DNA of 42,632 nucleotides from a virus: IMG/VR virus record IMGVR_UViG_3300025669_000073, positions 1 through 42,632 of that record. One strand, given 5' to 3'. Of the stretch, positions 1 to 42,632 are shown in pieces (position 1 is the stretch's first letter; every line of letters starts with the position of its first letter). A program made the position numbers and the translations under genes. A model generated the notes under the pieces. The model was not told the DNA's origin, did no database searches, and saw nothing but the letters and a program-made list of their open reading frames with translations.

Positions 1-73
1 CACCGCCACCGCCACCGCCACCGCCACCGCCGGGGCCGGGGCCGGGGCCGGGGCCGGGGCCTCCTCCTCCGCC
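1..73. repeat. Low-complexity CCACCG / CCGGGG tandem tract
   Basis: A six-base unit (ccaccg) is repeated about five times, then a second six-base unit (ggggcc) about five times. On the minus strand they encode a polyglycine stretch and a Gly-Pro stretch in the probable tape-measure N-terminus. Such tracts can change length by slippage and are prone to misassembly, so the exact copy number at this contig edge is uncertain. Confidence 0.85.
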
Positions 74-214
74 CATCCCGGCGCCTGCGTTGGCGAGCGA
101 GTTCTGTATATTGCTGGCGTGATCCGCCATGGAGGCGAGTCTAGCTTCAGCCGCCGCGAGCGGTCCGTCGTCAATCGACAGTGGGAGCCGGACTGATACG
201 TCCTGACCGGGCAC
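1..214 (-). CDS. Probable tail tape-measure protein, N-terminal fragment (cut by left edge)
   Basis: The open frame runs from GTG at 214 to the window edge, 71 codons with no stop. A strong Shine-Dalgarno (GGAGG, 5 bases before GTG) fixes the start; an in-frame ATG at 130 has none comparable. The visible N-terminus is an amphipathic segment with LSIDDGPLAAAEARL, then a run of glycines and five Gly-Pro repeats. Tape-measure proteins normally follow the tube and its chaperone and set tail length, and this gene lies 27 bases after the probable chaperone. The assignment rests on position and on the helix/low-complexity character; the body of the gene is outside the window, so another tail protein is possible. 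Confidence 0.6.
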   Translation of the reverse strand, partial: MPGQDVSVRLPLSIDDGPLAAAEARLASMADHASNIQNSLANAGAGMGGGGGPGPGPGPGPGGGGGGGGGG

Positions 215-241
215 AGATACCTCCGAAGGCGCCCGGCAGAC

Positions 242-997
242 TTAGCCCGGGAGAGCGCCAGCGCCCTTCAGGGCGTTGTCATCTTCGTGTTCGTCCTCTT
301 CCGGGGCCAGCGGCGGGTCCGGGGCCGGAGTCTTCTCGAGGGCCTCGCGCTCCGCGATGGGGCTTTCGTACTTCACAGCAGGGGCAGACTTCGGGCTGGC
401 GCCCGGCGCCTTTCGCTGTGGTCGCTTTTTGGCCGCTGCCAGGGCCGCCCGCCCCTCTTCGATGATCTCCGGCGTCACAGCGCCGCGCAGGTAGCCCGCA
501 GCGACGGTCTGCGACGTGGGCGGCACGTCCGGGTGACGAGTCACGGAGGCACCCTGCGGCGCCTCCTGCGGCGCCTCCTGCGGCGCCTCAATGCTCGACT
601 TGGAAGCGGGGCGACTGTAGTAGTCGTTCTCCGCGTCGCGGCAGCGCAAGGCGAGATCCGTCAGGAGCGGGTAGTCATCGTCGAGCGCTTCGGCCAACGC
701 TTCGGGCATATCCGGGAGCATATGGCGAACGCGCACGAGACAGTCGAGGAATCCGCGCGACACCGGCGACAAGTGATCCCAGGGGACGCCCGCGAGCTGT
801 GCCTGCTCGACGGCCATACTCAGCCGCTCATCCGTGGCAGGGATATGGACCTGCGTATTGAGCACAACTTCGCGTCCGTCGCGATAGACGAGATCCCATG
901 ACACGTCCACCGGGGACGGGGCCGGCGGCCCCGTCCGTTCGTCTTCGGTACGTCCGCCCTGGAATCCGGCCCCGGTAGTGTCTCTCCACCCTGCCAT
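242..997 (-). CDS. Probable tape-measure chaperone / tail assembly protein (251 aa)
   Basis: The gene lies between the tube gene and the probable tape measure, the usual place of tail assembly chaperones, which hold the tape measure until tube proteins polymerise. The start is ATG at 997 (MAGWRD), 7 bases after GGGAG; a longer frame upstream overlaps the tube gene and has no ribosome site. Residues about 25-150 look folded (VDVSWDLVYRDGREVVLNTQVHIP, then helices). After that comes a Pro/Ala/Glu-rich tail with three exact EAPQ repeats and an acidic end. No slippery heptamer or second reading frame like lambda G/GT was found. The function is inferred from position; no family was recognised. Confidence 0.5.
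   Translation of the reverse strand: MAGWRDTTGAGFQGGRTEDERTGPPAPSPVDVSWDLVYRDGREVVLNTQVHIPATDERLSMAVEQAQLAGVPWDHLSPVSRGFLDCLVRVRHMLPDMPEALAEALDDDYPLLTDLALRCRDAENDYYSRPASKSSIEAPQEAPQEAPQGASVTRHPDVPPTSQTVAAGYLRGAVTPEIIEEGRAALAAAKKRPQRKAPGASPKSAPAVKYESPIAEREALEKTPAPDPPLAPEEDEHEDDNALKGAGALPG
554..589 (-). repeat. Three exact 12-bp tandem repeats encoding EAPQ
   Basis: The unit ctgcggcgcctc occurs three times without a mismatch and stays in frame, encoding three Glu-Ala-Pro-Gln units in the disordered C-terminal half of the probable tail chaperone. Perfect identity suggests recent slippage expansion. Confidence 0.9.
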
Positions 998-1026
998 GAT
1001 GATGCTCCCTTCGTGCTGTTGTCGGA

Positions 1027-1473
1027 CTACGCAGCGGCCCGAGCGATGGCCGCCATGGTCATGCAATCCTGAGCGACGAACTGCAACCCATGGGCCGCCT
1101 GTGCGTCACTCGTGAACCCGAATCCGTGCTCCCCGAGGCGCACGCCGTTGACGACTCCGAGCACCTTGCCGGTCGTATCCATGATCACCACGTCCATGAC
1201 GCGGTTCTCGATGGCATCCTGCAAGGTGTAGTCGTGCAGGCCGAGATCGTCGGCTTCGTCGGTATCGACGCGCCACGCCCAGTCGGCCGACAGCGACACG
1301 TACTTGCCGAGCGTCGTGTGTTCCTTGACCGTGAGCGAGTTGCACGGCTTGTGTGGCCGGCGATCGTACCGGACCTGGACGCGGCAACCCTGGAGATCCG
1401 CCAAGGGCGTCGCGCCGAAGTAGGCCAGCGCTCGAGCGCCGGAAAAGATGGTTTCAGTGGTGCTATCGGCCAT
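1027..1473 (-). CDS. Probable tail tube protein (148 aa)
   Basis: This small protein is encoded 24 bases after the sheath gene, where contractile-tail phages usually place the tube. The tube is the inner hollow cylinder through which DNA passes. The start is ATG at 1473, 7 bases after GGGAGG. The sequence begins MADSTTETIFSG and is rich in predicted beta strands (LQGCRVQVRYD, YVSLSADWAWRV, NRVMDVVIMDTTG), consistent with the two-sheet fold of tube proteins. Its length suits the family (about 140-170 aa). There is no signature motif I can name, so the call rests on order, size and strand pattern. Confidence 0.65.
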   Translation of the reverse strand: MADSTTETIFSGARALAYFGATPLADLQGCRVQVRYDRRPHKPCNSLTVKEHTTLGKYVSLSADWAWRVDTDEADDLGLHDYTLQDAIENRVMDVVIMDTTGKVLGVVNGVRLGEHGFGFTSDAQAAHGLQFVAQDCMTMAAIARAAA

Positions 1474-1497
1474 GATCCTGCCTCCCCGTCAGCGCGT

Positions 1498-3519
1498 CTA
1501 GCGCGTTACGAACTGCGAAATGGTTACGAACTGAATCCCCTCAATCGGGACGCACTCGTAGGAGAGTTTCACCTGCTCCCCGAGATCCTCCGACGTGACC
1601 GATCGGAAGCCCTTGATCATGTAGAGGTCGTCCTTCGGATTGGCCTGACGGCGCAACCGAGAGACCAGCATCGTCTTGAGCTGTTCGTCGGACCCGTCGA
1701 AGTTGGGGTTTCCCACGATGTCTTTGAGGTACCGCCGGGCGTCGCGCTTCGACTCCGACCATGAGCAGACCGCCGCAGTGGACTGGAACTGCGGGACGGC
1801 GGACGCGCGGTACGTCGTCATGTCCCGTTCGATCTTCAGGATACCATCTTCGTCGGCGTCCTCTACGATGTTGTAGACGCCGTAGTCCGTAAGGGTCTGG
1901 GCGTCTTCGTCCGGATTGATCGTAGCTGCCTGACTGACGCTATCAAGGCGCGGTCGCTTCCACGTCAGGGGCGTTCCGATGGGCATTCCTGCGTGCATGC
2001 CCGCCAGTTCGACGGACAGCACGTAGGGCTCATCGTAGACAACCTCATCGACAACGATGTCCTGGTAGGCGAATTGCAGGTACGGATTGGAAAGCGCGAG
2101 CGCCCGCGTGTTGATCTGCGCCTTCGTGGAATCCTTCGCGATGCCGGTCCACCACTGCTGTTCGTTGCGATCGTCGCAGTATTCGACGTGCGCCACGAGT
2201 AGCGCCTGATAGGTGGCGCTGTTCGTGAGGTACGCGCCGGCCGTGACCGGGAGCTTGCGGAGAAGTGCCAGGGCGGCGGTCCACTCCGTAGCGGTCACGT
2301 CCACGCCGTCTGTGTCCATATCGTCACCGCCGACGAGATAGACCGGGTCGGTACCCGCCGTGTTGGCGACGATTCCGCCCACGGTTCCATTCTCGGCCGC
2401 CGAGATAAGCCCGGCGCCCTTCACGTTCAACTCCGCCACCATGCGGTACATGATCGACCACAAGGTAAGCTCCGCCGCGGTGATGTCCGTCGCGACGATC
2501 TGATCCATGTAGGCGCCCAGATGCGTCGAGCGGTCCGGGAGCGTGCTCGCGACGGTGTACCCGTGCCCGACCAACTTGCCGGTCAGGTAGTCGGTCACGT
2601 CCTGAATGGTCGGATGCGAGGCGAACACCGCCTTGGCCGCCGAGCCCGTCACGTTAAACACCGCGCCCGCGGCGAATGCGGAGAAGTCGATAGAGGTGAT
2701 CGAATCGTAGGCGTTGACCGACGTAACCGTGCCGCCAGCTCCGTCCGGGGTGTAGCCCAGGGTCTCTCCGCCTGCTACGCCAGCGACCGTTCCGACGATG
2801 ATGATGCCGAACGGACCCTCCGCCGTGTCGCTTTCAAAGGTGAGCTTCCCGTCGAAGGCCATCTTCGTCGCGTCCGGGCTCCACACCTGGAGGGCGAGCG
2901 GCACCGCATTCAGCGCCATTTGAGCGTCGTAGGCCACGTCCACATATCCAGCGGAGCCGCGGACCACCTCTGCGGTCATGGCCGAAACGACCAAGCCGCC
3001 GCCGGTGTACTCGAGCGCAAGGTCCGCGTTCCCGCCGAGATCGTCGTAGTCATAACTGCGACCGGCCAGAGAGAACGTGAAGCGCTTGCCGACAAGGTGG
3101 TTCGTGGCGGCACGGATACGGGCCCCGATGCGATTGCCTTCCTGCCCGTAGCGCGCCGATGAGACTACGACCCCGGAGGTACCTGCGGCCGTCAGGAACG
3201 TCTTGGTCGCCAGCGTCATCGGATTGACGCACACGACGTAGACCTTCGACGCCCCGCCGCCGACGACCTTGTCATCGTTCGTCGGGTTGAACGCGAGTCC
3301 GATCATGCGGCGCAGTTCGCAGTCCGCCATGATGCCGCGCGCGGTCGCGTCGGAGCCGACTTCGTGGACAACGCCCGGCTTCAGGGAGCGCCCGATTCCT
3401 ACGACCGCCACAGCGCCGCGAGGGAATGCGCCGACGCTGGCGGAGCGGTCCGCGGTGGTCTGCGAGTAGACCCCGGGGCGGTTTGTCGTCTGCCCCTTCC
3501 ATACGATAACGCTTGCCAC
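1498..3519 (-). CDS. Contractile tail sheath protein (673 aa)
   Basis: This is the sheath subunit of a contractile tail, which polymerises round the tube and contracts at infection. The start is GTG at 3519, after GGAGG with 5 bases spacing. The N-terminus (TTNRPGVYSQT...VGAFPRGAVAVVGI) is typical of sheath proteins. A variable beta-rich middle follows, about residues 100-330. The C-terminal part contains the conserved cylinder-forming region: YLTNSATYQALLVAHV, a section on constrained axes, DYGVYNIVEDADEDG, SRLRRQANPKDDLYMIKGF and a final beta strand. The length fits larger sheaths with inserted middle domains. It is the strongest evidence that this virus is a myovirus. It is followed directly by the tube gene. 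Confidence 0.88.
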   Translation of the reverse strand: MASVIVWKGQTTNRPGVYSQTTADRSASVGAFPRGAVAVVGIGRSLKPGVVHEVGSDATARGIMADCELRRMIGLAFNPTNDDKVVGGGASKVYVVCVNPMTLATKTFLTAAGTSGVVVSSARYGQEGNRIGARIRAATNHLVGKRFTFSLAGRSYDYDDLGGNADLALEYTGGGLVVSAMTAEVVRGSAGYVDVAYDAQMALNAVPLALQVWSPDATKMAFDGKLTFESDTAEGPFGIIIVGTVAGVAGGETLGYTPDGAGGTVTSVNAYDSITSIDFSAFAAGAVFNVTGSAAKAVFASHPTIQDVTDYLTGKLVGHGYTVASTLPDRSTHLGAYMDQIVATDITAAELTLWSIMYRMVAELNVKGAGLISAAENGTVGGIVANTAGTDPVYLVGGDDMDTDGVDVTATEWTAALALLRKLPVTAGAYLTNSATYQALLVAHVEYCDDRNEQQWWTGIAKDSTKAQINTRALALSNPYLQFAYQDIVVDEVVYDEPYVLSVELAGMHAGMPIGTPLTWKRPRLDSVSQAATINPDEDAQTLTDYGVYNIVEDADEDGILKIERDMTTYRASAVPQFQSTAAVCSWSESKRDARRYLKDIVGNPNFDGSDEQLKTMLVSRLRRQANPKDDLYMIKGFRSVTSEDLGEQVKLSYECVPIEGIQFVTISQFVTR

Positions 3520-3528
3520 GGTGTCCTC

Positions 3529-4191
3529 CTACGAGCTTGCCTCTACAGGCGTTGAAGCTATTGCAATGTCGCTGTGCCACGAGTCGGCCGGCACATACCC
3601 GTTGATCTGATACGCGAACTCCCACTCGACAAGCCGCAGTCCGTAGGCCCCGGTATCGGGGCGGGATGACGCGACCCGGGTCTCGACGTCGAAGGCGCCC
3701 GCAGTCATAGCCTTCGCCTCGGAGACGACGTTCGCACGCATCGCATCCGAAGCCACAGCGTACATCATCGACTGGAGGATATGGAAATGCCCGTTGACCG
3801 TTTCCGGGTTGTCCGCCCTCACCTGAATCTGCACGCGCTGCGACCACATGCCGCCTACGCGGCGATACTTCACGGCGGTGGCGCCCATCTCGACGACGGC
3901 CGCCCCCTTCCCGATCTTGAGTCCGGCGACCGAGCGGCCCGATGCCGACTGAAGCAACACGAGCCAGAACGGGGCCGGCGGCGGGTCGTCCGACCCGTAG
4001 CCAAGAACCACGGTCGGAGGTTGCTCGCGGAACTGCGCGATGATGCGGGTCTGGTCTGTCGTCGAGTACCCGCCGAGCATGGAGCGCAGAATGTCTGCGT
4101 TCACGTCGTCAGCCGGCGGTGTCACGTTGACGATGGACAGGATCATTGCCTCGAGGCGGTCCCGGACGACTCTGTCGATGGCAAGGCTCAT
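3529..4191 (-). CDS. Putative neck / tail terminator protein (220 aa)
   Basis: The start is ATG at 4191, overlapping the previous stop as ATGA and preceded by GGAGG; a longer frame upstream runs inside the preceding gene. The protein has N-terminal helices (LAIDRVVRDRLEAMILSI), then strands resembling tail-completion proteins (WSQRVQIQVRADNPETVNGHFHI). Proteins of this size just upstream of the sheath commonly close the tail tube or join head to tail. The stretch GAFDVETRV is identical, even at DNA level over 26 bases, to one in the C-terminus of the 943-aa beta-helix protein. The family is not recognised with certainty. Confidence 0.5.
   Translation of the reverse strand: MSLAIDRVVRDRLEAMILSIVNVTPPADDVNADILRSMLGGYSTTDQTRIIAQFREQPPTVVLGYGSDDPPPAPFWLVLLQSASGRSVAGLKIGKGAAVVEMGATAVKYRRVGGMWSQRVQIQVRADNPETVNGHFHILQSMMYAVASDAMRANVVSEAKAMTAGAFDVETRVASSRPDTGAYGLRLVEWEFAYQINGYVPADSWHSDIAIASTPVEASS
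3674..3699 (-). repeat. 26-bp exact repeat, copy 1 (encodes GAFDVETRV)
   Basis: These 26 bases recur exactly at 8190-8215 in the same orientation and reading frame. This copy lies in the 220-aa neck protein gene, the other near the 3' end of the 943-aa beta-helix gene. Confidence 0.9.
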
Positions 4192-4976
4192 GCGCCCTCC
4201 GTGTTCGATACCGCGTTGCGCAGTATCCCGGGCCACACCAGGGCCGCGTATTTGGCGGCCTTCTGGGCTATGTTGTGCGCCCGGATTCCGGGGTGCATCC
4301 AACTCAAAGGGCTCGACGCGGGGTTCGTCGAGATCGTCCTAAACGTCCAGAATGTATGGCCGCCGCCGCTCCCCTTTGCCGCGCCCTTTTTGATCATGCC
4401 GACGTAGGGATTCGTGACGTGGTGCGCTTTTAGCTTCACCGCCCCGGCGTTCCATGTCTGCCTCTCCGATAGGCGAGTGTTTCCGGTCTGCGCCGTCCCT
4501 CCGTGCAAGCGCAGTCCCTTGGCCCGCTTGTGGATTCCGAGGCCAATCTTGCCGCTGGGGTCTTCGGCGCCCATGGTGCGCGCAAACCCGCTCGACTCCC
4601 CGCCCGGAGTTAGGTGTCGGAAGGGGACGGACCGGAACCGATACCCGGACTTGGACGTTTTCACGCCGCGCTGGCCCGGCTTCAGCATCGTGTCGCGCAT
4701 ATCGAAGCGGGCCAGTCCGTGCTCTACGCTGTCCGCCAGCTTCGGATACCGTGCGAGGAAGATCGTCACGACGCCGGCCCCGACTTCCATCGGGATCGCG
4801 GTGAGCGCCTTCAGGTACGCCTCGCGGGAAGACTTCAGCTCCCGCGAGGCAATCTCCCCCCATTCGTCCAGAGTGATCTCCGCAAGACGGGCCAGCGCGA
4901 CCATGAGGTTCTCTTTCCCCAGGCCGAGCGCCGGAAGCAAGTCCGTGTGGAGCCGAGTCATAAGCACGTCGGTCAT
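4188..4976 (-). CDS. Putative HK97 gp10-like neck / tail completion protein (262 aa)
   Basis: ATG at 4976 overlaps the stop of the preceding gene by ATGA and has GGTGGAG upstream. The C-terminal region contains TFWTFRTISTNPAS, then SWMHPGIRAHNIAQKA. A W-x-HPG-x-x motif after a beta strand is typical of HK97 gp10-like proteins that sit at the head-tail interface. The central part is basic, with KTSKSGYRFRSVPFRHLTPGG. Both neighbours are coupled by four-base overlaps, so the three neck genes are probably translated together. The family assignment is made from the motif only. Confidence 0.5.
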   Translation of the reverse strand: MTDVLMTRLHTDLLPALGLGKENLMVALARLAEITLDEWGEIASRELKSSREAYLKALTAIPMEVGAGVVTIFLARYPKLADSVEHGLARFDMRDTMLKPGQRGVKTSKSGYRFRSVPFRHLTPGGESSGFARTMGAEDPSGKIGLGIHKRAKGLRLHGGTAQTGNTRLSERQTWNAGAVKLKAHHVTNPYVGMIKKGAAKGSGGGHTFWTFRTISTNPASSPLSWMHPGIRAHNIAQKAAKYAALVWPGILRNAVSNTEGA

Positions 4977-5803
4977 GGCTCCACCGCCGGAATCTCCACC
5001 GGCGTCCAGCCGCCTCTGTCGGTGGGCTGCGTACCCCAGTCGAGCTTGCACAGCACGGACACCGGCAGGGGCCCGTGGGTCTGCTGCGTGCTCTTTAGCT
5101 GCGTGTCGGTCTGCCGCAGCGCGTGCGCGTGCTCAGAGACCGTCCAGCGCGGTCTGGCGTAGTAGGACACCGCATAGCGACGGCCAGCCGGCGGGGCCGT
5201 GCCAAGCACGTCACCCTTCGCCCAGTCGATGCAACCGTCGTATATGTCGAAGTCGGTCCCTTCCTTGAGCGCTGCCCCTCCGACCCCGGCGGCGGTTGCC
5301 GCGATGAGCTTGCGGACTCCGAACGTCACGGACGCAGGGAGCCCGCCGCGCAGCACGTCCATGGTCATAAGGCCGATGCGGAACGTGAGCCGGTCGTAGT
5401 CCGCGGAGGAACGGGTCACCCGTTCTTGCCACAGCATCGTCCCGTCGAGCACCGTGTATCGATCGCCGTGTCCGGGGGCGTGCTCCCAGTGAAGCGAGAT
5501 CGACGCCATGCCGAAACCGAAGCGCCCGAAGTCTTCGTAGAGCCGCGGAGCGTCGCTCATGCGGTTCACGATGCCCCGGATCTCCTGCCCGGTAGTCCAG
5601 TAGTACCCGCGCCCGTCGCAGATCGTGCAGTCGGTGTTGTGCGTGTCGTCCCCGATGGTACAGGGGCACATTTCGTGGTGCTCCCAGAGCAACCGCGAGC
5701 CGAAGCCCTCAATCGCAACCTCGAACTCCTGCGGCCGGAAGTCCGTCCGGGGAGTCATGCGCGCGGGGCGCTGTATTGGATATGTGATTCCCGGCCCTGC
5801 CAC
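4973..5803 (-). CDS. Putative neck protein with zinc-binding knuckle (276 aa)
   Basis: A GTG start at 5803 is preceded by AGGTAG; the next in-frame ATG (residue 16) has no ribosome site. Cysteines C46, C48, C59 and C62 form a CPC...CTICDGRGY cluster that resembles a DnaJ-type or zinc-ribbon knuckle. The rest is beta-rich (MASISLHWEHAPGHGDRYTVLDGTMLWQERVTR). Similar zinc-knuckle proteins occur among head-completion genes of myoviruses, and the position between a connector and a gp10-like protein fits. The zinc site is inferred from spacing; no function beyond neck assembly can be supported. Confidence 0.45.
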   Translation of the reverse strand: MAGPGITYPIQRPARMTPRTDFRPQEFEVAIEGFGSRLLWEHHEMCPCTIGDDTHNTDCTICDGRGYYWTTGQEIRGIVNRMSDAPRLYEDFGRFGFGMASISLHWEHAPGHGDRYTVLDGTMLWQERVTRSSADYDRLTFRIGLMTMDVLRGGLPASVTFGVRKLIAATAAGVGGAALKEGTDFDIYDGCIDWAKGDVLGTAPPAGRRYAVSYYARPRWTVSEHAHALRQTDTQLKSTQQTHGPLPVSVLCKLDWGTQPTDRGGWTPVEIPAVEP

Positions 5804-5819
5804 CGCTACCTACTCTCCC

Positions 5820-7043
5820 CTACGCCCGGAACATCATTCCGCGGTACTCCCCGCGAATGGCTTGCATGATCGGCTTCAATTGCTTGCCCCAACTCAGAAT
5901 GCGGGCTCCTAGCCCTGCGTTCGTGGCACTGGCAGTTGTCCCGACGCTCTGCGAAATCTGATCGATGGATAGCGACTTCGTGGCGATACCGGCCCCGGCG
6001 ATGATATCGCCAGCCGGGTCAAGCGCCAAGATGCCTGCGGTCATGGCGATGGCCGCTCGAATCATCTCCGGGAGCTGAATGTAGTCGTCCCGGACGAAGC
6101 CCCACGAGATCGCGCGCTGCGTGTCGGACTGCCCGTGGACGCTCCCGGCCGTGTCGAGGTGCTCCTGCGTGTTCGCCAGCGCTTCATTGATGAGGTTCGC
6201 CGCCGTGGTCACGTCGGTGGCATCCGGCGATATCAGTTCGTTCACCGCATCCGTCACGCCGTGGGCCGTCAGGCTCAGAATGTGCAGATTGAACGCGGCC
6301 TTGTAGGCGTTGATCTGCCTGTAGAGGTCCGCCTCGGTCGCCGTGGAGACGTCGTACCAGAGGGTTCCGCCGTGCAGCGTCAGGCTGTTGGCGGTGTCGG
6401 CCGCAAGATGGATCGCCGGTACACCCCGGGTGTCCGCCCGGTGTCCGATCCGCGTGCGCGACCCGTCCGGTGCCTGCATGACGTCCATGCGCCGCTCGTA
6501 GGTCTCGGTTAGATCCAGGACGGCGTAGTGCAGCAGGCGGAGATCCCCGACAGGGAAGCCGGCTGTATACTTGAGCCGGAACCACCCCGGGAAGCGCCCG
6601 CCCACGCCCTCGTTGAACACCCCCAGCCAGTTCCCGCCCTGCGTCGCCGGCAGGGTCGCTAGATTCGTGCTCACAGGGATCAGCTCGACGATGCCCGCCT
6701 TCTCGTCATTGCAATTTATCCAGTCCTCCGGAACAAGGAAAAGGGGACGGTGCCCCAGCATGAAGGCCATCTCTAGCGGCTGCGACCCGTCGAGGTACAT
6801 GGGCCGTTCCATGGCTTTGAGGTGGCTGAATTCCCGCCCCATGGCGTCGAAACGGTCATGGCGCTCACTCACCACTCGGGGTGCGAGGCGAATGGAGCAC
6901 TGCGCCTCAATCCGCTCGACGGCCGAGCGGATCCCGTGATCGTACAGGGCGCGCGAGAATTGCTTGCCCTCGTCGTTCGTGACGGTGACGCCCTCGAGGT
7001 AGACCTTCAGGAGCCATTCGGCGCTGATCGGGAATGTCGCCAT
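5820..7043 (-). CDS. Putative head-tail connector / neck protein (407 aa)
   Basis: The real start is ATG at 7043 (MATFPISAEWLL), with GGAG upstream; the longer frame reaches into the upstream paralogue genes. The first about 60 residues (EWLLKVYLEGVTVTNDEGKQ and following helices ending in SIRLAPR) resemble helical head-tail adaptor proteins. The remainder is a mix of strands around FPGWFRLKYTAGFPVG and helices with LLHYAVLDLTE. Toward the end there is an alanine/glycine-rich segment (AAIAMTAGILALDPAGDIIAGAGIATKS), then a short basic end. This part could be a membrane-like or assembly-interface helix. The function is inferred from place in the operon. Confidence 0.5.
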   Translation of the reverse strand: MATFPISAEWLLKVYLEGVTVTNDEGKQFSRALYDHGIRSAVERIEAQCSIRLAPRVVSERHDRFDAMGREFSHLKAMERPMYLDGSQPLEMAFMLGHRPLFLVPEDWINCNDEKAGIVELIPVSTNLATLPATQGGNWLGVFNEGVGGRFPGWFRLKYTAGFPVGDLRLLHYAVLDLTETYERRMDVMQAPDGSRTRIGHRADTRGVPAIHLAADTANSLTLHGGTLWYDVSTATEADLYRQINAYKAAFNLHILSLTAHGVTDAVNELISPDATDVTTAANLINEALANTQEHLDTAGSVHGQSDTQRAISWGFVRDDYIQLPEMIRAAIAMTAGILALDPAGDIIAGAGIATKSLSIDQISQSVGTTASATNAGLGARILSWGKQLKPIMQAIRGEYRGMMFRA

Positions 7044-7051
7044 GGCCGCTC

Positions 7052-7564
7052 CTAAACGCCTAGCGAGGCCCTCACGATTGAGGGGGGCGGGCCCGGCAAG
7101 GGTGGAAGTTTCCCTGTGTACACAAACTGAAAAAACACCGGCCGCATGCGGGTGGGGCTCGCGAATTCTTCCAGGCTTTCGATCGCCAAGCGCGTATCCA
7201 CGAGGATCCACTTCTCCAGGCCGGGCTCGACTTCGGTGAGCACCCAGACGTACACCTCTGCGGTGACGCCCGCGCCAAGCTCTACATGCCACAGCACGTT
7301 CGAGATCAAGGCGGCTTCCCAGAAGACGTCCGCGTTTGCTGGTGGCGCGGTGTTCGGATCAAGCTCGGCGCCCGCGACGATGCGCGCGAACATCATCCGA
7401 TCCGGGACCGTGGCGGGGTGCTTGTCCTTGACGGTATAGGACGCCCGCGGCTCACCTTCAGCTACGGCGAGAGCGCTCGCGTCGGCATCGAAGGAATGAC
7501 CGCCGGCTACGCCTATTGAGGCTGACCGTCTGTCGCGTTTGTGCTGAAGCCGCGGGTTGTCCAT
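7052..7564 (-). CDS. Structural paralogue B of a tandem pair (170 aa)
   Basis: This protein aligns with the upstream neighbour over nearly its full length: MDNPRLQHKRDRRSAS against MDNARLQHKRDRQSAS, EGEPRASYTVKDK in both, then VLTEVEPGLEKWILVDT against ALTEVEPGLHKWILVDT, and IVRASLGV against SVRASLGV. The middle differs more. The beta-rich sequence and the location beside the capsid and neck genes suggest a virion component, possibly a decoration or neck-whisker subunit. No family was recognised. The stop lies 8 bases before the start of the next gene. Confidence 0.6.
   Translation of the reverse strand: MDNPRLQHKRDRRSASIGVAGGHSFDADASALAVAEGEPRASYTVKDKHPATVPDRMMFARIVAGAELDPNTAPPANADVFWEAALISNVLWHVELGAGVTAEVYVWVLTEVEPGLEKWILVDTRLAIESLEEFASPTRMRPVFFQFVYTGKLPPLPGPPPSIVRASLGV
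7421..7453 (-). repeat. 33-bp exact repeat between the tandem paralogues
   Basis: These 33 bases recur exactly at 7931-7963, 510 bases apart, in the codons for the EPRASYTVKDK region of both paralogues. They are the best-conserved core of the gene duplication. Confidence 0.9.
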
Positions 7565-7573
7565 GGGTCGCTC

Positions 7574-8074
7574 CTACACGCCGAGCGACGCCCTCACGCT
7601 TGCCGGGGTTCCGGCCGTGATACCCGTGGTGTTTCCGAACTGGAAGAAGACAGGACGCATGCGAGTGGGGCTCCGGCGTTCGCTCAGGTTGACGACAGCC
7701 AGAACCGTATCCACGAGGATCCACTTGTGCAGACCGGGCTCGACTTCGGTGAGCGCCCAGACGTAAATGTCCGCCGTCGCCGCCGCAGGCCGGTCTACGT
7801 GCCACAGCACGTCCGAGATCAGGGACGCCTCCCCGAAGATGCCCGCGCTCGCGGGAGCCGCCGTGTTGGGGTCCGCCTCGGTCGCGGTGGCAACGCGAAG
7901 GTGCATTTGCCGATCCGCAATCTCCGGGTTCTTGTCCTTGACGGTATAGGACGCCCGCGGCTCGCCCTCGACTACGGCGAGCGCCGCAGCGTCAGGGTCG
8001 AACGAACGGCCATGGGCCACGCCGAGCGAGGCTGACTGCCTGTCACGCTTGTGCTGAAGTCGGGCGTTGTCCAT
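7574..8074 (-). CDS. Structural paralogue A of a tandem pair (166 aa)
   Basis: This is the upstream member of the duplicated pair. It starts at ATG 8074 with AAGGGG upstream, directly after a strong hairpin. It shares the N-terminal basic tail (RLQHKRDRQSAS), the YTVKDK strand, the E-x-x-LISDVLWHV strand and the C-terminal RASLGV with its neighbour. Short basic N-termini followed by a small beta domain are common in capsid-binding decoration proteins, but that is only an analogy. Both copies keep intact frames, so both are probably used. Confidence 0.6.
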   Translation of the reverse strand: MDNARLQHKRDRQSASLGVAHGRSFDPDAAALAVVEGEPRASYTVKDKNPEIADRQMHLRVATATEADPNTAAPASAGIFGEASLISDVLWHVDRPAAATADIYVWALTEVEPGLHKWILVDTVLAVVNLSERRSPTRMRPVFFQFGNTTGITAGTPASVRASLGV

Positions 8075-8092
8075 GCGTACCCCTTCCGCAGA

Positions 8093-8126
8093 GCGCCGCA
8101 GAGGCCCCGTGAGGCCCCTGCGGCGC
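8093..8126 (-). terminator. Strong GC hairpin between beta-helix gene and paralogue pair
   Basis: The arms gcgccgcag and ctgcggcgc pair perfectly over 9 bases. After one mismatch four more pairs close a six-base loop. It fills the 57-bp gap between the end of the 943-aa gene and the next start. No run of U follows, so it may be an attenuator, RNA-processing or stability element, not a classical intrinsic terminator. Confidence 0.55.
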
Positions 8127-8131
8127 CTGTC

Positions 8132-10963
8132 CTATACGGCGACTTCGACGTTGTAGCTTCCGCCGGCCGGGAGCGTGGTAGGCACCCACACCCGGGTCTC
8201 GACGTCGAAGGCGCCGAGACCGGCGTCAACCTCCGGGCCCAAGACTCCGGCGTCGATAGCGGCATGGGTCACGCCCAGGACGTCCCATCCCAGGAACACC
8301 CCATCGCCGGTGATGAGGTCGATGTTATTGCCGCCCGGGGAAGCACACTCGAATCGAGTGATGCTGGCAAACGCCGCGTCGGTGTAGACCGTGCCGTTGA
8401 TCGTCGCGCCTACTTCGGCAATGACGTTGCCCGCCGCATCGGTGCCGGTGACGGTGAAGGCAAGTCCCACATCGGTGGCGATGACTCCGACCGTTCTTGC
8501 GGGCCACGGCATACCAGCGGCCACACCGCCGACGAGACCGAACCCGGCATTCTCGTCAATGGCGCCACCGGGGGCAGTCCACTGCGCGTGCAGTTCGTCG
8601 CCCGCGTTTAGGAAGCCGACGAAGCGCTGCGAACGCTTCATCTCCGTTACCGAAGCCGCGATGAGAGCGGAGAGGCCAGGGTGCTGGAGACGCACGCCGG
8701 TCGCATCGACCGCAACGCCGGTGCAGTCGAGCACGCCGTCGAGCGTCACGTCGGTGAGACCCACGTTGGGGCACAGCGCGAGTTCCGCGATGATGGCGTC
8801 GTCGGCGTTTCCGTTCTCCAGTTCGCAGTTTTCGGCCGAGAAGTCACCGCCGCCCGGGACGAACATTGCTGCGGCCCGGTTGCCCGAAAGACTGCCGCCG
8901 CGAATCGAGAACGCGCCGGCCGACATCGTGATGATGTCGGTGTTGCCCGTGTGCTCGAACTCGACGTTGTCGATGGTGATACTCCCGCCCGCGAGCAGGA
9001 ACGGGGTTCCCGTGAGCGCGCCGCCCGTAGCCAGCATCCTGGAGAGACCGGTGTACGCGATGTTGACCCCGCCGTTTGTGTCGGCCTGGAAGACCGGGGC
9101 GGTATTCCAGAAGACGTCCAAGAGGGTGACGTAGGCGGCATTGTCCGACGTGACGTTTCCGGCGTAGGCGGCCGTGTAGGAGACGACAGCGCCATTGTCT
9201 GCGACGAGCCCGCCTTCGAGATCCCCGCCCTGAGCGGTCAGGGTGTTCGCTCCCGCCGCACCGTCCACCGTGACGAGGCCGGCGACGTCGGTATTTACGA
9301 GTCGCACCTGGGCGCCGTTTCCGTCCACGTCGAGCGTGGAAAGGAAGTTGCAACCCTCCAGGTCGCACTGGGCGGTGCCGCTGTAGGTCGCCGCGCCTGT
9401 GACGGAGGTACCCGCGAGACGGGTGATGTTGGCTCCGCCCGACAGGATGAGAGCGCCAGCGATACTGCCGATATGGTTATGCACGCCCGCGCCGCCCGTG
9501 CTGGTGAGCGTCGAACTGGCGGTGAGCATGAATCCGCTCATGGCGCCCGTGCTCGACAGGGTGATTGCGCCGACAACGCTCAGGTTGTCATAGAGAAGGT
9601 CGCGCGCCGCGGTGACGTCCAGTGTGCCGTTGATCGTCACGTCGCGAAGCATGGCATTGTGGCCCGAGTCCACGTTGCCGGTGATTGCCGCGCCTTCCAT
9701 GTAGAGAACGTCCGTGATCGTGATAGCGCCCACGATGGTCACGCCTCGAGCGAACACATTGAGCGTCTTCGAGAACGCCACCGCTTCGGTGTAGGTGCCG
9801 GCGGCGATGAACAGCGAGTTTCCCGCCGCTGCCAGGGTGATCGCCGCGGAGATCGTCGCCAGCGGCTTGTTGATCGCACCGTTGCCCGTGGTGTCCGAAC
9901 CGAGGGTACCGTCCACGTAGACCTTGCCGGTCTCCATGATCGGCATGAGCAACGGGGTAGTCCGCAGGAAGCGCCCGACACCGGCCGGGGCGGCCGTGGG
10001 CGTGATCACTCCGACGTCGTCGGCGGTGGCCGTCGAGGCGGCGGAATAGCGGTACTGGCCCAGCGTCGCGCACAGGATCATCATGTTGTTGTCGAGTTCG
10101 TCGAGGGGCAGCGCCTTCAGGGCGGCAAGGTCTGCCACCGGGGCGTGTACGATCTCTTCGGTCTCGATCAAGATGAGGGAGGGCAACACGTTCGTGAGAA
10201 CGAAGCGGCCCGCGCCGGAGTCGGCCACGGAAGAGTGTCGCCACGTCTGCGTGAAGACGTTGTCGAAGCTGTAGGTGTCGTCCGTGCTCGTCGCGTCCCA
10301 GACGAACTCCCCGTACCAGTCGTCGGTCGATAGCAGGTTGCCATTCGACAGGAGCGCATGGTCGGGCGGATTGACCGTGTCCGCGACGGTGTGCGAGACG
10401 ACGTCGGCGCAGTGAGCTTGGAGGGTGGAGATCAGGTCGTTCACGAGCTTGAGGAGCCCGAAAATGTCCTGAGCGCCGGCCGCCGGGTAGGTGAGCAGGT
10501 TGATCACGTCGGCAGTGAGGTGCGTTACCGCCCCCATCGCGAAGTGCAGAATGACCGCCGCGCGGATCGCATTGAGCTGCGTCCACTCGTCTACGGTCCC
10601 GGCTGCGGCCGTCCAGGTTCCGTCACCGCCGCTCGCCGCGATCGTATTCGTCACGTCTGCTGCGCCGTGAACGGTGCCGACCACGTAGACGCGGTGGTCC
10701 TCGTACTTTTCCGTGAGGTTCTCGATGGCATCCCGCAGCGCTGCGCGGCCGATGCGGCTCTTGCAGCGGTACGTCCGGCCTTCAGCCAGATCGCGCACGT
10801 CGCAAGAGAACATCTCGAACGGGTCCGCGAAGATGTTGCCGGCCATGGTGGACTGACGCCGCCGCATCAGCTTGTACTTGCTCTGAAGCGGATCGGACGC
10901 TTCGGCATGAGTGAGTTCCGCGTCGGAAAGGAAGACGCGGTCGGTCATCGGGATATCGCTCAT
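8132..10963 (-). CDS. Beta-helix head decoration or head-fibre protein (943 aa)
   Basis: The start is ATG at 10963 with GGGAGA upstream. The first about 90 residues (FLSDAELTHAEASDPLQSKYKLMRRRQST) look like a capsid-contact region. Around residues 345-400 comes VYVDGTLGSDTTGNGAINKP, then LATISAAI and FIAAGTYTEAV, the pattern that opens many right-handed parallel beta-helix domains. Hundreds of residues of short Gly/Asn/Thr-rich strand repeats follow to about residue 720. The C-terminus is a compact beta domain ending AGGSYNVEVAV. Beta-helices are typical of trimeric spikes and fibres. Position just after the major capsid gene argues for a head-attached protein over a tail spike. No catalytic residues for a depolymerase are evident. 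Confidence 0.6.
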   Translation of the reverse strand: MSDIPMTDRVFLSDAELTHAEASDPLQSKYKLMRRRQSTMAGNIFADPFEMFSCDVRDLAEGRTYRCKSRIGRAALRDAIENLTEKYEDHRVYVVGTVHGAADVTNTIAASGGDGTWTAAAGTVDEWTQLNAIRAAVILHFAMGAVTHLTADVINLLTYPAAGAQDIFGLLKLVNDLISTLQAHCADVVSHTVADTVNPPDHALLSNGNLLSTDDWYGEFVWDATSTDDTYSFDNVFTQTWRHSSVADSGAGRFVLTNVLPSLILIETEEIVHAPVADLAALKALPLDELDNNMMILCATLGQYRYSAASTATADDVGVITPTAAPAGVGRFLRTTPLLMPIMETGKVYVDGTLGSDTTGNGAINKPLATISAAITLAAAGNSLFIAAGTYTEAVAFSKTLNVFARGVTIVGAITITDVLYMEGAAITGNVDSGHNAMLRDVTINGTLDVTAARDLLYDNLSVVGAITLSSTGAMSGFMLTASSTLTSTGGAGVHNHIGSIAGALILSGGANITRLAGTSVTGAATYSGTAQCDLEGCNFLSTLDVDGNGAQVRLVNTDVAGLVTVDGAAGANTLTAQGGDLEGGLVADNGAVVSYTAAYAGNVTSDNAAYVTLLDVFWNTAPVFQADTNGGVNIAYTGLSRMLATGGALTGTPFLLAGGSITIDNVEFEHTGNTDIITMSAGAFSIRGGSLSGNRAAAMFVPGGGDFSAENCELENGNADDAIIAELALCPNVGLTDVTLDGVLDCTGVAVDATGVRLQHPGLSALIAASVTEMKRSQRFVGFLNAGDELHAQWTAPGGAIDENAGFGLVGGVAAGMPWPARTVGVIATDVGLAFTVTGTDAAGNVIAEVGATINGTVYTDAAFASITRFECASPGGNNIDLITGDGVFLGWDVLGVTHAAIDAGVLGPEVDAGLGAFDVETRVWVPTTLPAGGSYNVEVAV
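8190..8215 (-). repeat. 26-bp exact repeat, copy 2 (encodes GAFDVETRV)
   Basis: Identical to 3674-3699 and read in the same frame, here near the C-terminus of the 943-aa beta-helix protein. The flanking bases differ on both sides. Confidence 0.9.
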
Positions 10964-11012
10964 TGGTATCTCCCTGGGGGCGCCTGGCCCCGACGCGAAT
11001 CATGCGGCCACC

Positions 11013-11036
11013 GGCGGGCGCCCTACGGCGCCCGCC
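11013..11036 (-). terminator. Perfect 10-bp hairpin after the major capsid gene
   Basis: The arms ggcgggcgcc and ggcgcccgcc are fully complementary with a four-base loop, 10 bases after the major capsid stop. Hairpins are often found after capsid genes, where they help give that gene a higher message level. There is no U tract, so partial termination or 3'-end protection after processing are both possible. Confidence 0.65.
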
Positions 11037-11045
11037 TTGACCAGC

Positions 11046-12464
11046 CTAGAGGGACTGCCCGCAGTTCTTCCAGGCCCACAGCTTGCTCGGAGCCTTCAGC
11101 ATGAGGCCGAGCACCGAAACCACCATGAACCGCTGGGCGGTACCGAGACGCGCCAGTTCGATGCGCGCGGCCTTCACGCCGAGTCGCACGGTCTGAAGGA
11201 TCTCGGGGTCGTAGGACACGCCGAACGCCCAGCAGGTACCGGGAATGTCGGCGTTCTCATCGACGATCGTGGTCACGCCGCCGAAGGGGACCGAGACCAT
11301 GAAGCGCGCGGTGCTCGCGGCGCCATTGTTGGAGCTGCGGTAGACCTTGTAGAACCACACGTCCGCGATGGCCGCGTCGTTCATCACCAGGGTGCATTTC
11401 TCGCCGGCCGCGATCGTCTGCTGCGCGCTGGTAAAGGAAGCGGAGATCCCGTTGGGGCCCCACGCCTCGACGACGTAGTAGTACTTGCCCGCGTCCGCGG
11501 CCTGGAAGAGGTTGTCCGCGCCGCCGGCTGCGACCGTGTCGCTGGTGAGCAACGGAGCCGCCGGGGCCGACGCGCCCACGGCGCCCACGGGGCCGCCGCG
11601 GTCGGACTGGAGGAAGTAGCTGGGCTCGTAGGGAACGAACTCGTCGTTCACCTGACTGATCTGTCCGGCCATCGGCATGCCGGACTTGCCGCGCTGGTTG
11701 CCGACTTCGTTCGGCCCGTACCGGCGCTTCGGGATCTCGAGCTGACCGAGGATGCGCTTGGACTTGTTGCTCATCCAGACGGCGTCGAGCATTCCGGCGC
11801 GGTCCATGACGTTCGCAACGCCTTCGTCGAGGCTGTCCTGCGTCAGCGACTCCCCGCGCATATCGGTGATCTGCGTCGGAGCGGCGGCGATCATCTGCGT
11901 CGCGAGGCCGTCGATGGCGAGCGGGCACAGAGCCTCGGAGCCGAAGAAGAGATCCTCTTCGATCTTCGAGAGAAGGTTCAGGGACGCGGCCGTGGTGTTC
12001 GCTGCAAGCGCGTTCGCGCCGGCGCCCGGGAGAATCTTGACGATCCGCGCGACGTCGGTCACCTGATACAGCTCCACGGCGATCTTGAGCTTCGCGTACT
12101 CGCGGCTCCACGACGGGGCCGACTCCACGCTCGGGATGGCGCCTTCAGCGACCCACGCGAGCGTCGGAGTACCGTAGCTGGACTGACGGACGTACTGGTG
12201 GACGGTGTTGTCCACGCCCATCTCCGCCAGCTTCTCCTGGAATCGGATATGGTTGCGCTTGAACAACAGGGACGTGATCGTCCCGTCGAGGGACTCCGGC
12301 ATGACCGGAGCCAGATTGCCCGGAGCGGCGGCCGGATACGGCTGGCCGGCGGTCAGGGACTTCGCCAACTCTTCCGGGTTGTCGATCCCCAGGATGCTGG
12401 GGTCAAGTCCGGCGGCTTCGGGCTGCCCGCCGGCCTGCTGTGCGCTAAGCTGAAACAGACTCAT
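11046..12464 (-). CDS. Major capsid protein, HK97-type fold with Ig/FN3-like insertion (472 aa)
   Basis: The gene follows the protease/scaffold in the conserved head order and is flanked by hairpins. Residues 55-300 contain features of myovirus capsid proteins: N-terminal helix LLFKRNHIRFQEKLAE, the E-loop-like VAEGAIPSVESAP, a long helix NLLSKIEEDLFFGSE and DAVWMSNKSKRILGQLEI. Residues about 300-410 differ: SAPAAPLLTSDTVAAGG, YYYVVEAWGPNGISA, VWFYKVYRSSNNGAA and FGGVTTIVDENADIPG look like an immunoglobulin or fibronectin-III domain, a surface-exposed insertion. The fold resumes at WAFGVSYDPEILQTVRLGVKAARIELARLGTAQRF. ATG at 12464 is preceded by GAAGG. Confidence 0.78.
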   Translation of the reverse strand: MSLFQLSAQQAGGQPEAAGLDPSILGIDNPEELAKSLTAGQPYPAAAPGNLAPVMPESLDGTITSLLFKRNHIRFQEKLAEMGVDNTVHQYVRQSSYGTPTLAWVAEGAIPSVESAPSWSREYAKLKIAVELYQVTDVARIVKILPGAGANALAANTTAASLNLLSKIEEDLFFGSEALCPLAIDGLATQMIAAAPTQITDMRGESLTQDSLDEGVANVMDRAGMLDAVWMSNKSKRILGQLEIPKRRYGPNEVGNQRGKSGMPMAGQISQVNDEFVPYEPSYFLQSDRGGPVGAVGASAPAAPLLTSDTVAAGGADNLFQAADAGKYYYVVEAWGPNGISASFTSAQQTIAAGEKCTLVMNDAAIADVWFYKVYRSSNNGAASTARFMVSVPFGGVTTIVDENADIPGTCWAFGVSYDPEILQTVRLGVKAARIELARLGTAQRFMVVSVLGLMLKAPSKLWAWKNCGQSL

Positions 12465-12479
12465 AGTGCCTTCTCTCCT

Positions 12480-12494
12480 CGCGGCTAGGCCGCG
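12480..12494 (-). other. Short perfect hairpin between scaffold and capsid genes
   Basis: The arms cgcggc and gccgcg pair over 6 bases with a three-base loop, directly after the scaffold stop codon and directly before the purine-rich ribosome site of the capsid gene. It could modulate capsid translation or message stability. Confidence 0.45.
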
Positions 12495-12500
12495 CGCTCG

Positions 12501-13184
12501 CTACTGCCCGTTGGCGTAGCTGCCGACGATGGCGGTGATTTCGGAAGCCTTGACCTGCTGCCCGGCCTGCATCGTGTCGATTCGCTGGAGGCTTTCACCG
12601 ATCCGGTTGCAGGCCATATCGTCGCCGGCATGGCGGGCCGACTGCATCGAACGAGTCAGGGAGGCAACCGCGGCGCTCTTCGACAGGACGTCGCCGGTCC
12701 CCTCTGCGGGGTGCTCGAGCACGGCCGCGGCGTCGGAGCCGGTCACGCCGCGAGGGGCCACGGGGCGCCCCATGGCCTTCAGGAGCGTGGCGACGTTCGC
12801 CTCAAGCTCCGGGGAGACCGCGGCGACCGGGGTCGCGATGGACCCTTCGATGCGCTCCATGCGCGTGTCCATGGCCTTGACGAGTTCGGTGAGCGCCACG
12901 AACACGTCGGCCTTGGCCTCATCGTTGGCCGCCAGCTCGCGAAGCGATGCGTTGGACTCCGCGATGCCGCGGCGCATGCCTTCGAGATCGCCGGGGAGGC
13001 GCTCGGGCGCAGAGCCAACCGACTTGGCGAGCACGTCAACCGAGCCCTCCATGACGCCCAGCGCCTTGCGCATATCACCGACCGCCTCGTTGGAGGTCGT
13101 GGACCCGCCCAGCTCACCGATAAGCTCGGCCTTCTGAGCGTCGGTCAGGGCCTTACCCTGCGTGACCAAGTCTGCGAAACTCAT
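12501..13184 (-). CDS. Nested capsid scaffold protein from an internal start (227 aa)
   Basis: Inside the protease gene, ATG at codon 252 (MSFADLVTQGKALTD) is preceded by GGAGG with 5 bases spacing, as good as any start in the window. It lies just after a very acidic linker (residues about 205-245) that separates the protease domain from a helical C-terminal half. The product would be a free scaffold, rich in helices (SLRELAANDEAKADVFVALTE; LEANVATLLKAMGRP), that guides capsid assembly and is later degraded. Lambda C/Nu3 is the classical precedent of a protease with a nested scaffold. Use of this start is inferred from the ribosome site and domain boundary. Confidence 0.6.
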   Translation of the reverse strand: MSFADLVTQGKALTDAQKAELIGELGGSTTSNEAVGDMRKALGVMEGSVDVLAKSVGSAPERLPGDLEGMRRGIAESNASLRELAANDEAKADVFVALTELVKAMDTRMERIEGSIATPVAAVSPELEANVATLLKAMGRPVAPRGVTGSDAAAVLEHPAEGTGDVLSKSAAVASLTRSMQSARHAGDDMACNRIGESLQRIDTMQAGQQVKASEITAIVGSYANGQ

Positions 13185-13937
13185 CGTTCCCTCCGTTTTC
13201 GAGGCGCCGGCTTGGAGTTCGTCTTTGTCCTCCATGTCGGATTCGCCCTCAATGATTGATCCTTCTTCTTCGTCCGCATCGGTCCCGTCTTCGAGGTCTT
13301 CGTCGTCGTCAGCGTCCGGGTAGTCGTCTATGCCCTTCTTTAGCTTGGCTTTCGCAGCGGTGGCGCACTTGTCGAGGTCCGCCTGGACGCTGCCCATCGC
13401 CTTTTGGAACACCTCCGCCGTCGCCTCGAGGTTCATGGGCGCGGGGTCGAATGCGATGTTTCGGACGATGGCGCGGGCAATGTCTCGCTTGGTTTCGGGG
13501 TCTTTGTAGGCGAAAATGTAGCCCTCGACGCTCATCCCCATCGACCGATCGGCTTCCTGGAGCGCCTTCGCGAGCGCCTCTACTTCATAGGCGACCGGCT
13601 GTTCAAGCCACTCGCCCTCGACGTAGGTGGCTTTGTTGCCGCGGGGAGTCTTCTTGCCGGTCTGTACCAGGGTAGGCTTGGCGACGTAGTCGAGGGGCTC
13701 GTCCCTGCCCTCATCGGGCTTCGGGGTGTGCTTCCAACGGAACAGGCCGTTATCTTTGAACCACGAGAAGTCGAGCCCGGATTGCTTGACGACTTGCCCC
13801 TCTTGGTCCCTCATCTCGGTCGAAGCGAAGCCGCGGAGCATGCGCCGCTTGGGCTTTTCGCCGGCTTTGACGAGTTCGTCCGCCTCGACTGCGAGCAGCT
13901 CGAATGGGAGCGTGAGGGCGAAGGGCGTTTCGGCCAT
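12501..13937 (-). CDS. Prohead maturation protease fused to scaffold (478 aa)
   Basis: This protease cleaves scaffold and capsid N-termini during head maturation. The N-terminal domain has the herpesvirus-assemblin-like pattern of prohead proteases: RGFASTEMRDQEGQVV, a histidine in FRWKHTP (H70), a substrate-site strand GNKATYVEGEWLE, and SMGMSVEGY with a candidate catalytic serine at S136 (or S132). An acidic hinge and a helical scaffold domain to the C-terminus follow. The start ATG 13937 has GGAGG 4 bases upstream. The gene sits between the MuF-like protein and the capsid, as in other tailed phages. Catalytic assignment is by motif; the third residue is not clear. Confidence 0.75.
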   Translation of the reverse strand: MAETPFALTLPFELLAVEADELVKAGEKPKRRMLRGFASTEMRDQEGQVVKQSGLDFSWFKDNGLFRWKHTPKPDEGRDEPLDYVAKPTLVQTGKKTPRGNKATYVEGEWLEQPVAYEVEALAKALQEADRSMGMSVEGYIFAYKDPETKRDIARAIVRNIAFDPAPMNLEATAEVFQKAMGSVQADLDKCATAAKAKLKKGIDDYPDADDDEDLEDGTDADEEEGSIIEGESDMEDKDELQAGASKTEGTMSFADLVTQGKALTDAQKAELIGELGGSTTSNEAVGDMRKALGVMEGSVDVLAKSVGSAPERLPGDLEGMRRGIAESNASLRELAANDEAKADVFVALTELVKAMDTRMERIEGSIATPVAAVSPELEANVATLLKAMGRPVAPRGVTGSDAAAVLEHPAEGTGDVLSKSAAVASLTRSMQSARHAGDDMACNRIGESLQRIDTMQAGQQVKASEITAIVGSYANGQ

Positions 13938-13990
13938 AGATCCTCCGGGGACGTATGGTCGCAGGCTACGGGATGGATCCCACCGAACGC

Positions 13991-14009
13991 AAGGTTACGC
14001 CACAACCTT
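13991..14009 (-). other. Perfect 6-bp stem, 7-base loop hairpin upstream of the protease gene
   Basis: aaggtt and aacctt are complementary in the leader of the protease/scaffold gene, about 55 bases before its start. Together with the next hairpin it occupies most of the 118-bp gap, the longest gap inside the minus-strand gene run. Confidence 0.45.
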
Positions 14010-14033
14010 TCCTTAGCAGTTTCGGGCACCTAT

Positions 14034-14070
14034 GGTGATGGTTGATCGCGCCCGATCAGGACTGATCACC
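14034..14070 (-). terminator. Nested inverted repeat at the end of the MuF-like gene
   Basis: An inner stem of tgatcg/cgatca with a four-base loop is enclosed by a second pair ggtgat/atcacc. The structure spans the stop codon of the MuF-like gene, so it is partly coding. It could attenuate transcription between portal/MuF genes and the highly expressed scaffold-capsid genes. There is no U tract. Confidence 0.45.
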
Positions 14071-15024
14071 GGGCGGCTGTTCCAGGGAGGCTTCGTCCGC
14101 GGTCTCTTCGGACTGCGAAACCATCTCGGCGGGTAGCAGGCTCCATTCATCGTTGAAGGCGAATCCGGCGGGCACCCATCGCGTGCGGCAGTGACAGTTG
14201 GGGTGGACCGTGCTCCACGTCGCTATCCAGTCGCGCCGCTTGCGCCCGACGTTGTCGCCCTTTGCTAGAAGTTCGGACAGCACCCAGATCCGGGGCTTCC
14301 CCTCCGGGTCCAGGAACAATCGCAGGCAGTCGGGGCAAGCGCCCGGGTTCGGCACCCTGGCTACCAGCGAGTCCGCTCCGTGTGTCTCGTACAGCCGGTG
14401 AACAGTGCCGGCGTTGTGTGCTTGCTGAAGCTCGGTACGGGCGACCCGGTCCCAGTCGCGGGCGTGGTCTCCGAGGTTGCGCGCGATGTCCTCTGCAAGT
14501 TGACGGGACGTCTTACGCTCCTCAATGGCCCGAATCGTGCGGTCGCTAATGAACTCTTGCAAGGTCTGGTCGCGAGCGGCGCGCGAGCCCGAGTCCATGA
14601 GCCCGGCCGCAATCTTCTGCCCGCCGCCCTGGACGTGCTGCGCAGTCCGGTGTCGCGCCCATACCGAAGCGCCCCGCTCCGCCTCGGTCATCGGGATCGG
14701 GTCTCTGGCGATGCGAGCGCGCAAGGCGTCGTAGGACAGGGCGTCCACGTCTTCTGGCAGCCACCCGCGGGCCACCTTGGCGGCGGCTTCCTGGACGTGC
14801 AGGCGCAGGAGCGATAGCGCCACGGCGTCGCCCATGGCATCGGCGCTGGCTAGGGCGTCGAGCGCCGTCGCGGAGTCCAGGATCCCGGCGTCCACAAGGC
14901 GCTGAATCTCGGTCGCGGCGGCACCGGTCGCAGGAATCCCGACCGTCTCTACCGCGAACGCAAGGTGGTAGTCCGCGATAAGGCCGTACAGAGCTTGGAG
15001 CATCTCGGGGGTGAGCGGCGTCAC
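14056..15024 (-). CDS. Phage Mu gpF-like minor head protein (322 aa)
   Basis: This minor head protein sits near the portal and takes part in head morphogenesis. The C-terminal half holds the family core: DRVARTELQQAHNAGTVHRLYE, then C230-P-D-C233 and, before the end, H274-PNC-H-C279, a zinc-binding arrangement typical of the Mu F domain. The N-terminal half is helical. I place the start at GTG 15024, because GGAG lies 6 bases upstream; a GTG four codons earlier (15036) is possible but lacks a ribosome site. No C-terminal toxin domain is attached, unlike some MuF proteins. The order portal, MuF, protease is standard. Confidence 0.8.
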   Translation of the reverse strand: MTPLTPEMLQALYGLIADYHLAFAVETVGIPATGAAATEIQRLVDAGILDSATALDALASADAMGDAVALSLLRLHVQEAAAKVARGWLPEDVDALSYDALRARIARDPIPMTEAERGASVWARHRTAQHVQGGGQKIAAGLMDSGSRAARDQTLQEFISDRTIRAIEERKTSRQLAEDIARNLGDHARDWDRVARTELQQAHNAGTVHRLYETHGADSLVARVPNPGACPDCLRLFLDPEGKPRIWVLSELLAKGDNVGRKRRDWIATWSTVHPNCHCRTRWVPAGFAFNDEWSLLPAEMVSQSEETADEASLEQPPGDQS

Positions 15025-15069
15025 TTGCTTCTCCACAACATAACGAGGGCCGCCAGGAAGGCCCCCGCG

Positions 15070-15267
15070 CTACACAGTAGCGCTACCGGCGTCAGGTCGA
15101 TCAAGAGGTTCCGCCGGGGCGGGCAAGCCAAGCTCGCGATGTAGTCGCGCCTGAAGTCGCGCGAGCATGGCGCGGTACGCAACGGACAGTCGCGCATTCG
15201 ACTCCGCTAGTGACCGCGCTTCCCATTCGGCCGGCTCATCGTGGCTAGTCGTCTTCGGGCTTGCCAT
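15070..15267 (-). CDS. Small helical protein between portal and MuF (65 aa)
   Basis: The gene begins inside the 3' end of the portal gene, at ATG 15267 with GAGGTG upstream; an ATG four codons earlier overlaps that ribosome site and is less likely. The protein is mostly one predicted helix (EARSLAESNARLSVAYRAML and onward, rich in Ala, Leu, Arg) with a Pro-rich end. Size and place suggest an accessory head or scaffold-like peptide. The family is not recognised. Confidence 0.5.
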   Translation of the reverse strand: MASPKTTSHDEPAEWEARSLAESNARLSVAYRAMLARLQARLHRELGLPAPAEPLDRPDAGSATV

Positions 15268-17053
15268 GGCGCACCTCATAGACGGTCAATGGGCGCCCGA
15301 CAACCGAGATCGGCCGGGGCGCTCCGGGTTGCCAGGACGGTATCGGGGCGCCCTTCTCGGCTTCGTCCGGCGGCTCGAGCCCCGGGAAGTCGTCGCCCTC
15401 TTCCTCCGGGAACGCCTCATCGGGCCCCACGAGGCCCGGGAAGTCGTCTTCGCCTTCGGGCAACGGTTCGCCCTCTTCACCCTCCCCGGGCATTCCGGGC
15501 ATATCCGGGGGCTGTTCGGCGGCGTGCTTCGCTTGTAGCCACACCTGATTCAGGATCACGTCGCCGTCCTCGCGAGGCGGCATATCCTCTTCCTCGCGGG
15601 CCTCATTGACCGTCATGTAGGTGTTGATCCGCTTGATCCGGCTTTCGAGTCGGGCGGCTTCGTCCTCGGGATTCAGGTTGAACTTGAACTCAAAGTCTTC
15701 GTCGATCTGCCAAGTGATGTAGCGATTGAGGTTCTCGGAGATGAAAACGAGCAACGGGTAGAGCCCGCGGTCCTGCGACAGAAGGATGCGCGCCTCGGGG
15801 CCTTGCTGCGTCAGCGCCCCGGTGACGCCCTCTGCGCCGAAGATCAGATTGAGTTGCGCCGGGTCCATGAGGATGACCGCGCAGTACAGCTTGACCAGGG
15901 TGCCGAACCACTGGTGGAACTCTTCGTCCTTGTTCGATTTCTTGAAGTCCTCGAAATTGGTCTTCGCGTTCGGATCGTCGAGTAGCAGGTAGCTCATCCG
16001 ATGGGCATTCGCCACGCCGGTCATCGACGCTTTGAAGTCTTCGACCCACGACTTGAACATGCCCTCGCTCATCTGGCCTGAGACCGTGAGCATGCCGGCG
16101 GCCTGCAAGCCTTGCTTGAACTTCGCGAAGTTGTATTCCATCGACCATGAGATCCCGGTGATCAGGCTCATGGTCTCCTCGAACTCAGGCCATCCGTACC
16201 CGTAGGACTCCAGGTCGGTGCGCTGGCGACGAATGCCCCACATGAGGTACTCGCCGGGCCACTCCGCGATCCTCCGTTGCTGGTAAACCTGCACGAAGTT
16301 TGTCGCCTCGCGATCGGGGCGCTGGTCTCCGTGTTCGTCGAGGTGCCACTTCGTCGGAATGGCACGCCGGATCGTGTGCGAAGGAAGGGCCCTGAATGCC
16401 GCCGGACGGCCAAGCCGGTCCGGGATGATCTCGGTACAGGACTGGTCGAAGGTCATGGAGTCGCGCACGAATTGCTTTACCCAAGTCGTGAAGCCTGCGT
16501 GCTGCCACATTTCGTTCGCGTCCCAGACCCCGCAGTTCTGGAAAAACCGCTGCATCTCTTCGATCTTCTTTTTGGCGGCAGGGGACGGGGACTTCTTACT
16601 CTCGCGGAGCTGCACGCGGCAACCGGCCATCTCCGGGTGCGGCTCGAACCGGCAGAACCGCGCCGCCTCATTTGAACGGATCTGAATCGCAGCGGCGGAG
16701 ATATGCCAGCGGGCAACAAGGCGCAGAAGGTCGTAGGACAGGCGATTCAGAGGCCCGGGGGTGGACATTGACGCAGGGTCCGCGTGGATCAGGAGTTGGG
16801 GGTCGAATGTGTAGGGCTCGGGACGTCCGCCCACCCCGGGCGGAAGGGGCACCCCTGCCGCCTTGTTCACGTCCGGCTTCGCCGGTCCGCCCTTCTCGAG
16901 CGCGTCGAAGTAGGAGCCCATGACGCGCGACGTGATGATGCCGGCGCCCCCGCCCACGGTGCTCGCAGCGGTCTCTACGCCGCTCACGACGCGCTTCACG
17001 GTCCGGGCCGCTGTTCTGCCTACGCGCCCTGTCAGGTCGTCTACAATCCCCAC
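15245..17053 (-). CDS. Portal protein (602 aa)
   Basis: The portal is the dodecameric ring at the capsid vertex through which DNA is packaged and which anchors the tail. The start is GTG at 17053 with GGAGG 5 bases upstream. Visible family features include RLSYDLLRLVARWHISAAAI with bound-ring helices, a central WVKQFVRDSMTFDQSCTEII, KFKQGLQAAGMLTVSG, and the C-terminal core FKFNLNPEDEAARLE, then INTYMTVNEAREEEDMPP, a signature of portal proteins whose crown helix ends with an N-E-x-R motif. The last about 80 residues are acidic and Pro/Gly-rich with repeated DDFPGL units (three copies), probably a flexible tail. The length is at the upper side of the family. Confidence 0.85.
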   Translation of the reverse strand: MGIVDDLTGRVGRTAARTVKRVVSGVETAASTVGGGAGIITSRVMGSYFDALEKGGPAKPDVNKAAGVPLPPGVGGRPEPYTFDPQLLIHADPASMSTPGPLNRLSYDLLRLVARWHISAAAIQIRSNEAARFCRFEPHPEMAGCRVQLRESKKSPSPAAKKKIEEMQRFFQNCGVWDANEMWQHAGFTTWVKQFVRDSMTFDQSCTEIIPDRLGRPAAFRALPSHTIRRAIPTKWHLDEHGDQRPDREATNFVQVYQQRRIAEWPGEYLMWGIRRQRTDLESYGYGWPEFEETMSLITGISWSMEYNFAKFKQGLQAAGMLTVSGQMSEGMFKSWVEDFKASMTGVANAHRMSYLLLDDPNAKTNFEDFKKSNKDEEFHQWFGTLVKLYCAVILMDPAQLNLIFGAEGVTGALTQQGPEARILLSQDRGLYPLLVFISENLNRYITWQIDEDFEFKFNLNPEDEAARLESRIKRINTYMTVNEAREEEDMPPREDGDVILNQVWLQAKHAAEQPPDMPGMPGEGEEGEPLPEGEDDFPGLVGPDEAFPEEEGDDFPGLEPPDEAEKGAPIPSWQPGAPRPISVVGRPLTVYEVRHGKPEDD

Positions 17054-17071
17054 GTCTGCCTCCGGCCCTGG

Positions 17072-17542
17072 CTACATTTCCACGACGTCGGGATAGCCAC
17101 CGTTCGGGGACGCCCCCGTGGCGGCGCCTGCGTTGCCCGCGACGACGGCCTTCGCCTTGCAGATCGCCCAGCGCTCGCGAACGAGTGTCGGTAGCTGCCC
17201 GACGCCTCCGGCGGCGCGGATCGCGCGCAGCAGAGAATCGTTGTAGATCGTGCTCTCGACGGCGTCGGCGGCGATGTAATCCGACGCGGCCTGTACGACC
17301 GCGTCGTCCGATGTGCAGTCCACGCCTTCGAGCCAGTTCGGAACGTAGCTATCCGTACCCGCGGCGCGCTTCGCTGCCCTCCGAAGGGTGCCGTCGATCT
17401 TACTCCGCAGGTACACCTTGCGCTCATCGTCGGTCGGTTGGATCTTGGATGGCTTGCCCGCTGCCTTCGACAGCGGGTCAATCCCCAGTCCGACGCGGGC
17501 CGCCCCGTGCATGCGTTCTTTCGCGCTCATGCGGTCTTTCAT
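17072..17542 (-). CDS. Unknown protein between giant gene and portal (156 aa)
   Basis: ATG at 17542 has GGAGG 5 bases upstream; a longer frame begins inside the previous gene. The N-terminus is basic (MKDRMSAKERMHGAARVGLG), the middle helical with DERKVYLRSKIDGTLRRAAK, and the C-terminus Gly/Ala-rich. A basic N-terminus and head-gene context would suit a DNA- or capsid-binding virion protein. The family is not recognised. Confidence 0.5.
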   Translation of the reverse strand: MKDRMSAKERMHGAARVGLGIDPLSKAAGKPSKIQPTDDERKVYLRSKIDGTLRRAAKRAAGTDSYVPNWLEGVDCTSDDAVVQAASDYIAADAVESTIYNDSLLRAIRAAGGVGQLPTLVRERWAICKAKAVVAGNAGAATGASPNGGYPDVVEM

Positions 17543-17561
17543 GGTGCCCTCCCTGGTGCCC

Positions 17562-17903
17562 CTATGGCTCGATGTCATGGTCTAGGATTGAGACCACGCG
17601 GTCTCCGAGCAGGTCCGTCCGCAGATCGCCGCCGGCCGCGAACCGTCCATGCTGGTGAGCCAGCGCGGCCGTGATAACCTCTGCGCTTCCTAGCTCCGCC
17701 CCCACGGCGTCGAAGTCCGGGTCTTCGTCGATGTAGGGCCCGAAGGCCAACCCATCGCCTTGCTTGAACCCTGCGTCACGGAACAGCGCCTTGATCGGCC
17801 ACCACCATACACCGAAGTAGCGGTAGAAGAATGGATCGCTTTGCAGCAGGAGCGCGGCCTGTTGCAGCCGCGGATCAAGTAGTTCATACGCCGTAACGGC
17901 CAT
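17562..17903 (-). CDS. Unknown small protein after the methylase-helicase gene (113 aa)
   Basis: A clear ribosome site (AGGAGG, 5 bases before ATG 17903) and tight spacing on both sides support a real gene. The protein has an aromatic-rich stretch (DPFFYRYFGVWWWPIKALF), then an acidic segment with GPYIDEDPDFDAVGAEL and histidines (ALAHQHGRF). The W-rich part might be a membrane-interfacial or protein-contact helix, but it is not a long enough hydrophobic span for a transmembrane segment. The family is not recognised. Confidence 0.5.
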   Translation of the reverse strand: MAVTAYELLDPRLQQAALLLQSDPFFYRYFGVWWWPIKALFRDAGFKQGDGLAFGPYIDEDPDFDAVGAELGSAEVITAALAHQHGRFAAGGDLRTDLLGDRVVSILDHDIEP

Positions 17904-17912
17904 CGTGGCCTC

Positions 17913-20900
17913 CTATCGCCGTGCAGCGGCGCGGCGCGTGCCCGCCGCTGCCAGTGCGAGTCTCAGTGATACCGGGTGACCAAACGCCTTCTCGGCGGGG
18001 TGCGGCACCTCGGTCTGCCACTTCTGGTAGACGTTGGCGGCCGACCGGGTCTCGCCCCAGTAGCTTTTCAGTGTGTCGAGTAGCTTCCGGGTGTCGGGGT
18101 CGTCCTTACCGCTGGCCCGGACCGCCGAGTCAGGGTCGCGCCCGCCGCTCTGCGCTTCCTGCGACCGCTCATAGACCTTCTCCTGGAGGGCCTTGAATAC
18201 AAGCTCCCGGTCCGCGGCGGTCGGAAGCACATGCCGCTCGTTTGGCTGAAGCTCCGTGCGGGAATTGACCACGCGCGTTTTTCCGCCGTTGGTCACTACC
18301 CATGTTCGCTCTCCGTAGACGGACGCCTTGCGCCGCTCCCTCTCTTCCCAGTCCTGAATCGCGTCCGACGCCGCGGCGATCTGGGCGTCGGGGACGAAGC
18401 GCAGATCCGACAACGCGCCATGCCACCACTTGTCCTCGCCGGGCTTGCCTAGCAGGCTTTCGATCTCGGCCTTCCCGTCGTAGGGTGCCGAGGCCGCCCC
18501 GAGCGTCAGGGCGTGGATCTCGTACTTCTGCGTGTCTTTAGGACGGTACTCATTCGGGACGATGATCGAACCGTCCCGCAGGTTTTCCAGGGTGAGTGTC
18601 ATCGTGTGATTCGGGCTGCCCAGGAAGTGAACCGTGGCGCGGTTCTGCTCCGCCTCGACGTAGTCTACTACGACCTTCTTGGGGTCCTTGTAGTAGCCCG
18701 ACCCGGTCACCTCGAACATCGTCCCCTCGCGCACGAACACGCCGGAGTCGTGGTCCCAAAGCATCGGTTCCTTCACCGCAAGAAGATCCTTGTGCTTCCA
18801 GTGCTCGAGCCGCGCGAGGCGCCGCTCATCGACCTCGACGCGCTGCACGGCGGACTTGTGAGCGTTCGAGCTGGGCGCGGTCCTGCGTATCAGGGCGCGG
18901 GACTTCTGGACGCGCGACCACAGGTCGTCCGCCACGTCCTGTTGCTGCTCAATCTCGCGCTTCGCAAAGGCCCTCTTTGCGACGCCGAGCGCGGCACGGG
19001 CGGCTTCCGGGTCTTCTGCGAAGTACGCGAGCATCTCTTCCATTTCCATACCAGGGTCACCGAAATCGACCATCTCAGAGCCGGAGAATAGCGCTTCCTG
19101 CCACGTAGCCTTGCCGCGGACGTTCTGGGCTCTGATACCCTCTGCCGAGCGCTCTGCGAAGTAGTCGTGAATCCGCACGTGCCCGATCTGGTTACCCTGC
19201 CGCACGCCGCGCCCCTCGCGCTGGTGCATGGAACCGGGCTCCCAGCGCTGGTCAAGGTGATGAATGTCCGAACACCAGTCCTGGAGATTGATACCCTCAC
19301 CGGCCGTGGCGGTGTTGCCGATCACGATCCGAATGTCGCCGGCCCTGAAGGCGTCTGCGATGGCCTGACGGTCCGCGCTGCTAGGCGTGACCTTCGCATT
19401 GATGATCGCGATCTGGTCTTCCGGGATGCCCTGCTCTATCAGGTGTTGTTTGATGCGCTGGTGGCTCGTAGTGCGCTCTGCGAAAATGATCTGCCCGGTT
19501 TTGATGTTGGTACCGTCCACATCGACGCCGGCCTTGTAGACCTCGGAGGCGGCTTTGGCGAGCGCACGGTACTTCGGAGACCGCTTCCAGTGATCCTTGG
19601 GAATCGGAAGGTTCGTCAGCGGGTTCTCGTCGGCGTCCTCCCCGACGTTTTCGACCTTGCCCTTGCGCTCTGCAAGTAGGTCCATATCCATCGCGACGCC
19701 CTCCATTTTCGAGAGGCATCGACCTAGCTCCGCGATGACGTTTATGTCCTGGGCCTTCGCCTCCTGGCGGGACATATGCTTGAGTGTATCGACGTACTCG
19801 CGAATGGCCGTCGTAGCCGCTTGCTGATCGTCGTCCATGGCGATCTCGTGCGTGACGCGGGAGACGGTCGGGACTTCCAGGCCGACCTCTGAGGCCGTCT
19901 TGCGGTCCATGGCGCGGCCCATGAGGATCCGCAACTCGTCAAGGTTCTGGAACCCCACGAGCGTTGGTTTCATCTCGACTTCACCGGCGAGCGACAACCC
20001 CTGGCGGTCCTCAATCTGGCAGTAGCGGTTCACGAAGGCGAAGGGGGTCTCGATACCGAGCGTCCGGAGCAAGGCCGGGTCGGTCTGGGCGAAGAGGTTG
20101 TACAGCTCCATTGGCGAGTTTTTGCAAGGGGTCGCCGTCATGTAGAAGACGCCCTTCTCGTCGCCGCGTTGCTCGCGCATGAAGCGGCACTTTTTCTCCA
20201 TTTGGCGGGCTCGAATCGACTCCGCCCGGCCGCCCATGTTCGCAACGCTTCCGGGCTGGTCGGGGTCAACGGCCGTGTAGAGGTTCTTGTAGGCGTGCGC
20301 TTCGTCCACGATCATGTTGCGGATTCCGAGACTATCCCAGTCGATTCCGCGCGTAGCCTCCGACTCTTCCCCGTAGGAGAGCTTGTCGGCCCGCGCCGTT
20401 TCGTTTCGGATGATCTCTTCGATGGCCTTCAGGCGGCGCGCGTCCTTTTTTGTATCGCCCTGCGACAGTCGCGCTGCGATGATCTCCAGACTCGCCAGCA
20501 ACGACTCTGCCTCTTCTTCGCTCACAGGGGCGGGGCCTGCCAGCGTCGCGTTGAAGCGCAGCCAGTCCCCTTCGGTGACCTTGACGCCGTCGTCCTCTTT
20601 CGAGCCGCTCTTCGCGTGCTTTTCCTTCAGCTCTTCGATGGCGCCCTTGCGGCGCGTCAGGATCTCATCCTGCGTCAGACGCTTGTCCGCGTTCTCCGAA
20701 AGCCTGATCGCGTTCGTCAGATCGTGCGTGCAGAGGATGACTTGATGCAATCCCGCCTGCACCTCCATGAGCTTCTTGGCCTTCTCGTCGGCGCTTTCCT
20801 CTACCCACGCGCCGGGCTTGCCGGTCTTCTTGTCGATCTTCTTAGCGTCCCACTTCAGGCCGATCATGAGCACGTCTACGCCGGGCGCCCAGACCTTGAA

Positions 20901-23900
20901 CTCTTCGTACCAGTTCGAGAGGGTCTGTTTCGGGACCGGGAGCATGGTCCGCTCGTTGCCCATCGCCGCAAGGTGCGCCGCGATCGTAACCCCGATGGGC
21001 GTCTTACCGAGGCCGACGTCGAGAGCGATGAGCCCGCGGCCTTCAGCAATCGCGCGGTTCGCGGAGCTGGCCTGGAAGGGGTACAGCTTGAGGTTGACCG
21101 CTTTCCCGCCCTCTGTCGCGGCCCGCTTGCGGGTGCCCTTCAGGCGCCGCTCGAGCTTCGCTTTCTTCTGCGGGTCGCTCTGCGCCGCGATCTTCCCCTC
21201 CAGGGTCACGATGGCTTCGTCGAGGGTCTGATTGTTGCGGCCCTTGGGTACCGGGTCTTCGTTGCTGTAGGCGACCGGCGTCCACGCCCCGTAGATCGAC
21301 GAGTAGGTTTGCTCGACGAGCTGCCGCAGATCGTCCTGGCCTGCGAGCCAGTCCTTGAAATGGTCGCGGTGCATCGACATTAGTTCCTTCTGGCCCTCAC
21401 TCCCGAGCGGCACGCGGTTCAAGTGGCGCAGGAGCGTCCAGAGGATCTCGTAGTTCTGGTGGGTGATCTCGCTTCGGTTCTGCCTGTCGAGGCCGTGAAT
21501 GTCGGTGATGGTCCCGTCATTGACGATCGTGATCTTTGCCGCCACGTTCTCGCCGTAGCCCATGCCCCTTACAACGTGCTGGAAGTAGCCGGTGAGCACT
21601 TCGTCAGGCATCCAGTCGGCGCGCATATCGATCCGAATCTGGTCAAAATTCATCTCGTGCGTGTTCGCCTCTAGGACCGCGATGGCCGCATCGTACTGCG
21701 CCGCTAGCTCCTGATTCGGCATGCCGGCGCGGGCCCTCTTGAGATCCTCCGCCTTGCCGATCAGGTTCCCGCTCAGGAAGTCCGCGCGATGGGACCACGC
21801 GCCGGGCGGATAGGGCTCCGGGAAGTAGTCAGTCGAAGCGACAAGCCACTGGCGGACTTCTGCCCCGCGGTGCTCATCGTCGCCGGTGCCCCCCGTCCAC
21901 TTCTCCAGAATGTCCGACACGCGAATGTCGCGCGACGTGTCGGCCAGATACTCCGTCACGCTCGACAGGCTCGAGGCGTCCGCGATCTCGCGCTTGCTGC
22001 GCTCCGCGGCGTTGGGCTCCCGGGTCAGGATCTCGGAGAACGAACCGTCCTTGCCGAACAGCATCATCATGTGCAGGAACGTCCTGCGCTCCGCGTCCCC
22101 CTTGGCCTTGCGCAGGGCCTTGACGCCCTTGATCCGATGGGGGTTCCCGTGGTCTTCGAGGTACTGACGAACCATCGGGCCTAGCTTCTGCTGTTGCTCG
22201 AGCGCCGCGATACGGTCCCCTTCGAGCATCGCGAGATTCAGCGCGGCGGACACCGCTGCAATCTTCTCGGCGTCCTCGACGGCGGCCGACGTGCCCTCTG
22301 AGTCGAGGTTGTGGACCTCTGGCAGTTTGTCCCGTGACAGCCACATACCGTCCGGCATGAGCACGTACTTGGTCCCGGTGGCGGGGTCATGGCGGGTGTC
22401 GCCGGGCTTGCTGATCGCGTAGGGCTTCTTGTTCGCCGCTGTGATCCTGTCGAGCTGTTCCCGCCCGCTCGCGAGCTTCTTGATCACGTCCCCGTCCGCG
22501 AAGGTCTGCGGGTCGCGCGTGGCGGGGTCCAGGAGCGTCGCGAGCGTCTCCGGCGTCATGCCGAACGGTGCGTCAGGGTCGCCCTTGCAGAGCGTCGAAC
22601 TGGACTGCTTGAGCCCCGTCAGGTTGCCGCCCTTGCCGCCTTCGGTGTAGACCTTGACGTTCGCGATGCTCGCAGCGATCCGCTCCCTCTCGTCATCGGT
22701 CTCCGCGACCTTCAGCGCCCCCTCGAGTTGTGCTAGGCGCTCATCGAACGTGGGCGGGCGGCTGAACTCCCCGAGCATATTCGCCGCGCCGCGGCCGGAG
22801 AAGTAGTGACCGGCGACAAACTCGTCATCGTACAGGCCCATCTCAGTGAGCTGAGTGGTGGTGGCGCCCTGGAGTCTCTCGCGAAGCTCCCGCGGGTGCG
22901 CCCGGAAGATCATTATGTCAGCGCCCATGGCGCAGCCACCTTGCTTGAACACCTCTGTCGGTAGGCGGTAGGCGGCCACTAGCTGGCCCTTTGTGAGCAA
23001 GCGCTTGCGCCACTCGCGAATGGCCCCGGGGCCCTCTCCGGCCCCGAAGCCGGACACCGAAACGCCCATGCTGGACGCCGGCATGAGCATGGCGACGTAC
23101 CCGTTGTCCGCGAGCTTGTCCAGGCCCATTTCCATGGAGTATCGCTCGAGAGATACCGTGTCGCTCTTGTCGCCGGACGCCTTCGCGTTGACCCGCTTCC
23201 CGTAGGGCGGGTTGCCGACAATGAAGTCGAATTCGCGGCCATCGGTCAGAGCGAAGTCGCTTATGTCCGACTGCCAAATCTCATGCCCGTTGGGCTCGTG
23301 AAGCACCTTCGCGATCTCGACGGCGGGATCTAGCTCGCCAGCCGGGCGCTCCGTCAGGGCCATTTGGCCCAACTCGACGCCGATGCAACGGACACCTTCG
23401 GGGGCTTGTTCGATGAATGAGCCAGATCCACAGCCGGGCTCCAACACGCGATGCCCGGGTCGCAGTCCTAGATCCTTCAGCGCTTCCCACATTGCGGCGA
23501 CGACTGTCGGGGGGGTGTAGTATTCCGTCAGGGATCCGGTGCCGCTCGCGCCGCCCCACCCGCTGTATCCTCGTAGTATTTCCCGTTCGCCCGCGGTAGG
23601 CGCTCGCCCGGCCTCTATCAGGTGCCGGGCCATCGCAGTCGCCGTCAGGTTCCCTTTCTCGCGGTTGACCATGCCCCAGCCTTTGCGCCCGCCGAACTGC
23701 GGGGCATTCTTGACGGCCTTGATCGTGCCTGCGAGGCGTTGCAGGAGTAGCGCATGCGCCTGTCCGCGGTCGATCGGCTCGACACGTACCCACGCGAGGC
23801 TTGCGTGGTCCCAGGCGTACATGCGGCCACCCTCGGTCCGCGTGGAACCGTGAGCGGGCTCAGGGACCGGCACGTCGCCAGTCTTGCGGGGCCGCGGCGC

Positions 23901-25739
23901 CTTCGACTTCTCCGGGGACACCTTTGGACTCGCCTTCGCGTCAGGCGGCGCCTGGGGCTCTGGCGGTACCGCGCGAGTGACCGCCTTGCCTTCGGGAGCG
24001 TTGCGGCCGACCGGGCTCAGCTTTCGCAGAGCTGCCCCCAGCGCGACCTTGACGATCTTGCCGAGACTCTTGCGGCCCTTCACGTCCTCTGCGTCCGTGG
24101 CTGCATTCTTCTCCGCCGGGGTCGGCTTTTTGAGCGTGGGGACGGCCGGTGTGCCCGTCTTGAGCGCGCGGGCCTCGCGGCGCTTCGCGGCCTTCTCCGC
24201 CTTGCGCGCAGTAGCCATCATATCGTTGATCTTGGTCTCGGTCTCCAAGTCCAGAACCCGCTCGAACACGTTGGGCGCCACTTCCAGCGCCTTCGGCTCC
24301 GCGGGCTCCGCCCCCGCCGGGGTCGGCTCGCGGTCCTCGACGTGGGGCGCGGGCGGGGTAGCCAGCGCTGCCAGGATCGGCCCATGGTCTCCGCCCCACT
24401 GCGCTGCGGGGATCTCCCCGAACCCGTAGGACAACACATTGTCGAGCATCATCCGGGCGAATCCGGGGTCCGGCTTGGTCGAAGTGTGGGGCCCGTAGGG
24501 TCCGCCGGCCGTGGTCTGGTCAAGGATAAGCTGGCCTTCAGCGGTGATCTTGAAAATCACCTCAGAATCTACGACCAAGTCTCCGTTCATCTCGCGGTAG
24601 TGGGTGAGCATGAGCAGGGGCCCGTGGCGCTCAATCGTCAGAGGTAGGAAGGGCTCGTTGTAGAGCTTCAGGTAGAACGATGAGCCCACCGACAGGGCCT
24701 TCGGCGGGAGACCTAGCTGGTTGAACAGGCGGGTGACGGCCTTTGCTCCGGCCCCGGATTGCTTCGACGTGGGCAGGAGCGCGGTCCCGCGCATGTTCTC
24801 CAGGCTCCCCATATCCATGAGCCTCCGGGTCTGCGTCTCGTTCATCTCGTAGAGGCTGATCGGACGGCTCCCGGGACTGGGGAACGTGATCGTCTCCGCC
24901 TTGCGGTCCCAGATTCCCTCTGGCGCACACTTCGCAGCAAAGTAGCGCCACGCCGCCGAGATCCGCGACGCGAGGCCGGTCCACTCGGGCATGACGATCC
25001 CGCTGCCCTTGGAAGCCTCGCCGGCCTTGCGGGCGGCTTCCTCGCGCTGGCGCTGTTCGGCGTCGGTGAGCGGCCGGTCGGTGGCGGTCGCGGTGTCCTG
25101 CTCAGGCTTCACCTCTGCGGGCTCGGCCACCTTGGCCGCGCCGATCTGCTCGCGGACCGCCTCGAGGCGGTCTCCGAGGGCGGACAGTTCCGCCGTCTTC
25201 GTCTCCCATTCGGACGTGTTGTCGGGATCGTTGTGCGAAAGCCAGTCCAGGGCCGCCATGATCTCGCGGCGCCGGTTCTCCAACTGCGCCAGCGTCGGCA
25301 AGCGGGCCGTCTGGTGGGCCGCGGAAGGCTCCCGCTTCTTTTTGCCGGCCTTCCCTGCCTCATCGGTCGAAGCGCTTGCGGGGGCCTTGCCGGCGTCCTC
25401 ATCGGCCTTCGGCGTGCTCGCCAGCGCCGTCGCGATCTGTTCGAGCTTGCGCTTGGCGATGTCAACGAAGTGCTCGAACGCGGACCGGGTCTGCGTGCGG
25501 CGCTTCCCGAGCGACGCTTCAGACACCACTCCCTTGCGGCGGGCCTTCAGGTCCTCTGCGTAGGTGTAGGCCCACCTCATCTTGCCGGCGATCATGCGCT
25601 TGACGCGCCGAATGTACTTGTGTGCGCGGAAGCCGCCGCCGTCACCGAGGGCCTTTGTCAGCTCGTCCGGCTCACCGAGGTACACGTCGCCGTAGTCCTC
25701 ATGGGCCCGAAGTACGCGCAGGAGAATGTCGTCTCGCAT
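17913..25739 (-). CDS. DarB-like giant protein: N6-adenine methyltransferase fused to SNF2-type helicase (2608 aa)
   Basis: Domains in order: an HKYIRR...YTY motif (residues 40-60); a charged, helical linker; a DUF6908-like segment with LTHYREMNGDLVVDSEVIF (about 350-430); an N6-adenine methyltransferase with YSGWGG, EYYTPP, motif I EPGCGSG (767-773) and motif IV NPPYG (843-847); a long connector; and a superfamily-2 helicase with DVGLGKT (1574-1580), DEAH (1812-1815), TATP (1868-1871) and EGRGVRQG (2175-2182). The key residues of both enzymes are present. Methylase-helicase fusions of this kind include phage P1 DarB, an internal head protein that protects injected DNA from type I restriction. 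Lying between terminase and portal genes fits a packaged protein. Start ATG 25739 has GAGG upstream. No target-recognition domain is obvious. Confidence 0.85.
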   Translation of the reverse strand: MRDDILLRVLRAHEDYGDVYLGEPDELTKALGDGGGFRAHKYIRRVKRMIAGKMRWAYTYAEDLKARRKGVVSEASLGKRRTQTRSAFEHFVDIAKRKLEQIATALASTPKADEDAGKAPASASTDEAGKAGKKKREPSAAHQTARLPTLAQLENRRREIMAALDWLSHNDPDNTSEWETKTAELSALGDRLEAVREQIGAAKVAEPAEVKPEQDTATATDRPLTDAEQRQREEAARKAGEASKGSGIVMPEWTGLASRISAAWRYFAAKCAPEGIWDRKAETITFPSPGSRPISLYEMNETQTRRLMDMGSLENMRGTALLPTSKQSGAGAKAVTRLFNQLGLPPKALSVGSSFYLKLYNEPFLPLTIERHGPLLMLTHYREMNGDLVVDSEVIFKITAEGQLILDQTTAGGPYGPHTSTKPDPGFARMMLDNVLSYGFGEIPAAQWGGDHGPILAALATPPAPHVEDREPTPAGAEPAEPKALEVAPNVFERVLDLETETKINDMMATARKAEKAAKRREARALKTGTPAVPTLKKPTPAEKNAATDAEDVKGRKSLGKIVKVALGAALRKLSPVGRNAPEGKAVTRAVPPEPQAPPDAKASPKVSPEKSKAPRPRKTGDVPVPEPAHGSTRTEGGRMYAWDHASLAWVRVEPIDRGQAHALLLQRLAGTIKAVKNAPQFGGRKGWGMVNREKGNLTATAMARHLIEAGRAPTAGEREILRGYSGWGGASGTGSLTEYYTPPTVVAAMWEALKDLGLRPGHRVLEPGCGSGSFIEQAPEGVRCIGVELGQMALTERPAGELDPAVEIAKVLHEPNGHEIWQSDISDFALTDGREFDFIVGNPPYGKRVNAKASGDKSDTVSLERYSMEMGLDKLADNGYVAMLMPASSMGVSVSGFGAGEGPGAIREWRKRLLTKGQLVAAYRLPTEVFKQGGCAMGADIMIFRAHPRELRERLQGATTTQLTEMGLYDDEFVAGHYFSGRGAANMLGEFSRPPTFDERLAQLEGALKVAETDDERERIAASIANVKVYTEGGKGGNLTGLKQSSSTLCKGDPDAPFGMTPETLATLLDPATRDPQTFADGDVIKKLASGREQLDRITAANKKPYAISKPGDTRHDPATGTKYVLMPDGMWLSRDKLPEVHNLDSEGTSAAVEDAEKIAAVSAALNLAMLEGDRIAALEQQQKLGPMVRQYLEDHGNPHRIKGVKALRKAKGDAERRTFLHMMMLFGKDGSFSEILTREPNAAERSKREIADASSLSSVTEYLADTSRDIRVSDILEKWTGGTGDDEHRGAEVRQWLVASTDYFPEPYPPGAWSHRADFLSGNLIGKAEDLKRARAGMPNQELAAQYDAAIAVLEANTHEMNFDQIRIDMRADWMPDEVLTGYFQHVVRGMGYGENVAAKITIVNDGTITDIHGLDRQNRSEITHQNYEILWTLLRHLNRVPLGSEGQKELMSMHRDHFKDWLAGQDDLRQLVEQTYSSIYGAWTPVAYSNEDPVPKGRNNQTLDEAIVTLEGKIAAQSDPQKKAKLERRLKGTRKRAATEGGKAVNLKLYPFQASSANRAIAEGRGLIALDVGLGKTPIGVTIAAHLAAMGNERTMLPVPKQTLSNWYEEFKVWAPGVDVLMIGLKWDAKKIDKKTGKPGAWVEESADEKAKKLMEVQAGLHQVILCTHDLTNAIRLSENADKRLTQDEILTRRKGAIEELKEKHAKSGSKEDDGVKVTEGDWLRFNATLAGPAPVSEEEAESLLASLEIIAARLSQGDTKKDARRLKAIEEIIRNETARADKLSYGEESEATRGIDWDSLGIRNMIVDEAHAYKNLYTAVDPDQPGSVANMGGRAESIRARQMEKKCRFMREQRGDEKGVFYMTATPCKNSPMELYNLFAQTDPALLRTLGIETPFAFVNRYCQIEDRQGLSLAGEVEMKPTLVGFQNLDELRILMGRAMDRKTASEVGLEVPTVSRVTHEIAMDDDQQAATTAIREYVDTLKHMSRQEAKAQDINVIAELGRCLSKMEGVAMDMDLLAERKGKVENVGEDADENPLTNLPIPKDHWKRSPKYRALAKAASEVYKAGVDVDGTNIKTGQIIFAERTTSHQRIKQHLIEQGIPEDQIAIINAKVTPSSADRQAIADAFRAGDIRIVIGNTATAGEGINLQDWCSDIHHLDQRWEPGSMHQREGRGVRQGNQIGHVRIHDYFAERSAEGIRAQNVRGKATWQEALFSGSEMVDFGDPGMEMEEMLAYFAEDPEAARAALGVAKRAFAKREIEQQQDVADDLWSRVQKSRALIRRTAPSSNAHKSAVQRVEVDERRLARLEHWKHKDLLAVKEPMLWDHDSGVFVREGTMFEVTGSGYYKDPKKVVVDYVEAEQNRATVHFLGSPNHTMTLTLENLRDGSIIVPNEYRPKDTQKYEIHALTLGAASAPYDGKAEIESLLGKPGEDKWWHGALSDLRFVPDAQIAAASDAIQDWEERERRKASVYGERTWVVTNGGKTRVVNSRTELQPNERHVLPTAADRELVFKALQEKVYERSQEAQSGGRDPDSAVRASGKDDPDTRKLLDTLKSYWGETRSAANVYQKWQTEVPHPAEKAFGHPVSLRLALAAAGTRRAAARR

Positions 25740-25747
25740 GGTTGCCT

Positions 25748-28700
25748 CTACAGCGTGGGTTCTGAATCCCTGTAGTATTCGCTCTTCGCGGTGTTCGATT
25801 CGCGGTATTCCGGATCGTGGTACCAGTCAACGAACGACGCTTCATTCTTCCAGCGCGGGATCTCCGGCTGCGAGTCGTCTACCAGCTGCGCGAAGCCCTT
25901 GTCGGCCTTGATCTTGGCGATCCAATGGTCGCGGTCCCCGATCTCGTCATGCAGGTCGGGGTGCTTGTCCGCAAGCACCGTTGCCATCTTCTTTGCCGCG
26001 GTCGCGTTTCGGAATCTGACGGGCGCCATATCTCCGTTCGGGCCATAGACGCGCCGATCCTCCGAAACCACGAAACCCTTGCGCTGCATGCCGCGGACGT
26101 TCTTTCGGTCGGTCCCATCACTCACGGACGCCCAGGCTTTCTTGCTCCACGTCTTTCGGGCCGGGTCGGCCGGCGGGGCGTGCTTGCCGATCTGCTCTGC
26201 CCCGTCCGCCGCTACCTTCGATTCCTCGCCATGATTCTGCGTTGCGTCGAGGGTCTTCGCGGCGCTCGCGTTGGGGGCGTGCTGCTCCATATACTCCGCG
26301 CGCTTCGTAGCGTCGGACAGGGTGAATGCCGGCGAGCCCAGCGTTAGACCGCTTCCCGCGTGAACCACGCTCCACCGGCCGTCGTCTTCGATCTTCTCGA
26401 CGATGTAGTTCCCTTTTCTGTGGCCTTCGTACTCCTGATCCCATCCGACCCCGTTGTCTGCCTTCGTGATCTGGTGCGTAGCCTTCTCGCCCCACCCTTC
26501 AGGGACGGGCTCGGCGCCGGTCTTCGCAGCGGCCTTCTCGCCAGCCGCTTTCATCTTTGCAGCGGCCCCCTCGACGTTGGCCGCCTGCACCACGCCCTCT
26601 GCCTCTGCAATGGCCGCGTCGCGGTCCGCCGCCGGCATGCCAGGGCCACCGGCCGATAGCTTCGCGGCAATCGCTCGTAGCTTCTCCGCTACCGCTGGCG
26701 CGTAGGTCTTCCCCTTCTTGCCCTTGCCGGGCTTGGCGACCATGGCGGCCATCTTCTCCACGCGAGCGACCGCGCGACCGTGGGCGGCGGCGCCCTTGTC
26801 CGTGGTCACGTCTGCGGTGGCATCCTTGACGACGGTGCGCGCCGCGGGCTCAGCCTCTTCGTCGTCATCGTCGAAGGTCGGCATCTTCCCGCCGAACGCT
26901 GCGAACTCCGCGGCCAGCGGGTCCACCTTCGGGGCTTGCTTCGGTGCGGCGACTGCGGCGGCCTTCATGCGATCCGCGGCGGTGCCCTTGCGGGTGGCGG
27001 GGCCGCCACCCGCCCCGTCAGGGGCAGGGGCGGGTGTGGGGGTGGGCTTTGTAGCGGGGGGTGTGCCCAGGAGAGCGGTCACGGCCTCTTTCGTCAGCGT
27101 CTTCGGGCGCTCATCCTGCATGAACTTCGCAGCGCCCTTGTCGCGCAAGGCTCGCGCGCTGTCGGTCAGGAACCTCTCGTCGCCTGTCGATTCGTAGGTT
27201 CGTAGGTTCGAGGCTGCTGCGTTCACCCTCCCTTGCAGCGCCCGCAGGGCCGCCCTGTCGGTCTCGCTGGCGCCTTCCATGGCGGCGGTCATCGCCACCA
27301 CGGTGCGGTCCCCCTGCGTGGACGGGTGGTCCGCTCCGAACCTGCCCGCCTTCGCCGCTTGCTTGCCGGCGGCGTACTCGTCGGACGCGGCCCTCTTGGC
27401 CTCCGGGTCTTCCGGCTCTAGGTGCCCCTTCACCCGTGCCTTGGCTTCTGCCAGCGTCTCGCCTTCGAGGATGGGGCCCATGGAGGTGTTGCGTGAGTCT
27501 GCCTCGCTCAGCTTTTCGATGTATCTCTCGGCTGCCGCCTTCGTCCTGTGCTTCCTGACGGTGGCCTTGCCGCCCTCTCCGACCGACGCCGTTACGTACT
27601 CGGGTTCGCCGCCACCCGCCGCCGCCTTCATCTTCTGCGCAGCGGTCCTATCATCCTTCGCCGCCACGTTCGGATCGGGGTTCTCTGGCGGTTCGATGCC
27701 AGCGGCCCAGTAGACGGCTTTCGCTTGAGCATCGGTGAGCTTGTTCGCCTTGACGGCCTTCTCTACTGCAACCGTGGTGACTTGCGCCGGGGAGTGCTCC
27801 GGCTTCGCTCCGGCCGCGACGGCGTCGTCTTCGTGCCCGTGCATCGCCACGGACTGGCTCAGGTACCCGTCACGCGCATCGACGCCGGCCTCGCTGATCG
27901 CGGACGCGGCTTCCCGCGCTGCCTGAGCGTTCGGGCCAATGCGGAACTTCTCTGCGTACTTCGCCAGTCCGGTCGCGTGCTCGCGCAGCTTGTCCGCGTA
28001 CCGCCCGCCCCGCTCCATATGCGTATCGTGGGCGTTCTCCGACTCCGCAAGGGCGTCCTCAATCCCATCCTTGCGATACTTCCCGGGCGCCATGAAGTCG
28101 CTATCCAAGACTGCGCTATCGTGCAGTTCAATCGCCAGATTGGCGCGGTCTTCGTGCGGCGTGTTCCCGCCCGTGTGAAGCGAAGAATCCCGCCACGAAA
28201 GGTCGTCGAGCGGGTCTTTCGCTGCATTGGCGGATTTGCCTTCCTCGACGATCATGTCGTGCTCCGAAGGCGTCACGATTGTGTCGTGAGACTCCGCCTC
28301 CGGGCCCGCCGTCCTGATCTCGGATTCCAGACTCTCGACGTGCTCATTCAGCGCGTCCGTGTACGCCTTCTCTTTTTCGTCCGCGTCCGCGCCATAGAAG
28401 CCGTGATACCCTTCGTTCGCTTCAGCGGCGGCCTTGATCTTCAGCGCGTGAGCCATCTCCGACGCGAGGGTATGGTGCGCGGTCGTGAACGCTTCCGATT
28501 GCTTCGATCCGCCGCCGGGCGTTCGGTGGGCGCCCGCTTCGTGCAGCCTGCGGATCTGGCCTTGAATGTCCGTGATTTTCCCCAGGGCCTCATCAGCCAG
28601 GGCTCCGCGGTCCGTGTCCCTCAAGAACCGCTCATGCGCTCGCCATTGCGCGAGGCGCTGATTGAGCATGTTGACGCCCTCGCGACCCGTGACTACCTGC

Positions 28701-31700
28701 CCGGTCGCCCGGTCTATCGCGGTCACGGGCCCGCCGTCCCGACGCGGCTTTGTGGCGCCGAAAATGTCCCCGGTCCTACTGACGCGCTTCGCCTGTTCCT
28801 TGGCGCCGCTGGCGGCTCCTCGGAGCTTCGCGGCGGCCTTACTCTCGGCCTTCATCTTCTCCGCCACTACGGCGGTGGCGGCGGTGGCCTTCTCCTGCCC
28901 GGCGGCTTTCTTCCCCCAGTTACCGGCCAGCGCCCGGTCGGCGTCGGCCATTTTCTTGACATTTGCGATTGCCTTTTTGCTCACCGGCCGCGGGAACCCG
29001 GTGGACTCCCCGCTGGTGAGTTGGGCGTCACCGTCCGACAACTGGCCCGCAAGGGCCGCCCATCGATCCATGGCGGCTGCGCTTCGCTCCCAATCCTTCG
29101 CCGCTTGGCGGAGCGTCGCCGTGCCAGCGGCGTCCCCAGCATTCCGCACCTTCTGCTGTGCGTCGGTGTCTGGGCGAGCCGACAGGAATTCCGCATCGAC
29201 GGCCTTCCATTCCTTCAGCTTCGCAGCTCGCGAGGCGCCCGCGTCGGCCCCGAGCGCCGTGTCGGCCGCGGCGCCCATCTTCTCCGCCGCCGTGGGCTTG
29301 GGCGTCTTCAGGGCGGCAATGCGACCGGCGAGCGCCACGGTATGCTCCGCATGAGCCCTCCGGGCCTTGTCGGCCTTCGCCTTGTCCGCGTCCGACCAGT
29401 CCAGGGGGAGCATGACAAGGCTGTCCGATATGGCCTTGTGGCGCTTCATCGCATCGCGAATGTCGCCTTCCGTCTTGTAGCTCTCCGGCGGCTTCATTTC
29501 CGGGGCGTACTGAAGCGTATCGTCCACGGTGTACGAGTCGTCGGCCGCTTTCTTGTCGGGCTCGTACCCCCACGCCGTAGCCATCTCGACGCCCTTCGGC
29601 GTCAGTCGGTAGTCTTGCGTTCCGGCCTTCCGGTCCGCGCCTGTGCGCTCCGCGAGCCCGGCGGCGACAAGGGCTTTCGCGGCTTTCTTCTCTCCTGCGG
29701 AAGATACGCCGGACGATGCCCCTGGCCCGTCCTCGCTGCGCCGATTCGATAGAATTGCCAGCAACGTACTCGCCATGCCGGTAGGCTTGGCCGGGCCGTC
29801 CGCGGCGGTCATCTTGTCGGCAGCGGTCGGCTTCGGCGCCGCGTCGGGAGTGCGGATCTCCGCCTCTAACGCTTCGGACATAGACCGCACGGCATTGTTC
29901 ACGCCCGAGGTCAGTTGTTTGCGTTTCTCCCGGAGCGCTTCATTCCTCTTGTCGCGCTCCGCCTCGTTGCTCATATCCGGGTTGTAGTAGCTGGATTCCG
30001 CCGTTATCCGCTCGACAGCGCCTTGCAGGGCCGCACGGACAACCTTGCGGGCCTCTGCCGCGCTTCGGGGCGGTCTGATACTTCCGATCAGCGCTCCGCC
30101 GGACGTGTAGCTTGGCGTGTCTCCGTCCCACACCTCTCCGCGGGCCGTCCGGGGCTTGCCCGAGACGATCCCCCACTTGCCCGCAGAATTCGCCACGCCG
30201 CTGCCGAAATCCTTGAGAGCAGCGCGCGCCAGTGGAGCCGCGACGAACCCGTCAAACTTCACGAGATGGCCGACCCCGGCCGCTTCGGCGGCCTCCGAAA
30301 CCGAGCGGGCCACAGACTGGGCCTTCGGGGCTTCTGGCTTCGGAGTCTCGCCCTCTGCGCCCTTGCCAGTTGGCGCGGGCTCGCGTGCCTTGTCTATCTC
30401 CGCATTGACGCGCTGCCAGAGGCGGGTGAGCCCGAGCGACGTCTTCGACGAGTAGCCCGCCTCTTCCGTTTCTCCGCGCCGCTTGTGCTCTGTGGAATTC
30501 TCGTCTTCTCCGTTGGACTCTTGCGTCAGGAAGTCCGCCCACCGCTGCATATCCTTGGGGTCGGACGGGAGTGTCAGCACGCCCTTGCCGGCCGCTGCGG
30601 CAATCTCCCGGGCCGTGTCGCCCTCTGGACTGTCGTCCTCGAGGTACTTATCCGCGAGAGTATCCTTGATCCACCCGCCCCCGAATCCGCCCATGCGAAT
30701 CTTCGGCCCCTTGCCGGCCTCGCCGCCCTTCACGCCCGTTGTCCGGGCCGGCGGCTCCGTCTGCGGCGCGGCCTTCATGCGATCCGCGGCGGTGCCCTTG
30801 CGGGCCGCTGCGACCGATTCGTGTAGGTAGGCGTCGTGCAGCTTGTCAACGATCCCCAGAACCGTCTTGCGGTCGTATTCCCGCTCGACGGCGCCCGCCA
30901 GCTTCGCAGCGTCGGCCCACTCGCCATCCTTCAGCGCTTGCACCAGGGCCTTGGCATCGGCCGCAGGGATGCCCCCGCGGCGCTCCAAGCCTTTGATGCT
31001 CTGCTCGGCCCCCGCGAGTGTCACTTCGCCGGCCGTCTTCTCAGGCGCCCCGTAGACCCGCTCATGGTCCGCAAGATCCTTTAGGCGCCCGGCCTTCTGT
31101 TTCGTGGACCCGTGCTTCTGCGAAGCGTCCACCTCACCGCGCAGCCGGCGGTGGCGGGCCGTGAGGCTATCGCGCTGCTCGTAGTGCATGAGCGTGCGCA
31201 GGTTCGCTTCGGTCATATTGATGATGTTGCCGGACTCATCGTGCTTGACCGTGATCATGCCCTTGTCGGCATCGACCTTGGATATGTGGTAGTGCCCGCC
31301 GTGCGCCTTGAACGAGGATCCGACCTTCAGGTGCTCTGAGTGAACGATCCCGTGCTTCGTGCCCGGTACGGAGTACCAGTAGCGGTAGCTCTGTTTGCCG
31401 CGCGCGTTCGTGTAGGGCGTGCGTTTGATGTACTTGTGGCTCGCGCCCTTCACGAGTCGGAGATCCTCGTCTACCTCGATTGCGATGAGCACGGCGCCGT
31501 CCGGGATCTCGCCCAGCGCGAGGGCGTCTCGGTTGACCATGGCCTTTGCCATGTTCATGCGCCCGACCATGGCCGCGGCTTGGTTCCCGCCGATGGGTTC
31601 CGGTATCCGCCAACTCTTCGCCGCTTCGTCCGGCCCCTTCTTGGCCCTCGCAGGCGGCTTCCAGGGCTCGCTTGGATCCTTCGTGATCCGGCCCCGGAGT

Positions 31701-33505
31701 ACCGGCGGCGGACCGCCGAAGTCAAACGTGTGGCCCTGTACCTTGTCTGTCCCGTAGGCTTCCGCGAATTTGCCGAACTGCCGCTGCCCCATATCGAACA
31801 TCGTAGACAGGCGGGTGTCGTACTCCGATTCTTCGATGGTCACTCTGAGCCCGCCGTCCTCGAACCCAATGTCGTGGACCGAACCGCCGAGCATGCCGAG
31901 CGTGAACTTCGGCGTCAGCCCGGACACTTCCTGCGAGGCATTCAACAGGGCCTCGCGCATCGGGGGTGTTAGTGGCGCCTCGCGGATCGCTTGCTCCAAC
32001 TCGCCCTTGATCTCCGCGACCCGGGCCTTGTCGCCGGCAATCTGCGCTGTCTGGATTGCTTCCAGCTTCGGGATACTGTTGGGGACCAGCCTGAATAGCT
32101 GCGGTAGCTTGTCCTGTGCGTACAGGCTCAGGTTGTCCGCAACGCGGACCGCGGACGTCATCGCATCCTTCTGCCAGTCGATTCCGGCGTCATCGTGCGT
32201 GGCTATCCGGTGCTCTATGTCGGCAAGGGCCGGCTCACCGAAGACGCTGGCGTAGCGGTCGGAATAGTGATCACGGAACAAATGCACGCCGAACTCGTGA
32301 TGCCTGCCGGTCTGCGCGATGTCCTCGCGAGCGGGACCGGCCGTGTAGCCGATGTCGTGGTAGAGCTGCGTCATCATTCCTTGCAGGCGGTCATTCGCAG
32401 AGAATGAGGCGGTCCCGGACGCCTCGAGCGCGTCGAGTACCTGATTCTGCGTGCGAATGTTGCCGGCAAGGTGCCGGATCCCGTGGTCTCCGAGCTGGCG
32501 CCTGGACGCTTCGTGAGTCTGGTAGGCAATGTCGCGCGACACGTCCTGCAACATCGAATCGAAGTCTTCGGCGGGCCCATTGATCGAACCCTCGAGGTGC
32601 GCTTGCTCTGCGAGCGAACGCATGGTGTCGAGCGTCGAGTGCGCCATATGGACTTCGTCGCCGGCCATGGCGGAAGCGTACCGCCCGAGCACGGCCTTGG
32701 CATTGCGCACTGCGGCACCGATCTTGCCGGCGTTGACGTTGCCGGAGACCTTCTCGAGCTTCGGCGGGCGCTTGTCCCCGATCTGCGCTAGCCGCGCGTC
32801 GCGGCCGTCTCCCCAGTCGTCTAGGCCGTCCGGCCGCCCCGGGAAGTCCTTTCGCTTTGTCGGCTCTGGCTCTGGCAGGGGTTCGTAGTCAGTGTTGTAG
32901 TCCTCATCGTCCATATCGAAGTCATCGTCGGCACCCTTGGGCGCGGGCTTCTCGCCACCCTTGGGCGGCTTCGTTCCGCGCTCTCCGAGCGGGATCGTCG
33001 CGTCCCCGTCCTGGCTGTGATCTCCCGTGTTGGCATACTTGTTGCCGGGGTCCGGCTTCGGCGCCTTGCTGGCCTCCAGCGCTTGCAGAGCTTCCGCGAA
33101 TTGCTCGTTCGTCATGGTCTTCGGGGTCGCGCTGAGACCAGATACCGTGACCTTCCCGTCGCCGGCCGCGTCGATCTTGCCTTTCTTCCCGCCGATCTTG
33201 AACTTGGCCCCCGCTACCAGTTTGGCGGCCCCTCGGAGCGCTCGCGATACGGCGCCCGGACGCTTGACCTTGGGACGCATACCGAGCGGAACCATGGCGA
33301 TTCCGTCCTTGCTGTGGTTTCCGGGGTGGTCCTGTCCCTCTTCGTAGATGTAGTCGAAGCCCCCGCCGGGCTTGGGGATGCGCCGGAGATACTTGTGCCC
33401 GGGGCGCTCTCCGCCCGGACCGCCGCCGCCGCCCATGCCCCCAGACGATGAGGAAGAGCCGGCGCTTCCGGCGGCCTTGCGGAGACGGTCACTCACTCTG
33501 CTCAT
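25748..33505 (-). CDS. Giant multidomain virion-type protein with HD phosphohydrolase domain (2585 aa)
   Basis: The start is ATG 33505 (MSRVSDRLRK). The N-terminus has a Ser/Gly-rich stretch and GHKYLRR...DYIY (37-54). The motif HSKDG/HSQDG...PLG occurs twice (about 62-76 and 162-176). Residues about 320-480 form a canonical HD domain: H345, H383-D384 (YHDIGY), H402-H403, H437-D438 and D457 (VRVADN). HKYIKR...YRYWY recurs at 690-711, before a small beta domain. A winged-helix-like part covers about 1240-1310 (KALVAAGLAERTG...YRLTPKGVEMA). Long Ala/Lys-rich linkers carry TAADRMKAA-like motifs with M at 910, 1232, 1410, 1959 and 2180. HD proteins hydrolyse phosphate esters of nucleotides; the substrate is unknown. 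Probably injected or internal, by context. Confidence 0.65.
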   Translation of the reverse strand: MSRVSDRLRKAAGSAGSSSSSGGMGGGGGPGGERPGHKYLRRIPKPGGGFDYIYEEGQDHPGNHSKDGIAMVPLGMRPKVKRPGAVSRALRGAAKLVAGAKFKIGGKKGKIDAAGDGKVTVSGLSATPKTMTNEQFAEALQALEASKAPKPDPGNKYANTGDHSQDGDATIPLGERGTKPPKGGEKPAPKGADDDFDMDDEDYNTDYEPLPEPEPTKRKDFPGRPDGLDDWGDGRDARLAQIGDKRPPKLEKVSGNVNAGKIGAAVRNAKAVLGRYASAMAGDEVHMAHSTLDTMRSLAEQAHLEGSINGPAEDFDSMLQDVSRDIAYQTHEASRRQLGDHGIRHLAGNIRTQNQVLDALEASGTASFSANDRLQGMMTQLYHDIGYTAGPAREDIAQTGRHHEFGVHLFRDHYSDRYASVFGEPALADIEHRIATHDDAGIDWQKDAMTSAVRVADNLSLYAQDKLPQLFRLVPNSIPKLEAIQTAQIAGDKARVAEIKGELEQAIREAPLTPPMREALLNASQEVSGLTPKFTLGMLGGSVHDIGFEDGGLRVTIEESEYDTRLSTMFDMGQRQFGKFAEAYGTDKVQGHTFDFGGPPPVLRGRITKDPSEPWKPPARAKKGPDEAAKSWRIPEPIGGNQAAAMVGRMNMAKAMVNRDALALGEIPDGAVLIAIEVDEDLRLVKGASHKYIKRTPYTNARGKQSYRYWYSVPGTKHGIVHSEHLKVGSSFKAHGGHYHISKVDADKGMITVKHDESGNIINMTEANLRTLMHYEQRDSLTARHRRLRGEVDASQKHGSTKQKAGRLKDLADHERVYGAPEKTAGEVTLAGAEQSIKGLERRGGIPAADAKALVQALKDGEWADAAKLAGAVEREYDRKTVLGIVDKLHDAYLHESVAAARKGTAADRMKAAPQTEPPARTTGVKGGEAGKGPKIRMGGFGGGWIKDTLADKYLEDDSPEGDTAREIAAAAGKGVLTLPSDPKDMQRWADFLTQESNGEDENSTEHKRRGETEEAGYSSKTSLGLTRLWQRVNAEIDKAREPAPTGKGAEGETPKPEAPKAQSVARSVSEAAEAAGVGHLVKFDGFVAAPLARAALKDFGSGVANSAGKWGIVSGKPRTARGEVWDGDTPSYTSGGALIGSIRPPRSAAEARKVVRAALQGAVERITAESSYYNPDMSNEAERDKRNEALREKRKQLTSGVNNAVRSMSEALEAEIRTPDAAPKPTAADKMTAADGPAKPTGMASTLLAILSNRRSEDGPGASSGVSSAGEKKAAKALVAAGLAERTGADRKAGTQDYRLTPKGVEMATAWGYEPDKKAADDSYTVDDTLQYAPEMKPPESYKTEGDIRDAMKRHKAISDSLVMLPLDWSDADKAKADKARRAHAEHTVALAGRIAALKTPKPTAAEKMGAAADTALGADAGASRAAKLKEWKAVDAEFLSARPDTDAQQKVRNAGDAAGTATLRQAAKDWERSAAAMDRWAALAGQLSDGDAQLTSGESTGFPRPVSKKAIANVKKMADADRALAGNWGKKAAGQEKATAATAVVAEKMKAESKAAAKLRGAASGAKEQAKRVSRTGDIFGATKPRRDGGPVTAIDRATGQVVTGREGVNMLNQRLAQWRAHERFLRDTDRGALADEALGKITDIQGQIRRLHEAGAHRTPGGGSKQSEAFTTAHHTLASEMAHALKIKAAAEANEGYHGFYGADADEKEKAYTDALNEHVESLESEIRTAGPEAESHDTIVTPSEHDMIVEEGKSANAAKDPLDDLSWRDSSLHTGGNTPHEDRANLAIELHDSAVLDSDFMAPGKYRKDGIEDALAESENAHDTHMERGGRYADKLREHATGLAKYAEKFRIGPNAQAAREAASAISEAGVDARDGYLSQSVAMHGHEDDAVAAGAKPEHSPAQVTTVAVEKAVKANKLTDAQAKAVYWAAGIEPPENPDPNVAAKDDRTAAQKMKAAAGGGEPEYVTASVGEGGKATVRKHRTKAAAERYIEKLSEADSRNTSMGPILEGETLAEAKARVKGHLEPEDPEAKRAASDEYAAGKQAAKAGRFGADHPSTQGDRTVVAMTAAMEGASETDRAALRALQGRVNAAASNLRTYESTGDERFLTDSARALRDKGAAKFMQDERPKTLTKEAVTALLGTPPATKPTPTPAPAPDGAGGGPATRKGTAADRMKAAAVAAPKQAPKVDPLAAEFAAFGGKMPTFDDDDEEAEPAARTVVKDATADVTTDKGAAAHGRAVARVEKMAAMVAKPGKGKKGKTYAPAVAEKLRAIAAKLSAGGPGMPAADRDAAIAEAEGVVQAANVEGAAAKMKAAGEKAAAKTGAEPVPEGWGEKATHQITKADNGVGWDQEYEGHRKGNYIVEKIEDDGRWSVVHAGSGLTLGSPAFTLSDATKRAEYMEQHAPNASAAKTLDATQNHGEESKVAADGAEQIGKHAPPADPARKTWSKKAWASVSDGTDRKNVRGMQRKGFVVSEDRRVYGPNGDMAPVRFRNATAAKKMATVLADKHPDLHDEIGDRDHWIAKIKADKGFAQLVDDSQPEIPRWKNEASFVDWYHDPEYRESNTAKSEYYRDSEPTL
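26958..26994 (-). repeat. 37-bp exact repeat, distal copy (RKGTAADRMKAA linker)
   Basis: Identical over 37 bases to 30768-30804, 3.8 kb apart in the same gene and frame. It encodes the linker motif at residues 2175-2183. Confidence 0.92.
30768..30804 (-). repeat. 37-bp exact repeat, proximal copy (RKGTAADRMKAA linker)
   Basis: Pairs with 26958-26994. It encodes the linker motif at residues 905-913 of the HD-containing giant protein. Codon-level identity with diverged flanks points to recent copying or gene conversion of a linker unit. Confidence 0.92.
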
Positions 33506-33521
33506 GGATTCCCCCGGGGAT

Positions 33522-35435
33522 CTACGGGTCTCGCTTGTCACGGGGAGCATACGGCATATGGAACTGTCCACGCAAAAGCCTTTGGTCCGCTTCGCGAATC
33601 AGCTTCGCTTGAACCTCTGCCGCGGTAGGCACTGGCGGCTGATTCTCGATCGGTACCGACTCGCCCCCCTTGTACTCCGATTCGTCCTCATGCTGCGTGG
33701 TGCGCCCCGCCGCATCGACCACGGTGTACCCGTTCTCCCCGATGCTACCGCCGCGGGCCCCGCCGCGCATGAGCCGCGCCAGCCCGCGCTCCGCGAACCA
33801 CGTCGCCATGATCTGATCGGTCTCTTGCACTTGCGTCCGAAGGTCCGACCCGGTGACCGTCGAGAACGCCTTGACCATCGCGCACACGCCGCAGTCGCAA
33901 CCGTGCGAGTGCCCGTCCATAAGCCCCTTCGGAATCACCCACGCACGGTTCTGGAATTGCACGTCGAGCGACATAACGCCGGTGAGGGGGTCCCACTTGT
34001 TCGTGCCGGTCGTCCAAGCCTTGACCCTCGACGTCCATGGCGCCGGGTTCGCTCCGACCGTGCCCCATTCGATGAGACTGGTCTGGTACCCGTTGGATTC
34101 GACCATGACGAGATCGGGGCGCCAGCGGTTGTACATGAGCGTCAGGTTGTTCGAGGTCTCCGGGCTACTCCAGGCCCCGCGGCGGGCTTCCAGCAACCAC
34201 ACGGTGCGCCCGTCCGTCCCGAGCGCCACGATCGCGTTGCCCGGCCGCTTGGCGCTCGACAAATCCACTCCGAAGGCCACAACGATGCAACCCGCGGGAA
34301 CCTCTGCGAACGCCGGGATCGCCACGACGCAGTCCCCGAAGTGGGGGAACGCCTGTGACCCCTCCGAGAACGGGCGCTGCCGCCGGCCGCAGTTGTGCCA
34401 AACAGACGACTTCGTCTCCAGGCTATCGAGCTTGACCTTGTCGAAGCCACCGGCGGTCCACAGCGGGATCGTTCCGATGGATAGCCCGAACTCGTACTTC
34501 TTGAGGATCGGGCGCTCCGCGGGCTCGTGGACCCGCTGGACGTGCGGCGTAAACGTCCTCGACGTGAGCTGCTGCGCCCACGGGTAGTCCGACAGGTCTA
34601 AGCCATCGGAGACTACCGAGCATTCAATGGTGTCGTTCACTGCCGAGACCGCTTGCACCAGGACGCAGTAGGGCGCGTGACGCAGCGTCCGCGAGCCCCA
34701 CCAGTCCTCATCGTGCCAGCGGGTTCCGATATGCTCTTCGTAGCCTACCCACACCCGGGTCTCGCCCGGCTTGCGCGGCACGATACGCGACTGCCACACG
34801 CCCTCTACAGCTTGGCAGACCTTCTCCCGCTCCGCCGGCTTGAGCACGCTGTTGTGCAGGTCCGCCACGTCGTCTACGAGCAACACGTCCGCGCGCACGC
34901 CGGTACCCGCGCTCATCACCGTCCGTGCCGCAATCGAGGGGTCCGCCGCTGCGCCGCCCCGCTGGCGCTGCATGTAGAGCCGAAGGTCGGCCGGCGAGCG
35001 CCGGTACTTGACGTGCGGGAACAGAAGCATGTACCGGGTCGATTCGATGATGTCTCGAATGAGTCGGATACGCCCGCCCGCGTTTTCGTCACTGTTCGTG
35101 AGGATGAGGATTCGCAGGTCGGGGTCTTGGGCGATGATCCACGCCGCTCGGGCCGCGATGCGCTGTACCGACTTCCCGTGCCCCCATGGGGCGAGCGTCA
35201 CCGGCACCAGCCGGCGGGCCCAACACCACTGCGCGTGCGACTCCCAGCTTCGGTGAATGTCACCCTGTACGAGCGGGACGCCGTCGTCGGAGACCAGGAC
35301 GGCCTCGCAGAACGTGTGGAAGCCCTCTGCGGTGGGTTGCAGGCACCGCTCGCGCAGGTCGATAAGGGACTGCGCCGCGCGCCGCCGCAGCCCCTTGCTG
35401 GTCGCTATCCGGCGTGCTAGTGCCCCTTCGGCCAT
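33522..35435 (-). CDS. Terminase large subunit (637 aa)
   Basis: This ATP-driven packaging motor and nuclease cuts and pumps DNA into the prohead. The N-terminal ATPase shows a Walker A variant PWGHGKS (83-89, K88) and Walker B LLVDD with acidic residues D188/D189 after a hydrophobic strand. The C-terminal RNase-H-like nuclease shows GVDLSS (D391) and MVESNG (E446). The start at 35435 abuts the stop of the preceding zinc-ribbon gene. The C-terminus carries an acidic, Pro-rich extension. It is followed by the giant genes, not the portal, an unusual order. The family is well supported. Confidence 0.9.
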   Translation of the reverse strand: MAEGALARRIATSKGLRRRAAQSLIDLRERCLQPTAEGFHTFCEAVLVSDDGVPLVQGDIHRSWESHAQWCWARRLVPVTLAPWGHGKSVQRIAARAAWIIAQDPDLRILILTNSDENAGGRIRLIRDIIESTRYMLLFPHVKYRRSPADLRLYMQRQRGGAAADPSIAARTVMSAGTGVRADVLLVDDVADLHNSVLKPAEREKVCQAVEGVWQSRIVPRKPGETRVWVGYEEHIGTRWHDEDWWGSRTLRHAPYCVLVQAVSAVNDTIECSVVSDGLDLSDYPWAQQLTSRTFTPHVQRVHEPAERPILKKYEFGLSIGTIPLWTAGGFDKVKLDSLETKSSVWHNCGRRQRPFSEGSQAFPHFGDCVVAIPAFAEVPAGCIVVAFGVDLSSAKRPGNAIVALGTDGRTVWLLEARRGAWSSPETSNNLTLMYNRWRPDLVMVESNGYQTSLIEWGTVGANPAPWTSRVKAWTTGTNKWDPLTGVMSLDVQFQNRAWVIPKGLMDGHSHGCDCGVCAMVKAFSTVTGSDLRTQVQETDQIMATWFAERGLARLMRGGARGGSIGENGYTVVDAAGRTTQHEDESEYKGGESVPIENQPPVPTAAEVQAKLIREADQRLLRGQFHMPYAPRDKRDP

Positions 35436-35633
35436 CTAGCGCTTGCCGCCGATGGGCTCGATTGTGCGCGGCGGCCCTCCGATTGGCACGGGGCTTGCTT
35501 TGCGAAGCGCGTCCGGCTTGGGCTTCCCGCACTTGGAGCACGTTTCGGTCGCGTTCTGGTAGCCGCAGTCGCAGAGCCAGATCCGGGAAGGGCGGCCCTT
35601 CATGAGCGGTGTCAGGTCATCGGACGTCAGCAT
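35436..35633 (-). CDS. Small zinc-ribbon protein next to terminase (65 aa)
   Basis: ATG at 35633 with GGAGG 5 bases upstream sets the start; a longer frame upstream is a shadow of the RyR gene. Cysteines C21-D-C23 and C32-S-K-C35 form one zinc knuckle in WLCDCGYQNATETCSKCGK, like a RanBP2 or rubredoxin-type ribbon. The C-terminus is Pro-rich. The stop touches the terminase start, so the two are probably translated together. The role is unknown; terminase accessory or nucleic-acid binding are guesses. Confidence 0.6.
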   Translation of the reverse strand: MLTSDDLTPLMKGRPSRIWLCDCGYQNATETCSKCGKPKPDALRKASPVPIGGPPRTIEPIGGKR

Positions 35634-35653
35634 CGGAACCTCCGTTGTCGCCG

Positions 35654-35959
35654 TCAGCCTCCGAGCGCTTCGTCGAGCGCTTCGGCCACCGCGTTCACGA
35701 CTGCGATGAAAATGTGATCTTTCTTGCGCTGGGCCGGCGGAAGCTCCGCGTATTCGACCATGCACGGGTGCGTCTTCACGTCGGGATCCTTGGTCGCGCC
35801 GTCCAGCGCTCCCGTCACGCCATCGCGCGCAGAGCTTCGCTGCCAGTCTGGGGCGTCGTCCCAGGACGGCTGCGAGTAGTCTCCGATGCCGATGCAGTAC
35901 GCCCGGTTCGCTTCGTGTGCGGCCCTAGCGCACGCCTCGATGATTTTCCCATGCTTCAT
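35654..35959 (-). CDS. RyR-domain protein (101 aa)
   Basis: The sequence follows the RyR domain pattern known from ryanodine receptors and from phage and bacterial proteins: ARAAHEANRAYCIGIGD (11-27), then QPSWDDAPDWQRSSARDGV (30-48), a linker, KTHPCMVEYAELPPAQRKKD (63-81) and a final helix IFIAVVNAVAEAL. The whole protein is one domain. The function of stand-alone phage RyR proteins is not established; ligand or nucleotide binding has been proposed for the domain. The start overlaps the lipoprotein stop by ATGA, with GGGGG upstream. Confidence 0.75.
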   Translation of the reverse strand: MKHGKIIEACARAAHEANRAYCIGIGDYSQPSWDDAPDWQRSSARDGVTGALDGATKDPDVKTHPCMVEYAELPPAQRKKDHIFIAVVNAVAEALDEALGG

Positions 35960-36156
35960 TCCGTTGCCCCCTTCGCTCCGTTGTCAGTACCCGCGGCGGC
36001 CTTCGCCGCTGGCGCCTTGTTCTTGGCCTGATCGGTCGGCGGGCATACTTTTATGTAGGCACCCCACCCGCCGGGCGCGTTGCCGCCCAGCTCGAGACAC
36101 ACGGGAAGACACCCCGACAGGATCAACGCGAGCGGCACTGCCAGAAGCCACTTCAT
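35956..36156 (-). CDS. Small lipoprotein, possible outer spanin (66 aa)
   Basis: ATG 36156 overlaps the preceding stop. The N-terminus MKWLLAVPLALILSGC is a lipoprotein signal with lipobox LSGC, cysteine at residue 16. The mature part has two more cysteines and an Ala/Lys-rich tail. Small phage lipoproteins of this size are often outer-membrane spanins (Rz1-like) for lysis, but no Rz-like partner, holin or endolysin is visible here, so lysis is only a possibility. Confidence 0.6.
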   Translation of the reverse strand: MKWLLAVPLALILSGCLPVCLELGGNAPGGWGAYIKVCPPTDQAKNKAPAAKAAAGTDNGAKGATE

Positions 36157-36668
36157 AGCGTCCCCGGTCCTGAGTCTCCGCAAGCGAGGCACTTCCACGG
36201 GCCGATCTTCACTCCCGGCCCCTGTTCTCCGTCCACACGAACACTCACGGCCCCACACTTGCAGGACTGCCATGCGCCGGCCGGTTCCTTCCTGTATCCC
36301 TTCGTGGTCCTCGGGGCGATGACGTGCCCCTCCCCGTCCCAGCCCTCATCTTCCTCGCTCGCGTCGCTCCCGGAGCTTTCGGCCAGCTCCACGGCGACGC
36401 GCACCGGATCGTCTTCGGGCTTCAGGAATCGGGAGAGGAAGGCCATGACCCGCAACCCGTCGATCGCGACGTTCCTTGCGAAAAGGCCGGCGTCGCCAGG
36501 GCAGAGCGGATCGCCGTCCGGCAGGTAGGCTTCCCATAGCTCCCGGAACTGGTCCTCAGAGAACGCGACTCCCCCGTGAACGAAGCCCGCGCCCTCTCGC
36601 TTGATCTCTTCTGCGCTTCGCGGTGTCGCCGCGAAGTCTCCGACGATCGTCTTCGGTCGCATGATCAT
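36153..36668 (-). CDS. Unknown protein with C-terminal zinc ribbon (171 aa)
   Basis: The N-terminal half is a mixed fold (FVHGGVAFSEDQFRELWEAYLPDGDP) followed by an acidic Ser/Glu/Asp run. The C-terminus has C136-K-C138 and C160-L-A-C163 in a ribbon with WKCLACGDSGPG. Start M1 at 36668 is used, though M3 is equally possible and neither has a strong ribosome site. The stop overlaps the lipoprotein start (ATGA). No family was recognised. Confidence 0.6.
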   Translation of the reverse strand: MIMRPKTIVGDFAATPRSAEEIKREGAGFVHGGVAFSEDQFRELWEAYLPDGDPLCPGDAGLFARNVAIDGLRVMAFLSRFLKPEDDPVRVAVELAESSGSDASEEDEGWDGEGHVIAPRTTKGYRKEPAGAWQSCKCGAVSVRVDGEQGPGVKIGPWKCLACGDSGPGTL

Positions 36669-36680
36669 GGTTCGTCCGCC

Positions 36681-36758
36681 TCAATCCACCGCTTGCAGTG
36701 CTCGCACGCCCACGCCGATGCAGCACTCGCCCCCGCAGTCCTGGCATTGCCGACTCAT
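36681..36758 (-). CDS. 25-residue cysteine-rich peptide
   Basis: A short frame begins at ATG 36758, overlapping the previous stop as ATGA, with AGAGGA upstream. The peptide MSRQCQDCGGECCIGVGVRA continues only five residues further. Cysteines at 5, 8, 12 and 13 (CxxC...CC) could bind one metal ion. The coupling to its neighbour and the cysteine pattern shared with this gene cluster argue for a real gene, but the size is at the limit of what can be supported. Confidence 0.45.
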   Translation of the reverse strand: MSRQCQDCGGECCIGVGVRALQAVD

Positions 36759-36937
36759 GGTTGGTCCTCTTCCTTTTCTGCATGCAGAGCGCGCACGAGG
36801 CGAGCCACCGCCGGATGATCTTCGCCCAGTTCGGTAGCAATTTCCTCGCACGCCGACAGCGCTTCGCGTTCGTCAAACCGAGTAGCCGAGACCGCATCTT
36901 CTATGCCGGACAGGGCATCTTCGCGCCGTGCTCGCAT
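36755..36937 (-). CDS. Small acidic helical protein (60 aa)
   Basis: The frame from ATG 36937 encodes a helix-rich acidic peptide (EDAVSATRFDEREALSACEE, then LGEDHPAVARLVRALHAEKEED). It overlaps the end of the 51-aa gene in another frame by 37 bases and has a weak ribosome site, so the start is uncertain. Its stop overlaps the start of the 25-residue gene. The family is not recognised. Confidence 0.45.
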   Translation of the reverse strand: MRARREDALSGIEDAVSATRFDEREALSACEEIATELGEDHPAVARLVRALHAEKEEDQP

Positions 36938-37056
36938 TGATAGCACGGGGCATTCTTCTTCCCGAGCGCGGTTGCGTCCGTGTAGCCTTCGATGCAGGCG
37001 TCGGCGGCTACGGGCCGCTCCCTTTTCGGACACCGGATCTTGTCGGTCGCGTTCAT
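36901..37056 (-). CDS. Small zinc-finger-like protein (51 aa)
   Basis: ATG 37056 overlaps the preceding stop by ATGA, with AAGGGGGG upstream. Cysteines C9, C21, C38, C41 and C49 with H43 are spread through a 51-residue chain (IRCPKRERPVAADACIEGY ... APCYQCEHGAKMPCPA). The spacing resembles a compact treble-clef or zinc-knuckle protein. It belongs to the run of small cysteine-rich genes upstream of terminase. Confidence 0.6.
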   Translation of the reverse strand: MNATDKIRCPKRERPVAADACIEGYTDATALGKKNAPCYQCEHGAKMPCPA

Positions 37057-37400
37057 CGGCCCCCCTTTCCCGCCAGCAAAGCCTCGAATAGTTCCGGCTT
37101 CCGGCGCTCGAACTCGTCAATCTCTCGCTGCGTCCTGTCGTCCGGTATCCACCGGGAGTCTCCGGCCATGCCGCCAGGGTGCCCTGTCAGCCCGCGGTAG
37201 ATGCTGTCCGCGTTGAATCCGTGGAAAGTGCTGCGCAGCCAGACGTGTACGCAGGCGCCCATCCAGTTGCGCGCGTCCATCGACTCCCGCAGCGGCATCA
37301 TCTCGAAGCCGTCGAACCCCGGAAGGAACATGCCCGTTACCAGCGTGAAGCCGCCGCCCTCGCGCGCCGTGAAGGCCGCGGGCTTGAACTCGTCGTTCAT
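37053..37400 (-). CDS. Unknown protein with GHPGG motif (115 aa)
   Basis: ATG 37400 overlaps the previous stop as ATGA and has GGGGGA upstream; the long frame before it is a shadow. The protein has a hydrophobic-aromatic middle (FLPGFDGFEMMPLRESMDARNWMGACVHVW split by loops), then IYRGLTGHPGGMAGDSRW and a helical end. The motif YR-x-x-x-GHPGG-x-x-GD recurs at the C-terminus of the neighbour just upstream. No family was recognised. Confidence 0.55.
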   Translation of the reverse strand: MNDEFKPAAFTAREGGGFTLVTGMFLPGFDGFEMMPLRESMDARNWMGACVHVWLRSTFHGFNADSIYRGLTGHPGGMAGDSRWIPDDRTQREIDEFERRKPELFEALLAGKGGR

Positions 37401-37717
37401 CGGTCCCCCATGACGCCACCGGGGTGACCGGAGAATCCGATGTAGCGATAGAGCGCAAGCCGCTCCGTTACCACGAGGAATCGGTACGCCTTTGCCTCGC
37501 TCACCTCTGCGTCGGCCCGAAGCCCCTTCTTGCGCATCAAATCGGCGGCGTACTGCCCGACATGGGCCGCAGCCGCGCACGCCTTTATGGCCCTCTCCAG
37601 GCGGCCCTCGCGGTCGCACGGACGGACCGAGTCGGCCCATTCGACCGACAGGTAGGCGTCGTCGAAGATGATGGCGCCGTCCACGCAGCGCGTTGGCGTT
37701 CCCATTCCTGTGTCCAT
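37397..37717 (-). CDS. Unknown protein ending in a GHPGG motif (106 aa)
   Basis: This mixed alpha/beta protein (DGAIIFDDAYLSVEWADSV, then helices LERAIKACAAAAHVGQYAAD) ends YRYIGFSGHPGGVMGDR, sharing the GHPGG motif with the next gene. Its stop is overlapped by the next start. The start follows the previous stop directly (TGA ATG). The pair may be partly duplicated or bind the same partner. No family was recognised. Confidence 0.55.
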   Translation of the reverse strand: MDTGMGTPTRCVDGAIIFDDAYLSVEWADSVRPCDREGRLERAIKACAAAAHVGQYAADLMRKKGLRADAEVSEAKAYRFLVVTERLALYRYIGFSGHPGGVMGDR

Positions 37718-37984
37718 TCAGTCTAGCTCCCCGTTGTAGGGCCGCGTTTTGAGCCCCGACCACCCCGCCTCTTCGAGCGCTTCGATCACCGTCTTGCCGC
37801 CGGGCGGCGACACGGAGACCACGATCCGCCACCCTTCCCATCCCCTTCGGCGGGGCTCGTAGACCGCGGAAAAGAAGTTCGGAGCGGCTTCCGGGTCCGC
37901 TTCCTGCAAGTGGCGCAGTCCAGCCGCGTGCAGGTACAGCGTGTTCCTGAGCAGGCGCTTCAGGATGCCTTTAAAGGCGCTCAT
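37718..37984 (-). CDS. Unknown small protein (88 aa)
   Basis: The N-terminal basic amphipathic helix (FKGILKRLLRNTLYLHAAGL) is followed by a small strand-rich part (WEGWRIVVSVSPPGGKTVIE) and a short acidic end. There are two base spaces to the gene before and none to the gene after. The family is not recognised. Confidence 0.5.
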   Translation of the reverse strand: MSAFKGILKRLLRNTLYLHAAGLRHLQEADPEAAPNFFSAVYEPRRRGWEGWRIVVSVSPPGGKTVIEALEEAGWSGLKTRPYNGELD

Positions 37985-37988
37985 GGTC

Positions 37989-38891
37989 CTACTCCCGCCG
38001 CGCGATGGCCGCGTTCGCCCACATGACGGCCTCTTCGATCTTCGTGAGCGCCAGCGCCCGCTCGCGCGACTCCGGGCACAGCGTCATGACGTAGCGGGCC
38101 AGCGCCCCCGCCTCGTGCCGGAGAACGACGTACTTGTCCAACTGGCCGTCCTTCGGAGCGTGGTAGCTGAAGCGCACGTCGATCTCCGCTACCTCTTCCG
38201 GCGTCAGCATGCGGCCGGTGACGTTGATCCCTTCGGGGAGCGGTCGCGGGTCTAGCTTCCCGCCGCCCGAGGCGGGCAGGTCGATGACCAGATCCGTGAA
38301 CCCTTCGGGCCCGTCCTCCCATCGGCCTACACGGATGCCCTGCCCGTTCTCATCCGTCGTGTCCGCGAACATGAGATCGGGGGAGTCCGGGACCGGCGTG
38401 AACGAGAACCGGATCTGGCGGCCAGGGACGCCATGAGCGGCCTCAAGCTCCGCCTTCAGCTCATCGATCCGGGCCGCTTGGTTGTGCTCAAGCGTCGAGT
38501 TGTAGCCGATGCACTGCCCGTCTGCGTTGACCAGGACGGCCTCGCAGGTTCGGCACAGGTGGCGGCCTTCACCCTTGTAGGCCCATACGTGCCCGCAGTA
38601 GGTGCAGACGTACCGACGCAGGAGTCTCTCGCGGGCCAGCGGCATCCCGGCCGGTCGAGCGTCCGTCCCCGTCCCCGCGTAGGGGTTCGCCTCTGCGAGC
38701 TTGGCGACGAAGTCATCGGAGACGCGGCCGGAGAAGTTGCAGTTCGGGCAGCTCGGCCCGGCGCCGCCGACATCGTGTCCCCATGACTTTCCGCACGCCC
38801 TGCACGTCACTAGGCCATCGGAACCGTCGCCTTCGTACCAGCTTCCGATCTCGCCCTCTCCGATGCCGCCCCAGTCGGCTACTCGCGTCAT
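37989..38891 (-). CDS. Protein with two zinc ribbons (300 aa)
   Basis: The preferred start is ATG 38891 with GGAG nine bases before; GTG at 38906 is an alternative. Two ribbons are seen: C30/C33 with C48/C51, and C96/C99 with C113/C116, both with aromatic residues after the first pair (CGKSWGH; CGHVWAY). The C-terminal half is alpha/beta (QIRFSFTPVPDSPDL; EVAEIDVRFSYHAPKDGQLD) and ends in helices with LTKIEEAVMWANAAIA. The tail resembles phage Acb2-like or other small ligand-binding helical proteins only loosely, so no name is given. Nucleic-acid binding is suggested by the ribbons. Confidence 0.6.
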   Translation of the reverse strand: MTRVADWGGIGEGEIGSWYEGDGSDGLVTCRACGKSWGHDVGGAGPSCPNCNFSGRVSDDFVAKLAEANPYAGTGTDARPAGMPLARERLLRRYVCTYCGHVWAYKGEGRHLCRTCEAVLVNADGQCIGYNSTLEHNQAARIDELKAELEAAHGVPGRQIRFSFTPVPDSPDLMFADTTDENGQGIRVGRWEDGPEGFTDLVIDLPASGGGKLDPRPLPEGINVTGRMLTPEEVAEIDVRFSYHAPKDGQLDKYVVLRHEAGALARYVMTLCPESRERALALTKIEEAVMWANAAIARRE

Positions 38892-38913
38892 GTTGTCTCG
38901 CTCCACTTGGTCC

Positions 38914-39180
38914 CTACCTCTTCCGGCGCGGCCACGGCTGCAACCGCCTCACGCGCCTCTCGGAGCGCTTCTGTCGCGCCCGGCTGAATGCTCCCATGGT
39001 CAGGGGTCCGGTCCCCTCCGGGGGTTCCTGCGGCCTCCGGGCGAGCGCCCAGAGTACCGCTTCGGTCATCGCAGCTATCCACGCCCGGTACGCCGCTGCG
39101 AGCGCCGCCCGGTCGATGTCCCATTGGAGCGACCGACCGTAGCGGTCGTATTGCGGGTAGTACGAGCACCCGTACATCAT
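38914..39180 (-). CDS. Unknown small protein, Tyr/Trp-rich N-terminus and basic C-terminus (88 aa)
   Basis: ATG 39180 overlaps the preceding stop (ATGA) with GGGGC upstream. The N-terminus is unusual, MMYGCSYYPQYDRYGRS, followed by a helix with AALAAAYRAWIAAMTEAVLW and a strongly basic end (RARQKRSERRVRRLQPWPRR). The end could bind nucleic acid or the capsid interior. The family is not recognised. Confidence 0.5.
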   Translation of the reverse strand: MMYGCSYYPQYDRYGRSLQWDIDRAALAAAYRAWIAAMTEAVLWALARRPQEPPEGTGPLTMGAFSRARQKRSERRVRRLQPWPRRKR

Positions 39181-39377
39181 TTGCCCCGATCCCGGACGCC
39201 GTAGGCGAGACGCCCAATCTCCCGGTCCAGCTTGCGCTCGGCGGCAGGGGCGGTCGATGGTCTCCCGAACGTGCGCCCGCAAGCCTCGCAACCGCGTGGG
39301 TACGTGTGCCCTCCTAGGATCCTCGCTGTTCTTTCAGACCCACAGGACGGACACTTCACGGGGTTCTTGCTCTTCAT
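39177..39377 (-). CDS. Zinc-ribbon protein (66 aa)
   Basis: ATG 39377 has GGAG upstream. The first half is a classical two-knuckle ribbon: C9-P-S-C12 and C30-E-A-C33, in KCPSCGSERTARI and RGCEACGRTFG. The rest is a basic helix. It may bind DNA or RNA, or hold a partner protein. One of at least seven cysteine-ribbon genes in this segment. Confidence 0.6.
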   Translation of the reverse strand: MKSKNPVKCPSCGSERTARILGGHTYPRGCEACGRTFGRPSTAPAAERKLDREIGRLAYGVRDRGK

Positions 39378-39386
39378 CGGGCGCTC

Positions 39387-39932
39387 CTACGCATCAGGGT
39401 TCGGCACAGCCTCCATCTCGGCGCGGCACTTCGGGCAGTGAGCCATCGCGCGGTTCCCGCCCGCCACCTTCGTGACGAAACCGCACGTCGGGTTCTTGCA
39501 GACATAGAGCCCCGGCTGGTACGCAATCGGCGGCCGGACCGGCTCGGTCGGCTCTGGCAGCGCCACGGGCGCCGGCCAGTCGAGCGCCTCGCACAGGGCC
39601 TCCATGGACGCGGCAGCCACACCGCCGGGGGCACCCGGGACGTGTACGCGAACCTGACCGGACCGCACCTGCTCGAGCTGGACGACGTCCTGCGCCCGCA
39701 CCACGACGGCGCGGCTTGTCTCCGCGTCGGTGAAGGCGATGCTTCCGCACAGGGCCAAGCCGGACTTGAGCGGTAGTTCGCCCGTGATGGGATCCATCTC
39801 GCGCATGCGCGCCCTGTTCGAGAGGATCTCCCAAGAGGCCCCGTCGAGCGGGTTGGGATCCTTCGGCGGCTCACCGGCGATGGGCTCTGCCGCCTTCGGG
39901 GCCTTCGGGGCCGTGCTCTTCTTGCGTGGCAT
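39387..39932 (-). CDS. Unknown protein with C-terminal zinc ribbon (181 aa)
   Basis: The start is ATG 39932 (MPRKKSTAPK), after GGAGA; a GTG two codons earlier lies in the ribosome site. A basic, Pro-rich N-terminus leads to a beta-rich domain (AVVVRAQDVVQLEQVRSGQV, then RVHVPGAPGG) and a ribbon with C145-x4-C150 and C166-P-K-C169. It lies between the small terminase and other ribbon genes. No family was recognised. Confidence 0.55.
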   Translation of the reverse strand: MPRKKSTAPKAPKAAEPIAGEPPKDPNPLDGASWEILSNRARMREMDPITGELPLKSGLALCGSIAFTDAETSRAVVVRAQDVVQLEQVRSGQVRVHVPGAPGGVAAASMEALCEALDWPAPVALPEPTEPVRPPIAYQPGLYVCKNPTCGFVTKVAGGNRAMAHCPKCRAEMEAVPNPDA

Positions 39933-39934
39933 AA

Positions 39935-40858
39935 TCACTCTCCGTCCGCCGCTTTGGCATCCTCTTTCGATAGGTAGTATTTGAGCGCGTCGCTAACCGC
40001 CTCTGGGCCGTCATCGACGCCGTCAGGAACACGGCCGGCGAGCATGTAGAGAAGCTCCGGGAGCCCCGCTTCGTCGATGCTCGCGAGCGCCGCCTTCAGG
40101 TCTTCTGGCACGTCTACGTCGTCTCCAGGGTCCACAGTGGGGCGCATGCCCTCAATCGCGTACTTCGCTCGGATGGTCGATTGCATCGAAGCGATCAGCT
40201 TGAAAATGTGCGCGGTCGGCCATTCCTCGCGGACCTCGACGTCCTCTTCCCACCACGCCGCCTCTGCCTCCGGGTTCCCTATGACGTCCGCCGGCATAGA
40301 CGCTGCGGTACCGTCTTCGGCCCGCACGCACAGCGGCGAAAGGCCGCCCATCATGGCCGCCCGGTCCCGAATGTCCTTTACTTGCCACCGCGGCATGTAG
40401 CGCACCCGGTTCCCGTGGTGAATGACCCCCTCTTGCAGGTCGAGCAACCCGTCGAGTGAAAGCCGATCCCGCTCGAGCGACCGAGCCCGCATTTCTGGCA
40501 GGAGTACCCGCAAGGCGGCCACCTGCCCCACGGCACCGGATGCCGGCCGCGCCCGCGGCACCATCGCTTGTCCGGCCCCTCGAGGCACGGGAACGTAAGA
40601 CGGGGGCTTAGGGCCATCGGTCCCGGGGTCTGCGACCGTCAAGGCCAGCGGGCGAGCGCAGGCCCTCGAGACGACGGTTTTGCCGATATGGACCCCATGA
40701 TTCTCCTGGATTAGCGCCGCGATGGCCCGGAATGATTCACCAGCGTCCCGCCATTTGAGAACTTCGGCGTGCAGCCCAAGCTCCTCAATTCGCGTCACTT
40801 TCCCCGCACGCCGGGCCACTCGCGTCCCGGATTTGTCCCTGGCCCGCTTCGCGCTCAA
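39935..40858 (-). CDS. Putative terminase small subunit (307 aa)
   Basis: The start is TTG at 40858: GGAGG lies 4 bases upstream and the previous stop overlaps as TTGA. The GTG at 40888 has no such site. Residues about 28-70 form a helix-turn-helix (HAEVLKWRDAGESFRAIAAL ... KTVVSRACAR), the kind that recognises packaging DNA. The rest is helical with a conserved-looking AHIFKLIASMQSTIRAKYAI and an acidic C-terminus. Gene order (first of the packaging run, with the large subunit about 4.5 kb on) and the domain layout support the call, but a transcription regulator is not excluded. Confidence 0.55.
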   Translation of the reverse strand: MSAKRARDKSGTRVARRAGKVTRIEELGLHAEVLKWRDAGESFRAIAALIQENHGVHIGKTVVSRACARPLALTVADPGTDGPKPPSYVPVPRGAGQAMVPRARPASGAVGQVAALRVLLPEMRARSLERDRLSLDGLLDLQEGVIHHGNRVRYMPRWQVKDIRDRAAMMGGLSPLCVRAEDGTAASMPADVIGNPEAEAAWWEEDVEVREEWPTAHIFKLIASMQSTIRAKYAIEGMRPTVDPGDDVDVPEDLKAALASIDEAGLPELLYMLAGRVPDGVDDGPEAVSDALKYYLSKEDAKAADGE

Positions 40859-41142
40859 TCGTCCTCCGGAACTTCCCCTCGGTTCCACGCATCGCGGAAC
40901 TTTTCGAGCTGTCCCACGTTCCCCACATATAGGCCCGCGGGGGTCCTACTTATGCCGGTCACCTTGGATGGGAATGCGTCGGCCCTCCGATGCACCGTTG
41001 CTTCCGACACGTCGAGCACGTCGCTGATAGCCCTGGCGCCCTTTACCAGTCGATCCGGCGGCTTGAGCGGCGGTCCCGCCTTGCTTCCCAGTAAGCCTGC
41101 GCCCCTTGCGGCCGTTCGTAGCTTCTGTTCTGCCTCACTCAT
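40855..41142 (-). CDS. Helix-turn-helix DNA-binding protein (95 aa)
   Basis: This is the first gene of the minus-strand run. ATG 41142 is preceded by GAGG with 5 bases spacing. Residues about 33-58 give a helix-turn-helix of MerR/excisionase type (LVKGARAISDVLDVSEATVH, then RRADAFP), followed by a wing-like strand with TPAGLYVGNVGQLEKF. Candidates are an operon regulator or a packaging-site binding protein that works with the small terminase, whose start overlaps this stop. Confidence 0.6.
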   Translation of the reverse strand: MSEAEQKLRTAARGAGLLGSKAGPPLKPPDRLVKGARAISDVLDVSEATVHRRADAFPSKVTGISRTPAGLYVGNVGQLEKFRDAWNRGEVPEDD

Positions 41143-41334
41143 GGTCGCCTCACCTGTAATACGTCACACCTACGCACAATTGCGCAAGCCTGATCAAGAG
41201 GTACCAGACCGGGCGAGCGAAGCGCAACATTATCGTTGCGGTGTCGTCATTTGTTGACGGTTCCTGTCCGTTCTGCGAGGCTGCCCGTGCATCAATCGAC
41301 ACGCCGCATGGCGCGGCCACGAACGGAGGGAGCT
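41143..41334. promoter_or_regulatory. Divergent control region with two adjacent dyads
   Basis: This 192-bp spacer separates the two transcription directions. It holds a perfect six-base dyad cgcaac/gttgcg with a six-base spacer at 41223-41240, and a perfect five-base dyad cgtca/tgacg at 41245-41259, only four bases apart. A near-palindrome around aatt lies at about 41175-41186. The second dyad overlaps a TTGACG that could be a -35 element for the plus strand, but no good -10 follows. Helix-turn-helix genes lie on both sides, so operators are likely; promoters are not proved. Confidence 0.5.
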
Positions 41335-42462
41335 ATGGGAAACGGGAGCAACGGGAGCAACAGGAGCAAGGCCGTAGACGCGGCACAGCGGCACGCGGAA
41401 GAGGTATCGCGGTGGGCGGAGCACAAGGCTCGTCAGGCCGACGAGATCGCGGACTACATGCAGCGGGTTGTCGTGGCGGGCGAGCGGTTTGGGCGAATGT
41501 CGCTGTGCTTGCAGGGGCTATCCGCCACCTTCGCAGAGGGTGCGATGGCCGATCCGCCGAGCCTGTCAGTCGTGGACGATGAGCCCGCCGAAGAGACCGA
41601 AGAGACGAAGGCGCTCCGAACGGAGCGTAACCACCTCCGACAGGTAGTCCGAAGCCTGAAGCGGGAGACCGCTGCGCTGGCCCTGGAGTGCCGCGAGGCG
41701 CGCCCCCCGAAGTGGTTGCTCGACTTCGCAAAGGGTACGCCCGGTCGCTTGGCGGTACAGGCGCACCTCACGAAGCGCGATGAGTTCGAGATCATGGGCG
41801 GGGTAGGACAGAAGGCCCTCCGTTGGGCTCGCGACTGGAATCGCGCCCACGGTGGCGCCTGGGCTATCGCGAGCATGCGCCGTGAGCCCGGCGAGATGCC
41901 TGCGGTGAGTGCCGAGATCGTGGAGCTGCGAGGCATGGACGCGGTCGCAGTGGCTACGGCCGAGAAGATGCTGGTCGATCTCGCAATGTCGAACGGAGAG
42001 GTGTTCTACAACCTCTCGCCCACCGATCCGGCTGTCGCTACCGCGCTGCGGGACTTCCCGGAGACGGTTTGCCTGTCCGTGATCGTCCCTCCGAGCCCGG
42101 AAGGCCCGTTCTGCTGGGATATGGAAGCGCAGGGCGCCCCGGACTGCGTCGGAATGCCCCTGTACGAAGTGGTGACCGGGACCGCCGAGACCGACGTGGA
42201 AGCGCTTGTCCGCCTCGGAGACGTCAGCGTGGAGGATGGGGCCGCCCGCATCGACTTCGGGGATCTGGAGTCGTTCACGTCCGGTACCGCGAAGCTCCGT
42301 TCGGACCGCCCGGGTGCCTACGGCCTCGCGTTCGTTGCGAGGGATGGGGACGCGGTCACGCACGCGACGATCTACCCGCCGTCCGTGCGGGAAGCAGCCG
42401 AGCGCATCGCGGGCTACGGTCCGTTGCGTCGGGCGTGGCACCGGCTGGTAGGGCGCGGGTAG
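41335..42462 (+). CDS. Unknown protein, divergently transcribed (375 aa)
   Basis: The start is ATG 41335 with GGAGGG upstream; the longer frame before it covers the control region. The N-terminus has three Asn-Gly-Ser-type units, then a coiled-coil-like helix (SKAVDAAQRHAEEVSRWAEH), a second helical part (EETKALRTERNHLRQVVRSL) and an alpha/beta C-terminal domain with WLLDFAKGTPGRLAVQAHLT, IIVPPSPEG-like strands and a basic end. Being the only complete plus-strand gene, it may be an early or regulatory function. No family was recognised. Confidence 0.55.
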   Translation: MGNGSNGSNRSKAVDAAQRHAEEVSRWAEHKARQADEIADYMQRVVVAGERFGRMSLCLQGLSATFAEGAMADPPSLSVVDDEPAEETEETKALRTERNHLRQVVRSLKRETAALALECREARPPKWLLDFAKGTPGRLAVQAHLTKRDEFEIMGGVGQKALRWARDWNRAHGGAWAIASMRREPGEMPAVSAEIVELRGMDAVAVATAEKMLVDLAMSNGEVFYNLSPTDPAVATALRDFPETVCLSVIVPPSPEGPFCWDMEAQGAPDCVGMPLYEVVTGTAETDVEALVRLGDVSVEDGAARIDFGDLESFTSGTAKLRSDRPGAYGLAFVARDGDAVTHATIYPPSVREAAERIAGYGPLRRAWHRLVGRG

Positions 42463-42466
42463 TCCG

Positions 42467-42632
42467 ATGGGGCGCGTGTACATGCCGAGCCGGATTCGTG
42501 AGCTGCGCGAGGCCCGCGGCTGGAGCCGGGGAGAACTGGCCCGGCGCATGCGCGAGGCTGGACTAGGCGGCCTGCACAAGCTAGACCGGCGGCTTGTGTG
42601 GGCCTGGGAGCGCACCGGGAAGGGGTCTCGAC
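42467..42632 (+). CDS. XRE-type helix-turn-helix protein, N-terminal fragment (cut by right edge)
   Basis: The frame is open from ATG 42467 to the window end, 55 codons, starting 4 bases after the previous stop; a second ATG at codon 6 is an alternative start. SRIRELREARGWSRGELARR is a typical first half of a Cro/CI-type helix-turn-helix, followed by a longer than usual loop (EAGLGGLHKLDRRL) and VWAWERTGKG. It may be a repressor acting on the nearby divergent region. Confidence 0.6.
   Translation, partial: MGRVYMPSRIRELREARGWSRGELARRMREAGLGGLHKLDRRLVWAWERTGKGSR

Follow-up and report, generated by a model that had tools for sequence, protein, structure and literature searches.

Why should a phage keep two giant genes, of 2585 and 2608 codons, between the genes for its terminase large subunit (TerL) and its portal protein, and where do their products go? 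The question is raised by the window analyzed here, which is a whole linear IMG/VR record of 42,632 bases in which end repeats are absent. To our knowledge, injected proteins and their selection for the head are known for a few phages only: T4, P1, N4, and SPN3US-like phages. The original prediction described one giant as a DarB-like methylase-helicase and the other as an HD-containing multidomain protein, interrupting the usual terminase-portal order and injected with the DNA as a two-protein defense-evasion system. Here, we review the genes and their domains, a short motif near both N-termini, and the gene order in related phages, and weigh the explanations that these observations allow.

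The Two Giant Genes and Their Neighborhood

Both genes start with ATG on the minus strand, are co-directional and adjacent, and are open throughout, as originally described (Table 1). An alternative GTG start at 33571 would lengthen giant 1 to 2607 aa. Together they occupy 15,585 of the 42,632 bases (36.6%, close to the 37% first given), which is a share of the window and not of the genome because the record is linear and lacks end repeats. GC content at the three codon positions is 0.65–0.67, 0.46–0.50, and 0.81–0.83 in the giants and equals that of the TerL, portal, and sheath genes, while the antisense ORFs have a codon-position GC unlike that of the giants. This agreement and the existence of homologues establish both giants as real genes and argue against artefactual frames in high-GC DNA. 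The giants are also not duplicates of each other, as nothing aligns past the tag described below. The same proteins are encoded with 100% identity on a 39,281-bp contig from metagenome 3300035698, the only contig found when viral contigs were scanned with the single sequences of giant 1 and the portal.

Transcription runs leftward through nearly the whole window in the order TerL, giant 1, giant 2, Ulx-like ORF, 168-aa ORF, portal, MuF-like protein, protease-scaffold, major capsid protein, and tail genes up to the sheath, so that the Ulx-like and 168-aa ORFs are the two small genes between giant 2 and the portal. The tail sheath gene indicates that the phage has a contractile tail. Gaps of 8–16 bases separate TerL, the giants, and the Ulx-like ORF, and the following ORFs overlap or almost abut, which places the giants in a late head operon. 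The predicted head-module location is upheld, with TerL (phrog_38) and portal (phrog_12) as the flanking genes. Homologues of the MuF-like protein also come after the portal in four related loci (L092, L099, L104, and L105). Elsewhere in the window, two adjacent paralogues among the tail-side genes (7052–7564 and 7574–8074; MDNxRLQHKRDRxSASxGVA...) represent a tandem duplication, and CACCGC and GGGGCC simple repeats at the contig end (positions 1–60) perhaps mark an assembly break.

Table 1. Features of the two giant genes and of the neighboring head genes (aa, amino acids of the protein concerned).
Feature	Position in window	Strand	Evidence or remark
Terminase large subunit (TerL), upstream border	33522..35435	-	phrog_38 7e-28; NCBIfam termin_lrg_T7 2e-13
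Giant 1, 2585-aa HD-domain multidomain protein	25748..33505	-	no whole-length family match; no cysteine
Giant 1 aa 8-11, LRKA, candidate prohead-protease site	33473..33484	-	motif scan
Giant 1 aa 34-56, first hairpin tag HKYLRRIPKPGGGFDYIYEE	33338..33406	-	tag HMM
Giant 1 aa 305-605, HD phosphohydrolase-type domain	31691..32593	-	18-sequence alignment A6, AlphaFold, Pfam HD, Foldseek
Giant 1 aa 684-783, LVKG, second hairpin tag HKYIKR...YRYWY, and beta-rich-looking segment	31157..31456	-	homology to L033/L018 proteins
Giant 2, 2608-aa DarB-type methylase-helicase	17913..25739	-	phrog_11801 6e-183; phrog_10089 DarB-like 2e-69; Pfam N6_Mtase, SNF2-rel_dom, Helicase_C
Giant 2 aa 27-30, LTKA, candidate prohead-protease site	25650..25661	-	motif scan
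Giant 2 aa 37-62, hairpin tag HKYIRR...WAYTYAE	25554..25631	-	tag HMM
Giant 2 aa 348-403, DUF6908	24531..24698	-	PF21849 2e-10
Giant 2 aa 738-948, N6-adenine methyltransferase, NPPY aa 843-846	22896..23528	-	PF02384 2e-7; invariant motif
Giant 2 aa 1551-2190, SNF2-type helicase (DVGLGKT, DEAH, QREGRGVRQG)	19170..21089	-	PF00176, PF00271
Ulx-like protein, 113 aa	17562..17903	-	phrog_1629 3e-8
168-aa ORF, LSKA at aa 36	17072..17578	-	motif scan
Portal protein, downstream border	15245..17053	-	phrog_12 5e-32; SPO1-like phages 31-33%
MuF-like minor head protein	14056..15036	-	read from C-terminal pattern; no family match
Head maturation protease and scaffold-like tail fusion	12501..13937	-	phrog_1028 1e-18; 8 LxK[AS] sites
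Major capsid protein	11046..12464	-	phrog_752 4e-45
Capsid protein LAKS, aa 33-36, predicted cut site	12357-12368	-	L and K invariant in four divergent capsid proteins

Giant 2 and Its Ulx-Like Neighbor

The best profiles for giant 2 are a DNA methyltransferase family (phrog_11801) and a DarB-like family (phrog_10089). Its NPPY tetrapeptide is of the NPP(Y/F) kind that belongs to gamma-class adenine methylases, and the C-terminal part has the Walker A sequence, DEAH box, and motif VI (QR.GR) of an SNF2/SF2 helicase. All of these catalytic motifs are retained in an alignment with the proteins of P1, Bordetella phage PHB04, and Thermus phage Lalka8, so the predicted intact motifs and DarB likeness both stand. 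Among isolate phages, PHB04 comes closest (30% identity across 55%), and the Ulx-like ORF of the window also matches the neighbor of DarB in PHB04. Ulx is encoded beside DarB in P1, PHB04, and Lalka8, and 11 of 25 distinct DarB loci show the same adjacency. DarA, Hdf, DdrA, and DdrB were not recognized among the genes scanned in the window, which is a fragment. To the extent that sequence allows, giant 2 and the Ulx-like ORF can be assigned to the DarB/Ulx kind.

In P1, DarB and Ulx are virion proteins, Ulx helps in the localization of DarB, and 30 N-terminal residues of DarB are enough to direct a reporter into the capsid (PMC9024508). P1 DarB is packaged and works in cis on the injected DNA (PMC5512222, PMC9024508). 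Virions of Burkholderia phage JC1 contain a DarB-like protein (PMC9144972), and packaging of DarB and Ulx has already been proposed in the paper on the Lalka phages (PMC11437467).

Giant 1 and Its HD Phosphohydrolase-Type Domain

As a whole, giant 1 has no significant match in Pfam, PHROGs, NCBIfam, PADLOC, PDB sequences, or 50,697 phage records. Residues 282–618 align with giants in the related loci L018 (E 2e-33) and L033 (9e-33), and an alignment-based scan for this region retrieved 17 viral contigs and one Planctomycetota MAG contig; the domain was found in uncultivated phages only and in none of the isolate phages of the collection searched. In the alignment of 18 sequences (A6), the positions LGDHG..H, HD.GY, H, H, and DN never vary, the pattern of an HD metal phosphohydrolase (H37, H41, H79-D80, H98, H133, and D153 in A6 numbering), and Pfam HD matches 4 of its 18 members (best 6e-7). 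AlphaFold gives a confident all-helical core for residues 305–605 (pLDDT 81, pTM 0.81), replacing a poor earlier model built from three sequences (pLDDT 60). A Foldseek search with this domain, one of the checks initially suggested, places HD-fold proteins on top, namely DupA phosphodiesterase, exopolyphosphatase, PDE4D, PH0347, and HD-GYP, with weak E-values of at least 5e-3 (best 5.5e-3). The invariant ligands, profile matches, and model agree with the initial description of giant 1 as HD-containing, and the predicted fold class is credible.

Giant 1 contains no cysteine in 2585 residues, compared with a mean of 0.99% in the structural proteins and TerL of the window (P 7e-12). Several related cargo proteins are likewise low in cysteine, and the depletion is not uniform, as giant 2 has 11 cysteines. 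The virion polymerase of N4 may be a cysteine-free precedent; the paper found on it does not mention cysteine, and the argument does not rely on this precedent. A linker repeat, [GP]TAA[DEQ][KR]M[KTG]AA or a near variant, occurs in giant 1 at aa 906, 1228, 1406, 1955, 2176, and 2314 and divides stretches of the protein.

A Candidate Prohead-Protease Site

The portal, protease, and capsid protein of the window are related to those of SPO1/Herelleviridae-like phages. When four very different capsid proteins are aligned, the L and K of a short motif near the N-terminus are invariant. The motif was scanned as [LIVMF]xK[AS], written LxK[AS] here, with a predicted cut after K. PDB chain 9row, by sequence a capsid protein of the phi812 type, begins at S right after VVK, which identifies an LxK[AS]-type site as a maturation cut. 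This chain start is the evidence for the specificity, as our literature search found no paper directly on cleavage between K and S by SPO1-type proteases. The motif is enriched in the protease-scaffold of the window (8 sites compared with 1.6 expected, p 0.002), in the protease and scaffold of PHB04 (5 versus 0.8 and 7 versus 0.8 expected), and in those of SPO1 (5 versus 1.1 and 11 versus 1.1), and is absent from the eight tail-side proteins of the window.

Both giants carry such a site close to the N-terminus, LRKA in giant 1 and LTKA in giant 2, in keeping with the specificity that the capsid protein and scaffold suggest for the maturation protease. A site within the first 35 aa is expected by chance in about 10% of proteins, and in the giants only the N-terminal position is notable. 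Along their whole length the motif is not enriched (5 versus 7.5 and 7 versus 6.5 expected), which speaks against polyproteins cleaved throughout. The N-termini of DarB proteins were compared more widely, using the first 35 aa from 78 DarB loci of IMG/VR, with 15 independent N-terminus clusters. Of these clusters, 8 contain the motif, where the background is 8.3% (p 9e-6); the other 7 include some doubtful start calls. It occurs in 0 of 12 full-length P1-like DarBs, for which the protease cuts after E. Over all ORFs of the 78 loci, its density is 10.0 per 1000 at aa 1–10 versus 2.3 in shuffles, declining to about 3 per 1000 beyond. The head module of PHB04 (locus L003) also contains genes for an HD protein of the (p)ppGpp-hydrolase type, which has an FLKA site at its N-terminus, and for a serine/threonine phosphatase (11771–12349 and 12352–13044).

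Hairpin Tags behind the Site

Soon after the site there is a short hairpin-like tag, which occurs as HKYIRR...Y.Y, GGYRRR.G.GWEYWYP, and GKGKR.GTPGHYEYDYDE types. Two tags are present in giant 1 and one in giant 2. The second tag region of giant 1 is homologous to giants encoded upstream of DarB in L033 (41%, 4e-11) and L018 (35%, 3e-10). Among 27 hairpin tags in giants of five lineages, 17 have LxK[AS] at most 30 aa upstream compared with 10.7% expected (p 9e-11), although the copies come from few phage lineages and are not fully independent. A hairpin HMM built from all relatives without the window does not place the window tags above shuffles, and one built from the HKY and GKGKR types, again without the window, recovers them weakly. 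With this second HMM, the first tag of giant 1 ranks third among the window and 200 shuffles, with 8.7 bits compared with 8.6 for the best shuffle.

Several related loci carry such tags repeatedly. In L035 (17292–22988), a 1898-aa giant has four LLKA/LHKA sites with GKGKR hairpin tags at domain borders, and its motifs suggest two PP-loop ATPase modules, one GNAT-like module, and one zincin (HETTH) module. In L018 (16043–21649 and 6017–15121) and L033 (8621–19330), each giant repeats the tag PPGAGWxPIPGGKHGGYRRRxGxGWEYWYP two to four times. Several genes in L093 (4879–7099) and L098 (9470–16614), including one for a small separate HD protein, start with a different tag, (I)LKxNPCHxPxGSPxGGQFCS, and L090 has LLKGGPGSGN tags; these may be the address labels of other phage lineages.

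Gene Order in Related Phages

The gene-order comparison called for by the original prediction shows that the arrangement recurs in related contigs. L018 and L033 have the order TerL, a giant of 1265 or 1024 aa, DarB, HD giant, and portal; L105 has DarB, Ulx, HD giant, and portal; and in L035 the end of TerL is followed by other genes, DarB, Ulx, the portal, and the 1898-aa giant with four tags. Placing giants between TerL and portal is thus usual in this group and not peculiar to one genome. In P1, darB and ulx likewise lie beside the portal and protease genes, and the idea that the giants interrupt the usual terminase-portal order is not supported. The L105 locus (JALORE010000001.1) comes from a contig that was assigned by binning to a Planctomycetota MAG, which may hint at the host of the phage group, with a binning error conceivable.

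HD-domain giants or proteins were also found in about ten further loci without DarB within 10 kb, and in L093 the HD domain is a small separate protein. This distribution marks the HD enzyme as a movable cargo module; the two giants do not form an obligate pair, and the two-protein system first supposed is not supported.

Proposed Mechanism and Alternatives

The genes and domains, their position in the head module, the pattern of sites and tags, and the conserved neighborhood are computational observations. From them, we infer that both giants are probably cargo loaded into the SPO1/Herelleviridae-like head of a contractile-tailed phage and injected with its DNA, a reading to which we assign a probability of roughly 0.7. 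The N-termini of the giants would bring them into the prohead during assembly, and the prohead protease would cut after the K of the N-terminal LxK[AS], as in the capsid protein and scaffold. The mature giants would remain inside the head and travel through the tail with the DNA into the host. By analogy with P1 DarB, giant 2 would act there as a methylase-translocase and, together with the Ulx-like protein that may help to load it, shield the entering DNA from type I-like restriction. Giant 1 would deliver an HD metal phosphohydrolase and other domains; our guess is that this enzyme acts on a host nucleotide or phosphodiester substrate, either a defense signal or the nucleotide pool. Precedents for targeting and cutting are P1 DarB (PMC9024508), P1 DarA, whose N-terminus is cut by Pro (PMC12810830), and the ejection proteins of SPN3US (PMC10052503). 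The virion loading originally proposed for both giants thus gains in likelihood through the N-terminal LxK[AS], the shared hairpin tag, the lack of cysteine in giant 1, and the conserved gene order, and stays a prediction. Since both giants bear a short putative cleavage site like that of the shell protein, the packaging idea is directly testable.

The same observations could be read differently. Both giants could be late head-linked proteins that act in assembly or in the producing cell, by genome modification before packaging or control of head size, and are not injected. Their place in a late head operon with gaps of 8–16 bases accords with such a role, a methylase could work before packaging, and the P1 Dar proteins DarA and Hdf act in head morphogenesis (PMC12810830); this account is nevertheless unlikely given an N-terminal protease-site tag common to the capsid protein and to unrelated cargo proteins, and given the cis action of packaged P1 DarB on injected DNA. 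It is more doubtful still that giant 2 alone is packaged and that giant 1 is a mosaic gene with a different function, carrying its N-terminal LRKA and hairpin tags by chance or as remnants. The single short N-terminal site of giant 1 has a chance of about 10%, most of its 2585 aa are without a homologue, and its tag is weak in the window-free HMM; yet its second tag region is clearly homologous to the tagged giants upstream of DarB in L018 and L033, its HD domain is found in tagged giants beside the portal, and it has no cysteine. We hold it to be similarly improbable that the LxK[AS] pattern reflects shared descent of DarB N-termini instead of a functional site. One large cluster (LTKAQLALFDxPVxV...) is plainly homologous, but the site recurs in non-homologous N-termini (L018, L027, L050, L051, L060, L069, and the window) and in second helicases, portals, and MuF-like and capsid proteins, and in the capsid protein of the phi812 type the cut is known to fall at this site.

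A further alternative concerns the function of giant 1, whose HD domain could act on a host defense signal, a cyclic oligonucleotide or an alarmone, and so make it a direct counter-defense protein. HD-fold phosphodiesterases and nucleotidases are among the Foldseek matches, and the same module of PHB04 carries an LxKA-tagged HD protein of the (p)ppGpp-hydrolase type. The weak Foldseek E-values (best 5.5e-3) point to several HD subfamilies, however, and we regard this as a minority possibility.

Head-loaded, injected cargo is thus the preferred reading of both giants. A broader proposal, which we put forward tentatively and at somewhat less than even odds, is that uncultivated phages with SPO1-type heads, as a whole class, load their giant multi-enzyme cargo through a modular label, consisting of an LxK[AS] site cut after K and a lineage-specific hairpin, at the starts of cargo proteins and at some internal borders. 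In some giants the label recurs internally (four copies in L035 and four in L018), and once in the head such chains may be split into individual effectors. One such module would be the HD enzyme of giant 1, which in L093 is a small separate protein. If LxK[AS] is the address label of this head type, injected counter-defense proteins could be read from genome sequence, and the HD giants would add a new class of injected enzyme from phages without an isolate in the collection searched.

Comparison with Known Systems

The closest known system is DarB/Ulx of P1. In both, a methylase and an SNF2 helicase are joined in one giant chain, Ulx or a Ulx-like gene is directly downstream, and the genes adjoin those for the portal and the prohead protease. 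P1 DarB and giant 2 share 24% identity, and giant 2 is extended at its N-terminus by 690 aa that include DUF6908. The P1 capsid protein is cut after E120 and its DarB is without LxK[AS], whereas the cut predicted for the window is of the K type. Phage PHB04 has DarB-like, Ulx-like, and second helicase genes between the portal and the protease-scaffold-capsid genes, with LxK[AS] tags, but it lacks a homologue of giant 1, its TerL gene is elsewhere, and it has a separate RelA/HD cargo gene. In the uncultivated relatives (L018/L104, L033/L096, and L092/L105), a DarB giant and an HD giant are adjacent beside the portal and have repeated hairpin tags; unlike in the window, the HD giant comes after DarB, and the tag-plus-beta segment known from giant 1 belongs to a different giant located upstream.

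The internal proteins of T4 and the ejection proteins of SPN3US are comparable in that an N-terminal propeptide directs the cargo into the head and is removed by the maturation protease (PMC10052503, PMC9024508). The T4 and SPN3US proteases cut after E, in contrast to the predicted cut after K in the window. The polyvalent proteins (Iyer et al. 2017, PMC5512222) resemble the giants as multidomain chains of giant size near virion genes, with a methylase-helicase dyad and predicted injection. The dyad itself is counted as polyvalent (PMC5512222), and both giants fit this group: giant 2 combines DUF6908, methylase, and helicase in one chain among virion genes, and giant 1 combines HD and tag domains. 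Neither the HD domain of giant 1 nor an N-terminal capsid-protease tag is part of that description, and the main text of PMC5512222 contains neither of the terms "HD domain" and "capsid targeting". The new parts of the locus are the HD giant and the K-type protease tag, and the locus otherwise belongs to the known polyvalent/Dar type of phage cargo.
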